Shown here in pieces: positions 1-64,000 of a stretch of DNA of 64,000 nt. Origin of the DNA: a virus. The notes below the pieces were generated by a model. The model made no database searches. It had not been told where the DNA came from and saw only the letters and a list, made by a program, of their open reading frames with translations. The number at the start of each line of letters is the position of its first letter. Within the stretch, counting starts at the first letter, position 1. The translations under genes and the position numbers were made by a program. Location of the stretch: IMG/VR virus record IMGVR_UViG_3300031553_000354, positions 1 to 64,000 of that record. One strand, written 5' to 3'.

Positions 1-1
1 T

Positions 2-2191
2 GTTATTTGGGGCTATCCATTGGATATTTGGGATTTGGATAGAACGCGATCATTTTTATCGATATATAAACTTGGTGAATCCTTAGTTGAATATATTGAA
101 CAGGAATGTGGCCCATATGCAATGAAAATGTTTTTTGATTATGCATGTGGCGAGAATATATCAACCGCCATATCTTATTTATTCGGTTGGGATGAAAGAC
201 AGGCTCTCCAAACATTAAATAAACAATGGAGAAGCTATCTTTTTGAACGTTATCAGATTGATAAAAATGCAACGCAGCTATACAATAATCCGGATTCTAC
301 ATCAAACATTGGCATAGCATCTTGGGCACCACTGTCTAAATATATAACATATACTTGGGATGAATCGCAAGTGAGAATAGCTGATCTTAACAATGTTTAT
401 GCTTCTGATTGCAATCGCCATGTTAATTCGCTTGGAATATTAAGAAAAAATGCGATCATAGAAGGGGACTATCTCATATATGCTAGTATGAAGGATAGGA
501 ATGATTATATTACAATTTATGATTTGAAAAACAAAAAAGAAATTGAAAAAGATCGATTTGAAAATATAGCAAATATTACGTCTCCAGTCTATAAAGATGG
601 AACAACTGTATTCATTGGGCAAAATGTTAATGGATTCAAAAATATTTGTATAAAACCTGGCAATTATTTCTATCGGATTTTGAATTCACACTGTGACATC
701 CAATCATTGGTAACATATGGAAGATTTGTATATTTCATTGGAGATTACGAAGAACGTGGCGTCTATGATATCTATGCCTATATGAAAAATAATGGAAAAG
801 TAGCTCGACTCACTTGGGGCGCGAATGCTAGAGATCTTGGTTTAATTGAAAATGGATCAGGATTATATTTTATCATAGATGGCACAGAATATAATTATGT
901 AGCTATATATGACCTTGACATTCAAATTTTATATATCAGCCAGCCCATAGTTGAATACGTTCAATTTCCTTTTTTGACAAAGAATAATGATCTAATTGCA
1001 ACTATGTATGCAAATGCCCGATATCGGAATTTCAAGATTACAGCAAATACTATGCATACTATCCCATCTTCGGCACAATGGGCCACATCTTGGAAATATT
1101 CTTCTGAAGATCATGAAATTCAAAAAGCGAAATTTAAATGGAATCTTTCAATGGAACCGGTCACAGTAGGATACGACACATATTTTGGTGCCCGGGGAAA
1201 TATGGCATTAGCTTGGATCCGTGAAGATGGAGCAAGAAAATGGCTGTTTGCTGGATCCGAAAATGGGATAGCATTACTATCAAGCTGGCATAAACCATGG
1301 CTTACGAAATTTACAATGTTCCAGTGGTATAATATGTATAGATTTTATACAACTCGCAAGCTTATTCGGGAGCGTTCAGTTGAATTAATCGGGGGATTGC
1401 TGTTTAAAACGTCTGAATATAGTCAAACATACTTCAGTATTGGTGCCGGAAACAGGAAAAGAACCTTATATTTTTCATGGTCAGATTCTCACTATGGAGG
1501 ATTCTATTTTAAATATCCGGGGAAATATGAATATACTCAAAGTTATTTCCCGAAATTCTCCATGTCAAATTCTCTTAATAGAGATGATTATGGATATCAA
1601 CGATTTTCAAGAGGTTGGGTTTCAAATATATATGCCCAATATTACTATGATGACACAAGATACTCTACGTATTGGATGCCGTATTCAGGAACAAAATTTT
1701 GGTTAGCAGGGAATTTTGATGCGGATTGGTCAAATGGGAAAGTTGTTGATTGGAAAACACAGCTAATGCTAACAAAATATGTAAGTCTTGGCGAGCCAGC
1801 ATGCTGGGCAACAAGAATTATTGGCGGAATGACGCTTGGTGTTAATCCATATAAATATGAATTAGGCGGACCGACTTCTTATCGGGGATATGAATGGATG
1901 TCACTTTATACAAGACATTTTTGGTTAGCAAGCACAGAAATAAGATTGCCATTCTCATCCATAGCTGGGATATTTAGTCAGAAATTAGAGGGACCATTCT
2001 TGCATCATATTAAATTAAAATTTTTTGGTGATATAGGACAAGCATGGAATAAAAAACCGGATGACTTGATGTGGGGATTTGGTTTTGGACTTAGTGGATG
2101 GTTTAATTATATGCCAATCCAGTTTTATTGGGTAGCAAATGAAAATAATATGAAATTGCGGCCCTTCTTATCAATCAGTTACGACTTTTGA
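2..2191 (+). CDS. Beta-propeller plus Omp85-type outer-membrane barrel protein (5' end outside window)
   Basis: The frame is open to the left edge (a TTG at 20 is only an internal leucine), so the start lies outside the window. The first ~80 residues resemble the end of a peptidase-MA-like domain. Any HExxH active site would lie upstream and cannot be seen. Next comes a ~300-residue repeat region of short beta strands resembling a PD40/TolB-like propeller. The last ~330 residues look like an Omp85/BamA-type barrel: a GGPTSYRGYEW segment matching the family's RGY motif, aromatic-rich strands, and a final SYDF with the C-terminal phenylalanine used as the barrel-assembly signal. It would sit in the outer membrane of a diderm cell. 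No signal peptide is visible because the 5' end is missing. It could be phage cargo or a flanking host gene. Base composition matches the phage genes downstream. Confidence 0.75.
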   Translation, partial: VIWGYPLDIWDLDRTRSFLSIYKLGESLVEYIEQECGPYAMKMFFDYACGENISTAISYLFGWDERQALQTLNKQWRSYLFERYQIDKNATQLYNNPDSTSNIGIASWAPLSKYITYTWDESQVRIADLNNVYASDCNRHVNSLGILRKNAIIEGDYLIYASMKDRNDYITIYDLKNKKEIEKDRFENIANITSPVYKDGTTVFIGQNVNGFKNICIKPGNYFYRILNSHCDIQSLVTYGRFVYFIGDYEERGVYDIYAYMKNNGKVARLTWGANARDLGLIENGSGLYFIIDGTEYNYVAIYDLDIQILYISQPIVEYVQFPFLTKNNDLIATMYANARYRNFKITANTMHTIPSSAQWATSWKYSSEDHEIQKAKFKWNLSMEPVTVGYDTYFGARGNMALAWIREDGARKWLFAGSENGIALLSSWHKPWLTKFTMFQWYNMYRFYTTRKLIRERSVELIGGLLFKTSEYSQTYFSIGAGNRKRTLYFSWSDSHYGGFYFKYPGKYEYTQSYFPKFSMSNSLNRDDYGYQRFSRGWVSNIYAQYYYDDTRYSTYWMPYSGTKFWLAGNFDADWSNGKVVDWKTQLMLTKYVSLGEPACWATRIIGGMTLGVNPYKYELGGPTSYRGYEWMSLYTRHFWLASTEIRLPFSSIAGIFSQKLEGPFLHHIKLKFFGDIGQAWNKKPDDLMWGFGFGLSGWFNYMPIQFYWVANENNMKLRPFLSISYDF

Positions 2192-2193
2192 AA

Positions 2194-2379
2194 ATGAATG
2201 TTGAAAGAGAAACTAAACATATCTTGGGTCTAAGCGAAGTTCTGAAGATTCTCGCTAAAGAAATAACAGAAAAGGGTGCTTTTGATAAGGAAGATTTGGA
2301 ATTGCTCAGGAAAGTAGGATCGGATATCCTATTCAAAGGTGTTTCTTTGGAATATAATGAATATGATGAAAAGGGATAG
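2194..2379 (+). CDS. Small hypothetical protein, 61 aa
   Basis: A short acidic, helical-looking protein with no domain I recognise. ATG at 2194 is chosen. A TTG at 2188 overlapping the upstream stop would add two residues. No clear Shine-Dalgarno sequence is present, so translation may be coupled to the barrel-protein gene that ends three bases earlier. Charged heptad-like spacing (LSEVLKILAKEI, LELLRKVG) suggests helices. Function unknown. Confidence 0.55.
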   Translation: MNVERETKHILGLSEVLKILAKEITEKGAFDKEDLELLRKVGSDILFKGVSLEYNEYDEKG

Positions 2380-2381
2380 AT

Positions 2382-2495
2382 ATGAAAAAATTTTCATTCT
2401 TTAATTGGATAATAAAATATTCAAATTTCTATATATTTTTGAAAAATAACCAAGAAAATCTATTATTTTTATTCATAATCTTAATTAATTTATAA
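2382..2495 (+). CDS. Possible 37-aa membrane peptide
   Basis: ATG at 2382, two bases after the previous stop, opens 37 codons with a lysine and aromatic-rich start and a strongly hydrophobic C-terminus (LLFLFIILINL). It could be a tiny single-pass membrane protein. The region is very A/T rich, which makes chance ORFs of this length likely, and only GGGATAG upstream resembles a ribosome site. It fills most of the gap before the NeuD-like gene. Confidence 0.3.
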   Translation: MKKFSFFNWIIKYSNFYIFLKNNQENLLFLFIILINL

Positions 2496-2508
2496 AAAAA
2501 GGAAAATT

Positions 2509-3150
2509 ATGATTTTCATTATAGGCGCGGGCGGGCATGGCAAAGTTGTGCTTGATGTGCTAAAAGCCAGACGAGAATTTTTTTCCGGAGATCCAGAGTT
2601 AACCCAAATTCCTGAATTATATACTGATAAAATTTGTTTTGCCGATCAAAATTCAGAATTGGCTGGTAAATATTTGAATGGCCACGAAATCCTGTATATG
2701 AAAACATATGCTTTGCGGGATATCAATTTCTTTTTTGTTGCCGTTGGCAATAATGAAATGCGGGCCAAAATTTATAATGAATTGAAATCGCGCGATTACC
2801 CTACAGATGTTCTTGCAAGTCCGTTTGCTTGTATATCTCCAGAAGCAGCCATAGGAAATGGCACATTAATCAATCACGGCGCGATAATTCAGCCTGGAAC
2901 ATTGATTGGAGAAAATTGTATAATCAACACTGGCGCTAAAGTTGACCATGATTGCAAAATCGGATCCCACTGCCATATAGCACCAGGATGTGTACTATGT
3001 GGAAATATTTTTGTTGGGGAGCGAACATTCATTGGGGCAGGATCTATAATTAGACCAGGAATCAAAATTGGCAAAAATTGTTTTATTCAAATGGGATCGG
3101 CGGTAACGCAAAATATCCCGGATAATACGGTATGGAAATTCCGGCAATAA
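2509..3150 (+). CDS. NeuD/PglD-like sugar O- or N-acyltransferase
   Basis: Predicted to transfer an acetyl or similar acyl group to a sugar or nucleotide sugar during surface-glycan synthesis. The N-terminus is a Rossmann-like nucleotide-sugar domain opening with IIGAGGHGKVVLDVL. From about residue 110 the chain is a left-handed beta helix of hexapeptide repeats (IGNGTLINHG, IGENCIINTG, IGSHCHIAPG, IGAGSIIRPG). His147 in VDHDC lies where the PglD/NeuD family has its catalytic histidine. The 213-residue length is normal for the family. GGAAAATT precedes the ATG. The next four genes make and modify nucleotide sugars, so its substrate is probably their product. The exact acyl group and sugar cannot be read from sequence. 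Confidence 0.85.
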   Translation: MIFIIGAGGHGKVVLDVLKARREFFSGDPELTQIPELYTDKICFADQNSELAGKYLNGHEILYMKTYALRDINFFFVAVGNNEMRAKIYNELKSRDYPTDVLASPFACISPEAAIGNGTLINHGAIIQPGTLIGENCIINTGAKVDHDCKIGSHCHIAPGCVLCGNIFVGERTFIGAGSIIRPGIKIGKNCFIQMGSAVTQNIPDNTVWKFRQ

Positions 3151-3164
3151 ATGGAAGGAAGATA

Positions 3165-4145
3165 ATGTCAAAATCTATATTTATAACTGGATGTGCCGGC
3201 TTTATTGGTTCTCATTTTCTCAAGTATATATTTGATAATACAGATTGGAAAATTTTTGGATTAGACTCTTTAACATATGCGGGAAATCCTGAAAATATTC
3301 CAGATTATATCTTTGATAGTGACCGGTTTAAATTTATTTATGGTGATATTCGAGATATTTATTTGGCCCAAAAATATATGAGCCAATGTGAGTATTGTGT
3401 GCATTTTGCTGCAAGTACCCATGTGAGTAAATCGATATACAATACAAATGACTTTATTGATGTTGATGTCAAAGGGACACAAGTACTTCTTGATGTATTA
3501 AAACAGCATAAATTAGAACGATTTATTCATATCTCCACTAGTGAAGTATATGGAACCGCTCAACATTCTCCTATGACAGAATTGCATCCATTAAACCCTA
3601 GATCTCCATATGCTGCATCGAAATGTGGAGCAGATAGACTTTGTTTTTCATATATAACAACGTTTGATTTACCTATAACCATAATTAGACCGTTTAATAA
3701 TTATGGGTCCAATCAACATCCTGAAAAATTAATTCCACATTTGATTACGTCGATTCTGCAAGGAAAAAAAGGCAAGATTTTTGGTTCTGGTGAAGCGCAA
3801 AGGGATTGGCTATATGTGGAAGATACTATCGAAGGCATATTCAAAGCGTTGACTACTAAAAGCGCAAATCAAAAAATTATAAATCTTGCTACGAATAGAT
3901 CCATATCTGTTAATGAAATTGCAAATATGATCATAAAGGAAATCGGCGGAGAAATCGAATATACTGATTTCCGCCCCGGAGAAGTTTCTAAACACGAAGG
4001 ATCATATGAAGGAGCCAGATTACTATTAAATTGGGTTCCAAAAGTTAATATTGAAACAGGAATCAAATTAACAATTGAATGGTATAAAAATAATGAAAAT
4101 TGGTGGAACAATAGGCGGACCAGGCTCGGCTGCCAGATTACTTAA
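3165..4145 (+). CDS. Nucleotide-sugar 4,6-dehydratase/epimerase, extended SDR family
   Basis: An NAD-dependent nucleotide-sugar enzyme. The start is ATG 3165, with GGAAGGAA just upstream, rather than in-frame ATG 3132 inside the previous gene. Visible features are the GCAGFIGS dinucleotide loop (Gly9, 12, 15), LDSLTYAGNPENI as in RmlB, the active-site pair Tyr149/Lys153 in YAASK, and RmlB-like NNYG and RDWLYVEDT segments. Where RmlB enzymes have Thr-Asp-Glu this protein has STSEVYG (Ser126-Glu127), as in LegB-type UDP-sugar dehydratases. The substrate could therefore be a dTDP- or UDP-sugar. Its keto product would suit the aminotransferase encoded next. Confidence 0.85.
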   Translation: MSKSIFITGCAGFIGSHFLKYIFDNTDWKIFGLDSLTYAGNPENIPDYIFDSDRFKFIYGDIRDIYLAQKYMSQCEYCVHFAASTHVSKSIYNTNDFIDVDVKGTQVLLDVLKQHKLERFIHISTSEVYGTAQHSPMTELHPLNPRSPYAASKCGADRLCFSYITTFDLPITIIRPFNNYGSNQHPEKLIPHLITSILQGKKGKIFGSGEAQRDWLYVEDTIEGIFKALTTKSANQKIINLATNRSISVNEIANMIIKEIGGEIEYTDFRPGEVSKHEGSYEGARLLLNWVPKVNIETGIKLTIEWYKNNENWWNNRRTRLGCQIT

Positions 4146-4154
4146 GGAGGACAG

Positions 4155-5231
4155 ATGATTAGATACGTTTATCCGGATCTTCCAAATCTTTCGGAAATCG
4201 AATTTGATTTAAAAGATGCATTGGAAACTGGGTCTATTACCATGTGTGACCAAGTTAAGCAATTTGAACGAACTATTTCAAAATATTTGAATATCCCATA
4301 TGTGCTTTGCATGGGCAATGCAACGTCATGTTTAATGCTCATGCTACGAAATTTAAAAGGTGATATTTTGGTTCCATCCTGGACATTTCATGCTACGTTG
4401 GCAGCATGTGCATGGAACAGATTAAATCCAATATATGTGGATATTAATCCTGATACATGGACAATCGATGTTGAGGATGCAGAACGAAAAATAACAACGA
4501 AAACTCAAGCAATTATGCCCGTCGACATATTTGGTTTACCTCCCGATTTTTCTGACCTATCGGAATTTGCCGATGTTCACAAAATTAAGCTATTATCAGA
4601 TTCCAGCCAAGGATTTGGATCAAAGTATAATGGCCAGTATATTGGTGGTTTTGGCGACGGAGAATGTTTTAGTCTTAGCGCTACTAAAGTGTTTACCGCG
4701 GGAGAAGGTGGAATATTTACTACCCGGGATAAATTTATGTATGAATCAATGAAAGCTGGTCGTCATTGGGGCGATTCTGGATTTTCTTATTTTGAAAGTA
4801 ATTATAACCCGTCTTCGATAGGATTGAATGGTCACATGACAGAATTTCAAGCCATATTAGGACAATGGGGGTTAAAACATTTAGATGAATCAATTGCAAT
4901 AAAACACAAATTAGTTGCACTATATAAAAAATATTTAGGCAATTCGGTCATTTATCAAAAAATCCCAAAAGATAGAACTACAACATATAAAGATTTTTCC
5001 ATATTAGTTCCTATTGAAAAACATAAACAAATTATGAAAAATTTGAATCATAATGAAATTCAATTCAAAAATTATTTTTATCCTTGTCATATGACCAATG
5101 CATATAAGAAAAATGTAAAACTTCCTGTTACAGAAGAATACTATAATAGATCTATTTCTCTCCCGATTCATAATAAGCTTATGGAAGAGGAAGTAAGATT
5201 TATATGCAATGTCATTTTGGAGATTTTATGA
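4155..5231 (+). CDS. DegT/DnrJ/EryC1/StrS-family sugar aminotransferase
   Basis: A PLP-dependent enzyme expected to aminate a keto nucleotide sugar, most simply the product of the dehydratase just upstream. Asp149 in SDSSQGFG fits the residue contacting the PLP pyridine nitrogen. Lys178 in SATKVFTAGEGG is the likely Schiff-base lysine and sits in the family's usual glycine-rich context. The length of 358 residues is normal. AAGGAGG lies directly before ATG 4155, a strong ribosome site. The gene overlaps the next one by ATGA, indicating translational coupling. With the acyltransferase at 2509 it could complete an N-acylated amino sugar. Confidence 0.88.
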   Translation: MIRYVYPDLPNLSEIEFDLKDALETGSITMCDQVKQFERTISKYLNIPYVLCMGNATSCLMLMLRNLKGDILVPSWTFHATLAACAWNRLNPIYVDINPDTWTIDVEDAERKITTKTQAIMPVDIFGLPPDFSDLSEFADVHKIKLLSDSSQGFGSKYNGQYIGGFGDGECFSLSATKVFTAGEGGIFTTRDKFMYESMKAGRHWGDSGFSYFESNYNPSSIGLNGHMTEFQAILGQWGLKHLDESIAIKHKLVALYKKYLGNSVIYQKIPKDRTTTYKDFSILVPIEKHKQIMKNLNHNEIQFKNYFYPCHMTNAYKKNVKLPVTEEYYNRSISLPIHNKLMEEEVRFICNVILEIL

Positions 5232-6289
5232 GAATTATGATTATAGGATTTTATGGAATGGGCAACTGTGGAGACGAAGCCATTTTAAATGGACTAATTA
5301 CAACCATTCGGAAAATTAATCCGGATATTGGAATTGACGTAGCGACAGAATTGCCATTTATATATCATGATCAGTATAATGAATGGAAGAGCAAAGGCGT
5401 TCCATTAAAAAGGAATGGAATTTATTATGATGTGGGAATCCGCACACTAACTAATTATAATTTTGGAAAAGGAAAAGAACAATATGGTTTGATCATACTC
5501 GGAGGTGGTGGACTTGCAATTGGATATGGTTATGGTTTGGTGCTCTTTGCTATGAATGCTGGAATCCCGGTCATAAATATGGGAATTGAATATAAAAAGG
5601 GTGAACTTAGGAATTCAGATCTTTTTCATGAATTTCTTAAACGATTTTCTGATATTGCAGTTCGATCTAGAGATTCAAGCGATTTCTTAGTTTCTTTGGG
5701 AATTGAGCATAATCTTACATTTTGTCCCAGCTTACAAATTGATCCTATAGCATATGGACCACTGCCGGATGATTATATTGTAGTAACACCAAGAAGGACA
5801 AATGATATAGATGATGGAAAACAAATACAAATAATAATTAATAAATTAAGAGAATTAAATAAACCGGCAATCCTACTTCCATTCAGTAAATATGATTTAA
5901 CTCAACAGCCGATAGATATGAAAATATGTAATGAAATCAATTCACAATATTCAAATTCAATGGTGCTTCCTGTCGACGGATATACGCCCGAAGCATATAA
6001 ATTTATTATTTCCAAAGCATCACTTCTTATAAATTCCGGAAGATTCCATGCATCCATATTTGCTGCCGAAGCTGGAATTCCAACAATTCATAGTTATCCA
6101 ATAGAAAGTTCTGGTAAAATTTATAATTTTCTATCTGAATTTGGAATTGAAAAACTAAATCCATGGTCAGAAGGATTTGGCTCCTTGATTAATTTTGGCA
6201 GTCCGGAAAATAAAGTGATTATGGATAGATTTCGTGAATTGGAGAAAATGAATTCAAAAATACTGAGGAAGTATATTCCCAATTCTTAA
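5228..6289 (+). CDS. Polysaccharide pyruvyltransferase-family protein (WcaK/CsaB-like)
   Basis: The N-terminus reads IIGFYGMGNCGDEAIL, the hallmark G-x-x-G-x-x-N-x-GDEA segment of the polysaccharide pyruvyltransferase family. A later LILGGGGL glycine loop and the C-terminal NSGRFHASIFAAEAGIP match the GT-B-like second domain. Characterised members move pyruvate from phosphoenolpyruvate to sugars in surface polymers. The start is ATG 5228, overlapping the aminotransferase stop as ATGA, rather than 5204. Length is 353 residues. About 45 bases separate it from the glycosyltransferase series that follows. Confidence 0.82.
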   Translation: MRIMIIGFYGMGNCGDEAILNGLITTIRKINPDIGIDVATELPFIYHDQYNEWKSKGVPLKRNGIYYDVGIRTLTNYNFGKGKEQYGLIILGGGGLAIGYGYGLVLFAMNAGIPVINMGIEYKKGELRNSDLFHEFLKRFSDIAVRSRDSSDFLVSLGIEHNLTFCPSLQIDPIAYGPLPDDYIVVTPRRTNDIDDGKQIQIIINKLRELNKPAILLPFSKYDLTQQPIDMKICNEINSQYSNSMVLPVDGYTPEAYKFIISKASLLINSGRFHASIFAAEAGIPTIHSYPIESSGKIYNFLSEFGIEKLNPWSEGFGSLINFGSPENKVIMDRFRELEKMNSKILRKYIPNS

Positions 6290-6336
6290 AAATTTTTCTG
6301 GGAAAAAATATAGTTAACGCGCGAAGAGGAAAGCAA

Positions 6337-7299
6337 ATGAAAATATCAGTTGTGATTCCAACATATAATCGAGGCCATTTTTTAGCATATTCATTATATT
6401 TATATGCAAAACAAACTATGAGGGATTTTGAAATCATTGTCATTGATGATGGATCAATTGATAATACTTTTGAAATATGCAAAGCGTTCGGTAAATTTCT
6501 TAATATCCGATATTTCCAAAGTGATAGAAAGTCTGAATCAATTTATCAAAGTGGCGGACCATTAATAAATTTTGCAGTAAAAAATATTGCTCTCGGCAGT
6601 ATTATTTTATATTCTGATCCAGAAGTTATGCCATTTCCAAATTTTGTTGAATCCCACTATGGTTCTCATCAAATTGATACAGTTATTACTGAACCAATGT
6701 ATATCGCTTCAGGAGTTCCCGGCAAGATTCGTGATAATGTTATTATTAGGGATGGAACTAAGAATTGTGTTAAAGGTTTAACACTTAAAACCTGGATAGA
6801 TCATGTGCGGATTTTAGGATATTGGGAAGACTGGAAAAATTCAGGAGCAATTAAAAATATAAAAGAATTTTGGAATGACATGTGGGCAAAAATAATGCAA
6901 CTTCCAATGAACTATATTGGCGACCCAAATATGGGATATGGATATGCTGATGGGGAACAACATTTTTGGGGATTTCAAGGATCTCAAGCCGGACTTTCAT
7001 TTCCAAAGGATATTTTTATCCAAATACACGGCTGGGATGAATCTATTGAAAAACCCGGATATTGGATGGGAGAAGATGGGGAATTCGGGGCCCGAATGAT
7101 AAAGCATGGAGTGGGTGTGATTGAAAACCCAAACATAAAAGCAGTTCATATTTACCATCCAAAACCACAAACATATACGGATGAGGAACGCAAGAAATAT
7201 GTAGTTAAAAAATGCGAAGATCCAGATTATAAAATAGCTAATCAAGATATAGATTGGGGGAGTGCAGAAAGATTAAAAATCAAGGAAATTGAATTATGA
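6337..7299 (+). CDS. Family 2 glycosyltransferase (GT-A)
   Basis: Opens with ISVVIPTYNRG and carries IIVIDDGS, the nucleotide-binding part of a GT-A fold. The metal-binding DxD position reads YSDPE. A later GEDGEF segment supplies the acidic pair often used as catalytic base. The C-terminal third (residues ~240-320) is aromatic and charged, with HIYHPKPQTY. No membrane segment is visible, so it should be cytosolic. GAAGAGGAAAG precedes ATG 6337. It overlaps the next glycosyltransferase by ATGA. Donor and acceptor sugars are unknown. Confidence 0.82.
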   Translation: MKISVVIPTYNRGHFLAYSLYLYAKQTMRDFEIIVIDDGSIDNTFEICKAFGKFLNIRYFQSDRKSESIYQSGGPLINFAVKNIALGSIILYSDPEVMPFPNFVESHYGSHQIDTVITEPMYIASGVPGKIRDNVIIRDGTKNCVKGLTLKTWIDHVRILGYWEDWKNSGAIKNIKEFWNDMWAKIMQLPMNYIGDPNMGYGYADGEQHFWGFQGSQAGLSFPKDIFIQIHGWDESIEKPGYWMGEDGEFGARMIKHGVGVIENPNIKAVHIYHPKPQTYTDEERKKYVVKKCEDPDYKIANQDIDWGSAERLKIKEIEL

Positions 7300-8342
7300 A
7301 ACCGAAAATGTCTGTAATATTGGAAACTGCCAGATATGGCGGTCTAGATTGGCAATTTAAATTATTTGCCAATCAAACATTTCAAGATTTTGAATTGATA
7401 CTTATTGACGGATGTTGGGAACAAAGGGAAACGGAAATTATTGATTTGGCGCGAAAATTGAATATAAAAATGAAATATCTTCGAGAACAATATCCATTCA
7501 AAACTGAACATACGCGCCCAATAAATGTGAACACATGTATGATGCAAGCAAACGGAGATTACTTTGTATTTCTTGATGATTTCCACATTTTTCCAAATAA
7601 TTTTTTGGAAGAACATTACAAAATCTGTGAAAAGGGATATGCCGGAATGGTAAGATGGGACATCGTCAAATGTGATGGGGAACTTGACTATTCGACATAT
7701 ATACCGACGGTTGATAGTATAGATCCCAGATGGAATTATTTTATGGATCATAAGTGGGAATTTGAACAATATGGAAATTGGTTTATTGGTGTTCCTTGGG
7801 ATTGGTGGTGGCCCAATTCAACAAGTGTTCCAAGAAAATGGATTGAAATGGTAAATGGATTTAATGAACTTTATTGTGGCGGTACTGGAAGCGAAGATAA
7901 TGATACTGCTTATAGAATGGCTGCATCAGGTATGAAATTTGCATACAATCCGACAATTACTGCTTATCATATTCAACATGGGAAAATATCAAATAAATCA
8001 AGATCTCACGGCGAAAAAAACACAAATTTATTTTTATCAATGAGAAAATTAAAGCATAGAATTGGAGCCCCATGTAACTATCGACATGATAGGCGACCAT
8101 TTACTAAGAATGAATATTATAAAGATGGGGATCCTAATTTAATTGAAAATGAATTATTATTTACATGGTTCCAGGATGGTTATAAAGTATTTCAATGTAA
8201 ACATTGTGGCGAATTCGGAGCCATAGATGGACAGCAAATGTTAACGAACACAAAAAACAGATGCAATTCAAATATTTATATTCCACCATCTAAAATTCAT
8301 TTTCCAGATGGGCCTGTTTATAATTGTACAAATATAAAATGA
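7296..8342 (+). CDS. Family 2 glycosyltransferase with C-terminal Cys motif
   Basis: A GT-A-like enzyme: N-terminal SVILETARYGG, ELILIDGCW, metal-site VFLDDF, and TGSEDNDTAYR as the likely acidic catalytic segment, with HIQHG after it. The last ~60 residues hold a CKHCGEFGAIDG motif, also found as CKICGWEGIID near the end of the glycosyltransferase at 10567. The two genes share both catalytic core and tail extension and are paralogues. The tail may be a small metal-binding or acceptor-binding module. The gene starts inside the stop of the preceding glycosyltransferase. Confidence 0.8.
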   Translation: MKPKMSVILETARYGGLDWQFKLFANQTFQDFELILIDGCWEQRETEIIDLARKLNIKMKYLREQYPFKTEHTRPINVNTCMMQANGDYFVFLDDFHIFPNNFLEEHYKICEKGYAGMVRWDIVKCDGELDYSTYIPTVDSIDPRWNYFMDHKWEFEQYGNWFIGVPWDWWWPNSTSVPRKWIEMVNGFNELYCGGTGSEDNDTAYRMAASGMKFAYNPTITAYHIQHGKISNKSRSHGEKNTNLFLSMRKLKHRIGAPCNYRHDRRPFTKNEYYKDGDPNLIENELLFTWFQDGYKVFQCKHCGEFGAIDGQQMLTNTKNRCNSNIYIPPSKIHFPDGPVYNCTNIK

Positions 8343-8363
8343 TCTATCAAGAAAAGGAAAAAT

Positions 8364-8969
8364 ATGAAATTTAATGAAGTAAATCAATTGGTTCCACTTT
8401 TATACAAAGATTTATGGTATAAATTGGAAAAAGAATTTTTATATGGCGCGGCATATAATGCACCTCCTGGTGCGCTTGTGGAAATTGGAACTTCTTGCGG
8501 ATATTCATCTGTATTTTTAGCCGCGGCGGCTCACGAAAAAGGAGCAAAATTTTATACAATAGATCCGTATGGATTGCCTGGCGAAAGAGAAAATCATGAT
8601 ATTGGTAATGATCTACGTATAAATGAATTCCATAAAAATATGGAAAAATTAAATATTCCAAACAACTGGGAATTGATCCAAAATTATTCATATGAGGCAG
8701 CAAAACAATTTCATGAACCGGTAGCTTTTGTATTTATAGATGGATGCCATTGTTATAAATGTGTAAAAAGAGATTACGAATTATGGGCATCTAAATTAAT
8801 GATAAATGGAATTTTAGTGTTCCATGATGCTGGATTTGATGGACCAGCAAAAGTCATAAAATTAGTAGAAAATTCAAACACATTTGGTGATAAAAAAGTT
8901 GGTTCAAATCATCCAATATCTGGATATACTGCATATTTTATAAAAATAAATAAGGAATCGAACAAATGA
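8364..8969 (+). CDS. Class I SAM-dependent methyltransferase
   Basis: A 201-residue Rossmann-type methyltransferase of the Methyltransf_24-like group: motif I LVEIGTSCGYSS binds S-adenosylmethionine, FYTIDPYG supplies the acidic residue after strand 2, and AFVFIDGCHCYKCVKRDY plus LVFHDAG match the later strands. It is a clear paralogue of the gene at 9908. Its place between glycosyltransferases, with ATGA overlap to the next one, suggests it methylates a sugar of the glycan, but a protein or small-molecule substrate is equally possible from sequence. AAAAGGAAAAAT precedes the ATG. Confidence 0.82.
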   Translation: MKFNEVNQLVPLLYKDLWYKLEKEFLYGAAYNAPPGALVEIGTSCGYSSVFLAAAAHEKGAKFYTIDPYGLPGERENHDIGNDLRINEFHKNMEKLNIPNNWELIQNYSYEAAKQFHEPVAFVFIDGCHCYKCVKRDYELWASKLMINGILVFHDAGFDGPAKVIKLVENSNTFGDKKVGSNHPISGYTAYFIKINKESNK

Positions 8970-9712
8970 AAATTTCTATAATCACTGTAATAGCCAATAG
9001 ATTGAAGTATCTAAAGCCATTAATGTGGAATCTATTTAATTATCAAGATTTAGATAAATCTGAATTTGAACATATTATCGTTGATGATGGAGGCGTTGAA
9101 AATATTACATCATGGCTAATGGATAATTATCTTGGAAAAAACGTTCGATATATCAAAACCAATCGAAAAAAACGCCGAGGTATGCCAAATGTTTCAGCCG
9201 GACGATCAATTCCAACCAACTTAGGTGTTAAATTTGCGAAAGGCGACATCATACTGATTTGCGATGCAGAAATGTATATGCTCGAATTTAATCATCTATC
9301 TACATTTTGTAGTAAAATTGGTCCAAAACAAATAATGGCGGCAATACCTATTTCGACCAGAAATGAATCAGATTTAATTTTTTATTTAGCTAATTATAAA
9401 AATCCGGACGCATTTGAAAAATATTTGAAAGAAAATTATACTAATAATGGACTATGGAGTTTTCCAGTAGATGCGCCTTTGACTGTTCCCGCTAAAATTA
9501 ATCCTTATGGTCAAATTTATGCAAAGATTAATGGACAAATTCATTTTTTATATCGGGGTTCAGGATATTGGGCACAGCGCCGGGAAGATTATATCAATAT
9601 TGGCGGATTTGATGAAAAAGCGTGGGGAATGGCTGGAGATGATTATGAATTATCTTATCGTTTTGACGCTGATGGATTTTCATATTCCTTCCCCATTGCA
9701 CTTTGTACATAA
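8966..9712 (+). CDS. Family 2 glycosyltransferase, frameshifted near its 3' end
   Basis: GT-A type enzyme: ISIITVIANR start, HIIVDDGG, ICDAEMYM at the DxD position, a GSGYWAQRREDYINIGGFDE acceptor-region segment and AGDDYELSYR as the catalytic acidic motif. The frame ends abruptly at TAA 9710 after an out-of-character SFPIALCT. Dropping one C from the CCCC run at 9691-9694 joins it to LHFVHNFHGKGFE in the +1 frame, which continues to 9893 and matches the histidine-rich tails of the sibling enzymes. The intact enzyme would be ~308 residues. This may be a sequencing error, a recent mutation or a phase-variable site. Confidence 0.75.
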   Translation: MKISIITVIANRLKYLKPLMWNLFNYQDLDKSEFEHIIVDDGGVENITSWLMDNYLGKNVRYIKTNRKKRRGMPNVSAGRSIPTNLGVKFAKGDIILICDAEMYMLEFNHLSTFCSKIGPKQIMAAIPISTRNESDLIFYLANYKNPDAFEKYLKENYTNNGLWSFPVDAPLTVPAKINPYGQIYAKINGQIHFLYRGSGYWAQRREDYINIGGFDEKAWGMAGDDYELSYRFDADGFSYSFPIALCT

Positions 9713-9893
9713 TTTTCATGGGAAAGGATTTGAAAGGCATTCTTGTGAAATTAATAAAGACTTACTTGAAGAAAGTAAAAAAATCAAATTAGATCTTTTT
9801 GAAAAAATTAATAACAAAACACTACCAATACATTTAAAATTTGATCCGCAATTTTATAATGGTGATATTTATATTGATTTATCGAAACCATGA
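9695..9893 (+). pseudogene. Detached C-terminal part of the frameshifted glycosyltransferase
   Basis: This is the continuation of the glycosyltransferase in the +1 frame after the C4 run at 9691-9694. It reads LHFVHNFHGKGFERHSCEIN and onward to TGA 9893. The VHNFHG segment lines up with HIYHPK and HIQHG in the neighbouring glycosyltransferases, directly after their acidic catalytic motif. It has no plausible start of its own at the right place, so it is best read as the tail of the preceding gene. Confidence 0.6.
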
Positions 9894-9907
9894 ATGGAGA
9901 AAAATAA

Positions 9908-10507
9908 ATGAATATAGAGGAAACGAAAAAACTTAGATTACAATTTGGCAGTCAAGTTTCCGAAGCAGAATGCATTGAATTATATGATAAAGTATTAAAC
10001 ACACCCGCTGGCGCAGTAGTTGAAGTTGGATCTGCCACAGGTGGCTCTATTATTTTTCTTATAGCTGCTGCTCAAGAAGTCGGAAAAATGGTATATTCAA
10101 TTGATCCATATCCAGAAGATCTCGAAGATAAAGCTTATGGATATGGCCATGGCATGATGAAATCATGGAAGAATGCATTCAAAAAAAATATTTTGAATGG
10201 AAAATATGATAATATTGTTCAATACAATGAAGATGTGGCAGATTGCATTGATAAAATACCAGATGGTTTATCATTTGTATTCATTGATGGTTGTCATGAA
10301 TACGAATTTGTGAAAAATGATTTTGAACTATTAGTTCCAAAACTCATATCTGGTGGTTGGATTTATTTGCACGATGCTGGCTGGGAAGCTGGATCAATTT
10401 CAAGGGATCCCGAAAAAGGAGTAAATAAGATAGCCAAAAGAATTTGTCCTCCCAAATTCCAAGATTGTAAACCATGTGGTGTGATGTATGGCGGCAGAAA
10501 AACATAA
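9908..10507 (+). CDS. Class I SAM-dependent methyltransferase, paralogue of the one at 8364
   Basis: A 199-residue methyltransferase with motif I VVEVGSATGGS, VYSIDPYPED as the strand-2 acidic loop, SFVFIDGCHEYEFVKNDF and IYLHDAG in the same order as its paralogue at 8364. It differs by an inserted glycine-rich YGYGHGMMKSW loop and a Cys-containing C-terminus (ICPPKFQDCKPCG). The two probably act on different positions of one glycan or on different substrates. TGGAGAAAAATA lies before ATG 9908, 14 bases after the end of the frameshifted glycosyltransferase. Confidence 0.82.
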   Translation: MNIEETKKLRLQFGSQVSEAECIELYDKVLNTPAGAVVEVGSATGGSIIFLIAAAQEVGKMVYSIDPYPEDLEDKAYGYGHGMMKSWKNAFKKNILNGKYDNIVQYNEDVADCIDKIPDGLSFVFIDGCHEYEFVKNDFELLVPKLISGGWIYLHDAGWEAGSISRDPEKGVNKIAKRICPPKFQDCKPCGVMYGGRKT

Positions 10508-10566
10508 AGAGCTGATAGGAAATTAATATGGCTTGGAGCAGAAAATATAATAAATTGGAGGAATAA

Positions 10567-11619
10567 ATGCGCATAAGTGTTTGTCTTTCGACTAGAAGAT
10601 ATGGCGGATTGCTTCGACAACTTGAATTTTTTAGGCATCAAACATTTCCATTGGATGAATTTGAAATCGTTATAGTTGATGGTTTATATTGGAAACGTGA
10701 ACAAGAAATAAGATCAAAAGCCGCTGAATGGGGACTTAACCTGAAATATTCTGCGCCTAGAAAACTCGACAGAAAAGTCTCAATTGATCATCCATCAATG
10801 AGAAATGATGCTCTTGTTCTTGCCGGGGGGGAATTAATAGTATTTTTTGATGATTATCAAATACCGAGTCCACAATTGTTATCTGAACATTGGAAAATTT
10901 ATAAAAAGGGTTATTGTTGCCAAGGTAGACAATTCTATTTTGATATAGTAGATTTTGATAATCTACCGGCCGGGGCAAATTTATCTTTGAAAAAATCAAA
11001 TAACGTTGATTTAGGATCTATTGAGCAAGAAGTATCATCAACAACGTTTTATACACACAATTGTTCTGCTCCATTGAATGAATTAATCAAGATCAATGGT
11101 TTTGATGAAAGATATAATAGCGGCACTGGCGGAGAAGACTATGACTGTGGGATGCGACTTGGATTGATTGGAAATAGGATGATGTATAATCCAAATGCAT
11201 TGTGTTATCATATGGAGCACCATTCAATTAAAATATATCCAGCTGTCCCCGATATTTGTGGGTTCATACATGGGGCACAAACAAAAGAGAACTTTTTGAA
11301 ATTATATCCGACTATGACCGAGGAAGATATTCAATGGATTGAGTGGAATAATATAAAAAAATATGCGCAAAATGGAGATAATCATAATAGGAATTTAATT
11401 TATAACCATCCAAATTTTACTGGTAAATTTTCCACTGACACACTGGATACTTGGGATGAAAATGGATTGATATTTTGCAAATGCAAAATTTGCGGATGGG
11501 AAGGTATAATTGATAGCATACCCCTATTCCATTGGAATTCTGAAAATAAGAACAATGAAGCGCCCAAAGAATATTTTGATTTGGATTTTGAAAGGCAAAA
11601 AATTGCGAAAAAAAATTAA
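10567..11619 (+). CDS. Family 2 glycosyltransferase with C-terminal Cys motif
   Basis: GT-A enzyme closely related to the one at 7296: ISVCLSTRRYGG start, IVIVDGLYW, FFDDYQIPSP at the metal site and GTGGEDYDCGMR as the acidic motif, followed by CYHMEHH. The C-terminus carries CKCKICGWEGIID, shared with that paralogue. TTGGAGGAATAA just before ATG 10567 is a strong ribosome site. Its last ~60 bases overlap the next gene. It is the last recognisable member of the glycan cassette. Confidence 0.8.
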   Translation: MRISVCLSTRRYGGLLRQLEFFRHQTFPLDEFEIVIVDGLYWKREQEIRSKAAEWGLNLKYSAPRKLDRKVSIDHPSMRNDALVLAGGELIVFFDDYQIPSPQLLSEHWKIYKKGYCCQGRQFYFDIVDFDNLPAGANLSLKKSNNVDLGSIEQEVSSTTFYTHNCSAPLNELIKINGFDERYNSGTGGEDYDCGMRLGLIGNRMMYNPNALCYHMEHHSIKIYPAVPDICGFIHGAQTKENFLKLYPTMTEEDIQWIEWNNIKKYAQNGDNHNRNLIYNHPNFTGKFSTDTLDTWDENGLIFCKCKICGWEGIIDSIPLFHWNSENKNNEAPKEYFDLDFERQKIAKKN

Positions 11620-12133
11620 ATTCCTAAAAATAAAGAACTATACAAAATTGAATTTACCAATAGATCTTTGGCAAGAAATCCTGCATCCATATGTAGTAAA
11701 AACAATTGATATTTTGGTTTATCCAGTTTCGATTATAATTCGTCCATCTTCTAAAAACAACGCATGGTATACTGGCAAACCGGAAATTATTATCGAAGTA
11801 TCCTCATCCATGACCCTTGAAGAATTGAATTGGACATTTATGCATGAATTTAGACATCATATGCAAGAAGATCCATTATTAAATGCGCAATTGATGAATT
11901 CAGATAGAGAATATTTAATCAAAATCCTTCAATCATGTGGGAAGTTAACTCGAAGAAAAGTACTTGAAAAATTTCATGATTTGATGCCAGAAGAAATAGA
12001 TGCAAATATGTTTGCTACAGAGATTATGAAATATATTTTTAAACATCGGCGATTCTTACCGTATAGAGGCAAAACACAATATATTGATAAAGTATATAGA
12101 AGAAAAGATTTGGTTGATTTTCCGGAAGGATAA
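11555..12133 (+). CDS. HExxH metallopeptidase-like protein (ImmA/IrrE-like pattern)
   Basis: Contains FMHEFRHHMQ: His97, Glu98 and His101 form an HExxH zinc site. About 45 residues later PEEIDANMFATE (Glu147) fits the third ligand and the E-x-x-A-N-x-F-A pattern of ImmA/IrrE-type proteins. ATG 11555 is chosen because it gives a basic N-terminus without a long overlap. In-frame ATG 11510 would extend it further into the glycosyltransferase. Either start overlaps that gene. No signal peptide or membrane segment is seen. The target is unknown. ImmA-like enzymes cleave repressors, but no repressor gene is recognised nearby. Confidence 0.6.
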   Translation: MKRPKNILIWILKGKKLRKKIKFLKIKNYTKLNLPIDLWQEILHPYVVKTIDILVYPVSIIIRPSSKNNAWYTGKPEIIIEVSSSMTLEELNWTFMHEFRHHMQEDPLLNAQLMNSDREYLIKILQSCGKLTRRKVLEKFHDLMPEEIDANMFATEIMKYIFKHRRFLPYRGKTQYIDKVYRRKDLVDFPEG

Positions 12134-12134
12134 A

Positions 12135-12230
12135 ATGATGAATATTGTAATTTTTTGGCTATCGGCACTTATAGGGTGTGTAATTTTATATTTCTTATTT
12201 GGTAATCATAATTTGGATGATAAAAAATGA
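12135..12230 (+). CDS. 31-aa single-pass membrane protein
   Basis: ATG 12135 (or 12138) starts a 31-residue peptide whose first ~22 residues are a membrane helix (IVIFWLSALIGCVILYFLFG) followed by a charged tail. GGAAGGA four bases upstream is a good ribosome site, and its stop overlaps the next ATG as ATGA. Both support a real gene. It could be a small holin-like or membrane-anchoring peptide. No family is recognised. Confidence 0.5.
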   Translation: MMNIVIFWLSALIGCVILYFLFGNHNLDDKK

Positions 12231-12697
12231 AAGAAAGTATCTTTGCGGGCGAAATGAAAAAAAGTTTATTGCACCATTATCCGGAAGCTTTGTACATTAA
12301 AATTCCCGATAGTATAGGTCAAAGATTCGGAACTGAAAAATTTTTTGATGCGCTTTTCTATATCAATGGACGATTCTTTGCCCTCGAATACAAGCAACAC
12401 AAATCTCATAGAGCGTTCCCGCTATCAAAGATTCGACCCATACAGGAAGAATATTTGCAAAAAACAAAGAATAATCAGGGAGCCGCATATTTCGTTTTTA
12501 ATATTAGATATAAAGAGGCAAAACGTATTGATATAGCAATTTTCATAGATATAGATCGCTGGAACATATTGAAGCAAGAATTGGGTTCGAAAAAATCAAT
12601 TCCCCTGGATATTTTGATGAACGCGGGAATTACAATTTCATATGAGCGCATCGATGGAAAAAAAATATGGCAAGTAAACCAAATCATTCAGGAATGA
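12227..12697 (+). CDS. PD-(D/E)XK nuclease-like protein (resolvase/RecU-like)
   Basis: A 156-residue protein with the core of a PD-(D/E)XK nuclease: KFFDALFYINGRFFALEYK, where Asp41 and the E-x-K of EYK would bind metal. A following glutamine (RPIQEEYLQ) and NNQGAAYFVFNIR match the next helix and strand of Holliday-junction-resolvase-like and RecU-like proteins. The likely role is cutting branched or recombining phage DNA, which would suit a packaging phage. It is coupled by ATGA to the small membrane gene upstream. The exact subfamily is uncertain. Confidence 0.6.
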   Translation: MKESIFAGEMKKSLLHHYPEALYIKIPDSIGQRFGTEKFFDALFYINGRFFALEYKQHKSHRAFPLSKIRPIQEEYLQKTKNNQGAAYFVFNIRYKEAKRIDIAIFIDIDRWNILKQELGSKKSIPLDILMNAGITISYERIDGKKIWQVNQIIQE

Positions 12698-12752
12698 CAT
12701 ATGAGAAAACAAGTTGTGAAAAACGGATCTGAGATAAATAATAAACTTGGAA

Positions 12753-13226
12753 ATGGCTCTTTGTCCACTTTGCTTATCAGAAACGTCAGATATTTTATGT
12801 AAGCTATGTAGTGCCAATTATTTATGGGACAAAAAATATAAAATATTCAGAAAAAAATTGAACGTGGTGGGCACAAGATATAAATCCCAACACTTGCTCT
12901 ATGAAATTTGTAAATCACTATATGGCACAGTATTCGAAGAAGTTGCGTTCCCGCGATGTTATAGCAAAAAAGGGGCGCTTCTTCGTTTTGATATCTATAT
13001 CCCAAAAAAGAAAATTTTGATAGAATACCAGGGTCGGTGTCATAATGTCTATATAAAACATTTTCATAAATCTATGAAACAGTTTAAAGAAGCCCAACAT
13101 CGTGATTTGAGAAAAAAGATTTTTTGTTCAAAATTTGGTTATAATTTAATAGAATTTTTTCCTACTGATCGAATATTTGCCCATGAAGTAAAAATGAAGA
13201 TAGATAACCCGGAAATGAAAATATGA
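12753..13226 (+). CDS. Zinc-finger plus Vsr-like endonuclease
   Basis: Two CxxC pairs near the N-terminus (CPLC, CKLC) suggest a zinc knuckle. The core LRFDIYIPKKKILIEYQG resembles the Vsr/EDxHD type PD-(D/E)XK endonuclease fold, with the Asp and the E-x-Q pair as metal ligands and HN following. C-terminal FGYNLIEFFPTD is the family's usual last strand. Such genes are often free-standing homing-type nucleases in phages, but a mismatch or branch nuclease is possible. ATG 12753 is preferred over TTG 12747. The next gene begins inside its stop. Confidence 0.6.
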   Translation: MALCPLCLSETSDILCKLCSANYLWDKKYKIFRKKLNVVGTRYKSQHLLYEICKSLYGTVFEEVAFPRCYSKKGALLRFDIYIPKKKILIEYQGRCHNVYIKHFHKSMKQFKEAQHRDLRKKIFCSKFGYNLIEFFPTDRIFAHEVKMKIDNPEMKI

Positions 13227-13678
13227 GCTTTCACAAAGGCCAATTCAAGGATCTGATAGAGCGTACTTTGATTTCTTATGAACCAAAGCTTTGCGTCGAT
13301 GCCGCAATTAATCTTCTTTTAGGAACTGCCGCACAGGAAAGCCATTTTGGAACATATCTCCGCCAAATAGGTAGCGGACCAGCACTAGGCGTATTTCAAA
13401 TGGAACCATCAACATTTATTTGGCTTAGAGATCATTATGCAAGAAGGCCGCCTTTTAATATGTCGAATCTCGGAGAACGGGTTGCCGAAGAACTTGAATG
13501 GGATCTTCGGTTAGCGACCATTATGGCTCGGCTCCGTTATTGGATTATACCTAAACCATTACCTGATGCAAATGATATTCAGGCTTTAGCCCAATATTGG
13601 AAAAACTATTATAATACTCGTTTTGGTCGAGGCACTATCGAAGAGTTCATTGAAAACTATCGGAAATTCGTAGAATAA
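13223..13678 (+). CDS. Lysozyme/transglycosylase-like peptidoglycan hydrolase
   Basis: A 151-residue protein with GTAAQESHFG, where Glu39 fits the catalytic glutamate of SLT-type lytic transglycosylases, followed by GPALGVFQMEPSTF, the family's G-x-x-Q-x-x-P-x-T segment. Later aromatic ALAQYWKNYYN fits the substrate groove. No signal peptide is seen. It could be the endolysin or a virion cell-wall enzyme. It starts inside the preceding stop (ATGA). The AAA ATPase gene begins 10 bases after it. Confidence 0.65.
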   Translation: MSFHKGQFKDLIERTLISYEPKLCVDAAINLLLGTAAQESHFGTYLRQIGSGPALGVFQMEPSTFIWLRDHYARRPPFNMSNLGERVAEELEWDLRLATIMARLRYWIIPKPLPDANDIQALAQYWKNYYNTRFGRGTIEEFIENYRKFVE

Positions 13679-13688
13679 AGGAATCACC

Positions 13689-14891
13689 ATGAAAGATGAA
13701 TCCAAACGATTATATAAAGACATAATTAGTGATAAATCCATTGAGCCATTTAATAAGCATTTAAAAATTCCGGTTGATAATCAAATAAGTATAGAACTGG
13801 AATTTCCTGGATTAAAAAGCATAATGGCTGCATTGGCTATGGAAAAATTGATTCCACATGCATCAAAGATTATAAGGTATGGCGACAAAGGAGAGGAACT
13901 GAGACCGGTATATAAATCACTCTCCATTGATTATAAAAAAGAAAAAATATTGCCATGGATATTGAGTTTGCATGGAAAATTTGGAGACACACCATATGTG
14001 GCATCTATTTCTCCTAATTGGAATGGATGTTCCATAATTTTTACATTCAATAAAGATTCAAAATTTCAAGCATTTATTGAAAAGTTCCGAAAATCTGTTC
14101 GAGCAAATAATATTTATAAAGGAAAAGTATTTTCTTCAAACGGAGCATTTATTCCAAGAAAGAATCTCACTCTCGATAATATTTATTTGCCTTCGGAAAT
14201 AAAAACACTGATTAAAAATAATATTTTGAATTTTTTTGATAAAAAGGAAATATTTGAAGCCAATGACATACCATTTCGGCGCGGGATTCTTTTGATAGGC
14301 GCGCCCGGAACGGGAAAAACATATTTGGGCGGAATATTACATTCTATTATGAAAGATGTTAGTTTTATTTGGACAAAAGCTGCTGATCTTGACTATAGAG
14401 GTAGTTTTTCATCTTTGGCGGCATTCGCATCTGATGTGAGTCCAAGCATATTATTTTTTGAGGATATAGATTATCTGGAACCTCAAAACCGCACCATCAT
14501 GAGTGAATTTTTAAATGTATTGGATGGACAACCACCATTGGAAAATGTTCTTTTCATAACAACGTGCAATTCTGATAAATTGCCTCCCAATTTGGGCGAC
14601 CGTCCTGGGAGAATCGATTGCAAAATCAACTTTCCTCTTCCGGAAGAGAGCGTCCGATTAAAATATCTGCGAGATCTTGCAAAAGCCAAAAATTTGATTC
14701 TCGATGATTCTGAATTGCAGGAATTGGCAAAAAATACTGAAGGATTTACTCCTGCTCATCTGAAAAATTTTATAGAATTTGCAATCTTAATGGCAATTAA
14801 TGAAGATTCTATCCATGAAGATAAAACCGCGAAAATGACGAATGATATAGCAAAACGGGCGCTCAAAATAATAAAAAGCGGCAGGTCATGA
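13689..14891 (+). CDS. AAA-family ATPase
   Basis: A 400-residue protein with an unrecognised N-terminal half (~190 residues) and one classical AAA module: Walker A GAPGTGKT (204-211), Walker B ILFFEDID (254-261), sensor-1 TTCN (Asn294) and DRPGRID carrying the arginine finger (Arg308). The C-terminal four-helix lid follows. This motif set is that of ring-forming remodelling ATPases such as Bcs1 or FtsH rather than helicases. No protease domain is fused, but two HExxH proteins lie nearby. AAAGGAATCACC precedes the ATG. The partner is unknown. Confidence 0.85.
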   Translation: MKDESKRLYKDIISDKSIEPFNKHLKIPVDNQISIELEFPGLKSIMAALAMEKLIPHASKIIRYGDKGEELRPVYKSLSIDYKKEKILPWILSLHGKFGDTPYVASISPNWNGCSIIFTFNKDSKFQAFIEKFRKSVRANNIYKGKVFSSNGAFIPRKNLTLDNIYLPSEIKTLIKNNILNFFDKKEIFEANDIPFRRGILLIGAPGTGKTYLGGILHSIMKDVSFIWTKAADLDYRGSFSSLAAFASDVSPSILFFEDIDYLEPQNRTIMSEFLNVLDGQPPLENVLFITTCNSDKLPPNLGDRPGRIDCKINFPLPEESVRLKYLRDLAKAKNLILDDSELQELAKNTEGFTPAHLKNFIEFAILMAINEDSIHEDKTAKMTNDIAKRALKIIKSGRS

Positions 14892-15655
14892 TAAAATTTC
14901 CAATGGATTCCGCACATTCCGTAAAAATGGGCATATCTTCAATTGTAAAGATGGCAATATCTGGATGTAAGGAACTTGACTTTTTGAAAGATTACTTTCC
15001 GGAAGATTATTTCAACAATTATGTGATACCTAAAGAAAATCAAAAGAAATTGTTGATCCAATTAGAGAATATAACAAATTCCTTATACGGTGGGATCCCT
15101 GTAATTTGCGCTGGACCAAAATGCGAAATGAAACATATTTGTCCGTTTGATAAACAGGGAATCGCGCCGGTTGGTTATTCATGTCCATTGGAAAGAATTT
15201 TTTTGGAAAAAACAATTAGAGAATATATTGAAAGTGAAAGTTTGAATACAAGCAATAAAGATGAAATGGAAAAGGCTAGGGAACTGGCTGAATGCGATTT
15301 ATATATTAAATTTCGCACTCCTGCAATATTATCCAAAAAAGCTACTGCATTTCAAGAACTTTCAAAACGATATCATCCAGAAACCGGACAATTAATTGAA
15401 GAGAAAACAGAAGTTTCGAAAGCGCTGGAAGTGCGCATGAAGATGACGAAAAGGCGGGATCAAATCCTGGAAGAATTGGTATCTACTCGAAAAGGAAAAC
15501 TCAAGCATAAGCTTATTAAACCAGGCGATGATCCGGCAAAAGCGGCCGCTCGGTTATTAAAAAAACTGCAAGAATTAAAAATAAACGCATCGGATGTAGA
15601 ATTTGAAGTAATTGATGATGAAGATGATAAAAATAATGAAGTCGAAAAGAAATAA
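14888..15655 (+). CDS. Cys-cluster protein of unknown function
   Basis: A 255-residue protein whose centre holds four cysteines, Cys74, 79, 85 and 99, in C-x4-C-x5-C-x13-C spacing (CAGPKC, ICPF, SCPLE), suggesting a zinc or iron-sulfur site. The C-terminal third is charged and likely helical, ending in an acidic tail. It overlaps the AAA ATPase gene by ATGA, so the two may act together. A terminase-small-subunit-like or adaptor role was considered, but no helix-turn-helix is evident. I do not recognise the family with confidence. Confidence 0.6.
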   Translation: MIKFPMDSAHSVKMGISSIVKMAISGCKELDFLKDYFPEDYFNNYVIPKENQKKLLIQLENITNSLYGGIPVICAGPKCEMKHICPFDKQGIAPVGYSCPLERIFLEKTIREYIESESLNTSNKDEMEKARELAECDLYIKFRTPAILSKKATAFQELSKRYHPETGQLIEEKTEVSKALEVRMKMTKRRDQILEELVSTRKGKLKHKLIKPGDDPAKAAARLLKKLQELKINASDVEFEVIDDEDDKNNEVEKK

Positions 15656-15658
15656 ATT

Positions 15659-15985
15659 ATGAAATTAGCCGGAACATTAAAAGAAATTGCTAAAGGAAAG
15701 CTACTCCAAACTATTCAAACGATTCATAATTTATCACCCGCGGCGAAACGAAAATTAGCAGTATATGGAGGAATTGCCGCAGGATTCGGAACAGTGGGTG
15801 TAATCAGTAGCTGGAGAATGAATCGTTACCGTGGTCAAATGACCCGGGATCAATATCAAAGATTTTTACAAAGTCAGGGATATGTCCAACGATTGTATAA
15901 AGATAGACGAAAATCCCATCTAATGGGCTCGAATCTCCAACAGGACCAACTTCAACGTTTATTTCAAAGTGGGGGCGCTCGATAA
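15659..15985 (+). CDS. Small basic protein with one membrane segment
   Basis: A 108-residue protein with a basic N-terminal region, one hydrophobic glycine-rich stretch (YGGIAAGFGTVGVIS, about residues 41-55), then a basic, glutamine-rich tail. The pattern (short membrane segment, Arg/Gln-rich end) resembles several neighbours up to 19.4 kb, which may be virion-internal or membrane-active proteins. Three bases separate it from the upstream stop, and its own stop overlaps the next ATG as TAATG. Confidence 0.6.
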   Translation: MKLAGTLKEIAKGKLLQTIQTIHNLSPAAKRKLAVYGGIAAGFGTVGVISSWRMNRYRGQMTRDQYQRFLQSQGYVQRLYKDRRKSHLMGSNLQQDQLQRLFQSGGAR

Positions 15986-16578
15986 TGAGTTTACGCTCAT
16001 CTGCAATCAAATCCATAGGATCTGTATTAAAATCGGCCAAATCCAAGGTTATTAAACCTTCCGCTCAAATTGTTAGTAAACCGAATGAAATGAGATTTGC
16101 TCGCTATTTGAAAAATATGGAAGGGAAATTACCATTTAAAATTGAAGGAAATATTATAAGAACCGAAGGTCGAAATATTAAACTTGTTGAAAAACCAAGA
16201 GATTTTGGCGTGTTGGTAAAACGCAATGAAATGTGGCTTCCATCAAATGCTAGTCCGGCAGAACAGTTAATATCAGCCATGCATGAAATTGGTCACGTCA
16301 AAGATCCATATACAAATATTTATCCGAAAACTGCTTTGGGTTATAGATGGAGAGAATTAGCAGCATGGAAATGGACAAGTCAACTATTGTTAAAAACGGG
16401 ATTATTGAGTAATCCTGAGATTAAAACTGCGCTGATTCGCAGAACTAGGATTTCACTCAAAAGTTACGAGGCCGTAACGAAAGGTATTCAATTATCGTAT
16501 AAAGGTAAAGATAATATGCATGGTTTTATTATGCGACAAGCTAAAGCTAGATATAAAAGAATAGGGCAGGAAATTTAA
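15985..16578 (+). CDS. HExxH metallopeptidase-like protein
   Basis: A 197-residue basic protein. SAMHEIGHVKDP holds His100-Glu101-His104, an HExxH zinc site, and WRELAAWKW 20 residues later gives Glu124 as a likely third ligand, as in gluzincins. Its N-terminal ~35 residues are Lys/Ser-rich. It sits in a run of TAATG-coupled genes between the AAA ATPase and the LAGLIDADG gene. Its target is unknown: a protein-processing role in virion maturation or cleavage of a host protein are both possible. It is not similar overall to the HEFRH protein at 11555. Confidence 0.6.
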   Translation: MSLRSSAIKSIGSVLKSAKSKVIKPSAQIVSKPNEMRFARYLKNMEGKLPFKIEGNIIRTEGRNIKLVEKPRDFGVLVKRNEMWLPSNASPAEQLISAMHEIGHVKDPYTNIYPKTALGYRWRELAAWKWTSQLLLKTGLLSNPEIKTALIRRTRISLKSYEAVTKGIQLSYKGKDNMHGFIMRQAKARYKRIGQEI

Positions 16579-17036
16579 TGGGTATATTTGGACGATCAAC
16601 AGTATCTGTATTTGGGGCAATGCAAAACCAACTGAGGCGAGGATATAGGAAAATTTTACCAATGCAGTCTGAATTTCCAAAATTGATTGAAGAAAGTGTT
16701 AGAAAATTAGCAGCTACGAGAAGGATTCATCCATTTACTATGAGAAAAGGCGCGAGACGGACATATGGTCATGAAATTGCAAATTATACGAAGCCGCCCA
16801 CTGAAGATCGACTGGCTCATGCATTTGCTACTCATATAAATTTGATTAAGGGACGACCATTATATCGACGGCCGATGAATAATCCGGCCGCAATGGGGGG
16901 CCCATGGAGATTCAGAATGGAAAAATATATGAAATTTGGTCAGCATCTATTTCCAACGATGGGCACACATGTTCCTTTGAGTTCTGCTAGTCGTGTGCTA
17001 CAGGGGAAGAAACCATTTGTAACAAAAACAGGATAA
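16578..17036 (+). CDS. Hypothetical basic protein, 152 aa
   Basis: A 152-residue Arg/Lys-rich protein without a recognised domain. It has RRGYRKIL, RRTYGHEIANYTKPP and HAFATHINLIKGRPLYRRP segments and many Met, Pro and His residues. Its high basic charge resembles internal virion or DNA-binding proteins. It begins at TAATG with the preceding stop. A free-standing homing endonuclease gene follows four bases after its stop, and its own reading frame looks complete. Confidence 0.55.
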   Translation: MGIFGRSTVSVFGAMQNQLRRGYRKILPMQSEFPKLIEESVRKLAATRRIHPFTMRKGARRTYGHEIANYTKPPTEDRLAHAFATHINLIKGRPLYRRPMNNPAAMGGPWRFRMEKYMKFGQHLFPTMGTHVPLSSASRVLQGKKPFVTKTG

Positions 17037-17040
17037 GTTT

Positions 17041-18066
17041 ATGAAAAGATTTAAACATAAGACGAAATCGGAAATTATTGAAATATGTAAGTTATATACT
17101 GGTGGATCATCAGCAAATGCACTATCTAAACAATTTAATGTGGGTGTGCGCAGTATTAATAGAATTTTGCATAATAATGGAATATCAGCGCATTATCCGA
17201 AGAAATCGATTGATGAAATAAAATTGATATGCAGATTATATGAAAATGGCACGAAAACAAAATATTTGGCTAGAAAATTTAATGTAGTTCAATCAACCAT
17301 AAGGCAAATTCTATATCGTAGTAATGTTCAAATTCGCCGGGATGATAAAACCCACGCTAAGAAATATGATATTGATGAACATTTTTTTGATATAATAAAT
17401 TCACCAGAAAAGGCATATTTTTTGGGGTTACTTTATGCAGATGGATATAATAACGAATCCAAAAATACTGTTGCTGTCCAACTCAAGGAATCAGATAAGC
17501 AGATATTAATTGATCTGAAAAAATTAATCAAAACTAATCGACCGCTATATTATGTTGTTTCAAATACATCATATGGAATAGCAAAATGTTGGAAATTAGT
17601 TATAACAAATAAACATATAAGCCAAAAATTGAACGAATTAGGATGTGTGCAAGCAAAAACATTTAAATTAACATTTCCTGAATGGCTTGAAGAAAATTTA
17701 TATCCTCATTTCATTAGAGGATATTTTGACGGCGATGGGTCGATTGGAATTTACAGAAAAACTCTTCATTTTAGTATTGTTGGTACCATTTCATTTTGTA
17801 ATTTTTTGAAACAATTATTTGCTGGTAACTTCAAAGTAAATTGCTGCATTTCGAAACGACATAAAAATCGAGATAATAATATTAGACAATTAGAAATTCA
17901 AGGCAATAGGCAAGCAATCAAAATTATGAATTGGCTTTATGATAATGCGACCATAAAATTAGAACGAAAATATCAAAAATATATTTCGATTTTTGATATG
18001 AGTATTGGAAAATATAGAGGAGAAAAATTATGTTCAGCCGCGATCTCAACAGTTGGAAAGCCATAG
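17041..18066 (+). CDS. Free-standing LAGLIDADG homing endonuclease with N-terminal HTH repeats
   Basis: A 341-residue homing endonuclease. Two N-terminal helix-turn-helix units (SANALSKQFNVGVRSINRIL and TKYLARKFNVVQSTIRQIL) lead into a two-motif LAGLIDADG core: AYFLGLLYADGY and FIRGYFDGDGSIG, with the acidic metal-binding residues present. The C-terminus IMNWLYDNATIKLERKY is typical of the group. It lies between two intact genes and its last 37 bases overlap the next gene's start, whose ribosome site AGGAGAAA is inside it. This is the usual pattern of an invading free-standing homing gene. It encodes no structural function. Confidence 0.85.
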   Translation: MKRFKHKTKSEIIEICKLYTGGSSANALSKQFNVGVRSINRILHNNGISAHYPKKSIDEIKLICRLYENGTKTKYLARKFNVVQSTIRQILYRSNVQIRRDDKTHAKKYDIDEHFFDIINSPEKAYFLGLLYADGYNNESKNTVAVQLKESDKQILIDLKKLIKTNRPLYYVVSNTSYGIAKCWKLVITNKHISQKLNELGCVQAKTFKLTFPEWLEENLYPHFIRGYFDGDGSIGIYRKTLHFSIVGTISFCNFLKQLFAGNFKVNCCISKRHKNRDNNIRQLEIQGNRQAIKIMNWLYDNATIKLERKYQKYISIFDMSIGKYRGEKLCSAAISTVGKP

Positions 18067-18374
18067 GCCGCTTCGTAAGTAGATGGCTTGGACGACCCGC
18101 GGCGCAAGTTATGAAAGAAAAATGGCCGCGTCGCATGGTTGGATTGGGTGCATTTGGCGCTTGGGCGGGATACCGAGGAATGCGAGGAGTAGTTTCTGGT
18201 TACGATATGATGGTTCAAAGTCCAGAAGATATGGCGAATCGGGCAAGAAATTATGGACTTTACGGAGACGAACAGTTTTTCAGGCGACAAGGGCGTATGC
18301 CATCGAACCATCTTGGCCATTCTGGTATAGGTCTTGCTTCTTGGAGATTAAGACACGGACGTCCATCATTATAA
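18030..18374 (+). CDS. Small Arg/Gly-rich protein
   Basis: A 114-residue basic protein with a weakly hydrophobic centre (VGLGAFGAWAGYRGMRGVV) and several RR/GR pairs. It resembles in style the proteins at 15659 and 18584 but has no recognised domain. GAGGAGAAAAATT upstream of ATG 18030 is a good ribosome site. The start falls inside the 3' end of the LAGLIDADG gene, so it was probably the direct neighbour of the gene at 16578 before that element arrived. Confidence 0.6.
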   Translation: MFSRDLNSWKAIGRFVSRWLGRPAAQVMKEKWPRRMVGLGAFGAWAGYRGMRGVVSGYDMMVQSPEDMANRARNYGLYGDEQFFRRQGRMPSNHLGHSGIGLASWRLRHGRPSL

Positions 18375-18415
18375 GGTAATGAATATGAATCCACAATCTG
18401 ATGAAGGATCAGACT

Positions 18416-18574
18416 ATGATAGATGGAATTATAATTGCCGCCGCAATAATTATCTGGGATATTACCCGAGATTGCATAATTGTTCCTCGCAGAGTGGACA
18501 AAAAAGTTGGAACACGTATAGAAAAACTGGAAACGAAAATGGATAAGATATTGAAGAAAATGGAGCTACATTAG
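18416..18574 (+). CDS. 52-aa protein with membrane helix and coiled coil
   Basis: ATG 18416 (with AAGGA seven bases upstream, and an in-frame ATG at 18401) encodes a hydrophobic helix (IIIAAAIIIW), a basic junction (VPRRVDKK) and a heptad-like helix (RIEKLETKMDKILKKMEL). This is a sensible single-pass membrane topology with a cytoplasmic coiled coil. The next gene starts ten bases after its stop. An alternative ORF in another frame here is Asn/Tyr-rich and less convincing. Confidence 0.5.
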   Translation: MIDGIIIAAAIIIWDITRDCIIVPRRVDKKVGTRIEKLETKMDKILKKMELH

Positions 18575-18583
18575 GAGATAATC

Positions 18584-19423
18584 ATGCTGGGATTTTTAGC
18601 GACGTCATTGATGTACATGAACTTGACGAAATCAAGATCACTTTTCAATACGGCCATGACTGGAAGTCCGGGAATTGTAGGAATGCGATGGCTCGGCGCC
18701 GGCAAATGGTATGATCCGCTCAAATACGCTAAAGGTCTTTTACTTCCTGGCGGGAAGCCGCGGACTGATATTTTTGCCATAAATCCAGAAGGTCGAATAG
18801 GAACAGTATTAACTAGGGGATTCGCCGGCTTAGCAGAACGATTTCCAAGTCCATGGAGTAGAGGCATGGCAACCATGACTGGGGCTCCAATTGGTGGAGG
18901 CCTCCGGTTTGGCGCATTTACCGGAGGAGGAATGATTTCTGCTGGAGAGGCGACAGCTGTCAGAACGGGTTTATCCAAAATGAATTATAAACATTTACTA
19001 AAAATGACAGAGGCGGATGCTGGAAAATTATTAATGAGAACAGCGCCACATAGTCTTACAGTTGCTGGAGCAAAAGGATTGGCCCCATCTTTAGTCAGCA
19101 GTGCCAAGATGGCTGGAAGATTGAAAATCGTAGGTGGGGTTGCCGCACCATTAAATTATTTAGTTTGGGGGTGGCTATTTGGCACATTGGCATATGGCGT
19201 TGGTCGAGGAATTGGCGCTGTTGCTGGTGCAGTCCAAACATCAGCCGAACGAGCAGTTGGCCAAATCCGAAGCTTAGAATTTGGCGGAGGTGCGGCTCCA
19301 GCATTTCAAACCAGATTAGCGATTACTGAAAGACAAAGGGCAGTCCAAGAAATCGGAAGACATAATCTGAATGCAAGAAGACTTCTTGGGAATGAGGGAC
19401 GACAAATGGCAGATATTTACTAA
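18584..19423 (+). CDS. Gly/Ala-rich hydrophobic protein, possible virion-internal protein
   Basis: A 279-residue protein with no recognised catalytic motif. It has several hydrophobic Gly/Ala-rich stretches, the clearest being LNYLVWGWLFGTLAYGVGRGIGAVAGAV near residues 195-222, and conserved-looking Arg-rich links. The composition resembles the N-terminal region of the giant protein at 42180, so it may be a membrane-active or ejected virion protein. TTAGGAGATAATC is a good ribosome site before the ATG. Decayed endonuclease sequence lies directly after its stop. Confidence 0.55.
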   Translation: MLGFLATSLMYMNLTKSRSLFNTAMTGSPGIVGMRWLGAGKWYDPLKYAKGLLLPGGKPRTDIFAINPEGRIGTVLTRGFAGLAERFPSPWSRGMATMTGAPIGGGLRFGAFTGGGMISAGEATAVRTGLSKMNYKHLLKMTEADAGKLLMRTAPHSLTVAGAKGLAPSLVSSAKMAGRLKIVGGVAAPLNYLVWGWLFGTLAYGVGRGIGAVAGAVQTSAERAVGQIRSLEFGGGAAPAFQTRLAITERQRAVQEIGRHNLNARRLLGNEGRQMADIY

Positions 19424-19575
19424 TGAAATATAATTACAAACTAAATCCAGATGGGAATTAAAAACCAACGGAAATAAACAAACTCGAGAAATTATGAATT
19501 GGCCATATTGCGATTCTATTTATTATCTTGCGAGGAAATATGATAAATATTTGCAATTCAAACGAAAGTTATTCA
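19424..19575 (+). pseudogene. Decayed C-terminus of a LAGLIDADG homing endonuclease
   Basis: This stretch has no intact gene, but from TGG 19452 one frame reads WELKTNGNKQTREIMNW followed by PYCDSIYYLARKYDKYLQF. It aligns with the end of the endonuclease at 17041 (LEIQGNRQAIKIMNWLYDNA then LERKYQKY). An upstream piece in another frame (MKYNYKLNPDGN) looks like preceding endonuclease sequence after a frameshift. It is therefore the leftover 3' end of a second homing endonuclease, lodged between intact genes. Confidence 0.65.
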
Positions 19576-19588
19576 TAAGGAGATTGTT

Positions 19589-20440
19589 ATGCCACAAAAT
19601 CTTGATCAAAAAATAAAACGGGCACATGACGAAGTGCTCTATCCCACTGTATTAGTTAGAACAAAAAATGCGAGTGGTTCGGGAACCGTTCTTTATTCGA
19701 AACTAAAAGATGAATCTAAATCAGAATATGAAACATATGTTTTGACAAATCATCATGTTATTGATGATTGTATTAAAGTTTCGAAAGAATGGGATCCAAT
19801 GTTGGAAGCGGAAATAAAAAAAGAAACTAGATCAACTGTCAATGTTGAATTTTATCGATATAAACATTATTCAAGATGCATTGGAAGGTTTTCCGTTGAA
19901 GGCGATATAGTTACCTATAATAAGGATTATGACGTTGCTTTGCTAAAACTGCGTTCAGTAGAAAAAGTAGCTTCCGTCGCGCATTTATATTTGTCTGACA
20001 TAAAAGATATTCATGTCTTTGATAAAGTCGTAGCTTGTGGCTGCCAATTAGCACATCCTCCAATCCATACTCGCGGAGAAATTATGTATATGGATGATGA
20101 AATTGAAAATTACAATTTTTGGCTTTCCAATGCCCAAATTATATTTGGTTCGAGTGGCGGAGGAATTTATCTTGACAAAAATGGTAAACATGAATTTATC
20201 GGAATTCCATCTCGCATAGCAATTAGTGGATGGGATGATGCTGTCACCCATATGGGATATTTTATTCCCATAGATCGAATATTTAGTTGGCTTAAAGAAG
20301 AATTTTATCATTTTATTTACGATTCGAAGGTAGATGCCAAAAAATGTGAAAAATTACGGGAAAAGAAAAAGTTGGCAATGAAGAAATCATATCTGGAAAA
20401 GCAAAAATCGGAATTAAATGACGATGACGAAGATGAATAA
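19589..20440 (+). CDS. Trypsin-like serine protease
   Basis: A chymotrypsin-fold protease. The triad is visible in order: His56 in YVLTNHHVI, Asp115 in DYDVALLKL and Ser189 in FGSSGGGIY, with GSGTVLYS as an early strand and FIGIPSRIA after the active serine. The last ~50 residues form a Lys/Glu-rich helix with an acidic end (DDDDEDE). There is no signal peptide, so it acts inside the cell or particle. AAGGAGATTGTT precedes the ATG. TAATG coupling to a beta-grasp protein and then the terminase suggests a late gene. It could process virion proteins or host proteins. Confidence 0.82.
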   Translation: MPQNLDQKIKRAHDEVLYPTVLVRTKNASGSGTVLYSKLKDESKSEYETYVLTNHHVIDDCIKVSKEWDPMLEAEIKKETRSTVNVEFYRYKHYSRCIGRFSVEGDIVTYNKDYDVALLKLRSVEKVASVAHLYLSDIKDIHVFDKVVACGCQLAHPPIHTRGEIMYMDDEIENYNFWLSNAQIIFGSSGGGIYLDKNGKHEFIGIPSRIAISGWDDAVTHMGYFIPIDRIFSWLKEEFYHFIYDSKVDAKKCEKLREKKKLAMKKSYLEKQKSELNDDDEDE

Positions 20441-20649
20441 TGAAATTCAGATTTGCTAAAAGAATATGTAATTGGGAATTGCTAACGATTGATGTCCCGG
20501 GTGAAAATTGTACGGTCGAAAAATTTTTTGATTCGCTCAATTTGTCTATTGAAGATTGGGATGTTTTCATAAATGGCTTACCAACATCTCCTGAAAATAT
20601 TTTAAAAGAAACAGATAATATTGTTTTGCTTTCAAAACTTGGTATATAA
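20440..20649 (+). CDS. Small beta-grasp (ubiquitin/MoaD-like) protein
   Basis: A 69-residue protein with the strand-helix-strand pattern of beta-grasp folds: WELLTIDVPG, a helix around VEKFFDSL, then DVFINGLP and DNIVLLSKLGI. The N-G turn and the D-N-I-V-L-L strand resemble ThiS/MoaD and phage tail-assembly I-type proteins. It ends in KLGI rather than diglycine, so conjugation is not supported. It is fused by TAATG to the serine protease and directly abuts the terminase start codon. The fold is a by-eye inference and the function is unknown. Confidence 0.5.
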   Translation: MKFRFAKRICNWELLTIDVPGENCTVEKFFDSLNLSIEDWDVFINGLPTSPENILKETDNIVLLSKLGI

Positions 20650-22530
20650 ATGTCATTTGAAAAATCAGAAGCTAGAAAAAAATTAACATTATTAAAAAGT
20701 TTAACTCCAGAACAATTAAAATCCGCGAAATTAACACAGCGCGATATAGATTATCTTGAAACATTGTTGGATCCAATAAAATGGGTAAAAACGAATCTTA
20801 AAAATCCAGAGGATCCGACCAAAAATTTTGTACCTTATGTGACCCAAGAATATATTATTTCAGAGGAAGCATCTAAAGTTGCAGTGCGAACTTCAAGGCG
20901 TACTGGAAAAACCGTAGGTATAGCAGCAAAAGCAATTTATTTAGCTTATACTGAACCCAATACTCCAATTTTATTTGTAGCTCCGTATCAAGCTCAAATC
21001 CAAGAAATTTTTAGAGACATACAATTATTAATTTCGGATACACCTCTGCGAGATTCAGTAAAACGTTCCATAGAACATCCTTTCTATCAAATTCATTTAA
21101 AAAATGGCTCTACTCTGTTTGGAATGACTGCTGGAGCCAAATCAAGCAGAAGAGGCACGGTTGTTCGAGGGCAAGGAGCAAAATATCTTTTTCTTGATGA
21201 ATTTGATTTTCTTCCGGAAGATGCCATTGCAGCAACATTGATCATTATGAAATCTAGAAAAGATTCTCATCTGTTTGTTACATCCAATCCATCCGGAGCT
21301 CGTTCATATTTTTATCAATGGTGTACATTTCCGGAAAAGCATGGATTTGCCACCAGACATTTTGGAAAAAAATACATACCAAATTGGACTGAAGAAGATG
21401 ATAAATTTTACAAGGAAAACTATTCCACAAATGCTTGGTATAGAGAGATCCTTGGAGAATTTGGCGAAGAAATGGTCGGAGTATTTCCACATCGATTTAT
21501 AGACCTTTCATTGTTTGAATATGATCATAACATGTTGGCGTATAATCAACAAAACGCATATGTCTTAGGAGTAGATTGGAATGCATCCCAAATAGGAACA
21601 AAAATAGTTATTTTGGAATATATCAAGAACAAAGTTCCAACTCAATCAGATAAATTATTTTTGAAAACTATTAATGGAACAAGGGATGAATTAAATCGGC
21701 AGGAAAAAGTTAAAAAATACGACAGGCTATCTTGGGATTATTTTGTGAATAAATATCGCGTATTTAGAATATATTCAATTGAAGGCCAGCAGTACACGCA
21801 GACCGCCGCCGTTGATAAAATTCTTCGGTTATATAAAGAATATGATCCGGCATTTATCTATGTTGATCAAGGATATGGAGACGTCCAAATTGAATTATTG
21901 CTGAAAAAAGCTGTCGAATGGAAAGACAAAGCACTTGCAAAAAAGATTGTTGGATGCAATTTTAGCAGCACTATAGATGTCAAAGATCCATGGTCAAATA
22001 AACCGGTGAAAAAACGCCTTAAAAATTTTATGGTTAACTTGTCCGTACGAACCCTCGAAGGATATCAACTTGCTCTTCCTTATTCGGAAGACAATAAAGG
22101 GCTATTGATCGGCCAAATGAGAGATTATCGTGTTACAAAAGAAGGTCCAACTCCAACATATTCTTCTGAAAATGATCATTATTTGGATGCTCTTATGTTA
22201 GCAATTCTGGGATTTGAATCTAACTTTGGCGAACTTTCTTCTATTGGTAGAAAAAATGAACCAATTAAGATTCGAAAGTCGCGACTTCCTGTTATGGTAC
22301 AGCCAAAACAAAAGGAAAATAAAATTATGTGCCCCGCCACTCATAGTGGGTTATTGAAACCGTTTGCTGATGAAATGGGGCTTCCATATGAATATAAAGA
22401 AGGCACCATACCGGATCTCACATCAAAGCCACGATCAAAAACAAAAGTGAAACAATTTGCAAAACCATTTAGACGAAGATTCACGGGAATTCAAAGGAAA
22501 AAATGGCCACATTCTCGTTTAATGCCATAA
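20650..22530 (+). CDS. terL: Terminase large subunit
   Basis: The packaging motor that cuts and pumps DNA into the head. The N-terminal ATPase has a Walker A variant SRRTGKT (82-88), Walker B LFLDEFD (180-186) and a TSN coupling motif (211-213). The RNase H-like nuclease half starts at YVLGVDWN (Asp309) and continues through YVDQGYGD and a late SENDHYLDALMLA, which supply further acidic metal ligands. The length of 626 residues is within the usual range. No separate small subunit was recognised upstream. It overlaps the next gene by 28 bases. Confidence 0.95.
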   Translation: MSFEKSEARKKLTLLKSLTPEQLKSAKLTQRDIDYLETLLDPIKWVKTNLKNPEDPTKNFVPYVTQEYIISEEASKVAVRTSRRTGKTVGIAAKAIYLAYTEPNTPILFVAPYQAQIQEIFRDIQLLISDTPLRDSVKRSIEHPFYQIHLKNGSTLFGMTAGAKSSRRGTVVRGQGAKYLFLDEFDFLPEDAIAATLIIMKSRKDSHLFVTSNPSGARSYFYQWCTFPEKHGFATRHFGKKYIPNWTEEDDKFYKENYSTNAWYREILGEFGEEMVGVFPHRFIDLSLFEYDHNMLAYNQQNAYVLGVDWNASQIGTKIVILEYIKNKVPTQSDKLFLKTINGTRDELNRQEKVKKYDRLSWDYFVNKYRVFRIYSIEGQQYTQTAAVDKILRLYKEYDPAFIYVDQGYGDVQIELLLKKAVEWKDKALAKKIVGCNFSSTIDVKDPWSNKPVKKRLKNFMVNLSVRTLEGYQLALPYSEDNKGLLIGQMRDYRVTKEGPTPTYSSENDHYLDALMLAILGFESNFGELSSIGRKNEPIKIRKSRLPVMVQPKQKENKIMCPATHSGLLKPFADEMGLPYEYKEGTIPDLTSKPRSKTKVKQFAKPFRRRFTGIQRKKWPHSRLMP

Positions 22531-24461
22531 TTAATGCGATTAAGTCTTTCAGAAAAGATCCGGAGTATAGAAAGAAAAATACTCTTGGAGAAGAATCTGA
22601 ACGGAAAAAGCGAGTTACAGAAGGAAACAAAAAAGAAATTACCAGATTAATAAGTCCTTCTGTGAAAACTGTCCATTTGGGTATGGACGAATCGCCGTCA
22701 GAAATAAATAAAAAGCGAGAAGCCGAAAAACGCACAGCCAAAATAAACACCGCTAAATGGCTAATCAAATCTATTGATGACAAATTTAGTGATATAGATA
22801 AGCTAATTAATGATAGCGTATCTTCTGAAGGTGCACAATTTTACATATTATTTGATTCTGATAAATATCCATTAGTATCTGATGCGGTTTCATTTTTCAG
22901 CGATGGACAAAAAAACAACTTTATTGACTGGGATATGTATAATAGAGCCAAAGACAATTATTTTATTGAATTAAGAAGGACCGGAAAGCAGTATTCGAAA
23001 GCAATGCGCGAGGGCGGTTCTACCGTGATGTCAATTACACAACAAAGCGATAAAATTAAAAAAACTAACGTGATATTATTGGCATTTAAAGTTTTATTGG
23101 AACATCTAGAAAAATGGTTTTGGGGACTTCCAATTGTCGAGCAAATATGTAAAATTAAAGTTGCGGGAAAGCGATTGTTTAAATGTGACAAAAAAAGAAG
23201 TGCATATACTGGGCGAAATGGACAATTATATATTCCAAAATCTTACGTTACAAGCACAAGTTTGCAAGACGCGGGATTACTTATTTCCAATGCCAAGTAT
23301 ATATTAGAATATGTGCGGGGCGCGGCTTCGGGAGATGAGCAATATATTGAAGCCGAATGGGGGAAAAATAAACAAGTTTTTTTAATTAGTTATCTTCTTG
23401 AACCCACCAAAATGGTTTTTACCAATTCTGTTCATATAGCTTCTGGAATAACAGATGATGATCGAATAACTACTATTGGATCTCAATCTTTATTTTATTC
23501 GCCGGAATTACAAAAAGCTACAGCCAAAATTTCCGCAGATACTAAGGATCTGGAATTGCTTTTGCATGGTGAATATTTAGAGGAATTAGATAGAATATTG
23601 GGTAGAATTATCAAGATATTGCATGGATGGTATTTGGATCCGAGAACGTATTGTTGCCTAATTAATGCATTTGGCGGAATTAATCGAGCCGTGCCGGAAT
23701 GGTTAAAGACTATTAAATATGTTTTAGTTGCCGGAATGGTTTTCTGTGAATTAGAAATGGACTTAAATGAAAAGAAGTTAACAAATATTCTGAATCTATT
23801 AGTTACAAGCGCGATTGGTTCTATAATTAATTCATTAGGGAATTTTCTCAAAGGTTGGGTCAAGAAAAATGAAGTAAAGTTTATGAAATCTTTTTTGGCC
23901 GAAAAATCAAAATTCATGAAATGTTTGCCATTTGATCAATTGATAACGGAATTCGGTTTTTTCTTTGATGAAATGATTAATGATTTGGAAAATCTTTTGA
24001 GACAATATACGGAATATCTTACAATTTCAAATCTAAATTTTGGAATTTATGTAAATGATATAGAACGAAAACAGCGGCTCCAAGTATTGTACGAATTTGT
24101 AGATCGATTTATTAATGCATGGGATTGGGGTTATATATGTTCAGAGAATATTTCGAAATCGGATATAAGATCAACAATTGATAAAGAAAGATATGATCCT
24201 CCAAAAACCGAAGCCGATATAACAATATATGACAAAGATGCAGATGGAAATTTTACAGCCGAGAAAGCTGCGATACAGCCATTCGTATCCAAACGCGAAG
24301 CAAATTATTTTCTAAAGCACGTTTTAAATATTGATCAAGCTGTGGTTGATGAAGTCATGGCAATATATGAAGATCCAGTTCAAATTGCGAAATGCATGGA
24401 GGGATGGACAGAAGGTGATGTCCAAGCTCTGAAAGCCCAATTGAATAAAATTATAAAATGA
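22503..24461 (+). CDS. Hypothetical structural-region protein, 652 aa
   Basis: A long, mostly helical-looking protein between terminase and portal with no domain I recognise. The N-terminal ~80 residues are highly charged (Lys/Glu rich). The middle has aromatic Trp-rich segments (WFWGLPIVEQICK, HGWYLDPRTYCC) and the end is acidic. Its position suggests a head, portal-associated or packaging-accessory role. It starts within the terminase 3' end and its stop overlaps ATG 24458 as ATGA. A portal-like or scaffold function cannot be demonstrated from the sequence. Confidence 0.6.
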   Translation: MATFSFNAIINAIKSFRKDPEYRKKNTLGEESERKKRVTEGNKKEITRLISPSVKTVHLGMDESPSEINKKREAEKRTAKINTAKWLIKSIDDKFSDIDKLINDSVSSEGAQFYILFDSDKYPLVSDAVSFFSDGQKNNFIDWDMYNRAKDNYFIELRRTGKQYSKAMREGGSTVMSITQQSDKIKKTNVILLAFKVLLEHLEKWFWGLPIVEQICKIKVAGKRLFKCDKKRSAYTGRNGQLYIPKSYVTSTSLQDAGLLISNAKYILEYVRGAASGDEQYIEAEWGKNKQVFLISYLLEPTKMVFTNSVHIASGITDDDRITTIGSQSLFYSPELQKATAKISADTKDLELLLHGEYLEELDRILGRIIKILHGWYLDPRTYCCLINAFGGINRAVPEWLKTIKYVLVAGMVFCELEMDLNEKKLTNILNLLVTSAIGSIINSLGNFLKGWVKKNEVKFMKSFLAEKSKFMKCLPFDQLITEFGFFFDEMINDLENLLRQYTEYLTISNLNFGIYVNDIERKQRLQVLYEFVDRFINAWDWGYICSENISKSDIRSTIDKERYDPPKTEADITIYDKDADGNFTAEKAAIQPFVSKREANYFLKHVLNIDQAVVDEVMAIYEDPVQIAKCMEGWTEGDVQALKAQLNKIIK

Positions 24462-24622
24462 ATAAATTTAATCAGGACAATAATCAAAATTATTATTTAA
24501 ATTTTAAAGAAACAACACGATTTTTGTTGCGAAAGTGAATGATCTGTTAAATAATACTAATGAATTGACGAAAAATTGGTCTATTCAAATATTTGGTACC
24601 AAATTTGGAATAGGAGCCACGT
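24458..24622 (+). other. Probably disrupted 5' end of the portal gene
   Basis: ATG 24458, overlapping the previous stop as ATGA, opens a 26-codon frame ending at TGA 24536 that is in the same frame as the portal. A second frame then stays open for 30 codons from GTG 24535 to TAA 24625 (ending KFGIGATY). From 24614 the portal frame is open again. Two compensating one-base indels would join all three into one portal N-terminus. They could be assembly errors or a real lesion. No other gene is seen here. Confidence 0.4.
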
Positions 24623-26047
24623 ATTAAAAAATTCTTTGTTTTCAATCCAAAACAAAAAATCCGTGACAAAGTAAGAACGAGACAATCTGCAGTCGGGAAA
24701 TTTCTGTATGCTCTCGCAAACAGATTCCAGCGAACTAAATTTGAATCTCCAGAATATAATTTTTTTATCATTAGGGATGCTCTTAATGAGGAAAGCTTGT
24801 TCCGGAGAGCTGTTGATAAATATCAAGAGCAAATCTGGAAAAATGGCTGGAAATTCACAGGGAAAAATTCAAGAACTCTCAAATTGGTAAAAAAGAGATT
24901 TCGGGAAATGGAAGTTGTCACCGGCATTTCCATTCAGGAATTATTTGAAAGAATAAGCCGGCAATTAATAACATTTTCGAATTGCATGGTCATCAAGGTT
25001 AGAAACAAGAATTCTACCTCAGCTCACGCTTACAGAACATTTGATGGAAAATTGCGCCAACCGGTGGCCGCATATTTTGTTCAGCCTATGGAATATATGC
25101 AGATTCATCGGGACGAAGCAGGAAATATTAAGAAATATAGACTGGGTTCAGATCCTGACAAAGACTGGATACCAGAAGATGTTATACATATATTAGTTCA
25201 TAAACACGAAGGCTATGCATTCGGAACTCCGATGGTTGTCCCTGTGATGGATGATATCCTATCACTGAGACAAGTTGAAGAAAATCTTCAAGTCCTGGTG
25301 TTCCAGCACGCCATACCTCTTTATCATTTTATAATTGGCACCGAAGCGGAAGAAGGACATACTGATGAAATTGACGAACTGAACGCCCAAGTTGAGCAGA
25401 TGCCCACTTATGGCTCTCTTACAACTACCAATAGAGTAAAGATTGATGTGTTAGGTGCGCGGCGGGAATCCATGGATTTAGAGCCCATACTTGATTATTG
25501 GATGAATAGAGTTTTGGGTGGATTTGGAATGTCAAGTGTTTCTTTTGGTCGTCCTGATACCGCAAATAGAGGCACTGCAACCACTGTAATTAAAGAATTT
25601 CAAACGACCACCGCGATGTTTCAAAGAGCTATTAAACATGCGGTGGAATTTCATATAATCCGTGAAATCTTGGAAGAAGCCGGATATAATTACTTAACTC
25701 TTAAGGATCGTGATAGAGTTGAACTTTATATACCGGAAGTGGACCTCGACGAACAAATAAAGAGAGAGGTTCATGAAGCATATAAATACGAACATAATTC
25801 GATTAGCGAAGCCGAAATGCGAATTGGATTAGGGATGGATCCCATCGATGATGAGAATCGGAAATATATGTATACATGGCTCGTAAGAATTCCATTGGCA
25901 TTGGTTGGCTCCGGAGATGAAACATTGGCATCTTACCCTAGTCTTGCCGAAATTTATGGACTTGGCTCGAAAGAGACCAATAATCTCGAATCCCCCTCTA
26001 ACCAACATGGAACAAAACCCGTCAAGGGGAAGCCAAAAAATGATTGA
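24623..26047 (+). CDS. Portal protein (true start uncertain)
   Basis: Forms the twelve-fold ring through which DNA passes. The body has portal-like features: FVQPMEYMQIHRDEAGNIKKY, DVIHILVHK, TPMVVPVMDDILSLRQVEENL helices, then the stem and wing region and a charged tail. The frame is open from 24614 and reads smoothly from KKFFVFNPKQ, but has no ATG, GTG or TTG start before TTG 24797, which would remove ~58 residues that look portal-like. ATT 24623 is given only as the left limit. The real start is probably at 24458 with frame breaks. The protease-scaffold gene follows. Confidence 0.8.
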   Translation: MKKFFVFNPKQKIRDKVRTRQSAVGKFLYALANRFQRTKFESPEYNFFIIRDALNEESLFRRAVDKYQEQIWKNGWKFTGKNSRTLKLVKKRFREMEVVTGISIQELFERISRQLITFSNCMVIKVRNKNSTSAHAYRTFDGKLRQPVAAYFVQPMEYMQIHRDEAGNIKKYRLGSDPDKDWIPEDVIHILVHKHEGYAFGTPMVVPVMDDILSLRQVEENLQVLVFQHAIPLYHFIIGTEAEEGHTDEIDELNAQVEQMPTYGSLTTTNRVKIDVLGARRESMDLEPILDYWMNRVLGGFGMSSVSFGRPDTANRGTATTVIKEFQTTTAMFQRAIKHAVEFHIIREILEEAGYNYLTLKDRDRVELYIPEVDLDEQIKREVHEAYKYEHNSISEAEMRIGLGMDPIDDENRKYMYTWLVRIPLALVGSGDETLASYPSLAEIYGLGSKETNNLESPSNQHGTKPVKGKPKND

Positions 26048-26082
26048 AAAACGAAACTCAAAAACAATTAACCTATTCTATT

Positions 26083-26090
26083 AAGGAGGT
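26083..26090 (+). promoter_or_regulatory. Strong ribosome binding site deciding a TTG start
   Basis: AAGGAGGT lies eleven bases before TTG 26102 and no ATG or GTG in the right frame is close by. It is the main reason to accept TTG as the start of the protease-scaffold gene. Confidence 0.6.
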
Positions 26091-26101
26091 GAGATAGCGA
26101 A

Positions 26102-27676
26102 TTGTTTATCAGAGAATCTTACAGGTTTGGTAAGGATCACATTGTTCGTGCGAAATCCAGTGTTAAGGTAGCCGACGGGGTCTACCCGGATCGACTCCGA
26201 GTTAGGGTACCTGGCACTCATGGTGGATTCGTTAATAAAAATGGATATTTTTATAAAGTTGACGGCATGAAGGAGGCTTATAAATCTTGGGTGTCCCCAT
26301 ATAAAAAACCAGTATTAATTGGTCATGGTGATAATGAAGATCCAATAGGTCGAGTTGTTGCCGCCACACTAGTAGAAGATGATCCCATGGATTATGTAAA
26401 TAAATTTGGACGAACGGATAATATTCCTGCCGCCCATATAGATATGGAACTCGAAATTACAGATCAGGAAAGCATCAAAAAGATATTGGATGGTATATAT
26501 CTTACTGTTTCTCAAGGGGCGGATTGTGACGATGTAAGATGTTCAATTTGTGACCAAGATATTGCTGAAGAAGGCCCGTGCGACCATAAAAGAGGAAAAG
26601 TCTATGACGGCGAATTAGCATATTGGGTTTTCGGACCTTTGAACTATCAAGAACTCAGTATTGTCAATGTCCCTTCTGACGAGTTTGCTATCCTGGAACC
26701 TGTAAAAAATACTAATATGGAAAAACACGAAGTTATGACATTTCAGCCATTAGCAATGGATATGAATTGCGGTTTGGAATTCATAACGGTTAAAGATTCA
26801 AAGGAGGCCAAATCAGTGGCTAAGGAGACTCCGCGTTTCGATGATTGGACTGACGAAGATCTGAAGCTGTGCCAGGAAGTGTGGAAGCAGGTTGACGAAT
26901 TCCTGATGGATGGTCTAGATGAGGAAGATAAGAAACTCACGACCGCCACAAGGAAGAAGTTGCCCGCCAATGTATTTTGCGGACCAGATAGATCTTTTCC
27001 AGTTAATGATTGCATTCACTATCGTGTGGCCAAAACATATCTCGGAAGATATAAAGGGCCCGGCGATAAGAAGAAAATCCTAGCTTGTATTGAACGACGT
27101 GGTAAACTCCTGGGCTGCGGAAAATGGGCAAAGAAAGATGAACTTTTGGATCAGGTCAATGAAGAAATAAGACCCTTTGTAGAAGAAAATTTCGTTGCGA
27201 AAGACGAACTGGTTGATCTGAATGAAAAGTTCGAGGATGTTTCCGCAAAACAAAAAGAGTCTACCAAAGAAGTAGAAACAAAACAAGCTAAGATTGAAGA
27301 ATTCGAAAAACAGGTAGGCGAGTTCGAGGATAAGAAAAAGGAATATGAGTCCAAAGTCAAAGATTCCTTAGCTGGGAGGATTATAGATATCCGAATTCTC
27401 TTTGGCGAGTATCAGTTTACCGAGGAAGACAAGAAAGAACAATATAAAACGTGGCGCGATGCCTTGTCAGAGAGAACTAATGAATCTTTGCAGGATACAT
27501 TGATTGATCTACAAAATAAGATGTTTTCCGAAAAATTAGAGCCAGTTGTAGATCCCGGCGCTCATATTGTGGACAACAATGGCAAACCTATCAAAAAAGT
27601 AGAAAAACCAAAACAATTTGATTCTAATCAAGATTTCCTACATTTTTATTTGTATGGAAAAAAACTAAAAGAATAA
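26102..27676 (+). CDS. Prohead protease fused to scaffold-like coiled coil
   Basis: The N-terminal ~210 residues look like a capsid maturation protease: KKPVLIGHGDNEDPIGRVV with a candidate catalytic histidine, then LTVSQGADCDD and QELSIVNVPSDEFA near the expected serine region. A C/H cluster (CDDVRCSIC, GPCDHKRG) may bind zinc. After a middle region the chain becomes a long Lys/Glu-rich coiled coil (residues ~350-440), typical of an internal scaffold, and ends with a short tail. Protease and scaffold in one chain would let the protein shape the prohead and then remove itself. It starts at TTG behind a strong ribosome site. Confidence 0.7.
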   Translation: MFIRESYRFGKDHIVRAKSSVKVADGVYPDRLRVRVPGTHGGFVNKNGYFYKVDGMKEAYKSWVSPYKKPVLIGHGDNEDPIGRVVAATLVEDDPMDYVNKFGRTDNIPAAHIDMELEITDQESIKKILDGIYLTVSQGADCDDVRCSICDQDIAEEGPCDHKRGKVYDGELAYWVFGPLNYQELSIVNVPSDEFAILEPVKNTNMEKHEVMTFQPLAMDMNCGLEFITVKDSKEAKSVAKETPRFDDWTDEDLKLCQEVWKQVDEFLMDGLDEEDKKLTTATRKKLPANVFCGPDRSFPVNDCIHYRVAKTYLGRYKGPGDKKKILACIERRGKLLGCGKWAKKDELLDQVNEEIRPFVEENFVAKDELVDLNEKFEDVSAKQKESTKEVETKQAKIEEFEKQVGEFEDKKKEYESKVKDSLAGRIIDIRILFGEYQFTEEDKKEQYKTWRDALSERTNESLQDTLIDLQNKMFSEKLEPVVDPGAHIVDNNGKPIKKVEKPKQFDSNQDFLHFYLYGKKLKE

Positions 27677-27707
27677 AATTTAATTATTAAAAGGAGGAAA
27701 GCTAGTA

Positions 27708-29018
27708 ATGTCCTTACTCGATTTCCCAGGAAATAGATCAAGAAATATTCCTGCACGGCGAAGGCCAGATAAATATGCGGAAAGTCAGATACGTCCGAAT
27801 ATTTTGACTTCGCCTGGAATTTTTGCTGATCGCCCATTCCCTCCTTACAAATATCTGCCTGTGATGTTTAAAGACGTCACGACCGAAGATTATGTTGCAA
27901 TACTCAAAGGAACTATTGTTTCTTGTTTGTCCAACATGAGTTCGGATCCGAAGTATAATTTTACGGATGAGGCGGGTTTGTCAGGGAAATTTGATCTCAT
28001 GACACCATCTGGCTGTGCCGATGAAGGCCATATTTATACAGGCCTTGGTGCAAACAATGTCATGAGGCAAGCAGGCGTAGATAGTTCTTACTGGGGCTAT
28101 GAGGACAGCATGGCTGGTTTACTCGTTCCTTGTAATGGAGGATTCAATTCCCAAACAGCGTATACTGCTGATGACGTTTTGGCCACAAGTATTAATGTTT
28201 CTGGTACTGTGATCACCACGGTTAATGTCGCCGCTGAATATACACTTCCTTTGGAAGCCAATTTCCCAATCGGTGTTACATATCAGGATGTGTACGCAGA
28301 TATTGATGGAAAATGGTTGAATTATGATTTGAATCCGAAATCAAATTGGGGCGTTGTATTCGATCATGTTATCTCAATTCCCTATGTGGATAACTATCAA
28401 TTGATTCATGGTGAAGGCGCGAAGCCATCTTGGACCAGAAATTGCTATGTGAATGACCAGAATTTCGATGGATCATGGCCATGGCAAACTGATGCAGCAA
28501 ATCCAACTTTGCATAATATCTATGAAAGTCTCAGACGGGAATTTGCATTCCTGTATTCTCCCCTTTTGAGTGACTACTTGCAGACTGATGATGCAGCGGA
28601 AACGGCATTGCTTTATAAGATGCTGCGTCCGGGAAGCGCATTGACCTCTGATAGATTTGGAAAGTTTGTCCTATTGGACTGTTATGGTACAGATGACGTT
28701 TCACGTACAGAAAGAGGTCCAAGGCCAGCCTTAGATTTTTATTTCTGTCCGCCTTATCACTTTGTTGGAAAGCTTATCACTACCGATTGTAAATTTCCTA
28801 AATCCAGGTTGGATACTGTAGATACATATCCAGGTTCTGGCTTGACGGGAACTGAAACCGGTGGAATAGATTATCATCTATATCAATTTGCATATACTAT
28901 ACTGACTGCGTGCATCTCTGCTAATAGTTTGAGTGAATCTCCGACTATTGAAGATGTCGTAAATTTCATAAAATGCGGTACTGTAGGCATGGCCTACATT
29001 AACCTTCAAGTAGCTTAA
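27708..29018 (+). CDS. Head-region structural protein, possible auxiliary or decoration protein
   Basis: A 436-residue protein between the protease-scaffold and the major capsid gene. It is beta-rich in composition with many Asp, Thr and Gly residues, repeated cysteines (SGCADEG, LVPCNGG, LLDCYG, FYFCPP) and aromatic patches. No family is recognised. AAGGAGGAAAGC gives it a strong ribosome site, like the capsid gene after it, which suggests high expression as a virion component. A second capsid-type protein is possible but not shown. Confidence 0.6.
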   Translation: MSLLDFPGNRSRNIPARRRPDKYAESQIRPNILTSPGIFADRPFPPYKYLPVMFKDVTTEDYVAILKGTIVSCLSNMSSDPKYNFTDEAGLSGKFDLMTPSGCADEGHIYTGLGANNVMRQAGVDSSYWGYEDSMAGLLVPCNGGFNSQTAYTADDVLATSINVSGTVITTVNVAAEYTLPLEANFPIGVTYQDVYADIDGKWLNYDLNPKSNWGVVFDHVISIPYVDNYQLIHGEGAKPSWTRNCYVNDQNFDGSWPWQTDAANPTLHNIYESLRREFAFLYSPLLSDYLQTDDAAETALLYKMLRPGSALTSDRFGKFVLLDCYGTDDVSRTERGPRPALDFYFCPPYHFVGKLITTDCKFPKSRLDTVDTYPGSGLTGTETGGIDYHLYQFAYTILTACISANSLSESPTIEDVVNFIKCGTVGMAYINLQVA

Positions 29019-29032
29019 GGAGGCTAGCAATA

Positions 29033-30406
29033 ATGTCCATAAAGACATTAGATAAATTGATCCTTACTGACGATGAACGGAAACTGCTTGCCAAGGATCA
29101 AGAGATTACGGAGAATATATATCGCATCTTTACAAATGATGGATATATAGTTGATGCTGGCTTCTCTCAGAAGGTTACGATCAAAGACCTTTTGACATTA
29201 CCGGATGTCCAAAGGTTCGTACCTCAAGTTGTTATCAGAATTCTTCACGAAGCTCGGGAACCCGCGCTTGTTATTTCGACTATATTTGATAGGGTTCGAC
29301 TTGAGAGAGGTCAGACTATTCAAATCGGAGCTATTGGCGCAATATCTGTTCACGAAGTGCCCGAAGGTGGAGAATACCAGCCATCTGATATCGTATATGA
29401 CTCCGGGAATATGGTAGGACTTTCTGTCAGAAAATATGGAACTTTACTCCAGTTTACTGAGGAAATGTTCGAAGATTCCCAATGGGATGTCATAGGACTT
29501 TGGTTGAGGGCAGCTGGTCGTGCTTTTGCTCGGAATAGAGAACAAAGGGCGTCTCTGCTTTTGAATGAACAGGGAGTTGTATATTTCGATAATCGCACAC
29601 CTGGTACTGCTATTTCAGGCGTGACCCACGGTAGAAATATTGCGGGTGTCGCAAATGGTAGTGTTACAGCGAACGATGTATTCGATATGTATGCATTTCT
29701 TGCTATGAGAGGCTTTGTACCTGATACTCTTCTGATTCATCCGTTGGCTTGGGCGGTTTTCGCAACCGATCCTGAAATGAAAGAAGTGGTCCTGGAAAAT
29801 GGACGGCTTACTTCTAGAAGGATGCCAGAAGGTGGACCAGATCCGGGTTGGGGAACAGAGTTGAATAAGCTTGGATGGAGAACCACAGCCGAAGGTCTTG
29901 GTTTAGGTTCTACCACCGGAGCAGGCATTGCATATGCGGGTGCGCCCGCTGCTGCTAATGTTCCCCCAGGCCTTGCAGCGCTAGGAAAGATTGGATCTTA
30001 TCCATATACTGCAAATTTAAGTGCCCTTGGGGCCACATTCAATGTCCAACCCCGCTATCTGCCCGGTCCTTTGACCGTTCTTGTATCTCCATTTGTTCCG
30101 TTTACTGCATCGATCAGCGCAACTGGTAATGAGAATACTGTTCCTACATGTTCGCTGATCATGTTGGATTCCAGCGCAGTTGGCGCTTTCATCGAAAAAA
30201 CTCCATTGACCACTGAAGAATTCAACGACCCATTGAGAGATACCCGGAGCATGAAGCTAAGAGAACGTTGGGGATTGGCACTCTATGAGCAAGGTAAAGG
30301 CGTCGTGATTGCTAAGAATGTTGTTGTTACTAGACATTATAACTTCCAAAATACACATAATGTGACTTTGGGTGAAATCAACGACAGAACTGCAATCGTG
30401 TCATAA
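29033..30406 (+). CDS. Major capsid protein, HK97-like fold
   Basis: Builds the icosahedral shell. The N-terminal helix-rich ~60 residues (ERKLLAKDQEITENIY) resemble an N-arm. The stretch HEVPEGGEYQPSD followed by SVRKYGTLLQFTEEMFEDS matches the E-loop and spine-helix region of HK97-type capsids. Later segments include a Gly/Ala/Pro-rich surface loop and a beta-rich C-terminus. TAAGGAGGCTAGC is a strong ribosome site, and a terminator follows the gene at 30421, both fitting very high expression. The length of 457 residues suits a large head. Confidence 0.8.
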   Translation: MSIKTLDKLILTDDERKLLAKDQEITENIYRIFTNDGYIVDAGFSQKVTIKDLLTLPDVQRFVPQVVIRILHEAREPALVISTIFDRVRLERGQTIQIGAIGAISVHEVPEGGEYQPSDIVYDSGNMVGLSVRKYGTLLQFTEEMFEDSQWDVIGLWLRAAGRAFARNREQRASLLLNEQGVVYFDNRTPGTAISGVTHGRNIAGVANGSVTANDVFDMYAFLAMRGFVPDTLLIHPLAWAVFATDPEMKEVVLENGRLTSRRMPEGGPDPGWGTELNKLGWRTTAEGLGLGSTTGAGIAYAGAPAAANVPPGLAALGKIGSYPYTANLSALGATFNVQPRYLPGPLTVLVSPFVPFTASISATGNENTVPTCSLIMLDSSAVGAFIEKTPLTTEEFNDPLRDTRSMKLRERWGLALYEQGKGVVIAKNVVVTRHYNFQNTHNVTLGEINDRTAIVS

Positions 30407-30420
30407 CCATAATGGTAATT

Positions 30421-30452
30421 GGGAGCGGGTTAATCAATACTCGCTCCCTCTT
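30421..30452 (+). terminator. Rho-independent-type terminator after the capsid gene
   Basis: GGGAGCGGGT pairs with ACTCGCTCCC (ten base pairs including one G-T) around an eight-base loop and is followed by TCTT. The T run is short, so read-through into the next genes is likely. It would boost capsid mRNA relative to downstream genes. Confidence 0.65.
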
Positions 30453-30481
30453 ATCAATAAAATGACTGGAGGAAAATAATT

Positions 30482-30949
30482 ATGGCGGAAGATATGAAAC
30501 TTCAAGGAAAAACTATTCAGCTTAATACCCGGCGAGAAGGAACATTCTATGATCCCTTATCAGGAATTCAATTGGATATTTTTGACAAAGGGACATATAA
30601 AACAATTCCTGAAGATATGGAAGAGGAAAAATTAGAAAATATTGAACGAGGACTACAGTTTGGTATTCTATTCTTAAGAGAAAATGCACCAAAAGTTGTT
30701 ATTGAAGATGATGAAAAAAGGAAGCAACTGAGAGAAACGTTAACAATGAGCGTAGATGCAGTAAGGAATAGAATATATAAAATTAATGATCAGAAACTTT
30801 TGGATTTCTTGATGCAAGAAGAAGAAGCCAATAAAAATAGAGTTTCCATCACTAAATTAATAAGACACAGGAAACAAACTTTGGCTGGTGGAAATATAAC
30901 AAGCAGGAAAGAAGCAAAATTCCAAGTTAATAATATCGTAGAGAAATAA
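30482..30949 (+). CDS. Hypothetical head-region protein, 155 aa
   Basis: A charged protein without a recognised domain. The N-terminal half has strand-like segments (KTIQLNTRREGTFYDP), the C-terminal half is helical and Lys/Arg/Glu rich (DEEKRKQLRET-like). TGGAGGAAAATAATT is a strong ribosome site. It is the first gene after the capsid terminator and lies five bases before the Ig-like gene, in the stretch where head-completion and decoration genes usually sit. Confidence 0.6.
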   Translation: MAEDMKLQGKTIQLNTRREGTFYDPLSGIQLDIFDKGTYKTIPEDMEEEKLENIERGLQFGILFLRENAPKVVIEDDEKRKQLRETLTMSVDAVRNRIYKINDQKLLDFLMQEEEANKNRVSITKLIRHRKQTLAGGNITSRKEAKFQVNNIVEK

Positions 30950-30954
30950 AAAAT

Positions 30955-31815
30955 ATGACCGAAGTATTATCCACGGCCCCAAGTGCTGGTGAAATAGATG
31001 TCCCATTAACTCAAATTGTCGAAATAAAATTCGACGAACCAATGGATCCGTCAACCATAAATGAATTGACGATCTTATTATATTATGGGGATAATCTGGT
31101 TGTTCCCAGCGTAGTCAATTATTCAGGTTCCACAAAAATTGCATATTTGACACCATCAACATATTTACTTCCGAGTACGGAATATGGTGTGATGATAATT
31201 GGGGACTTTGGAGGATTAGGTTCCGGCGTTAGATCGATAGCGGGAGTTGGATTAGCTTCCAACTATTTATTTTCATTTACTACTGCTCCCGAATTGCCGG
31301 AAACTTCGGGTTTATATGTTGCAAATGTCGAATGTTGGATTGATACAACTGGCGTATATGGCACAGGATTATCTTGTAATCCGACTGATGGTTTATTTGA
31401 TTCGGATTGGGAAAATTTTTATGCAAATATTGATATTTCCCCATTGGGCATTGGCGACCATTTAGTTTACGTTCATGGTCAAGATTCGTTTGCCAATTGG
31501 GGAATGATGCAATCAATTCCGTTCACGGCAACATCTGGAAGTTATCAAAGTAGTCATACTCAAACGGATTATGATCCTAATTATGAAGGGCCATTTGTAT
31601 TTGGATTAACTGTGACGCCGACTCCTACGGCTGGTGCACCAACGCTCAGTCTTGTTGGAACTGCTACCACAAGGACGGCCTATTGGGAACCTCCAGTAGA
31701 GCCAGAAACTGAACGAAGTGGATATTTACAAATACAATCTGTAAGTCCAGAAGAATACGATAGCCAAGTTTCACCATATGTTTCAATAACAATTATATTC
31801 AGTGATAATTTGTAA
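30955..31815 (+). CDS. Ig-like (SbsA/Big_5-type) virion protein, C-terminal domain interrupted
   Basis: Residues ~4-110 form a complete SbsA/Big_5-type Ig-like domain: STAPSAGEIDVPLTQIVEIK, FDEPMDPSTI, LTPSTYLLPSTEYGVMI and LFSFTTA in family order. A linker with cysteines follows. At ~245 a second domain begins (LQIQSVSPEEYDSQVSPYV, SITIIFSDNL) but stops after its first strands. The missing strands are at the start of the gene at 32150, beyond an inserted small gene. Such domains commonly decorate capsids or tails. No strong ribosome site; the start is five bases after the upstream stop. Confidence 0.7.
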   Translation: MTEVLSTAPSAGEIDVPLTQIVEIKFDEPMDPSTINELTILLYYGDNLVVPSVVNYSGSTKIAYLTPSTYLLPSTEYGVMIIGDFGGLGSGVRSIAGVGLASNYLFSFTTAPELPETSGLYVANVECWIDTTGVYGTGLSCNPTDGLFDSDWENFYANIDISPLGIGDHLVYVHGQDSFANWGMMQSIPFTATSGSYQSSHTQTDYDPNYEGPFVFGLTVTPTPTAGAPTLSLVGTATTRTAYWEPPVEPETERSGYLQIQSVSPEEYDSQVSPYVSITIIFSDNL

Positions 31816-31817
31816 TC

Positions 31818-32144
31818 ATGAATAATAACGAATTAGATGTAATTTTATCGAAGCTTAATGATCTTAAGGATTATACGACCGAAAAGATCGATCAACTTAA
31901 AGAATTTTATACAGATGCCAGACTTAACATGCGAGGGGACATTGCAGAGATTAAAAAATCCAATGATGACTTATCAGAACAATTGAATACATATATGTTT
32001 AATCATCAGAAGCATCACAATAAAATTCTTAAATGGCAAACTAAAATTATAATTGCCATTGCCATAATTGGATTTCTTGCGTCAATTGGAAATCCTTATG
32101 TATTGCCAATAATTATGAAACTTATTTTTGGAATAGCAATATAA
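31818..32144 (+). CDS. Coiled-coil membrane protein, inserted between halves of an Ig-like domain
   Basis: A 108-residue protein with an N-terminal coiled coil (ELDVILSKLNDLKDYTTEKI, EIKKSNDDLSEQLN), a His-rich link (NHQKHHNK) and one or two C-terminal membrane helices (IIIAIAIIGFLASIG and VLPIIMKLIFGIAI). This layout recalls XhlA-type holin partners, but the coiled coil and size are all that support that. It sits where the second Ig-like domain of the flanking genes is cut and fills almost the whole gap. No clear ribosome site is seen. Confidence 0.55.
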   Translation: MNNNELDVILSKLNDLKDYTTEKIDQLKEFYTDARLNMRGDIAEIKKSNDDLSEQLNTYMFNHQKHHNKILKWQTKIIIAIAIIGFLASIGNPYVLPIIMKLIFGIAI

Positions 32145-32149
32145 TATCT

Positions 32150-32905
32150 ATGAATTACCAAGATTATATATCAATCAAACAGTATGGTGTTTTGACGGGA
32201 ATTTATGAGAATGATGTTTCCGGAACATTTTCCCTCGTTGGAAGCATTGTCACATTTACACCTGCTTGCCCGTGGTCATATAATAAAGAAATACACATTA
32301 TTGTTGAAGCGGGTTTAGAAGGCGCAAGTACAAATGCTTTGCAATCTGATTATGAAAGCATTTTTACCACCACATTCTATCCAATGTATTCCAGCGCCAT
32401 ACTTGTAAAAATGACTGGTGGCGCCTTGTTGGATTCTATGAAGGAAGATCCAATTAATAGACTCATCCTTGAGCATTCAATCATAATGCAAAATTTGTGG
32501 TATGAGGATATTGATGATTGTGACATTCCCTGGTTTATTACTCGGTATATTACTTGTAAAGTTGCATATGAGATATTATCCGGAAATATTCAGCAATATG
32601 TTGGAACTGCAATATCAAAACGGCTGGGCGATTTTGAAATTGAAGGAATTCGAGATGTGCCGGGTCTTGTCAGACCCAAATTGCAAGAATTAGATGCTTG
32701 TATTTCTTCAACTATGGCTTTTATCTTGAATCAGGGTAGTTTGCATGCTTCTCCAAAATGGAGCGCTAGGGCAAAACAGGCTCTTGAATCAACTGCACAT
32801 CTCAATAGAGTTCCATTTAGACAGCCAAGTACAAGAGATATGAAAGATATTAGTTCAGAAAAATACTACACAGATGGTGCAGGTCCTAAGCGCCTGCGAT
32901 TCTAA
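32150..32905 (+). CDS. Ig-like half-domain plus head-completion-like protein
   Basis: The first ~85 residues are the missing later strands of an Ig-like domain: YISIKQYGVLTG, DVSGTFSLVGSIVTFTPA, EIHIIVEAGLEG and SIFTTTFYP. They fit directly onto the unfinished domain ending the gene at 30955. The rest is helical (LDSMKEDPINRLILEHS, FITRYITCKVAYEILSG) and resembles head-completion or connector-adaptor proteins by position and composition. There is no ribosome site before ATG 32150, consistent with a start created when an older, longer gene was split. Confidence 0.6.
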   Translation: MNYQDYISIKQYGVLTGIYENDVSGTFSLVGSIVTFTPACPWSYNKEIHIIVEAGLEGASTNALQSDYESIFTTTFYPMYSSAILVKMTGGALLDSMKEDPINRLILEHSIIMQNLWYEDIDDCDIPWFITRYITCKVAYEILSGNIQQYVGTAISKRLGDFEIEGIRDVPGLVRPKLQELDACISSTMAFILNQGSLHASPKWSARAKQALESTAHLNRVPFRQPSTRDMKDISSEKYYTDGAGPKRLRF

Positions 32906-32917
32906 GAAAGAAATAAT

Positions 32918-33430
32918 ATGTTTACAAGATATAGTTCACGATACCATCCATTTAAACAATTTAAAGCGGGATTAATCAATTTACGTGCTGAATTGAAGAA
33001 ACTTTTTGAAATTGATAAAACTGCGCATTGGGTGATTTTAAGGCAATTTGATAAAACCAAGAAAACTGAACATTGGAATGAATTAACTCAGGAAGCGGTT
33101 GGGGGTCCCGCATGGGAATATAGTGATCAGTTAATTCTTGCTAGGAAATCTTCGGGTAGGCAAGTTTTTTTCCCAGGAAGTCAAGAAGCATTCATTCCAA
33201 TGGGATTAATGGATAACACTGGATATAGATTTTATTTGACTTCTGATATTATACCGCATTTGGATGATGTAATTTATGAAATTGAATATCAAGGAAATAA
33301 AAAACCAACTATTATTGATTTACCATTTGTAGCTAAATGGAATATCATAACTATAGTACCTATGCGTGACCAGGAATATGGCCGCATAGAATACTTTATA
33401 TGTTTCGTAGAATCTGAAAAACATAAATAA
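32918..33430 (+). CDS. Head-tail joining protein (head-closure-like)
   Basis: A 170-residue protein with an N-terminal helix and a beta-rich body. HWVILRQFDKTKKTEHWNE and EAVGGPAWEYSD resemble a family of small neck proteins next to completion genes in contractile-tailed phages. The position between head-completion and neck/tail genes and the short intergenic spaces support a head-tail connector role. Assignment rests on context and pattern, not a catalytic motif. AAGAAAGAAATAAT is a modest ribosome region. Confidence 0.5.
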   Translation: MFTRYSSRYHPFKQFKAGLINLRAELKKLFEIDKTAHWVILRQFDKTKKTEHWNELTQEAVGGPAWEYSDQLILARKSSGRQVFFPGSQEAFIPMGLMDNTGYRFYLTSDIIPHLDDVIYEIEYQGNKKPTIIDLPFVAKWNIITIVPMRDQEYGRIEYFICFVESEKHK

Positions 33431-33446
33431 AAAAGGACTTTATCCT

Positions 33447-34139
33447 ATGAGTTATAGAGAATATTTATATAATTTTTTAGTTAAACCGATATTATCAGAC
33501 GAAGCTCTCACCACAACACAAGCTGCAAATATTATTGATCCGGGACGTTTGCGACTTGGTCAAAGTGGGGGAATTCATGATTTTTTTGCGATTTTCTATT
33601 CTATTATGAAACTAGATTCTCCAACTATTGTAACGTGCCCAGCATATCCGGACACGATTATACAGAATAAAAACTTTAATCCTAGTTTGGATAATCCGGT
33701 TCCAAAAATACCTGCAATGATCACTTGGAAAGTTGTTCGAAGGGCTCCTGCAGCGATCCGGGGGAAGCCATTCAATTCACAACGACAAATGAGACCGCGG
33801 GTAATGGAAGAGATTGCAAAAAATGAAAGATATTCTTATATGTCATCTGTAATTCAAGATTTTGATAATATTGTGCAATTTGATTGCTGGGAAAAAACCC
33901 ACTATCAAGCGGAAATTCTGGCTGATTACATTGAACATAGCATGGTTATTTATGCTCCACTATTCAAAGAATTTGGAGTCAAAGAAGTGTTTTTCAGTGA
34001 AAGGCCGGAAGATGAAATATTAAGAGATTTTAAAATTCCAGTAATCCCAATGCGCTACTACGTAAAAACTGAAACTATATATAAATTAGAACAACATAAA
34101 ATTGAAGAAGTAAGATTAAAATTAACTACCAATTCGTAA
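33447..34139 (+). CDS. Neck or tail-completion protein
   Basis: A 230-residue protein of mixed helix and strand without a catalytic motif. Features are a helical N-terminus (YREYLYNFLVKPIL), a Pro-rich middle and a C-terminal RYYVKTETIYKLEQHKIEEVRLKL. It directly precedes the sheath gene, where neck, tail-terminator or tail-completion genes are found in myoviruses. AAAAGGACTTTATCCT lies before the ATG. I cannot separate a tail terminator from a neck protein by sequence alone. Confidence 0.5.
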   Translation: MSYREYLYNFLVKPILSDEALTTTQAANIIDPGRLRLGQSGGIHDFFAIFYSIMKLDSPTIVTCPAYPDTIIQNKNFNPSLDNPVPKIPAMITWKVVRRAPAAIRGKPFNSQRQMRPRVMEEIAKNERYSYMSSVIQDFDNIVQFDCWEKTHYQAEILADYIEHSMVIYAPLFKEFGVKEVFFSERPEDEILRDFKIPVIPMRYYVKTETIYKLEQHKIEEVRLKLTTNS

Positions 34140-34155
34140 TAAGGAGGTTTGATTA

Positions 34156-36873
34156 ATGCCTTTTAACGATAGCTCGCTGAATCGAATAGGTTCGAATCTA
34201 ATCGATTTCAATCTTCGAGTTACTGCTCAGGCTGATATTGGAAAGAGTTTGTTGATTATCGGCACATCTAGCGATGGCCCAGTTAATGTTCCAGTTAGAA
34301 TAGCTGAAATAGGTGGACTAGGTGTCGCAGTTGATGTGTTTGGTGACGTTAGCAAAGGTTCTCTTTTACACACAGCCATGGAAGCTAATCGTGCGAACAG
34401 GCGCGCAAAAGATATCCGTCTCATGAGAATTAGTAATGGAAATCAAGCAGAATTATGCTTTAAGGAAGTTACTATTTCTGGTGAATATGGGACATCTCCT
34501 CCAGCGAAAAGTGTTGACGAGGAATCTTATTATTGCACATCAGTTCCAGCAATTCAAATGGTAGACGTGCTATGTTTAACTGCAAAATATCCGGGCCAGA
34601 TTTATAATCAGGTTTCGGTCAGAGCTGAAACAGGTGATGGCGATTTACATCCGGCATCTCAATATGTCGTGATTTATAATCCGAAAACCGCGAAGGAATC
34701 TTGGTTTTCTTACAATTATGTGGATTTCGACGCAATTGTTGATTGCCACACCGTTGAAGATTTAGCTAGTGCTATTAATGCTGATTCGAATTTGAATAGC
34801 ATAATTACAGCAACAGTTAAAGATCTGAGAGCAATTTTTGAGCTCACCGTTTCTGATCCAACTGACCCAGCAAACACCAGATGTGATAGGGGCATTTCGT
34901 ATGACAGTAATGGATATTTAAAGATTCAACTTAGCGAAATAACTCCAGTGTTTTATAATGACAATGCGAACTGTTGTATAGCGAATGTTACCACCACTGG
35001 TGGAACATGCAACGTGCCTACGGCTGGTGATTTGATTGTGCAATTTAATGAGCTTTATGAGATTCGCGAATACAAAGAATCAAATAAAACGCTTAAAGGA
35101 TTTACTAACTGCATTCTTGATCACATTCCTGTAAAAGGTGTTGCTACAATTCCAACAACTACTCTGATTAAATATCGGAGTCTTACCGATAATGAATATG
35201 CAACTCCGCAAATTGTGTTGCATTATCGAGGAATTGTTATAGCAACTATAACTGATACGGGAACTTTGGCTTTTGAATTTGCATCTGAAATTTGTCCAGA
35301 CGATGGTCGTGTAACTGACCTTTATTGTGATGCGACCGACAGCATGTATAGAATGAATCATGCACAAGTTGGTGCTGATCGCTCTAATGTTCAATTGGAT
35401 GATCTTCAAAGTTCATTTCATTTGTATGGAACAAAAAGTAGTTTGAAATATGAAATTCCATCTGGATATTACAAATGCGATTATGATTATGCGAATGAAA
35501 TAGTCACTGTGACTTTTTGTTCCGGAGACGTTTTGCCCGCAGTTGGAACTATATTAAGTTGCGATTATGATTCTTGTATCGAAGATTTGTCGTCAGAAGC
35601 TGGTACTTTGACCGCTTGTTTGAACAGCAATGATTGGCACACATGGTTTGTGAGCGGAAAGACACTAACATTCGGTAAATCTCTTCCTGGAAATGCGTCT
35701 TTTAGATATAGATACAAAAATAAATTAGAAGAGGGAGCCGATTTTGTTATTACAAGTTCGACTGGAAGAAAGAATGACGTCATTCAATTCACAAGTTTCG
35801 AAACTCAGCCAGATCTGAGTGGAGCTATGGACACTTCCGGAATATTGCTTGGATTTGATTATATTTATCTTCCGGAATGGATAGATGTCGGCGCAGTTGA
35901 AACACTCACCGGTGGCACGAATGGAATCGATATGAACAATTTTGAGAAATATGAAGTTTTGAATGAAGCTCTTGAAGTTATTCAAGATTATCCAGTGTCG
36001 TATATAGTTTTGGCTGGAATGTATTTCGATGATATCAAAACAGTATACGATCCGGAAACCGGCACACCATTGGAAACTAGTGCTGGATTTCATACATTAC
36101 TTCATAATCATCTTGAGGAATTAACAGGATCGACAAGCGAAACCATTGGAATTATGTCGGTTAAACCCGCTGATGGAAATACTCCTGCAGATATCAAAGC
36201 TTGGGTTGAAAAACTCACAGTAACAGATGCTAGTGATCCGAATCGGGCAGCTAATATCTTATCGAGCTTTGGAAGTAAATATATGACCATTGTTGCTGGA
36301 GAATTAATTTTCTCCAATGAAGCGGCATATATTCCTTATGCAAATACTGCTGACGGCTTGTATGGAGGTTTGCTTTCTGCATTGCCAGTAAACACGGCTC
36401 CGAGCAATAAGACAGTATTTGGGGTAACAAATGTAAGATATTTGATGTCCGGCGGAGAAAATGGCCAATTGGATCGATTGACAAAAGCCAGATTGGTAAC
36501 ATTTAGACAAAAACAGGATGGCGATATTGCAATCGTTTCCGGAATTACTGCGGCACCATCAGGAAGTGATTACCAACGTGAAATGACCAGAAACACCGTG
36601 TTTGAATCGATGGCATTGATCCGTGCGGTTTGCGAACCATTTTTGGGCGAAGGTAATAGTCCACAAATTCGAGCTGCTATGGAAACTGCCATTAATTCAG
36701 CACTTCAAAAAATGGTTGAAATGAATCCCCCAGCTCTTAGAGAATATGATTTTACTATAAGATCTACCGCTGCTGATCAAGTATTAGGAATTTTAAACAT
36801 TGATCTCGTGCTCGTTCCTGTGTTCGAGCTCAGAGAGATTCGCGTAACTGTAAAGTTGCAAACTGAATTATAA
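34156..36873 (+). CDS. Contractile tail sheath protein
   Basis: A 905-residue sheath subunit that contracts to drive the tube through the host envelope. The N-terminal IGKSLLIIGTSSDGPVNVPV and FGDVSKGSLLHTAM match sheath domain I. The C-terminal part has LVTFRQKQDGDIAIVSGIT, EMTRNTVFESMALIRAVCEPFLGE and a last strand ELREIRVTVKLQTEL as in sheaths that link to neighbours. The ~400 residues between are a large surface insertion, making it longer than the usual 450-700. TAAGGAGGTTTGATT is a strong ribosome site. The tube gene follows after 18 bases. Confidence 0.88.
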   Translation: MPFNDSSLNRIGSNLIDFNLRVTAQADIGKSLLIIGTSSDGPVNVPVRIAEIGGLGVAVDVFGDVSKGSLLHTAMEANRANRRAKDIRLMRISNGNQAELCFKEVTISGEYGTSPPAKSVDEESYYCTSVPAIQMVDVLCLTAKYPGQIYNQVSVRAETGDGDLHPASQYVVIYNPKTAKESWFSYNYVDFDAIVDCHTVEDLASAINADSNLNSIITATVKDLRAIFELTVSDPTDPANTRCDRGISYDSNGYLKIQLSEITPVFYNDNANCCIANVTTTGGTCNVPTAGDLIVQFNELYEIREYKESNKTLKGFTNCILDHIPVKGVATIPTTTLIKYRSLTDNEYATPQIVLHYRGIVIATITDTGTLAFEFASEICPDDGRVTDLYCDATDSMYRMNHAQVGADRSNVQLDDLQSSFHLYGTKSSLKYEIPSGYYKCDYDYANEIVTVTFCSGDVLPAVGTILSCDYDSCIEDLSSEAGTLTACLNSNDWHTWFVSGKTLTFGKSLPGNASFRYRYKNKLEEGADFVITSSTGRKNDVIQFTSFETQPDLSGAMDTSGILLGFDYIYLPEWIDVGAVETLTGGTNGIDMNNFEKYEVLNEALEVIQDYPVSYIVLAGMYFDDIKTVYDPETGTPLETSAGFHTLLHNHLEELTGSTSETIGIMSVKPADGNTPADIKAWVEKLTVTDASDPNRAANILSSFGSKYMTIVAGELIFSNEAAYIPYANTADGLYGGLLSALPVNTAPSNKTVFGVTNVRYLMSGGENGQLDRLTKARLVTFRQKQDGDIAIVSGITAAPSGSDYQREMTRNTVFESMALIRAVCEPFLGEGNSPQIRAAMETAINSALQKMVEMNPPALREYDFTIRSTAADQVLGILNIDLVLVPVFELREIRVTVKLQTEL

Positions 36874-36891
36874 TAAGGAGGTTAATAAATT

Positions 36892-37545
36892 ATGCCAGTT
36901 GGATTAGAAACTAGTTCAGTAACACGCACATACACGACTTTCACGGGCGCGGATCTTAAAGCAGTCTTCCATAATATCGTAATTGCCGAACTCATCGGCA
37001 TTTCCTATACTATTACTAGGGAAATTGCTCCTATCTATACCTGTGGCAATCCAGATCCCAGAAGCTTTAGCAAAGGCAAAAGGGGAATAGCTGGAACTAT
37101 GGTGATGCATAATTTTGATAGACATGCATTGCGGCGCATCATGGATAAAGCAATTTACGTAGCCAAAAATGACGATTTTCAGAGTATAGGTTGGAAACCA
37201 GTAGATGAGATTAGCGGAGTTGCTGATGAAGGAAGATTGGGAGTCAGGCTTGCAAATCCAATATATGTTGATCAAATTCCGCCATTTGATATCACTATCA
37301 CATATGTGAATGAAGTGGGACAAATGGCAACTGAGAGATTGCTGGCGGTGCAAATTCTGAATGAAGGTCATGGAATTTCTATTGACGATTTAACGAATGA
37401 AACCAATATGACCTTTGTGTGCAGACACGTTCAGGGTATGATACCGGCGGAAACCGTTAGCCCGTCAACTCAAGACCTGGAAAGGCCTAATTACAGCCCT
37501 TGGGAAAATTTGGGAACTGAGGCATTTAAAGGTCCTGGAGCGTAA
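36892..37545 (+). CDS. Tail tube protein
   Basis: A 217-residue protein after the sheath gene, the usual place for the tube. It has TTFTGADLKAVFHN, IAPIYTCGNPDPRSFSKGKR, RGIAGTMVMHNFDRHALRRI and VDQIPPFDITITYVNEVG, in the same order as the gene at 37685. The GADI/PPFD/IN-x-x-G elements fit a tube-like beta-barrel with insertion loops. TAAGGAGGTTAATAAATT gives a strong ribosome site. A pair of competing hairpins lies after its stop. Confidence 0.75.
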   Translation: MPVGLETSSVTRTYTTFTGADLKAVFHNIVIAELIGISYTITREIAPIYTCGNPDPRSFSKGKRGIAGTMVMHNFDRHALRRIMDKAIYVAKNDDFQSIGWKPVDEISGVADEGRLGVRLANPIYVDQIPPFDITITYVNEVGQMATERLLAVQILNEGHGISIDDLTNETNMTFVCRHVQGMIPAETVSPSTQDLERPNYSPWENLGTEAFKGPGA

Positions 37546-37584
37546 CTATTTGGAGGTATTGTGATAAAAAGAAGAAACATTTCA

Positions 37585-37640
37585 TAGCCCTCCAGCCAAA
37601 GTTGCAGGGGGGGCTAATTTCCCACAGCCCCTCTGCAACT
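37585..37640 (+). terminator. Two mutually exclusive hairpins after the tube gene
   Basis: AGTTGCAGGGGGGGCT (37600-37615) can pair with AGCCCCTCTGCAACT (37626-37640), a long G/C-rich stem with one bulge. The same G run can instead pair upstream: TAGCCCTCC (37585-37593) with GGGGGGCTA (37608-37616). Only one can form at a time. No T run follows, so this may be a terminator needing a factor, an RNA-processing or stability element, or an attenuator for the tube-like gene downstream. Confidence 0.5.
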
Positions 37641-37684
37641 GAAATAAAATTATGAAAAAAATGGTTTAAAAAATATAATAATTT

Positions 37685-38563
37685 ATGAAAACACAACGAA
37701 GACAATATGGAAAAGTAGGGAACTTAAATCCTGCATCATATGGATCGCCCCAATCTATAACTACATTTACCGGAGCGGATATTACAGCGGTTGCATATAT
37801 TCATGATCAACTCAAAGTATTGGGCGAATTGCAAACAATTTCGTATTCAATTCACCGGGAAAAAAGCGCTGTTATGCTTTTAGGAAGAATAGATCCGCCA
37901 TGTTTTACCCGGGGACCAAGAACCATAGCTGGATCATTGATTTTCACAGTTTTTGAGCGGGAAGTATTAGAGGAACTTATTAATACATATCCAGACGATA
38001 CCGTCGATAATGATTTCAGTACGATCTTATTGGATCAGATTCCCCCATTTGATGTAACAATTTCATTTATGAATGAAGATGGATATTTATCTTCCATGGT
38101 TATTTATGGATTAGAAATCGTTGATGATGGGCAAGTTATGTCAATCAACGATATGATTATAGAGAATGTCAAATCATATAAAGCTCGCGGCATCGATCTG
38201 ATGTATAAAAAGTCTGGAGGAGTTTGGACTCCGGCCAGAAAATTCAATCCGTCTGCTCGATTTGAATCTCTGAATCCAATGAAAGTCAGGAACATCGAAG
38301 GAGATTATACAAAATATATTGAAGAATTACAAGGCCAAATTGATGATTTATATGCACAAACGATAGTGTTTAGTTCTGAAAATGCCAAACTTGAACTTAC
38401 AGAAGGAAATCAAAATAAAATCGACGCAAATAAATTAGAAATTGCGAAGTTGGAAGCTCAAATTGAAGATTTAAAAAGAGAAAAGAAGTCTATGGAAATT
38501 AAACTTGGAATTGAAAAAAGGAGGGAAGATTTGGGACTATTGGGAACGAGCCGGTCTTTGTAA
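37685..38563 (+). CDS. Tail tube-like paralogue with C-terminal coiled coil
   Basis: The first ~175 residues repeat the tube gene's pattern: TTFTGADITAVAYI, GRIDPPCFTRGPRTIAGSL, DQIPPFDVTISFMNEDGY and DGQVMSINDMIIENV. They are followed by a ~100-residue coiled coil (YIEELQGQIDDLYA through KLEIAKLEAQIEDLKREKK). It is therefore a tube-fold protein adapted for something other than the main tube, for example tube initiation, tail termination or connection to the baseplate. There is no clear ribosome site close to ATG 37685. A terminator follows. Confidence 0.7.
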   Translation: MKTQRRQYGKVGNLNPASYGSPQSITTFTGADITAVAYIHDQLKVLGELQTISYSIHREKSAVMLLGRIDPPCFTRGPRTIAGSLIFTVFEREVLEELINTYPDDTVDNDFSTILLDQIPPFDVTISFMNEDGYLSSMVIYGLEIVDDGQVMSINDMIIENVKSYKARGIDLMYKKSGGVWTPARKFNPSARFESLNPMKVRNIEGDYTKYIEELQGQIDDLYAQTIVFSSENAKLELTEGNQNKIDANKLEIAKLEAQIEDLKREKKSMEIKLGIEKRREDLGLLGTSRSL

Positions 38564-38596
38564 ATTTATAACTTATTCATATTCAACGATTTATTA

Positions 38597-38629
38597 GGTG
38601 GATACAAATTTTGGTATCCGCCATTTTTT
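38597..38629 (+). terminator. Rho-independent terminator
   Basis: GGTGGATAC pairs with GTATCCGCC (nine base pairs, one G-T) around the loop AAATTTTG, followed by ATTTTTT. This is a textbook intrinsic terminator ending the sheath and tube unit. The next gene probably has its own promoter in 38630-38688, but I could not pick a convincing -35/-10 pair. Confidence 0.85.
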
Positions 38630-38688
38630 ATTCTTTTTGTGGGGAATTTGGTAATTTTGATAAATAATATTCATTAGAGGTATAAATC

Positions 38689-40011
38689 ATGACTAATATC
38701 TATAAATCTGGAGAGACCAAATCATCCGTTGATATAACCAGCGAACGCAAGTTCGAACTTAGCCAAATTCAACTTCGTCAACTTCGAAAAATGCGTGAAT
38801 ATTACACCGAATTCTATTCTGGACAGCAAGTTCAAGTATATATCAATGATGTTCTTCTTGATTTGGTAGCTATTGGTTGGAATGCTACACAAAATAAAAT
38901 GCCAGTATATGGATTTGCGTCGCAAATTTATGATGCAGTTGCAGAAGGAACTTTTCTTATTAATGGAGAATTCACTCTTGCATTTAAAGATGTTGCGATG
39001 ATGCATTTCATTAGTCGGCATATTAAGGGACAAGAATATGACGCTGAAACTCATGCGGCAAACATTAAAAAATTGAGAGCACTTCCTAGTGCCTCGGTCA
39101 TATATGAAATGGGACCAGGATCCATTGGACTTACGCCAGTAGTTGCTCGAACTCAAGAACTTACAGTAGACGAAGAAGGAAATGTTGTGTCTGATGGAAC
39201 CAAAGGCAAGATATATGTATCAAAAAATAGGATAGAAGATCTATTTGGCGGATCAGATAATTTTGATGACTTATGTGATGCATTAGAAGATTCTATTTGG
39301 GGAATCGGGGATTATTATAAAAACAAATATAAAAGGGCGGACGAAACCGATAAAGAACAGAAACATGATTCATATGGAATAAGTCATGATGTTGCAGGAA
39401 AAGGATTTAATTTGTTGATAACTTATGGAAATCCAAATAATTCCGAATCTGAACACACAATGAAAGTTCTAAATGACGTGCATATTCTGAGCAGCGCCCA
39501 ATCTATAGATCCGAATGCCGGATTTATTATTGAAACTTTTTCATTCTTTGCAAGAAATATGGATCAGCCCGCATCCAATTATAAGGGATTCGATAAGCCA
39601 AATATTCCTACTGATAGAATTGGAAGAAATGCAACTGTTCTTAGCTTTACAATTCCTCTTACTACATTTGACCATTGCAATAGGAAATTTTTTGAAGAAC
39701 CAACAAGTATGGTTTTATCCATAAAAGATAAAATTCGAACTTTGACGAATGAAGACAAGAATGCATTAACTTATTATGTAAAATCGGAAATATTAATTCC
39801 AAGCGATTGGATTACTGATAGTGTCGAAAATGAGACTAGAATTATTGAAAAAGGTCCAATTGTTAGAAAAAATCTCCTCAATTATTTTGCCAGCAAAATA
39901 CATGAAATTATCAAATCTGCAGCGGGGGCAACAGATACTACTTTTTCCTTCGTTACTAATACATCTTCATCTCTCAAAGAAAATTTTGTTATTAACTTTA
40001 TGGTCGAATAA
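38689..40011 (+). CDS. Third tube-like tail structural protein
   Basis: A 440-residue protein. Residues ~40-105 read FYSGQQVQVYINDVLLDLV, NKMPVYGFASQIYDAVAEG and INGEFTLAFKD, a pattern seen in phage tail-tube-like structural proteins (the YGF/Y and V-A-x-G elements). The middle is acidic and helical. The C-terminal part is beta-rich with a final KENFVINFMVE strand. It lies directly before the tail-assembly-chaperone-like genes. A role at the tube's end or in the baseplate is likely. ATTAGAGGTATAAATC is its ribosome region, and it overlaps the next gene by TAATG. Confidence 0.6.
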   Translation: MTNIYKSGETKSSVDITSERKFELSQIQLRQLRKMREYYTEFYSGQQVQVYINDVLLDLVAIGWNATQNKMPVYGFASQIYDAVAEGTFLINGEFTLAFKDVAMMHFISRHIKGQEYDAETHAANIKKLRALPSASVIYEMGPGSIGLTPVVARTQELTVDEEGNVVSDGTKGKIYVSKNRIEDLFGGSDNFDDLCDALEDSIWGIGDYYKNKYKRADETDKEQKHDSYGISHDVAGKGFNLLITYGNPNNSESEHTMKVLNDVHILSSAQSIDPNAGFIIETFSFFARNMDQPASNYKGFDKPNIPTDRIGRNATVLSFTIPLTTFDHCNRKFFEEPTSMVLSIKDKIRTLTNEDKNALTYYVKSEILIPSDWITDSVENETRIIEKGPIVRKNLLNYFASKIHEIIKSAAGATDTTFSFVTNTSSSLKENFVINFMVE

Positions 40012-40589
40012 TGCCGGATAGAATCGCAGAGCTTCAAAAAAAGTATAAAGATATTTATTTATTGAATTTGCGCGATAAGACTTATATCTTTAGGGACCCA
40101 ACTTTAGATGAATGGATGAGATTGGAAAAATTTGAATTTTCAAAACTAAATGCCAGCTCATATTTGGTTGAAACTTTATTGCTTTATCCTCCAAAAGAAA
40201 ATTTATTGGCTGGGGAAATTTTATCATTGGGAAATGAAATTTATAAAGTTGCTTCTAAATTTGCAGATGATAACATAATTGCAAAATCCCTTGATACAAT
40301 ATCAAGAGATTTAGATAGTGGAGATAGCATAGAGAGCGTTGTCATGGTTATTTGTTCTGCATTCCCATCTTATAAGCCCGAAGATATATATGAATTTAAT
40401 TTCGATAGGTTAATGACAAGGTTGGCTCAGGCTAAAAAGATTCTTTCTCCCACAGAAGCTCCTGGGACTTTATCTTCACAGACGATGGGAATTGATGCAT
40501 CGAGAAATAATTTGCAAGCTGAATTAGCAAAGCATAGACAAGAAATAAAAAAATTCAAACCATTTAAAGATTCGAAAAAGGGGGAATGA
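40011..40589 (+). CDS. Tail assembly chaperone-like protein
   Basis: A 192-residue mostly helical protein with a strand-rich start: IYLLNLRDKTYIFRDPTLDEWMRLE. The gene at 41104 starts similarly (CLKINDKFYVYKPLSVGELREL). The K/R-x-(F/Y)-x-(F/Y)-(R/K)-x-(P/L) then E-(W/L) pattern is characteristic of tail assembly chaperones that hold the tape measure. The two lie in the expected place before the giant tail genes. The C-terminus is a charged tail. Start overlaps the previous stop (TAATG). Confidence 0.55.
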   Translation: MPDRIAELQKKYKDIYLLNLRDKTYIFRDPTLDEWMRLEKFEFSKLNASSYLVETLLLYPPKENLLAGEILSLGNEIYKVASKFADDNIIAKSLDTISRDLDSGDSIESVVMVICSAFPSYKPEDIYEFNFDRLMTRLAQAKKILSPTEAPGTLSSQTMGIDASRNNLQAELAKHRQEIKKFKPFKDSKKGE

Positions 40590-40590
40590 G

Positions 40591-40860
40591 ATGAGTTTTC
40601 AGAAATGTCATGGATGTGGAGGGAAAGGATATGTGATACTAAAAGATAAAGATGGGAATGAAATCATGAATAAATGTGTAATTTGCAATGGCGCGGGTGT
40701 AGTTCTCATTCCTAAGATTCGGACTCCATGGGAATGTCCTCATGATTCAAATGGAACGCCAGCTTATCCTAATGTTCAGTTTAGTGCAAATGATGTGATA
40801 AATTGGGGACTTTGCGATCTATATGGTGCAAATGCCTACGTCCAGATGCCAATGCGATAA
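40591..40860 (+). CDS. DnaJ-type zinc-finger protein
   Basis: An 89-residue protein with two CxxCxGxG repeats: CHGCGGKG (Cys6, Cys9) and CVICNGAG (Cys29, Cys32), together one DnaJ-type zinc-binding unit. The C-terminal half adds further Cys (ECPHD, GLCD) and is otherwise unrecognised. There is no J domain. Its place between two chaperone-like tail genes suggests help with folding or assembling the giant tail proteins. GGGGGAATGAG precedes the ATG one base after the upstream stop. Confidence 0.7.
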   Translation: MSFQKCHGCGGKGYVILKDKDGNEIMNKCVICNGAGVVLIPKIRTPWECPHDSNGTPAYPNVQFSANDVINWGLCDLYGANAYVQMPMR

Positions 40861-40873
40861 AGGAGACGAAATT

Positions 40874-41104
40874 ATGGATTTACGAATTGGAATGTGCTAT
40901 TATAATTTAAAAGAAAAAAGAAACTACCTATGCGTTGGAATTGATAAGCATCCACAATGGTGCGAACCGGAAAAGCACGCCGTGGACGAAGTGCTTTATT
41001 CATTTATGAGATGCATAAAAGATAGTATTGCAGTTAAAAATGACGAAATCCGCAGTTGGATATCCGATAAACAATGGCTCAATCAATTAAGGAGGGTGAA
41101 ATAA
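40874..41104 (+). CDS. Small hypothetical protein, 76 aa
   Basis: A short mixed protein (MDLRIGMCYYNLKEKRNYLC start, Trp-rich SWISDKQWLN near its end). AAAGGAGACGAAATT before ATG 40874 is a strong ribosome site and decides this start over one 51 bases earlier that would overlap the zinc-finger gene. Its final codons overlap the next gene by TAATG. No domain recognised. Confidence 0.55.
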   Translation: MDLRIGMCYYNLKEKRNYLCVGIDKHPQWCEPEKHAVDEVLYSFMRCIKDSIAVKNDEIRSWISDKQWLNQLRRVK

Positions 41105-41508
41105 TGGACGGGATTCAAGATGTAGAACAAACAGAATGGCTATATCCATTTACCAAAGAACAAATGGATGGCTGGAAAGCAAAATTTCAAGATGTTTTTT
41201 GTCTCAAAATTAACGACAAATTTTATGTTTATAAACCTCTGAGCGTGGGAGAGCTCAGGGAATTGCAAGTCGCGGAAATGAAAACAATTAGGGAATTAGA
41301 GACGAACAACAAATTGGATGATGACCAAAAAATGGCTCTTGTGCAAAGTGCATCGATGGAACGAACGGTCGCTACTTGTGTGCTTTGGCCAGAAAATTTT
41401 AGTTCACAGCTAAATAATGTACCGTGTGGAGTTGTTGATAGGTTGAATGCGGAAATATTTAAAGTTTCCGGCTATGAGGAAGCTACAGAATCGCCGATGA
41501 AACTATAA
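41104..41508 (+). CDS. Tail assembly chaperone-like protein (second)
   Basis: A 134-residue protein with CLKINDKFYVYKPLSVGELREL, the same early pattern as the protein at 40011, followed by a helix (DDDQKMALVQSASMERTVATC-like) and a short Pro/Cys region. It is likely the partner chaperone for the giant tail proteins. ATTAAGGAGGGTGAAATA is a strong ribosome site for ATG 41104, favouring it over 41074. A terminator follows at 41603. No credible slippery heptamer was found for the programmed frameshift common in such gene pairs. Confidence 0.55.
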   Translation: MDGIQDVEQTEWLYPFTKEQMDGWKAKFQDVFCLKINDKFYVYKPLSVGELRELQVAEMKTIRELETNNKLDDDQKMALVQSASMERTVATCVLWPENFSSQLNNVPCGVVDRLNAEIFKVSGYEEATESPMKL

Positions 41509-41602
41509 TGGATAGAAAACCGGCGGAACTTTTTAAAGGAAATTCTCGATCACGGAAAAAATTATCTTCGCTTTAATCTGCCATCCCATGGTATAAAATT
41601 AT

Positions 41603-41636
41603 GGCGGGAGAATTATACGAATTTCCCGCCTTTTTT
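41603..41636 (+). terminator. Rho-independent terminator
   Basis: GGCGGGAGAATT pairs with AATTTCCCGCC (one bulged base) around a short loop and is followed by TTTTTT. This ends the chaperone unit before the HNH gene and the giant tail genes. Confidence 0.85.
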
Positions 41637-41653
41637 CTTATTGGAGGGATCAT

Positions 41654-42166
41654 ATGCCCAGTGGAATATATGATCATAAAAAATTGAAAGAATTTTGGAA
41701 ATCTTGGAGTCGTTGGTCAAGAAAATATCCACGTTGTCAAAAATGCGGAACAACTAAAATTCGGCATCATTCCAAAGGACTATGCCAAAAATGCTATTCT
41801 GCAGAATATCTACAATCTGATACATACAAAAATTATTATGAAAAAAGCAAGTATTGTAGATGGAGTAAACATACTCTTAGGGGACATAGATTGCATGGTT
41901 ATATAATTGATATTTCCATAAATGAACTTGAAGAAATAGCCAAAATTGCAACTCATTGTCCAATTTGTGGGCGCGAATTAAGTTGGAATAATTCCAAACT
42001 TTTACCAAATTCTCCGAGTTTAGATCGGAAGAATAATGGAAAAATTATTGATAAAAGTTCAATTTGGATTATTTGCCATTTATGCAATGCCACAAAACAA
42101 AATAGAACTTTTAAGCAATTTATTGAATATTGTGAAATGGTATCTCAAAAATTTATAGGGAAATAA
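41654..42166 (+). CDS. HNH homing-type endonuclease with zinc ribbon
   Basis: A 170-residue protein. The N-terminal half has two CxxC pairs (Cys28/31, Cys44/47) forming a zinc ribbon. The C-terminal half is an HNH-type core: CPICGRELSW (Cys102/105), SPSLDRKNNGKI and IICHLCNATKQNRTFKQF (Cys141/144, Asn145), the usual phage HNH arrangement. It stands alone between a terminator and a giant tail gene, fitting a mobile free-standing homing nuclease. ATTGGAGGGATCAT is its ribosome site. Confidence 0.78.
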   Translation: MPSGIYDHKKLKEFWKSWSRWSRKYPRCQKCGTTKIRHHSKGLCQKCYSAEYLQSDTYKNYYEKSKYCRWSKHTLRGHRLHGYIIDISINELEEIAKIATHCPICGRELSWNNSKLLPNSPSLDRKNNGKIIDKSSIWIICHLCNATKQNRTFKQFIEYCEMVSQKFIGK

Positions 42167-42179
42167 ACTAAAAAGTAGC

Positions 42180-45100
42180 ATGTATCAAAATTATTCATAC
42201 GAACAAAGAGAAAATCTAGATTATAGGGATCGACAACTGCCCAGTCCTTTGAAAACTATAGGAGCTGGAGCATTTTCGCTTTTGGCTTTTGTAGTTATCA
42301 GAGGAGCTGCAATTCGTGGTTCTTCTGCTGCGAGTAAAGCTCTGTCTCGCAACTTGGGAAGAGTAGTAAGGTCGGTTGAAGGTGTGGCTTGGACAAAATC
42401 TTATAGAAATTTAAGAGCCGCCGCACTAACGAATGCCCGGGCTGAGGCTAGGCAATTCGGAGTATTAACTCCAAAAGATGTTGGAATTGCTGCTACGGTT
42501 AAAGAAATACCTTTAATTCAAAGAGCTCGAGCTAAATTCACAACTACTTTTGCTAAACAATTCAAAGCTAGACGGCAATATTATTATAGAGATTTAGGTC
42601 TGCGAGAAAAAGAATTATACGCAGCTCTAAAAGATGGTTATCATCCAAGAGCGCTTGATCAAAGACTGAAAGCATTAAAAACATTTATGAAGCCTGATGG
42701 AGCATTTTCTGCTCGTTTCATGGCTGCGGCTGGAAAATGGGGCGAGCGGTATGCGAAAATGATCCCAGGATTTTACGTTGCAGATCAAGCATTGGGATTG
42801 TTCGAAAAAGAAAGACCGGAACATCCAAAGCCGGCATGGTATAACATACCTGGACATGTTGCCGGAATGGTTAGATTTGGAATAGGATTTGCACCAATTG
42901 ATTTGGCATTTTGTGGCGCTCTTCGTTTTTTCAGATATGGTAGAGCTGTGGCGGCAAAAAGTGCTCAATTAGGAGTTCGTGAATTTCCACACGTAAGAGA
43001 AGGATTTACAAAAGCCGTTGAAACATTGCACGTAAAGGGTGCTCAATGGCATGCATCCATTTCCAAACATTGGGCCGCCCGCAGACATGGAGCTTGGCCT
43101 TCGATTCAAGAACTCAAACGGAGTATTAAAGAACGCAAAGCTCCGCATTCAATGGATATTGCTAGGCTGTATTCTGATATTGTGAAAGATGCTAAGGTCC
43201 AAAGGAAACCATATTTCCGAATGGAACAGCAGCTCAATCAAATTCTTGGCGTTCTTGGTATGAGAAAAGATCCCGAATTGCTTCGCGAAATGGCAGGAAG
43301 TACTGAAATCAAAAAAGCATTTCATGAAGTCCTTGGCAAATATGAGCGCCGTCCAACCCAAACATTTATAGAATATGCTCTTAAAACTCCACAACGCCCG
43401 GCAGATTGGGGCCCACGTAGGCTTTCAACTACGGCGCACATTAAAAGATATGCAAAGGAGGCTCATTGGGATCCGGAAACCACAAATAATGCTTTAAAAC
43501 TGCTTGGAGGGAAAGAATTATATTATGGTAAGAACATTCTTAGGAAGGGCAACTTTTCAATGTTCAATGCCAGTTTTACCGCTGGTAAGATAATAGATGT
43601 AATGGGGAAATGGAAGATGCCATTTATTAATTGGCATCCTTTCGAACGAATGATGATTACCGGAATTCCCAAGATAGGAATTCCGAGCAAAGGTTCCGCA
43701 TTTAGGATTCTTGATGAAAAACAATCTGCATTAATGGCCGAAGCAGCCATCGGTGCCGATTTAAATGTTACCAGATCTCCGCAACTTAAAATTGGGGAAT
43801 ATTTTATGAGGATTGGAGATCATGTTTTTAGATTTAGTCCTGAAAAACTTATTAAACGAATTAGCGGACATTGGAAAGTTAGCGTTGATACAATTACTGC
43901 TGGAGAAAGAAGACATTTCCAAGGTTTGGTTGAAAGCCAAACCGATTATAAACATACTGGCTGGCTAGGACATTTACGTCAAAAATTTGAATTAGGTCAA
44001 TCCCCCCATTTCATAGGACGACGACTTAAAGAGTTTGTGATCCAAGATTTTAACCCCGAAAGTCCGCATGTATTGATGAATGAAAAAGGAAAATTTGTGA
44101 ATATGCTCAAGCAGCTCCAAGGAGATAAGATCCTTAGTCCCAGGGAGCAAAAAGAATTCATAAATTATTCAAGGGCAGTGGGTCGGCATTTATATGGATC
44201 AGAACAAACAGCTTTAGAAATTTTCCATAATAATCAAGGTCTTAGAGGAAAAGTTCTTGATGTCTTAGGTGGCGTTGATGCAAAGAAAGCTAAAAAGATT
44301 TTAAATGATACAAATATAGATAAGGTAATTGATGATTTATCGCTATTTGATTATGCTTTGCCGGAAACATATTCCCAAAGAACTGTTCAGGAAGTGCGTA
44401 GAGCTCTCCATGATGTACAAAATCTCGTAGGGGCTGATCGAGAATTTTTATTGAGATCAAGAGCAACAGTTGTTGGTCAGGCTAGCAATTTGACTGTGCA
44501 AGATTATCTTATGGGACAATATTTTAAAAAAACATTAGAAAATTATAGTCAGGTCGGAAAAATTACCGAAGGCATGTATGATAAGATTTTCAAGTCAATT
44601 GATGATGCATTCATATCTAAAACAGAAAAGTCTAAGGCGAAATCACTGTTTGTTAGTATGAAAATTAATCATCCCATGGCTGATTATTTGAATCAAGAAG
44701 TTATCAATAGTTTGGATACTGTTGGACATCTTAAAGATATCATTGCTCCAAATGAAAATTTGCTTAGAGAAGTATTTAAACTGGATTATAAATCTCTTCG
44801 GGAATCTGTCAAGATAAATAGATTTATGCGGGATACTCTTATTCCTCTTGAAGTCCGAGGATATATGGGTCCCATAAATGAAATATGGAGAGTTCACGGC
44901 CGTGGAGCTCCATCTGCTCCGAAAGATCTTTTTGGTGCAGCCCCAGGATTCGGGGACATGATCAAAAGTGATTTTAAGAAATTTTTTAAAATTTCTGACT
45001 CCGCAACCCAAATAAATTATGAACCATATATTACTAAACAAAGTATGCTTCTCAATCGATGGGCAATTAGGCCATTCAATATGACATTAGGATGGATTGG

Positions 45101-48100
45101 TCTGGATTTACAATATAGGTCAAACGCTGAATTTATGAAAAAATTCCTGTGGAAACGCGCTTTGGCTATTCCCGCTGCTATTTATGGTTACCGCGCTATT
45201 GATACTTTCCTAACCGTAAATCCACTTTTAGACCATACCATCTTTGATGACGGATTGACATCTGCTGGAGCCCAGGCAATTGGAAAAGCAAATATTGCAA
45301 GAGCCGAAGTATTTGATACATTGGGAATAACAGATTTTGCCCAATATATGGAAGGCCTCATGCCTGGATCCGTGGAATCTCCTGCCGCAAAATTAATCAG
45401 AGGAGCCGTCCTTCCAATTTTGGGGAGAAGATTTGGTGGGGGACCAGGGCTTATGATTGGATTAGGAGCTTCTGCTGCAACAGGATTTGGGCTTCCCGAT
45501 TTGACAAACACGGCAGATGAACTTCGAGATATATATTCAGGAAGAAAGCTAACCCCGGTTCGCAGCGGCAGGTTCTGGGAAACTTCCAAGCTATCTTATT
45601 TTGGAGGAAGAATATCGTCATTCCAGCCATCGTGGTACACAAAGATTGTAAGCCAATATAAATATACGGACGCCGCATTGGGAACCAAATTGGAATCACT
45701 GCTTTATACCGGCCCATTGCAAGTATTAACTGATCCATATCATTATGAACGTTGCGTTACGCAGGATGCGAAAATTGTTATGGATGATGGAATTCCCAAA
45801 CCAATAAAAAAATTAGATATTGGTGATTATGTTTTGTCTCATGATGGCTATCCACATAAAATATTGAACATTTGGGATGCCAATATTGATGAACAAATAA
45901 TCAAAATTGTTACACATGGAGCCTGCAAATATCCAATATGTTCAACGAATGAACATCGGTATCTTACTATTAGAACGAAACAATGTCCGAAACGAAATAA
46001 CAGAATTGCTTATTGTAAAAAGCAATCATGGACAAAATGTAAAAATTGTAAATATAAATATTTTGAAAATTATGAAGTTCAATGGCTGCGCGCAGACGAA
46101 TTAAAATGTGGCGATTATTTAGCATATCCAAAACCTAAATTGTCGGAAAATTTATTTGAATTAGACATACCAAAGTTGCATAAACATTGGAATGGTCGGG
46201 CATGGATTCGTCCCCGGCAAAAATATGATATTCCAAACAAAGTTAAAATTACTCCAGAATTGTTTCGTCTATTTGGATATTATTTGGCTGAAGGTTGTAT
46301 ACAACAAAAACGTACTATAAAATTTTCGCTATGCATAGATGAAATGGATATTGTCAAGGATATTGACAATATTTGCAATAAATTATTTGGACTTAATATA
46401 ACTTATAGGAATACACCAGAACATAAAAGAATAGATGTATATCTAAGTAATTCTAGATTAGCAAAATGGTTTGAAATGTTTGGCCGTGGCGCAATCAATA
46501 AATCCATACCATCTGATTTGCTCAATGCGCCCAAAGATTGTTTGGAACAATTTATCGTGGGATTTTATCGTGGAGACGGAACATATAAAGGACATAATAT
46601 ATCAATTTCTGCTGCTACAATATCTGAACAACTCATAATGCAATTACGATATATCTTATTAGGTTTGGGGTATGTTCCCCACCTTAATGGCGCCAACGCA
46701 AATTCCAATAGTCGACCAAATAATATATATATGCTGGAAATTCATGGACAAGATGCCAATAAATTACGACAAATTATTGGCTGGCCAATCTCAAAAAATC
46801 CAATGCCGGATAAATATCATTGGTCGGATGAAAACTATATTTATTTTAAAATCAAAAATGTTGAACATATTGATTATATCGGTAAAATTTATGATTTAAA
46901 AATTGAAAATTCTCATTCATTTGTTTCTGTAAATGCCATATTACATAATACCCATTACTACGACCGACCATACCCAACAACGGCACCATTGTTTAGCGAT
47001 ATTCCGGTTGTCGGATCGCTCGCGGATATGACGATTGGTAGACTTTTAAAACCGCAGACCATGATGCACGAAGATGAATTAGAAGCGGCCCAGATGGGAT
47101 TTGATGTAGAAACGAAAGATCGGATTCTGCCCGGATATAATAGAAATACGATGCCACCGCTTCATGAAGCGCGTCCAGGCTATTTTGCTCCAAGACATAC
47201 GGTTCCATCAGTAAGTATGAAAGGAATGCTGGGAGAATCATTTTATAGACTTACTGAAGGTGCTGGATTGCGTGGGTTTATGACCCAATCATTGTTGGGA
47301 GTTGAAGGAATTGGCCAATATGCGCCGGTGTATGACGACGCATCTGCAATTACCAGTTTTGGACATCAATTTTGGGACATGCAGATTGGCGGAGGTTTGG
47401 CCACAGAAGCTTGGCGTCGTTTATATCCGCGGGAAAGATTTAAAAATTTGGTGAATCCGATCAGGAACCTCATGCCCACATGGTTACCCGAAGACTTTCA
47501 TTTTGGTGATCCATTCACTAAGATTAAAGGTGGATTAATCTTACTTCCTTCCCGAGCCCATGAAAAAATGTATAGAGTGAAGCGCGATTTTCCCATTTCT
47601 TTGGAATATTTTGGATATGAGCCAGGGGAAGCAGCCGGAAGACTATTGAAGTTAATTAGACCGGAAAGAGAAGAAGAATATCATTATTCATTTATTAAAG
47701 AATTGGTTCAAAAACAATTATTAATGAATCGGCAATTACTTACCAAAGATGTTCCACTTTTTGACCCTTGGTCCAAGTTGGAAGGGGCCGTTGATGCAGT
47801 AATCATGAATCAAAGCGGGCAACCAGAATTGATGCAAATAAAAGCAACAACTGCAGAAAAACTTGGATTTATGCAGCAGCCAAAACCGGCACATGTGTCT
47901 CAACTCAATTTTGCTATGAGGCAAATGAAGAAGCGATATGGTCAAATACTTTATGTCGCTGCAGATAATCCGGAATTGACTCAATCTTTTTATGTGGAAT
48001 ATAGTGCGGAACGATTTCATAATGATATGTTAAGAATGAATGAAGCCCGAAAATTAGCATCAGATATGCTACTTAAGGGAATTGGGCAAGTTGGTGAATC

Positions 48101-49391
48101 TTATTCCTATCCCGATAGGTTGCAAGTGCTTGCGAATACGGCGCCATGGTCAGACGAATACAAAAAAGTTTTGAAACAATGTAAATTATTAAAAAGGCAC
48201 GGCCTATTAGATGAAGAAGACCAGGTTAAAGTGGATGAATCTCAGAGACAACATGATGCAATTATGAGAAAATATGATTTTTATGAACACCGATTTTCCC
48301 ACAGCAAATGGCTAACTCCTAGTTCCGAATATAATTTAATGTCCCAAAATGAAAATATTAAAGCCGCCGCAAAATATAATATTGTTGAAAGATTAATGGG
48401 CGCGGCATGGGAACGACTACAAGAATTTAAAATGCCCGTTATATCTAGCAAACTTTTTCCATATTATACAAGTGAAGAAATGTACGAGCGTCAAATTGGA
48501 GGTAGTTTTTCTGGAAATTGGTCTAGACCCATTCATGATTATATAAGACCATGGTGGCATAGTTTTTTGCTATCAACGGGTCCTGTCGAATCTGCAGCGA
48601 AACTCGGATTCGCAGGAGGAATGTTTGGGGGACCCCCAGGTGCTGCTATTGGTGTAGGGGCGGGACTGTTGTATGGCGCTGGAAGAAGTGCTACCGGAGC
48701 GGGCACTTGGGTTCCAGGAGAAGTTAAAAGAATTCGGGAAATTGATGAATATTTCGATGCTTTAGAATATATAAAAAATCAACAATTGTATGAACAAACC
48801 GGAGATCCGGAATATCTTAAACGCTCAAGAGAAACAATTTATGGCGTTACTCCAATGAGCACTCCGGCGGAATTTTATAGATCAGCCCCATATATGGAAC
48901 GACCATTTTTCTGGTCATTTGCTTCCGTTCGAGACAAAACTCAACAAGATAGAATTAAACAAAGAGTTTCGCCAACTATGAGAAAACTTTTAGAATTTTA
49001 TTGGTCTGGAGATAAGAAATTTACCAATCCCATGATAGAAGATTACAATCCAGGATTTCGAATGCCAGCAGAAGATTGGATGGGATGGAGAGAAGATATC
49101 CCATTGGAAGATATCCAGGTTAAAACTGTTAAAATGGAGGGCTACGATGCCCACGATTTTGGATTGGGATGGAAGCCTCAAGAATTAAGAATGCATAATT
49201 CTCCATATGCGATCAAGCCAATAGATATTTCCAGTCCTTCGGGGATTTCTTATGGCCAAGAAAATTTGGATGCCATTGATATAAAGAATTTCATTCAGAA
49301 TGTTTTACAGAGATATGGCATAACGAATGCAAATATAACTGTTACAAAATCACAAGGCAAAGGCGCCACCATTTCTTTGAATATTAGTTAA
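42180..49391 (+). CDS. Giant tail-region protein with intein and PD-(D/E)XK-like domain
   Basis: A 2403-residue precursor. Removing the intein (residues 1192-1590) leaves ~2004 residues. The N-terminus has a hydrophobic segment (GAGAFSLLAFVVIRGAAIRG), then long basic helical stretches and more hydrophobic segments before the intein. Near residues 1840-1940 is a RecB/Cas4-type nuclease pattern: Asp1872 in AVDAVIM, Gln1886-Ile-Lys1888 where the motif expects E-x-K, then HVSQLNFAMRQ and ILYVAAD. Further hydrophobic Gly-rich segments follow (~residue 2140). It lies where the tape measure is expected and could be that, or a DNA-ejection/cargo protein. Weak ribosome site. Confidence 0.7.
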   Translation: MYQNYSYEQRENLDYRDRQLPSPLKTIGAGAFSLLAFVVIRGAAIRGSSAASKALSRNLGRVVRSVEGVAWTKSYRNLRAAALTNARAEARQFGVLTPKDVGIAATVKEIPLIQRARAKFTTTFAKQFKARRQYYYRDLGLREKELYAALKDGYHPRALDQRLKALKTFMKPDGAFSARFMAAAGKWGERYAKMIPGFYVADQALGLFEKERPEHPKPAWYNIPGHVAGMVRFGIGFAPIDLAFCGALRFFRYGRAVAAKSAQLGVREFPHVREGFTKAVETLHVKGAQWHASISKHWAARRHGAWPSIQELKRSIKERKAPHSMDIARLYSDIVKDAKVQRKPYFRMEQQLNQILGVLGMRKDPELLREMAGSTEIKKAFHEVLGKYERRPTQTFIEYALKTPQRPADWGPRRLSTTAHIKRYAKEAHWDPETTNNALKLLGGKELYYGKNILRKGNFSMFNASFTAGKIIDVMGKWKMPFINWHPFERMMITGIPKIGIPSKGSAFRILDEKQSALMAEAAIGADLNVTRSPQLKIGEYFMRIGDHVFRFSPEKLIKRISGHWKVSVDTITAGERRHFQGLVESQTDYKHTGWLGHLRQKFELGQSPHFIGRRLKEFVIQDFNPESPHVLMNEKGKFVNMLKQLQGDKILSPREQKEFINYSRAVGRHLYGSEQTALEIFHNNQGLRGKVLDVLGGVDAKKAKKILNDTNIDKVIDDLSLFDYALPETYSQRTVQEVRRALHDVQNLVGADREFLLRSRATVVGQASNLTVQDYLMGQYFKKTLENYSQVGKITEGMYDKIFKSIDDAFISKTEKSKAKSLFVSMKINHPMADYLNQEVINSLDTVGHLKDIIAPNENLLREVFKLDYKSLRESVKINRFMRDTLIPLEVRGYMGPINEIWRVHGRGAPSAPKDLFGAAPGFGDMIKSDFKKFFKISDSATQINYEPYITKQSMLLNRWAIRPFNMTLGWIGLDLQYRSNAEFMKKFLWKRALAIPAAIYGYRAIDTFLTVNPLLDHTIFDDGLTSAGAQAIGKANIARAEVFDTLGITDFAQYMEGLMPGSVESPAAKLIRGAVLPILGRRFGGGPGLMIGLGASAATGFGLPDLTNTADELRDIYSGRKLTPVRSGRFWETSKLSYFGGRISSFQPSWYTKIVSQYKYTDAALGTKLESLLYTGPLQVLTDPYHYERCVTQDAKIVMDDGIPKPIKKLDIGDYVLSHDGYPHKILNIWDANIDEQIIKIVTHGACKYPICSTNEHRYLTIRTKQCPKRNNRIAYCKKQSWTKCKNCKYKYFENYEVQWLRADELKCGDYLAYPKPKLSENLFELDIPKLHKHWNGRAWIRPRQKYDIPNKVKITPELFRLFGYYLAEGCIQQKRTIKFSLCIDEMDIVKDIDNICNKLFGLNITYRNTPEHKRIDVYLSNSRLAKWFEMFGRGAINKSIPSDLLNAPKDCLEQFIVGFYRGDGTYKGHNISISAATISEQLIMQLRYILLGLGYVPHLNGANANSNSRPNNIYMLEIHGQDANKLRQIIGWPISKNPMPDKYHWSDENYIYFKIKNVEHIDYIGKIYDLKIENSHSFVSVNAILHNTHYYDRPYPTTAPLFSDIPVVGSLADMTIGRLLKPQTMMHEDELEAAQMGFDVETKDRILPGYNRNTMPPLHEARPGYFAPRHTVPSVSMKGMLGESFYRLTEGAGLRGFMTQSLLGVEGIGQYAPVYDDASAITSFGHQFWDMQIGGGLATEAWRRLYPRERFKNLVNPIRNLMPTWLPEDFHFGDPFTKIKGGLILLPSRAHEKMYRVKRDFPISLEYFGYEPGEAAGRLLKLIRPEREEEYHYSFIKELVQKQLLMNRQLLTKDVPLFDPWSKLEGAVDAVIMNQSGQPELMQIKATTAEKLGFMQQPKPAHVSQLNFAMRQMKKRYGQILYVAADNPELTQSFYVEYSAERFHNDMLRMNEARKLASDMLLKGIGQVGESYSYPDRLQVLANTAPWSDEYKKVLKQCKLLKRHGLLDEEDQVKVDESQRQHDAIMRKYDFYEHRFSHSKWLTPSSEYNLMSQNENIKAAAKYNIVERLMGAAWERLQEFKMPVISSKLFPYYTSEEMYERQIGGSFSGNWSRPIHDYIRPWWHSFLLSTGPVESAAKLGFAGGMFGGPPGAAIGVGAGLLYGAGRSATGAGTWVPGEVKRIREIDEYFDALEYIKNQQLYEQTGDPEYLKRSRETIYGVTPMSTPAEFYRSAPYMERPFFWSFASVRDKTQQDRIKQRVSPTMRKLLEFYWSGDKKFTNPMIEDYNPGFRMPAEDWMGWREDIPLEDIQVKTVKMEGYDAHDFGLGWKPQELRMHNSPYAIKPIDISSPSGISYGQENLDAIDIKNFIQNVLQRYGITNANITVTKSQGKGATISLNIS
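45753..46949 (+). mobile_element. Intein with LAGLIDADG endonuclease (399 aa)
   Basis: In-frame protein insertion. It starts at Cys1192 (CVTQDAKIVMDDGIPKPIKK, block A) with LDIGDYVLSHDG. Block B CSTNEHRYL supplies the histidine that assists the first step. The endonuclease core has LFGYYLAEGCI and FIVGFYRGDGTY. The end IYDLKIENSHSFVSVNAI then LHN is block F plus His-Asn. The next extein residue is Thr. All residues expected for self-splicing are visible, so the flanks YHYER and THYYDRP would be joined. The insertion point looks like a tightly constrained, aromatic Pro-rich segment. Confidence 0.9.
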
Positions 49392-49393
49392 TT

Positions 49394-52300
49394 ATGCCAA
49401 TTATTTACGATTCAGAAGAAGACCAGTTTCACGACAGGCATGGATATCTATTTCCATCTGTCTTATTGGGTGGCGGGTTCATGGCGTGGAAAAAATATTA
49501 TGGATCTCCACAGCTTGGAAGAAAATTTTCTCCCCGCGCATTCATAGGATTTGTCAAAGATCTAAGCCCCCAAGATTATATGAGGAAATATCTTACAAGG
49601 CCGGATAAACCAGAGCTCCCACTTCAACGCAGGCTGGTGGAAACAGCAGTAGAATACGAAAAAAGCAAATCGGTAGTGGAGTTTCTTACCGACGCGGATT
49701 TGAAAACTATTCGCGAAATCGGCAAAGCCATACCAACTCCAATTAAAGCAGAGGAGATGGAATTTAAACGCCAAGTAATTAGGCGATTTAATCCAGCAAC
49801 TTATGATTTGGTAAGAACTAATTTGGAAAAAACTCAGGAAGTTTTTAATGAATTGCTCGAAAATGTCGAAGAATCTAAACATTTGCAAAGTGTTCTCAAA
49901 CAACAACTTGAGCGATATAGATTTAGAAAATCCCGCCTACTTATACATTCAAAATTTTCTGAAATTATTAATCCAGAAATGTTGAAAAGCGAAGCAGAAC
50001 AAGCAGTTTTGATGAGACAATTGCAGGATACGCAAAAGAAACAAACTCAGGAAGCTAGAAGGCTCGCACAAATACTTCAAAGGGAATCTCCAGAAACTAT
50101 AGTAAATCTAAAAATTCCAAAAGTTTTGGAGCGAGTTGATCCAGCTATTATGATAGATGAAAGACGAGCAAGATTCCAACCTGCAGGTAAAACAATTAGT
50201 GATACGGGTGTTAAATTATCTTATACAGGATATAAATCATTTCTTCAGAAGCTCAGAAGGGCAAGAGTTGATTCCAAAGCTATCGCCGCAATTGAAACTA
50301 TAGATCCGCTATTGAAACAGCATTTAAATGAGCTTGCTCACACAAAAGCCCAAATTACATATGCATTGCGAGATAATGCGTTCAATTTGCAAGCTGTAAT
50401 CAAATTATCTATTCAGGTCAAAGAAGAAGGCAAAAGAGAAGTTGTTAATTTGAAAATCCCCCTTACTCGCGGCGGAAGATTAAGAATCAATGGGACGGGC
50501 TATATCCCCCAAAGATATAAGGGCATTAGGCCACTCATTCCTGAAATAGAACGAATTGAATCCGATATTTATGAATCGATGATTCGCAATTTGAATAAAA
50601 GATTTAAAAGCGAAGTTTGGCATAAAGTAATGGAAGGAGATGTTCAGGGTGGAGAGCGATCTATTAATGCATTAATTAAAGAACCAATTGGTGAAAGATT
50701 AATCATGGAATCTGGGCGTCCGGCGCACGATTTTATTGAACAAAATATAGTTCAGGATGCTAGGCTCGGCTACCTATCACAACAATTTGGAAATGACGAA
50801 CATATTGTTCTTGATCGGTTCAAAAAAATGCAAAAACTTAAATTGCTTTTATTGGAAGGCGATGGAAAATTAAAACTGCCAAATAGATATGCATTTATAG
50901 ATTTTGAAACATTTGGAACGAAAACAAATTTCCTTCCGCATCAAGTGACTGTGGGCATAATCGAAAATGGTGCAGTTGTTGATTGGTATACAGGAAAAAT
51001 TGATCCTCGAAGTATTAATATCAATTATACTTTCCCGGAAGTTGATTTAAAACTATCATTCAAAGGAAAAACAAGAGAACAGGTCATAAAAGAATTTACC
51101 GAAATGGGTCAACCCATTAGCAAAGTTCGAAGAGATTTAGAGGATTTTTTAAAAAAACATGCAAAAGGGGGAAAGCTTCCAGTTGCTGCATGGAATGCCG
51201 GATTTGATGTTGATAGAGTGATGGGTCAGCAATTTTTAGGAGCCAAAGCATATTTAGGAGAAACTTGGGATCCAATGGATCTCCAAAAAGCTATTGATCC
51301 AGATGTCCAAGCCTCGGTTTCTCTTAAATCTGTTGGACAGTCGCGAAAAATCTTTATTCCAATTTCCTCAAAAAAAGATTTGACTCTTAATAAGAAAATT
51401 ATTGAATTATTTAAAAAAGATCATAATCTGATGTCCATTTTAAAAGATAAGGATCCCGGATTTCATGGTAAATTAATGAAAGCAGTTTCCGAGAAACAGA
51501 TAAGAAATATAGTGATGCATGAAGCATCAATTGATGTACTTATAGCAAACAAAGTTTTCCAAGATATTACGAAAGACATTAATTTGCATTCCGCTGTGGT
51601 GATGCGCGATTTGAATGCAATGTTATTGACTTATCATCGGGCGCTAACCCATTCAATAAATCCCATAGATATTAATCATTGGACTACCAGAGCATTGGGA
51701 CATAATTTTCTATCTCTTTCCCCTCGTCAAATTTTACAAGGTAAATTTACGAAGTTTGATGTCAGAGATTTAGCTCCTCTTTCAAGATTAGGTATAGATC
51801 CAACCCGGCCATTTTATCAGCAATGGGCATCTGCACATTTGATCACCAAAGATGTTCCTGATCTAGTTACAAAAACTTATAAGAAAATTGCCGATAAATA
51901 TGGCGAGCTCTTCAAATCGATGGATACGCTGACAATTTTTAATCCATTAACTGCAGAAAATGCTGGATTAATAGATTTTCAGACCGCAGATGAAATGGCA
52001 ATCAAAACCGGAACAAAAGTCGTTAGAATCCCCCATACAGGCAAATTGAAACTCATACCGGAACTCAAAGAAGCCTTTGAGCAAATAAAATCGGCAAAGA
52101 CTCCGAGAGGTCGCGAAATAGTTTTATCGAAGTTAAGACAGAAGATGGCAAAAAGCTACCAAAAGGGATTTCATTTTAAAGAATGGCTGCCGGGATTTAC
52201 TTTACTTGGAGAAGCAGAAGGATTTACATTTAATACTTCAACGCCGATGATGTCGACAATTGAAAATATCGAATATAATAATGAAAATAAAGAAATAGCT

Positions 52301-55300
52301 ATACGCCTTCAAACCGCCAGCCGTCCTGAAAAATATGGGCATCCGATGAAAGTTTTTGCATATCCATACAAAGGGATGTTAACTCCCATAGAGGGATTAA
52401 GATCGATTACTTGGGTTGACGCTGTCCTTCGCAAGGATCTTGCGAAGCGCGGCAGAATGTCAGTCATGTTGGGCCAAATTCAAAGGTTAACTAGGAATTT
52501 CCAGGCTATTCATTCGAAGTTAACCCCAGCTCAAACATTCCAGTTTTTTGAAACAGTTAAAACTTTTGTGGATAAAATAAATTCTATGGGTGGCATCAAA
52601 CTAAATTGGCAAATCAACAAAGGTATGCTTCAATTTATAGATGAAATAACTGGCAAAGAATGGCAAAAATTGGATGTCGGAAAGATTGAAAAAAATTGGT
52701 TGCAATTTTCTGACGGTGAATGGGTCAAATTCATGAAAGAATATTCTCAAAAAATCCGCCATATGATGATTTCATTTGGGATTAAATATTCCAGGCATGA
52801 TCCTCGCTTGCCTTATTGGACTCAAGGTCAAATCGAATCAATGTTATCAACTGAATGGGGTCGACGGTATCCCAAAAAATTAGTATTTGCTGATTTGTCT
52901 CGGGCTGAACAAAATTTATTCCGGGAAAGAATAGAAGTAGAAATGCATGAACAGTTATCAAAAAGTGAATTATCCAAATTTTTCACCAAAACGGAATTGG
53001 AGCGTTGGAAATCGGGAACGTTAATGAAAGGCCATCTTTCTTTGATTCAGCTCTTTGGTGGTTCTTGGGGAATATTGGAAGTTACTCCAGCATCAAGAGC
53101 ATATGAAGCTGGGGAATTATATGCTAAAGGTGCAGATATAAAAGTTCCCCGATTGGATGAACTAGTTGTGTCGGGGCCAATAGCCCAGAGAATCGCGCGC
53201 ACATTTACGGGCGAACAGCGCGATATGATGAACTATATGTCAAATATCCAACCGCTTTTGAGATATGGAGTTTTGCCGGAATCTCATTATCCAATCATAA
53301 AAGCTTCAGAAATAAAACTTGATCCCATAACTACTCATTTAGGATTTAGAGAAGAAATCGGCATAATAGAAGATAAATCATTTAGAATTAAATGTGTTGA
53401 AACTGGTGAAATTTTTAATTCTCTTGAGGAAGTTCCGGATCGTTATTTGAAACAATATACATTAAGACCTATGGGAATGAACGCTTACATGCATCCTAAA
53501 ACTTTAGAAACGATGTATGGACAGCAACCATCCATAGTAGAATTCAATATAGGAAAAAAGAAAATTTATCTTCCTAGGCCGGCATTATCATTTATTAGGG
53601 GAGCTCCGGCAAAGGTCACGAAAAGTGGTGATCCCTATACCATAGTTGGAAAAGAGATTCAAACGTTTAAAAACCTATTAGTTGAAGCCGCAGATTACGA
53701 GAAGATTAAGGGGGATGAGGCTAAACGCCTATTTGAAAGAAAGTTCTTTTCAAGAGTTGAAGATTATAAAAATATGATATTAACAGATAAAGCCGCATAT
53801 ATAAAAATGACCCAACCAACGATTCCTGGAGTTCAAGGCAAGATTTCCATGGCATTTGCCCCAGGAATGGCTAAATCACTGGGACTGCCACAAGATATGT
53901 TTAGTCATATAACTACAGGATTTGGAGTGCAAGGGGTATCTGTAGAATCGATGGGCGAAGAATATTTTAGTAAAGCCATGGATGCCCATCAGGTGAAAGA
54001 AGGAGTAAGTATTGGAAAATATAGGGGCGCCACTGGATCGATTTATCTGGATAAATTGGCATTTAGGGAAGCTCTTCTCGAAGGTAAAGAATTACTTGCA
54101 GGAACTATTATTAGAACTCCCGCAGAAAACCGATTCGCATTTTTTGATACGTTAGTCACTGTGAAGAAAGATCAAGCGGCTGGAATGCGACTCCAACTTA
54201 GAGAAGCGATTACAACTCATTATGATTATGATGGAGACATAGGGCGTTTAGTATTTGCAGATTTTTCTCCCCAGGAACAAGAGCAGGGTTTGAAAGATCT
54301 TATGAATAAACAACACATTGATCGAGAAACCCATGCTACATTAGCTAAAAGAATTAAAAAGCTTCAGGAAAATGTTCTTGAATATGAAACTGGCAAAGAC
54401 GCAGCAACCAAAAAACATATTGTCAAAGAACTTGAACAAATTCAAGAACTTGAAAAAACAATGAATGTCAATGTCTATGGTCAAGGTATTTGGGTAAGGG
54501 AAGCCAGACCAGCAGCAACTCCAAAAGAAATTAAATTGGGAATCGGCGATGAAATGAGATTTCGGAAAATGAATTTGCATCAATTTATGAAGGAATTGCC
54601 ATCTATTGATCTTCCAGAAAGATTAATCAAATTGCCCGGCGAAGAATTGAGGCAACATCTTTCTAATATGCTTACGAAAACTGCCACAGCTTACTCCTAT
54701 CGAAAAGCAATGACAATGCGGGCAGCTACTAAATTATTTGGCGGGAAATTAACTGAAAAATATTTGGATTTATATAATGAACTAGTTGGAAAAGTTACTG
54801 CATTCAAAAAAGTTCCATATGAAAAAGCAGAGCAAATTACTCGGGCATTGTTAGAACCAGAAGCTGGAGAATCAAAGAAAATTATGGGGGAAGTTTTAAA
54901 TAAGGATGCAGAACAGCTTTGGCCCCAATTTAAAGAATGGCATGCCGCATTGAATCGCAGCATGATGAGGAAAGAAGTTAATGACCTAATTAGTTCTGGA
55001 ATGAAACGCTCTCCAATTACTGGTGGACAATTGGCATTATGGGGCCCAAGTGTAGAACTTCCCGGAACAAAGAGTCGCGCGATTTTAGATTTTTGGGGCA
55101 AAGAAAAATTCCTCGATAGCTTTAAGCGGCATGGAAAAAAAGGCGGCCTTGCAATAGCATTGGCCGCTCTTGTTGCGCCAATTTTTTTGCCACATGATAA
55201 TTCATATGATAAAGAAGGATATCCGATAATACCGACCAGCTTCAATGTGGCCCAGCCGGTATTTCCAGCACCTATTCACGTAGTACCAAATGATCCAACA

Positions 55301-55426
55301 ACTTATCCCGTAAGGACATTTAAACCTCAGATTGTAGATCCGCTACTTATTAACTTTGGTTCTGACAATAATTTAACAACGAGACGAAATAGTGGTCGAT
55401 ATCCAAATAAGTTGAAAAATTACTGA
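49394..55426 (+). CDS. Giant protein: DEDDh exonuclease plus two-barrel RNA polymerase-like core
   Basis: A 2010-residue chain. Residues ~495-720 carry a DnaQ-type exonuclease: Asp503/Glu505 in FIDFET, Asp605 in AWNAGFD, His709 and Asp714 in MHEASID. At ~960-1030 GHPMKVFAYPYKGML and KRGRMSVMLGQI resemble the RNA polymerase beta-subunit barrel (lysines 986, 993). At ~1480-1640 GKISM, LGLPQDMF, RTPAENR (Arg1574) and HYDYDGDIG (Asp1611/1613/1615) follow the beta-prime order G-R-S, GLP, R-x-P-T-x-x-R, DFDGD, with near-normal spacing. This suggests a single-chain polymerase, perhaps packaged in the virion. The first ~490 and last ~350 residues are unassigned; the last has a hydrophobic LAIALAALVAPIF. 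Comparisons are by eye. Confidence 0.75.
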   Translation: MPIIYDSEEDQFHDRHGYLFPSVLLGGGFMAWKKYYGSPQLGRKFSPRAFIGFVKDLSPQDYMRKYLTRPDKPELPLQRRLVETAVEYEKSKSVVEFLTDADLKTIREIGKAIPTPIKAEEMEFKRQVIRRFNPATYDLVRTNLEKTQEVFNELLENVEESKHLQSVLKQQLERYRFRKSRLLIHSKFSEIINPEMLKSEAEQAVLMRQLQDTQKKQTQEARRLAQILQRESPETIVNLKIPKVLERVDPAIMIDERRARFQPAGKTISDTGVKLSYTGYKSFLQKLRRARVDSKAIAAIETIDPLLKQHLNELAHTKAQITYALRDNAFNLQAVIKLSIQVKEEGKREVVNLKIPLTRGGRLRINGTGYIPQRYKGIRPLIPEIERIESDIYESMIRNLNKRFKSEVWHKVMEGDVQGGERSINALIKEPIGERLIMESGRPAHDFIEQNIVQDARLGYLSQQFGNDEHIVLDRFKKMQKLKLLLLEGDGKLKLPNRYAFIDFETFGTKTNFLPHQVTVGIIENGAVVDWYTGKIDPRSININYTFPEVDLKLSFKGKTREQVIKEFTEMGQPISKVRRDLEDFLKKHAKGGKLPVAAWNAGFDVDRVMGQQFLGAKAYLGETWDPMDLQKAIDPDVQASVSLKSVGQSRKIFIPISSKKDLTLNKKIIELFKKDHNLMSILKDKDPGFHGKLMKAVSEKQIRNIVMHEASIDVLIANKVFQDITKDINLHSAVVMRDLNAMLLTYHRALTHSINPIDINHWTTRALGHNFLSLSPRQILQGKFTKFDVRDLAPLSRLGIDPTRPFYQQWASAHLITKDVPDLVTKTYKKIADKYGELFKSMDTLTIFNPLTAENAGLIDFQTADEMAIKTGTKVVRIPHTGKLKLIPELKEAFEQIKSAKTPRGREIVLSKLRQKMAKSYQKGFHFKEWLPGFTLLGEAEGFTFNTSTPMMSTIENIEYNNENKEIAIRLQTASRPEKYGHPMKVFAYPYKGMLTPIEGLRSITWVDAVLRKDLAKRGRMSVMLGQIQRLTRNFQAIHSKLTPAQTFQFFETVKTFVDKINSMGGIKLNWQINKGMLQFIDEITGKEWQKLDVGKIEKNWLQFSDGEWVKFMKEYSQKIRHMMISFGIKYSRHDPRLPYWTQGQIESMLSTEWGRRYPKKLVFADLSRAEQNLFRERIEVEMHEQLSKSELSKFFTKTELERWKSGTLMKGHLSLIQLFGGSWGILEVTPASRAYEAGELYAKGADIKVPRLDELVVSGPIAQRIARTFTGEQRDMMNYMSNIQPLLRYGVLPESHYPIIKASEIKLDPITTHLGFREEIGIIEDKSFRIKCVETGEIFNSLEEVPDRYLKQYTLRPMGMNAYMHPKTLETMYGQQPSIVEFNIGKKKIYLPRPALSFIRGAPAKVTKSGDPYTIVGKEIQTFKNLLVEAADYEKIKGDEAKRLFERKFFSRVEDYKNMILTDKAAYIKMTQPTIPGVQGKISMAFAPGMAKSLGLPQDMFSHITTGFGVQGVSVESMGEEYFSKAMDAHQVKEGVSIGKYRGATGSIYLDKLAFREALLEGKELLAGTIIRTPAENRFAFFDTLVTVKKDQAAGMRLQLREAITTHYDYDGDIGRLVFADFSPQEQEQGLKDLMNKQHIDRETHATLAKRIKKLQENVLEYETGKDAATKKHIVKELEQIQELEKTMNVNVYGQGIWVREARPAATPKEIKLGIGDEMRFRKMNLHQFMKELPSIDLPERLIKLPGEELRQHLSNMLTKTATAYSYRKAMTMRAATKLFGGKLTEKYLDLYNELVGKVTAFKKVPYEKAEQITRALLEPEAGESKKIMGEVLNKDAEQLWPQFKEWHAALNRSMMRKEVNDLISSGMKRSPITGGQLALWGPSVELPGTKSRAILDFWGKEKFLDSFKRHGKKGGLAIALAALVAPIFLPHDNSYDKEGYPIIPTSFNVAQPVFPAPIHVVPNDPTTYPVRTFKPQIVDPLLINFGSDNNLTTRRNSGRYPNKLKNY

Positions 55427-55449
55427 AAAAGATAAATAATAATATCACG

Positions 55450-55647
55450 ATGCTGTATCGCATACAAATTTCAGGAAAATTTACTAAACCCATTGATATT
55501 CAAGGACTTGAGAGCAATCTCGAATCCCTATTTAAAAATCTAACTGGAGAAAATGTAACCATTTTCAATAATAGTTCTCCCGCTCCTAAGAAAAACTGGA
55601 AAAACCCATCCCCCATTGGGATACAATTGAATCCATTGGGAAAATAA
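55450..55647 (+). CDS. Small protein, 65 aa, tail region
   Basis: MLYRIQISGKFTKPIDIQGL then a helix and NVTIFNNS, followed by a Pro/Lys tail. The pattern I-D-I, helix, N-x-x-I resembles the last ~45 residues of the giant protein at 42180 (AIDIKNFIQNVLQ, ANITVTKSQ), hinting at a shared small fold. Two bases separate it from the next gene. No strong ribosome site is seen (GATAAATAATAATATCACG). Function unknown. Confidence 0.5.
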   Translation: MLYRIQISGKFTKPIDIQGLESNLESLFKNLTGENVTIFNNSSPAPKKNWKNPSPIGIQLNPLGK

Positions 55648-55649
55648 TT

Positions 55650-58600
55650 ATGAAAACATATCATCCACTTGAATTTGCTCCTGGAGTACATGGCGGTTAT
55701 GATAACCCCGATGATGCTAGAGATATAGTTCAGCCCCTTCTTGACCTATTAAATTATTTGAATCGATGGTGCCAAGATCAAGGGATGAATCATATTATTA
55801 TTACCTCTGGAAAACGGGGGGCAGAATATAATGCTCGCATTGGAGGGAGTCTAACAAGTTATCACCTAACAGGACATGCAGCAGATATTGCAGTAATTGG
55901 GCGATATAATAGATGGGAACAAGCAATAATTTATAATTGGTTGCATACTTTATATACTAAACAGCTTGCCCAAGTTATATATCATGGCACTGGTGGCAAT
56001 TATCATCTGCATATAGGAATTCGCAAGGGATCTGAAGGAATGGGCCCGCTTTTGGAAACTGAAAGCAAAAGTGAAGGAATTATTGAAGAAAAAAAGCCTG
56101 GAACCAATCCTTGTAGCATTGTAAGTGATAATATCACGGGATATACTGAAATAATTGCAACTCAAATACCGCTTGATATTTATAAAACAAGCTATAAATT
56201 GCTTCAGGATGTTACTGAAGAAGAAAAAACTGATCCATTGCTTGCATTGGCGCAGAAGCCGGGATCATTTAAATTTGGAACCATCTGGGTGACTGTGCCT
56301 CCTACATCAATTGCTTTTACCGAACAAAACAACATTGTTGGAATTCCAACTCTTCGCACCAAGGGCAACGTATATTGGAGAACCGGCACCAATTCAATAA
56401 ACATAGATCTTGAATTTTTATTTCCAGGACTGATTCAGATTAATGATGAATTGAGACACATAGTCGCCCAAATTAAAAGGTGTCCATTTTTACCTTTCGA
56501 AAATTATTATTTGCATTCATTAATATTTCCAGAATTAAAATCTGCTGAGCCCCAACCAGATATTCCATACGAATTTACCACGGAAGAAAAACCGCAATAT
56601 GAAAAACAAACTGGCACCCAAGATAGACTTCAGCAGCAGCAATGGCGATTGAAGAACAAAAAGATCATGGATATAGTCAAATCCGGTGATGAAAAAAGCT
56701 TGAAAGAATTTATTGAAAATGGCAAAAAACATGGATATTTTACTCAAGATACTGAATCCCAAGAAGATAGAAAAAGAAGGACCGAACAGCTCGAAAAGCT
56801 TCAAGAATGGATGAAAAAATATAGGCATATTGACGTAGATGATACTAGTGGATTGAGCTATAGAGATCAACAAATGATAGCAGCGATACGGTCAATATCG
56901 ATTTCTTCCGTTCCGGGATTTCCCAAAACCCTTCAAATGAATTGTTCCTGCGATATTTTTAATTATTTTCCTTATACATCTGCATTTAGTTTTATAGAAG
57001 ATGAAACAAAAAAAGACACTCCAGTTTTCAATATTTCCAAAAGCGCCCTGTTTGGGAAATATTACAAAGGAATGCTTACCAGGAATAATGCGCAAGAATT
57101 TAAAACCGCATTTGAATCGACAACGAAATTGGAAGCAGTTGGGTCTGATGAGCGCATGGATTATCTGTATTTAAGATATATTTATTCTGAGGAAATAAAA
57201 AATCGATCAATATTGGCCCAGAGAGCAATATTAGAATATATACAGGCGATTAAAAATTTCGGAGAAAGCTATGAGGCAGCCCCGGCCGCAGAATTATATC
57301 AAAATCTTTTTATATTTCTTACGCATCCCAGCTTCGGGGGCTGGCAAAATTTGGCTGATGTGCCCGGGAATGTGGTAGATGCTGTAAAAGAATTAGGAGA
57401 AGATGCCGTAATTGCAGGAAAAAGTATTATTGCTGTAATAAAATTTTATCAAGATTCCTTTGGAGAATATTTACTTGGAATAAGCGCGAACGATGAAATA
57501 TATGTCATAGGTACCAGAAAAGGAAGAGAATATTTCCTTCCGCTTAAAGATGCAGTTAGAAATCCTCAATATCGGGCGAAATTATTATCTTATATTAAAG
57601 AATATTCAGTTAAAATCAGTTCGTTACAATATAATCAGCGGGATTTAAAATTTGGAGATCAGGATTCTCAGATAGTTGGAATTTCGGCATCAACGCAAAC
57701 GAAGCTTGTGCCCATGAATATATTGGCATTTACAAAGCCTACTTTTCAACATCTCGGAAATTCAGAATGGGTCGTCACATTGACAATTGAAACATCAAGT
57801 CCAAATTTGATAAGAGAACTCCGCATGATGACCGAACGGCTTAATCAAACTGCATTATCACAGATTGCAGTATTGCCGGAAATTCGGGATTATGCAGATC
57901 TTTCTGCGCAAATTGTTGAAGGTCCATTTTTCAAACTTCTAGGAATAGAAAATGTAATTCCTGGCAATTTTAGATATTCGACGGTGGAAGGAAAGCCGGG
58001 CATATTTCATATTCAAATCGATTTTGTACAATCTGATTTGCAATTGAAAACATATGAAGCGCTTCAAGTTCCAGCATATTTCCCATCTGATTTTATTAAG
58101 CATTTTATTAAGCTGATTCCAACTTCAGTGCTTAATCATATTTCTTCAAAGCTTGAAACTGATTGGGATAATTACCACATGGTTCACGAATATAAAGTTG
58201 GTATTCGTCCCTTATCTCAAGCATTAGAAAGTTATCCAAGATGGTCCAAATTTTTATTTTACCTGTGTAAACCGATTCCAAAATCTTTATGTTCAGAATC
58301 AATTCCGGTATATAAATTTATTCTTAATAATATAGATTCTGAATTGCTTGCGAAAAAACAAGAAGAAGATTTATTTAAATGGGATTATAAAGATATTCTT
58401 GCTTATGCTGGTACATATTTTGTTGCAAAATTCAAAGAAGGCCCAGGTCCCATCGCAGACATAAAGGCTCATTCAAGCGCATTGGCGGCAAAATTCACAT
58501 TTACAAATTTGCTCAATACTACAATATTTGCAGCATATAAAGGGGCCGTTGGGCGCCAATTAAAAGCAATATTAAATGAAGCTTTAAATAAAGAAAATGT

Positions 58601-61600
58601 TCCACCTCAATTAGAAATTGATTCAACAGAAAACGGTCAAAGGCTTCTTGAACTATTGCGAGAATATCAAAACCGGCTTCATATTAGGAATTCGACGTAT
58701 CCAGATCTAGAACTCCCAGTTGTTGCAGATTCTCCCGATTTTTGGTTTTTCCGAGAGCCATTATATAATGACACCATTCAAGAATTTGCCAATGCCATAG
58801 TCGATATACATGAAGATACAGCTCTTGAATTAGCAGAACTGAATTCTGCTAATAAACGTGGAAAAGCAACGATGCATTCGGCTAAATTAAGACAAATAGC
58901 TAAAGAAGCTAAAGTCGGAGAAATTTTAGTTTCACAAAGACTTAAAAAAGTCCTACTGGACTATTTGGGAGACGCGAATGAAGACTTGCAATTCAATATG
59001 GAACGATCTAAAGATCTTAAAGAAAATGCAAATCTTATGATGGAAATAAAAAAGAGCGAATCCCAAAAATATTTAGGACGGGCGGATGAAGCAACGCTAC
59101 GGAGCAGATTGGCAAGAATCGAAGACGATATGAGATATTATGATGAATCAATAGGTGTTATCAATATAAAAGAATTGGATGATGTAGATTTCAATAATCC
59201 GGGTGATTTGTTGGATGTGGCAACAACTTTGGCAAAAACCTGGGGCATTTATACTCCAAGAGATGCTCAGCTTGAACGACAGATGCTTCAAGACGCTATG
59301 AAACTTGATGAAAATAAAACCTTAAGACTAGGGCGAGCATTCCCAACCTTTAAATTATATTTCATAGAAAAAGATAAAGAAGAATGGTTACTATTCGATG
59401 ATTTTTATGGATATGATGCAGTGAAGGAAATTCAAATTAGAAAGACCCGAAAATCTCCGATTCACACTGCGATAGTTACGTTGTCGAATATCACAAATGT
59501 GCTTCAAGATATTCATGCCCCAAGGAGTGAAAATATTTCAAAATCAGAAACTGCGGAAGAACAGCCAAATGTTGATTCTATGATGCTTCAAGAAGGCTGT
59601 GAAATCATGATCAAAATGGGTTATGAAAATGATTCCAACAAATTAAAAATTGTGTTTCAAGGATCTATCGTGAGCATACAGCCCGGCCCGGAACTGCAAT
59701 TTATTGCACAAGGATGGGGTGCGGAGCTTGCTCAGCCAATTCAGAATTTCAGTGTTGGAAAATGGAGCACAATAAGAGACTTCGGAGATGTATCAACCGC
59801 AATCTTAAATAAAGTTTCTGGATTAAGACATTTTGGAACAACGTATAATTTAGTGGAAATATTTGATGATTTGCCAAATGTTCAATATAATTCTGATCAT
59901 CGGGAAACATATGTTGGTAGATTGAAGAATTGGTCACTTCAAGGATTGGGATTAAATCCACTGCTTGATCATAGAGACGATAATATTTGGCTGCCATATC
60001 ATACTCCTCCGACAATTTGGCCGCTGGTCCACATCATAGAGGGAAAAGGATTTGCATTTGATTGGAGAGTATATAATAAAACTGGTTGGGAGGCACTTGA
60101 TGAGGTATTAAAGTACATGCCAGGATATATTATGAAAATTTTGCCTTATAATGAAGAGAATTTGCAATCTGCCAGATGCACATTATATATAGGTCCAAGA
60201 GATGGTTATTATATGGCAACGGATGATTCAGAAATTGTCGAAAGAACATCGGAACATGATAAATATCAAGAAGGAAGAAATAGATGGTATATACGTATTA
60301 AGGGCGTGAAAGCCCCAACAAAGCAGGAATTAATAATCAAATTAAAAAAGTTTAATGTAGATTATGAAGGCAGTGTACTTTTTAAAAAATTTGTGGATCG
60401 AAATATTGTTTGCCAAAATGGCGAATGTAGTTTGATGAAAGCAACTCCATTTAATCCGATAGTTGCTTATTGGAGCGAAGCACTACTTGGGGGAGGAGAA
60501 GAATGCCCCAGGATCAATCAGGCCTATTTTGCAAGAGAATATTTTGATATTTTACAAGGATCTGGAATAATGCGTGGCATTATGATATATGACGCTTATG
60601 ACAAACTTCATTTCGGAGATTTTAAAAGAGTCTATGGCAAAGCTAGCCTTTTTGAACGAATGACTGAAGGAGTAGAAAGATTTACCTATGGGAAAGATGA
60701 TAATCCTAAAAGGTTGGCTGGAAAACATGGTTGGAAGCGCGCATGCAAAACTCATTTTATTGATAGTTATCATCATATAATTGAAAATAATATGAAAGCT
60801 TCGCGCGAAAATATGTACAATAAAGTTCATTTAATTTATCCAAAGGGCGAACCTCAGATGGCAGCATTTGAAACGCAATTTTCAGCTGGAGATTTATCTG
60901 AATTCGAAATGCTTGCGGATGATAACATAAAGCCTGATATGATAAGAACCCATAAACTATTTTTTACAAACATAGACGTTGATCGAACAAGAAATTTTGT
61001 GGATTCAATCAAAGCCATTCTTAAAGGCATCGGAGAAACCGTTGGACTTAATAGTCGCGGTAATTTTCCTGATATTCCGCCATATGCTGTAGTTGCGAAT
61101 ACAATACTCGCTGAAGATCTTAAAGATATGTATGACGGAGAAATTATCATATTACTCGATCCAAATATTGATGTACATGATGCCGTTTATATATATGATG
61201 ATGTAAATGAAATTTATGGCCCAGTTGGGGTGAAAGAAGTTTACCATTACTTTTCCATGGAGCATGGGGCTTATACTGTGATTGTGCCGGATCTTATGTC
61301 ATATCCCAGCAATCTAGAACAAACTGTTGAATTGGGCTATGCTTCAGCATTATATGCCGCATTAGTTAAAATAGTTCTTGGTGGAATCATATTTGGCGGA
61401 GGGGCTTCACTTCTTGCTGGACAATTACTTGGACCATGGACTGGAATAGGAGTTGCAGGGTTTACTGCAACTTTTACATATAAATTAGCTTCATCCATAG
61501 GTTCTGGTGGGATAAATAAACTTATGGGAAGAGAAGGATCGGAATTTGTGCCAATATGGAGAAAAGGTGCCCCATTTCTTGCGGGAATGGATGGATACAG

Positions 61601-61748
61601 AAAAGATGATCTTGTGGTTCATTATATGGATAAAATTACTCGAATAAGTGGAACATTTAAACAATTGAGTGCAAGTTTGATGGGATTAAGGGATAAGCCG
61701 GAAGGCACCCAAATGCCATTGCCGCTTCTTGACTATAGGAGGGAATAA
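55650..61748 (+). CDS. Baseplate hub-type giant protein with N-terminal M15 peptidase
   Basis: A 2032-residue protein. The N-terminal ~125 residues are an M15-type D-Ala-D-Ala peptidase: TSYHLTGHAADIA matches S-x-H-x-x-G-x-A-x-D (His72, Asp79) and YHLHIG gives His121, the zinc set. Around residue 1310 LQEGCEIMIKMGYEND and FQGSIVSIQPGPE resemble tail-hub proteins of the gp27/gpD type. Near residues 1897-1950 there are Gly-rich hydrophobic segments (KIVLGGIIFGGGASLLAG). The likely role is a tail-tip hub that also digests the cell-wall peptide. The rest is unassigned. It ends just before the spike gene. Confidence 0.75.
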   Translation: MKTYHPLEFAPGVHGGYDNPDDARDIVQPLLDLLNYLNRWCQDQGMNHIIITSGKRGAEYNARIGGSLTSYHLTGHAADIAVIGRYNRWEQAIIYNWLHTLYTKQLAQVIYHGTGGNYHLHIGIRKGSEGMGPLLETESKSEGIIEEKKPGTNPCSIVSDNITGYTEIIATQIPLDIYKTSYKLLQDVTEEEKTDPLLALAQKPGSFKFGTIWVTVPPTSIAFTEQNNIVGIPTLRTKGNVYWRTGTNSINIDLEFLFPGLIQINDELRHIVAQIKRCPFLPFENYYLHSLIFPELKSAEPQPDIPYEFTTEEKPQYEKQTGTQDRLQQQQWRLKNKKIMDIVKSGDEKSLKEFIENGKKHGYFTQDTESQEDRKRRTEQLEKLQEWMKKYRHIDVDDTSGLSYRDQQMIAAIRSISISSVPGFPKTLQMNCSCDIFNYFPYTSAFSFIEDETKKDTPVFNISKSALFGKYYKGMLTRNNAQEFKTAFESTTKLEAVGSDERMDYLYLRYIYSEEIKNRSILAQRAILEYIQAIKNFGESYEAAPAAELYQNLFIFLTHPSFGGWQNLADVPGNVVDAVKELGEDAVIAGKSIIAVIKFYQDSFGEYLLGISANDEIYVIGTRKGREYFLPLKDAVRNPQYRAKLLSYIKEYSVKISSLQYNQRDLKFGDQDSQIVGISASTQTKLVPMNILAFTKPTFQHLGNSEWVVTLTIETSSPNLIRELRMMTERLNQTALSQIAVLPEIRDYADLSAQIVEGPFFKLLGIENVIPGNFRYSTVEGKPGIFHIQIDFVQSDLQLKTYEALQVPAYFPSDFIKHFIKLIPTSVLNHISSKLETDWDNYHMVHEYKVGIRPLSQALESYPRWSKFLFYLCKPIPKSLCSESIPVYKFILNNIDSELLAKKQEEDLFKWDYKDILAYAGTYFVAKFKEGPGPIADIKAHSSALAAKFTFTNLLNTTIFAAYKGAVGRQLKAILNEALNKENVPPQLEIDSTENGQRLLELLREYQNRLHIRNSTYPDLELPVVADSPDFWFFREPLYNDTIQEFANAIVDIHEDTALELAELNSANKRGKATMHSAKLRQIAKEAKVGEILVSQRLKKVLLDYLGDANEDLQFNMERSKDLKENANLMMEIKKSESQKYLGRADEATLRSRLARIEDDMRYYDESIGVINIKELDDVDFNNPGDLLDVATTLAKTWGIYTPRDAQLERQMLQDAMKLDENKTLRLGRAFPTFKLYFIEKDKEEWLLFDDFYGYDAVKEIQIRKTRKSPIHTAIVTLSNITNVLQDIHAPRSENISKSETAEEQPNVDSMMLQEGCEIMIKMGYENDSNKLKIVFQGSIVSIQPGPELQFIAQGWGAELAQPIQNFSVGKWSTIRDFGDVSTAILNKVSGLRHFGTTYNLVEIFDDLPNVQYNSDHRETYVGRLKNWSLQGLGLNPLLDHRDDNIWLPYHTPPTIWPLVHIIEGKGFAFDWRVYNKTGWEALDEVLKYMPGYIMKILPYNEENLQSARCTLYIGPRDGYYMATDDSEIVERTSEHDKYQEGRNRWYIRIKGVKAPTKQELIIKLKKFNVDYEGSVLFKKFVDRNIVCQNGECSLMKATPFNPIVAYWSEALLGGGEECPRINQAYFAREYFDILQGSGIMRGIMIYDAYDKLHFGDFKRVYGKASLFERMTEGVERFTYGKDDNPKRLAGKHGWKRACKTHFIDSYHHIIENNMKASRENMYNKVHLIYPKGEPQMAAFETQFSAGDLSEFEMLADDNIKPDMIRTHKLFFTNIDVDRTRNFVDSIKAILKGIGETVGLNSRGNFPDIPPYAVVANTILAEDLKDMYDGEIIILLDPNIDVHDAVYIYDDVNEIYGPVGVKEVYHYFSMEHGAYTVIVPDLMSYPSNLEQTVELGYASALYAALVKIVLGGIIFGGGASLLAGQLLGPWTGIGVAGFTATFTYKLASSIGSGGINKLMGREGSEFVPIWRKGAPFLAGMDGYRKDDLVVHYMDKITRISGTFKQLSASLMGLRDKPEGTQMPLPLLDYRRE

Positions 61749-61752
61749 TCAT

Positions 61753-62331
61753 ATGATAAAGTTTTTTTCTCACATTGAGGAATTCGATGGGAAAACCAAT
61801 CAGATTAAAGTGAAAGACGAAAAGGGAATTACTTATGTGGTTCCTCTTGCATTTGACGGCAATATGATAAGAATCGATAAAAATACTCCTGTGATTGTTA
61901 TAATGTCAGATCAAGCAATGAGTGATATTGATTTTGATACTGAACAAAGAATTAGAATTGACGCAGTTGCAATTCCAATTTATAATAAAGAAAGATTAAA
62001 TCCTGATGAAATTACTAATACTCGAAAGCAAATTGGAAAAATAGCTAATGGAAAAATCGAATCTTATGTAGAAACTGGGAAGTCGATCCATATACATTCT
62101 GGTCATGTTGGAAATCAAACTTTGACTGTTACTGGTAATCAAACCATAGTCGAAGATGCCAAATTTATGAATCCAGATTTTTCCTATGGCGATTTTGCTG
62201 CGCCTGAAAATTTTCTATTAAGATTCCGCCCAGATTTTCCATATATATTACCTGAGCTATTGCCAAATGCAGATATATTTAAAAAAGCTGCGAAATTGGG
62301 AAAAGCCCTGGTTAAATTAATGAGGAGTTAA
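61753..62331 (+). CDS. Baseplate spike-like protein
   Basis: A 193-residue protein with an N-terminal beta-barrel-like part (HIEEFDGKTNQIKVKDEKGI, DKNTPVIVIMSDQ) like OB domains of tail spikes. The repetitive ETGKSIHIHSGHVGNQTLTV resembles beta-helical spike repeats. The C-terminus is helical. ATG 61753 with TAGGAGGGAATAATCAT upstream is preferred over 61729. Position after the hub and before gp25-like and J genes fits a gp5/gpV-like spike that pierces the outer membrane. Confidence 0.6.
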   Translation: MIKFFSHIEEFDGKTNQIKVKDEKGITYVVPLAFDGNMIRIDKNTPVIVIMSDQAMSDIDFDTEQRIRIDAVAIPIYNKERLNPDEITNTRKQIGKIANGKIESYVETGKSIHIHSGHVGNQTLTVTGNQTIVEDAKFMNPDFSYGDFAAPENFLLRFRPDFPYILPELLPNADIFKKAAKLGKALVKLMRS

Positions 62332-62332
62332 A

Positions 62333-62803
62333 ATGGATACAGATATTTGTTTGTCGTATCAAGGCGGAGGGATTATTACAGATGATGGGGATTTAAAGTT
62401 GACGCAAGATTTGGATGCCCTATCAAGAGAAGTTAGCAGAATAGTGCGAACGATTAATCCCGCATGGAAAATATATCCCAATATTGGCGCGGGACTAGAA
62501 GAATTTGTTGGAGAACCAAACATTCGCGGAACCGCTTTGGAGATTACGAAGCGTTTGAATTATATATTAAATCAAAATCAAATAGCGTATCCCGGGCGTT
62601 TATTTGCCCGAGTGGTTCCATCTGGAGATGAATCGCTATTAGTTTTCATTTTTTTGAAAGATAGCAAGGGAATAGTTCTTATTGATCAAGAAGTATTTAA
62701 TTTTACGGATGGTGTGGCCGGGCATATTTATGATCCGAGTGAGGTCAAAGAAATTGTGCCCAATACAAGACACGCTGTCCCGAAAAATCCATACTTAAAG
62801 TAA
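62333..62803 (+). CDS. Baseplate wedge protein, gp25-like
   Basis: A 156-residue protein. LTQDLDALSREVSRIVRTIN followed by YPNIGAGLEEFVGEPNI and helix TALEITKRLNYILNQ match the pattern of gp25-like/lysozyme-related wedge proteins, including a G-x-G-L-x-x-x-x-G turn. It links sheath and baseplate in contractile systems. GAGGAGTTAAA precedes the ATG. The next gene is baseplate J, the usual partner. Confidence 0.75.
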   Translation: MDTDICLSYQGGGIITDDGDLKLTQDLDALSREVSRIVRTINPAWKIYPNIGAGLEEFVGEPNIRGTALEITKRLNYILNQNQIAYPGRLFARVVPSGDESLLVFIFLKDSKGIVLIDQEVFNFTDGVAGHIYDPSEVKEIVPNTRHAVPKNPYLK

Positions 62804-62815
62804 GGAGGTGATTTG

Positions 62816-64000
62816 ATGCGATTTTTAACCAAAACTCGCGACCAGTTGATGCAAGAATCCAAAAATTATTTGGTTGAAAACACCGAACTTAGAAATTTCA
62901 AACCAGGCAGCGTAATCCGATCAATTTTAGAATCTATAAATGATCACATTGCGGAACAATATGAAATTATGACAATGAATTTGCTGCAAACATATGTAAC
63001 AACTGCAGTGGGTGATGCGCTTGATGAAATTGGAGTCCTATTTGGTTTAACCAGAAATGAATCCCAACGAGCTGTAGATATGTCACATAATAATTTTAAA
63101 TTTTATATCGATACATTAACTGGTTACATGGCTCAAACGTTGGCTTCTGAACAATATACCGCAAATCAAAATTCGGAAATTTCAGAAATATATGTGCATG
63201 AAAATAGCTTTACCATTCCTGCTGGAACTACAATATTTGCTGGTGACATTACATATAAAACTACTGAAGATGCAACATTTTCTGGATCAATTACCGAAGT
63301 ATATGTGCCAATTGTAGCATCTGGATATGGTCCAGCTTTTAATATTCCAGCGTATCGGTTGAAATCTTATACGTTAGGTGTGGAATTTTCCATAATTTCA
63401 AAATATTTATATTGCGAAAATATTCAAACTGTAAATTCTGGTAAATTTCAAGAAAGCGATGACGAATTCAGATATAGAATAATTCATGCTCACATAGATA
63501 GTGCCAAAGCTAATGAAACAAGTGTACGTTTGGCCGCCTTATCCATCCCAGGTGTAGTTGACGTGATTCTTCGGGAATATGCCGCCGGCATTGGAACATT
63601 CGCGGTTCATATTATTGCAGAGTCTCCCATCCCAAATGCTGGGCTGCTAAGTGCAGTTCAGCAGGCGGTCGATTCTGCAAGAGCATTTGGAATTAAAGCA
63701 TTAGTTCAATATCCAGATTATAAAGGATTTGAAGGAACATTTAAATTGAGATTTGTTCCTGAAACGAGCGCGGATGAAAAAGTTTTAATTATGCAGCAAG
63801 TTAGGATTGCAGCAGAATTATACATAAATAATTTAGGATTTGGTGGAGAAGTCATAGCTAATGAATTAATCCAGAGAATTATGGAAATTAATGATAAAAT
63901 TAAGGATGTTTCTGTTGTCGCGTTCGGCGCCGGAGATTACAATCCCATAACTGGAATTAATGAAAATTACAATCCATTGATTTTTATGAATCAGACTTGT
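62816..64000 (+). CDS. Baseplate J protein (gp6-like), cut by right edge
   Basis: The frame stays open to the last base (395 codons, no stop), so the 3' end lies outside the window. It has the J order: FKPGSVIRSILESINDHIA, VTTAVGDALDEIGVLFGLTR, an acidic turn ESDDEFRYRIIHAH and IPGVVDVILREYAAGIGTF, then ANELIQRIMEIND and VSVVAFGAGDYNP. It forms the wedge arms of the contractile baseplate. TAAGGAGGTGATTTG is a strong ribosome site before ATG 62816. Confidence 0.88.
   Translation, partial: MRFLTKTRDQLMQESKNYLVENTELRNFKPGSVIRSILESINDHIAEQYEIMTMNLLQTYVTTAVGDALDEIGVLFGLTRNESQRAVDMSHNNFKFYIDTLTGYMAQTLASEQYTANQNSEISEIYVHENSFTIPAGTTIFAGDITYKTTEDATFSGSITEVYVPIVASGYGPAFNIPAYRLKSYTLGVEFSIISKYLYCENIQTVNSGKFQESDDEFRYRIIHAHIDSAKANETSVRLAALSIPGVVDVILREYAAGIGTFAVHIIAESPIPNAGLLSAVQQAVDSARAFGIKALVQYPDYKGFEGTFKLRFVPETSADEKVLIMQQVRIAAELYINNLGFGGEVIANELIQRIMEINDKIKDVSVVAFGAGDYNPITGINENYNPLIFMNQTC

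Follow-up and report, generated by a model that had tools for sequence, protein, structure and literature searches.

The crAss-like phages are short-tailed, podovirus-type viruses of Bacteroidetes that lack a contractile sheath; one of them, phi14:2, carries a row of giant structural proteins, of which one (gp66 in the publication) is a two-barrel RNA polymerase (RNAP). Virion RNAPs borne by the tail or carried as cargo have precedents, and in Thermus phage P23-45 the tape measure itself, gp96, is fused to a virion RNAP (PMC10770324). The tail of the Bacillus thuringiensis myovirus 0305phi8-36 measures 486 nm. In this phage, the tail chaperone is specified by two genes, the product of orf146 was assigned as the tape measure from a correlation with tail length, and relatives have a gene of similar length at the orf146 position (Hardies et al., PMC2147016).

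In this report, we describe a tail locus in a 64-kb window (the whole stretch of DNA that was analysed, taken from a 72.8-kb linear virus record that is itself a fragment). Two giant proteins, termed A and B, lie in the tape-measure position of this locus. We conclude that B is most likely a virion RNAP in a contractile-tailed lineage, that of 0305phi8-36. In the main texts of the literature searched, no RNAP is described at the tail-gene position of this lineage.

Results

Organization of the tail locus

The structural genes of the window lie on the + strand in the order terminase (starting at 20650), portal (24797), major capsid protein (29033) and sheath (34156), followed by the tail genes. 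The sheath gene (34156..36873, 905 aa; phrog_16991, E 1.9e-53) bears out the original prediction that the tail is contractile. It precedes three tail-tube-like paralogues (36892-37545, 37685-38563 and 38689-40011; phrog_9206, E 1e-44, 5e-38 and 4e-4), and the KLEB27-3 genes at these positions are annotated as tail tube. Two tail-chaperone-like genes follow, separated from each other by two small genes. The assignment of the one at 40011..40589 is weak (E 0.03-0.04 to the second copy, E 0.08 to the ME3 chaperonin); the one at 41074..41508 matches the putative tail chaperonin of ME3 (E 9e-6) and has homologues in KLEB27-3 and MTATph1. An HNH/endonuclease VII-like gene (41654..42166; phrog_1035, 7.5e-10) stands directly upstream of A.

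The A precursor (42180..49391, 2403 aa), a candidate ejected protein and/or tape measure, and B (49394..55426, 2010 aa), a predicted virion RNAP with an exonuclease domain, are encoded by unbroken open reading frames (ORFs) on one strand with 2 bp between them. The baseplate hub (55650..61748), which has an N-terminal M15 peptidase (Pfam Peptidase_M15_3, 1e-10; phrog_20474, 1e-60), is homologous to ME3 gp037 and KLEB27-3 gp035. Both giant proteins are therefore situated between the tail chaperones and the hub, exactly where and at the ORF lengths originally given. A separate tape measure elsewhere was also sought: there is no further ORF of such size in the window or in the remainder of the fragmentary 72.8-kb record.

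Neither protein has the helical, low-proline, low-aromatic composition of a tape measure. Proline and aromatic residues make up 5.2% and 11.2% of A and 4.9% and 9.0% of B, compared with 1.5% and 6.6% of lambda H. These values agree with the earlier view that neither is a plain coiled-coil ruler. Hydrophobic segments had been noted in both proteins. In a hydropathy scan (19-residue Kyte-Doolittle window, threshold 1.6), A has a single, mildly supportive segment (residues 22-40), but none passes in B. An approximate hydrophobic C-terminal segment can be placed in the B sequence at residues 1915-1933 (55136..55192), and the threshold is passed there only in the two closest relatives, L002 and L003 (about 1921-1940). 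Composition and hydropathy do not separate A from B as the ruler.

Relationship to the 0305phi8-36 lineage

The order sheath, tubes, two chaperones, A, B and hub, together with the BLAST homology of A and the hub to the 0305phi8-36/ME3 lineage, places the window phage in that lineage. Its kin by gene order and homology are Bacillus phage KLEB27-3, Moorella phage MTATph1, Acinetobacter phage ME3 and 200-230 kb phage-plasmids of Bacillus and Paenibacillus. The comparison of gene order that had been proposed as a check shows the succession of chaperones, A, B and hub recurring in KLEB27-3, ME3 and the Bacillales phage-plasmids. A and B measure 1263 and 1603 aa in ME3, 2017 and 2434 aa in KLEB27-3, and ~1980 and ~2290 aa in the phage-plasmids. 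In 0305phi8-36 the corresponding run is orf145-orf146(TMP)-orf147(hub), and there, as in ME3, KLEB27-3 and MTATph1, two-gene chaperones precede a giant A, B and the hub. The annotation of ME3 relates A to YP_001429636 and the hub to YP_001429638 of 0305phi8-36, which we infer to be orf145 and orf147; orf146 would thus fill the place of B. An arrangement regarded as lacking a tape-measure precedent therefore has one in orf146 (PMC2147016), and the TMP-RNAP fusion of P23-45 is another (PMC10770324). 0305phi8-36 differs in that its RdRp/YonO-like RNAP, orf99, is a separate protein encoded outside the tail genes, in the right arm (PMC2147016).

Equivalents of A and B carry virion or structural labels in KLEB27-3 (gp031, gp033 and gp034, the last a "structural protein") and in ME3 (gp035), and what Hardies et al. 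say of the 0305phi8-36 genes close to the tape measure bears on the matter indirectly (PMC2147016). The annotation of relatives, published or deposited, thus speaks for a virion location of the A and B equivalents.

An RNA polymerase signature in protein B

A tblastn search of phage genomes with window B gave no match. Its relatives were instead reached through A, the conserved parts of which served as the query for gathering 80 loci from IMG/VR. In contigs that extend far enough, the gene after A nearly always encodes RxP...DxDxD, one 18-member clade excepted. Among 33 aligned B proteins, with a mean column identity of 16%, the only invariant columns are P366, D401, D403 and D405; R364 is nearly so. 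These are the residues of a beta'-like double-psi barrel. In the window protein, the RxP motif is R1574-T-P1576 (54113..54121) and the DxDGD catalytic motif is D1611-Y-D1613-G-D1615 (54224..54238), so that the signature spans residues 1574-1615 within a core region aligned to the relatives at residues 1091-1791 (52664..54766). The core is delimited by alignments, profile search and a profile match to the PDB. The RxP...DxDGD signature is in register with that of 30 relatives and is kept in all three members of the window clade.

When the B family profile was compared with the PDB, its best match (E 3e-4) was the beta' subunit of the AR9 nvRNAP (7s01/7s00), in an alignment that runs through NRNP...SGDYDGD and coincides exactly at DxDGD; PHIKZ055 of phiKZ followed at E 0.2. 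The eight-sequence profile A8 by itself found nothing in the PDB. Pfam RNA_pol_Rpb1_2 matched at the motif site in L027-B (E 0.004) and KLEB27-3 gp034 (E 0.015), both below the curated cut-off, and a Pfam search of window B itself gave no RNAP match. With the window clade left out, a further profile was built and run on the window ORFs and on relatives outside its training set, with 200 shuffles as control. Window B was the top window ORF, with its motif in register, at E 0.023, while no shuffle did better than 1.1. KLEB27-3 scored 4e-34, ME3 6e-7, and other untrained relatives 5e-16, 4e-14 and 2e-11. A blastp comparison of L002-B with KLEB27-3 gp034 gave 1e-3, and hhalign of the three-member window profile with those of other B proteins gave weak matches, the best (E 0.06) at the correct place.

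Structural models of the B core

The AF2 model of the B core of L080, a provirus of Oceanobacillus profundus, has a pLDDT of 72.9 and a pTM of 0.66. Foldseek returned 560 matches to it (<1e-3), the best 50 of which were RNAP structures at probability 1.00; wherever the chain could be identified, they were the largest RNAP subunit. In VIA, residues 204-711 of the model reached Z 13.1 over about 390 residues, with Rpb1/beta' throughout among the matches listed. In a library of viral models, the second match was the uncharacterised ME3 protein A0A172Q021, presumably ME3's own B protein, gp036. Upstream lies a strand-rich region (residues 49-157 of the model), for which no match to a beta barrel was made, and no second, beta-like barrel with catalytic lysines was identified in B. 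The B family, as modelled in this relative, has the active-site fold of an RNAP.

The corresponding model of window B, made with 32 divergent relatives, is poor (pLDDT 43.7). A fold search with it gave mostly chance helical matches, and its few RNAP rows were no better than background. The case for window B is therefore one of homology and not of fold: motif, register, gene position and weak similarity to relatives suggest its identity as a polymerase. The hallmark of a two-barrel RNAP, a beta'-type barrel with DxDxD and an upstream RxP, is accordingly recognized in the window by motif and register.

The exonuclease of B

Enzymatic signatures had been noted in both giant proteins, and both have them. 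Besides the RNAP signature, B contains a predicted DEDDh 3'-5' exonuclease domain at residues ~500-714 (50891..51535; PHROG 192, E 6e-4; Pfam PF16473, E 4e-4, a match below the curated cut-off). A motif scan finds all of its motif residues (D503/E505, D605 and H709/D714). Pfam RNase_T exonuclease also occurs in the B proteins of L077 and MTATph1 (E 5e-5 in MTATph1), and the motif scan finds exonuclease motifs in those of KLEB27-3, L027, L030, L078 and L080.

A predicted intein, inserts and a putative nuclease in A

A is predicted to contain an intein with a LAGLIDADG homing endonuclease (C1192-N1590, 45753..46949; Pfam Intein_splicing, 3e-9; LAGLIDADG_3, 1e-9). It has a Hint splicing domain, an N-terminal Cys, and a C-terminal HN followed by T (C1192...HN1590|T1591), and the A protein of the relative L003, 2019 aa long and 84-88% identical to window A, lacks the insert. 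BLAST against this uninterrupted protein places the junction at 1196/1559 versus 1211/1170. With some 399 residues assigned to the intein, the spliced product would have about 2004 residues. The lengths of 2403 and 2010 thus hold for the ORFs but, in the case of A, not for the predicted product, and the idea that all 2403 residues are tail protein was rejected.

The second enzymatic feature of A is a weak candidate for a Cas4/RecB-like PD-(D/E)XK nuclease at residues 1866-1961 (47775..48062; phrog_1706, E 1.9e-6; phrog_2506, E 2e-3). A glycine-rich stretch lies at residues 2146-2170 (48615..48689).

Across the relatives, A is prone to invasion by mobile elements. The A protein of L010 has four inserts at sites that differ from the intein site of the window, that of L083 has three, and those of L020 and L022 have one apiece. 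In KLEB27-3, an HNH gene divides A into two parts (1340+677 aa).

Discussion

Comparison with other virion RNA polymerases

The original prediction likened this locus to the cargo-protein arrays of crAss-like phages. The comparison is apt because the B family shares a two-barrel-RNAP beta'-type core with crAss gp66, which we take to be gp077 of KC821624 (2180 aa). However, the lineage is that of 0305phi8-36: a contractile sheath gene, and the homology of A and the hub to the 0305phi8-36/ME3 lineage, set the window phage apart from Crassvirales. P23-45 offers another parallel. Its gp96/gp64 combine a giant tail protein with a single-chain, two-barrel-type RNAP signature, RxP...D[FY]DGD, and DYDGDIGYVF in gp64 compares with DYDGDIGRLVF in window B. 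P23-45, however, is a siphovirus with one protein of 5002 residues, an N-terminal RNAP and a metallopeptidase, whereas the window has a contractile tail, two proteins of ~2000 residues, and an exonuclease alongside an RNAP signature that falls in the C-terminal third. The B family profile gave no match above shuffles with phi14:2 gp076-gp078 or with P23-45 gp96/gp64, and we therefore claim no specific kinship with either. The RNAPs of AR9/PBS2 and phiKZ, to which the best PDB matches of the profile belong, likewise have a beta' barrel with DxDGD. These enzymes are multisubunit and stand in another gene context, while the barrel of the window lies inside one giant protein in the tail slot.

A likely role for B, and the identity of the ruler

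With the active-site fold of an RNAP in its family, B probably enters the bacterium with the viral DNA and starts the phage genes. We consider it likely that B is a virion-carried two-barrel RNAP with an exonuclease, delivered with the DNA and transcribing the first genes, and that A is ejected and helps to fix tail length. In this proposal, B, in which a DEDDh exonuclease at the N-terminus is joined to a beta'-like core bearing RxP and DxDGD, would be built together with A into the long contractile tail or placed behind it. Upon sheath contraction, B would be delivered with the DNA, entering with or ahead of it by analogy with P23-45, crAss-like phages and N4, and could then transcribe the first phage genes with no need of a host polymerase. 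The task of the exonuclease may be to clear away nucleic acid that is misincorporated or comes from the host. Spliced A would be ejected ahead of B or with it and, alone or jointly with B, would fix tail length. What we infer from the data above comprises the activities of polymerase and exonuclease, the parts played by exonuclease and nuclease, the splicing of the intein, packaging, ejection and early transcription.

The DxDGD of window B could be fortuitous and the protein structural or exonucleolytic only. The low confidence of its model and the want of a Pfam RNAP match would fit such a protein, but we find it improbable, given a motif in register with 30 relatives, conserved throughout the three-member window clade and encoded at the same gene position, in a protein that the clade-free profile ranks first in the window. 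That said, 18 relatives (L042, L051, L059 and others) form a clade in which B has no RNAP signature, and MTATph1 has an IS21 element in place of the expected RNAP core of B. The polymerase is thus not indispensable to the lineage.

The same genomes bear on which protein measures the tail. One possibility, to which we give some weight while leaning against it, is that B is a tape measure with a fused RNAP, as P23-45 gp96 shows to be feasible (PMC10770324), and that A is an accessory ejected protein. B adjoins the hub, and orf146, which is flanked by the hub gene and the homologue of ME3 gp035, is the gene assigned as tape measure from tail length (PMC2147016). Against this, B is largely globular (exonuclease and RNAP), leaving at most ~1000-1300 residues extendable; roughly half of the clade that lacks the RNAP signature (L042-L048, L050, L084, L086) encodes it in two ORFs, and it is interrupted by IS21 in MTATph1; and the first large gene past the chaperones encodes A. 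It is just as conceivable, and held just as tentatively, that the tail is measured by spliced A (~2004 aa), with B serving purely as ejected cargo. A has the canonical post-chaperone place and is a single ORF in nearly all relatives seen (introns and inteins aside). Although identity is low, its length stays close to 2000 aa in MTATph1 (1949), KLEB27-3 (1340+677) and the window clade. Yet A reaches only ~1100-1300 aa in ME3 and its kin and harbors the nuclease candidate, and its abundant proline (5.2%) and aromatic residues (11.2%) distinguish it from lambda H and from P23-45 gp96.

Implications

The reading that we prefer, of B as a virion RNAP ejected in company with A, extends the idea of tail- or cargo-borne RNAPs from podovirus-type (crAss, N4) and siphovirus (P23-45) virions to contractile tails. 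It provides a testable function for a giant protein so far labelled "hypothetical", "structural" or, by position, "tape measure". Many environmental contigs encode such proteins, as do phages of Bacillus, Paenibacillus, Oceanobacillus, Moorella and Acinetobacter. A bolder and rather doubtful proposition is that, in this widespread contractile lineage, the fused RNAP and exonuclease of the tape-measure slot serves at once as a component of the tail ruler and as the enzyme that reaches the host first. If this is true, tail-length control, DNA entry and early transcription would be linked in one protein, with a chaperone-adjacent partner into which inteins and introns have inserted time and again. 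Culturable Bacillus systems would allow a direct test of whether a tape measure can itself be an enzyme.

The giant protein A, encoded after the tail-chaperone-like genes, is interrupted in several relatives. Its homologue in IMGVR_UViG_3300029812_000326 (L010, 5225-16069) carries four intein-like inserts at four sites in a precursor of 3615 aa, and none of these sites coincides with that of the predicted intein in the A of the window. Further intein-like inserts are found in the A homologues of L083 (three), L020 and L022 (one each). In Bacillus phage KLEB27-3, the A gene lies in two halves (gp031-gp033, L005 15115-22268), each annotated as a structural protein, with an HNH endonuclease gene between them; this interruption is probably a group I intron.

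Between A and B, the predicted virion RNA polymerase (RNAP), two loci hold an additional gene, inserted midway through the tail genes (L003 7730-9988; L009 12446-14704). Judged by eye, its 752-aa product looks like the large chain of a ribonucleotide reductase.

In Moorella phage MTATph1, an IS21-type istA/istB pair lies inside the B gene (L004 25086-27328), and the RNAP core is absent from the B pieces on either side. The RNAP signature is likewise absent from the B gene in a clade comprising L042-L048, L050-L053, L059-L061, L064, L067, L072, L084, L086 and L088. About half of these loci have a two-ORF B (~1126 and ~590-909 aa), and the shared part of B is mainly the C-terminal ~90-110 residues.

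Elsewhere in the window, surface-polysaccharide genes lie upstream of the terminase (2509-8342), encoding PglD-like, GDP-mannose dehydratase, DegT aminotransferase and pyruvyl transferase proteins and two glycosyltransferases. The two chaperone-like genes flank one for a small CxxCxGxG protein (40591-40860), by sequence a zinc ribbon with DnaJ-like repeats. In an ORF at 17041-18066, a LAGLIDADG domain accompanies DNA-binding domains of the helix-turn-helix and CENP-B types; this ORF may represent a mobile endonuclease or a further intein remnant.

Follow-up and report, generated by a model that had tools for sequence, protein, structure and literature searches.

A predicted two-barrel RNA polymerase core within a giant tail protein of a contractile-tailed phage lineage

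The stretch of DNA analyzed here, referred to as the window, comprises 64,000 nt of the IMG/VR virus record IMGVR_UViG_3300031553_000354, whose full length is 72,786 bases. All features described below lie on its + strand. A single open reading frame at the tape-measure position, giant2 (49394..55426), encodes a protein of 2010 amino acids with an RNA polymerase (RNAP)-like core and has two close homologues in IMG/VR with 88 and 85% identity. Upstream of it lie genes for TerL, portal, major head protein and a 905-aa tail sheath indicative of a contractile tail (34156..36873; phrog_16991, E 1.9e-53), along with an endonuclease VII-like ORF and giant1 (42180..49391), the 5' partner of giant2, whose 2403-aa product contains an intein and matches PD-(D/E)XK/Cas4-like nucleases. 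Directly 3' of giant2 follows a baseplate hub with an N-terminal M15 peptidase (55650..61748) and then a gpJ-type baseplate protein. With these head, sheath, hub and baseplate genes identified, the earlier assignment of the window to a contractile-tailed phage with a giant protein in its tail region is confirmed.

TerL and the hub group the window phage with Moorella phage MTATph1, Bacillus phage KLEB27-3 and Acinetobacter phage ME3, and notes in the ME3 record refer to Bacillus phage 0305phi8-36. The window, ME3 (gp035-037) and KLEB27-3 share the gene order giant1 - giant2 - hub, as does MTATph1 apart from an insertion element. In KLEB27-3, giant1 is annotated as two genes and the giant2 homologue as 'structural protein'. 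Across the relatives, the giant2 slot is situated between a giant TMP-like protein and a T4gp27-like hub. In 0305phi8-36 it is filled by orf146, directly before the hub orf147, which has been assigned as tape measure from the tail length (PMC2147016). This phage belongs to the same lineage by synteny and orf146 is likened to giant2 by gene position alone. Synteny with ME3 gp035-037 and 0305phi8-36 orf146/147 therefore places giant2 at the tape-measure position and suggests a tape-measure function. About 60 further relatives were recruited with three DNA patterns: a degenerate one derived from the giant1 motif NPIRNxMPxW, a less strict form of it, and one based on the hub. With the window protein as query, neither tblastn against 50,697 phage records nor a scan of genome contigs found a relative, and phmmer returned nothing when the window protein was compared with the recruited relatives. 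The corresponding hhalign comparison gave weak matches, the top ones of which (clusters A, X and D) lay at or beside the catalytic motif.

The putative β'-type double-psi barrel of giant2 (aa ~1475-1640; 53816..54313), supported by profiles and alignments, contains the motifs GKIS (1482-1485), GLPQDMF (1497-1503), RTPAENR (from R1574) and DYDGD (1611-1615). The active-site R-x-P motif corresponds to R1574-T-P1576 (54113..54121), and the predicted catalytic, metal-binding DxDxD motif to D1611-Y-D-G-D1615 (54224..54238). All strings quoted in the preliminary description are present where it had placed them, namely these four as well as TPIE, RGRMSVMLGQI and the lysines K986 and K993 within MKVFAYPYKGML. 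Reading of the sequences also gave the step from the R-x-P arginine to the first aspartate that it had reported, 37 residues between R1574 and D1611 and 35 in E. coli rpoC. When searched alone, the window protein matched none of the RNAPs in Pfam, PHROGs and the PDB, and solely a DnaQ-like exonuclease was hinted at. Pairwise alignment with E. coli β' gave matches at shuffle level, and the best match with E. coli β was at an unrelated place, its score being reached by 2 of 300 shuffles. A profile built from 62 relatives, with the window left out, ranked the window protein first (E 6.5e-4), and only one in 1000 shuffles that preserved DYDGD reached the score of the window. The next real proteins in this ranking were P23-45 gp96, gp64 and YonO, with insignificant E-values. 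Judged by these sequence comparisons, the β'-type signature of giant2 exceeds chance.

About 60 relatives retain the same signature, R-x-P followed by DxDxD, in the gene that occupies the giant2 slot. D-x-D-x-D occurs at a similar relative position in giant2 of 62 relatives, a set in which the automatically picked motif is wrong in L097 and L117 and the 'giant2' of L103 is in fact its hub. The giant2 proteins form about 25 groups that cannot be linked to each other by phmmer, and among 25 mutually divergent representatives 21 carry [RK]-x-P 35-60 residues upstream of DxDxD, compared with an expectation of 2.1. When 18 sequences from 14 clusters, the window among them, were aligned at identities of 10-30%, the arginine and proline of R-x-P and the three aspartates were the sole invariant columns. 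That these residues stay fixed while the remainder diverges to this extent points to catalytic selection. When the profile of these 18 sequences was searched against all PDB sequences, all 60 matches listed were RNAP β'/Rpb1/Rpo1N chains in register, the best being the phiKZ nvRNAP (3.7e-5), AR9 (0.0013) and an RPB1 homologue (0.0034). The Pfam family PF00623, run blind on 36 phage records, matched giant2 only and always at the motif, in four records (E 3.3e-5, 6e-4, 0.0037 and 0.017); the window protein itself gave no PF00623 match. An intact catalytic triad of β' type within one giant chain, as proposed for the window, is therefore borne out across the family by profiles and the 18-sequence alignment.

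Structure prediction gave a similar picture for a relative. An AlphaFold model of the cluster-A core, computed from 7 sequences, was of low global confidence (pLDDT 52, pTM 0.27), and that of window residues 900-1665, computed from 10 sequences, was uninformative (pLDDT 32). The best 50 PDB matches of the cluster-A model in Foldseek were all RNAP subunits (top E 1.7e-3). VIA-align reported Z of 8-8.7. Its rows mainly cover model residues 534-830, and those on the β' barrel span 94-104 residues at 2.7-3.0 Å. The stretch matched to the β' barrel corresponds to residues ~712-828 of the model and includes the motif residues. As Z values near 8 are common for unrelated models, we place weight on the consistent list of matches and on the position of the motif residues within the matched range. 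In BFVD, the second match of the cluster-A model was an entry of Acinetobacter phage ME3 (1.2e-7), in which gp036 is the syntenic gene. The β'-type barrel fold is thus matched for a relative, in a low-confidence model. Overall, we consider it highly probable that the giant2 core is a member of the two-barrel RNAP superfamily.

A β-type double-psi barrel is tentatively placed at aa ~925-1040 (52166..52513), based on alignment with lysines of cluster A. The candidate β-type lysines are K986 (52349-52351) and, seven residues further, K993 (52370-52372). Cluster A has an invariant lysine pair, K312/K319, with the same spacing of 7 and about 485 residues before DxDxD. In other clusters, lysines were found at -482 and -476 (cluster B) and at -483 (cluster D) relative to DxDxD. 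Unsupervised MAFFT alignment of the window with cluster A placed K986/K993 on the invariant pair, and both lysines are also present in the two close homologues, as are R-x-P and DxDGD. However, this register was lost in most settings that added other clusters or longer flanks; when divergent clusters were included, R-x-P remained fixed and the lysine register was usually lost. A profile of the cluster-A β-type barrel did not detect the window, and the cluster-A β-type segment found no RNAP match in the PDB. The earlier claim that both barrels reside in one chain hence holds for the β'-type half, whereas the pairing of the β-type lysines depends on the alignment settings and escapes profile detection. 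Still, a β-type barrel in giant2 appears likely from the sequence. We predict with reasonable confidence that giant2 is a working RNA polymerase.

The C-terminal part of the protein bears on the question whether the core is active. A hydrophobic, likely transmembrane helix is located at aa ~1917-1933 (55142..55192) and is followed by a tail of ~77 residues. In nearly all giant2 proteins hydropathy peaks ~95-140 residues before the C-terminus, and this also applies to L106, L112, L092 and L114, in which the DxDxD core is missing; L106, with 745 aa, is the nearest relative by hub. That some relatives lack the core indicates that the tail role can do without it, and the persistence of the helix in its absence makes the RNAP core look like an optional module of a conserved tail protein. 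Such a pattern would also agree with a two-barrel fold retained for a structural role in the tail, with polymerase activity lost or vestigial, particularly as L106, L112 and L092 lack the core entirely and others have unusual motif variants such as DTDRD. However, wherever the core is present, the three aspartates and R-x-P are invariant despite the low overall identity, and we regard a purely structural role as unlikely.

Upstream of the core, giant2 carries a DEDDh 3'-5' exonuclease-like domain (aa ~498-730; 50885..51583) with the residues D503, E505, D605, H709 and D714. Family matches in this region are weak (Pfam Rv2179c-like, E 4e-4, below the cut-off; PHROG 192, E 6e-4), and the DnaQ-like match spans aa ~474-607. 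The DEDDh residues (D-x-E, D, H-x4-D) are intact in the window and invariant in the close homologues, and the pattern also occurs in cluster A, KLEB27-3, MTATph1 and several other groups. The preliminary description was silent on this motif, on the kinship with 0305phi8-36, ME3 and KLEB27-3 and on the absence of the core in some relatives. Given an exonuclease motif in the same chain, the two-barrel polymerase delivered with the DNA could have another job, as a PolD-like DNA polymerase, a primase or a repair enzyme with DEDDh as its proofreader; archaeal PolD is a two-barrel enzyme that makes DNA (PMC10770324). This is rather improbable in our view, as RNAP β' subunits make up the matches listed for both sequence and structure, and the exonuclease motif was not found in every cluster that has the barrel. 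In a related and in our estimation doubtful version, the union of polymerase and DEDDh in one virion-borne chain would represent either a cis-proofreading RNAP or a DNA polymerase of two-barrel type brought in along with the genome, in a large, mostly uncultured contractile-tailed lineage. An ordinary tape-measure protein in which the motif arose by chance would agree with the lack of a significant RNAP database match for the window protein alone, but is very improbable in light of the PF00623 matches, the window-free profile, the motif spacing in the representatives, the shuffles, the invariant residues and the PDB profile search.

Taken together, the likely identity of giant2 is a single-chain two-barrel enzyme of the RNAP superfamily that is built into a large tail protein and would be delivered with the virion to transcribe the first phage genes. 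The preliminary description had compared it with the giant polymerases of crAss-like phages. As giant2 occupies the tape-measure position of 0305phi8-36, the closest precedent is rather gp96 of the Thermus phage P23-45, a tape-measure-fused virion RNAP that has been proposed to transcribe as the genome enters (PMC10770324). Like giant2, gp96 is a giant protein that occupies the tape-measure position and carries DxDGD, and its single-chain two-barrel core is of the kind predicted for giant2. It differs in that it has 5002 aa, belongs to a long-tailed phage and carries the RNAP in its N-terminal part, whereas the 2010-aa giant2 belongs to a contractile tail and has its core in the C-terminal half behind the DEDDh exonuclease. 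Its match to the relatives' profile is marginal (E 0.32). P23-45 has a second, non-virion RNAP in its genome. Similarly, 8 of 36 related records contain separate ORFs of the RdRP family, to which orf99 of 0305phi8-36, an RdRP-like RNAP (PMC2147016), is a parallel; the window record and those of its two close relatives, which are possibly incomplete, showed no such ORF. In the Crassvirales phage phi14:2, the giant virion protein gp66 is likewise a two-barrel RNAP in one chain and bears an MS/MS-based annotation as catalytic RNAP subunit, but its motif is DFDID and it was unranked in the search with the relatives' profile. The RNAPs of phiKZ and AR9, the best matches of the 18-sequence profile, share R-x-P and DxDGD in the same register but are split into several subunits, unlike the one chain within a tail protein seen here. 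YonO of SPbeta is a single-chain phage two-barrel RNAP with DxDGD as well; in contrast to giant2, it is a stand-alone protein of 839 aa from a non-tail gene and matches the relatives' profile weakly. Apart from group 1 and two YonO-like enzymes, a survey of jumbo phages reported no further RNAPs. Within the literature searched, tape-measure-fused vRNAPs were, as far as shown, previously known from relatives of P23-45 only.

By analogy with P23-45, virion-delivered early transcription by giant2 is on balance the more probable course. The protein would be packed in the tail tube and ejected from the tail together with the DNA, and its hydrophobic C-terminal helix could anchor it near the membrane. 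There, the β-type barrel would supply the two lysines and thereby complete the active site within one chain, and giant2 would transcribe the first phage genes during genome entry, as proposed for P23-45 gp96 (PMC10770324). The separate RdRP- or YonO-like polymerase of some related phages could serve later genes.

Tail-delivered transcription would then have a second case beside P23-45, here with a contractile tail. For the lineage of ME3, KLEB27-3 and 0305phi8-36, a protein whose annotation reads hypothetical, structural or tape measure becomes a candidate virion RNA polymerase, and the isolates KLEB27-3 and ME3 make the proposal testable. Why an RNAP core should be joined to an exonuclease is a further question posed by the findings. 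In conclusion, a very divergent RNAP core is common to a large, little-known phage lineage and provides a very diverse set of such cores, in which R-x-P and the three aspartates alone stay fixed.

In Moorella phage MTATph1 (L006 30512-37868), an IS21-like transposase/ATPase pair splits the gene for giant2, which in the window is the 2010-residue protein with the RNA polymerase-like core. The gene still has its exonuclease part, and the DxDxD motif was not seen in the pieces flanking the pair. Between the genes for giant1, the 2403-residue protein encoded upstream of giant2, and the baseplate hub, the related record L103 (G043; 2998-3604) seems to hold no large giant2 ORF, and the gene may have been lost or moved there. 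Matches to the RdRP family PF05183 were found for separate ORFs in the related records G005, which has two of them, G007, G008, G011, G020, G023, G025 and G036. These ORFs are candidates for non-virion RNA polymerases.

Giant1 itself (window 42180-49391) contains an intein with a LAGLIDADG endonuclease at residues ~1187-1594 and a match to PD-(D/E)XK/Cas4-like nucleases at residues 1866-1961. In the related loci L020 and L058, the sequence straight after the NPIRNxMPxW motif of giant1 (GDPYC...) looks like the start of an intein.

Three adjacent genes of the window (36892-40011) all match a single PHROG, 9206, annotated as major head protein; in the related Bacillus phage KLEB27-3, the corresponding place is taken by three tail tube genes. 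A trypsin-like serine protease (19589-20440; Pfam Trypsin_2, 3.9e-11) is encoded immediately upstream of TerL, and the ORF at 17041-18066 matches a resolvase-type HTH, CENP-B_N and LAGLIDADG_3. The phage record also carries a surface-glycan cassette (window 2509-12133) with a PglD-type acyltransferase, an NAD epimerase, a DegT aminotransferase, a pyruvyl transferase, glycosyltransferases and a methyltransferase.

Two members of cluster A, one group of giant2 relatives, lie on ~200-kb contigs in the genome assemblies of Paenibacillus sp. TCA20 and Oceanobacillus profundus (L202, L203), which suggests that the hosts of this cluster are Bacillota.
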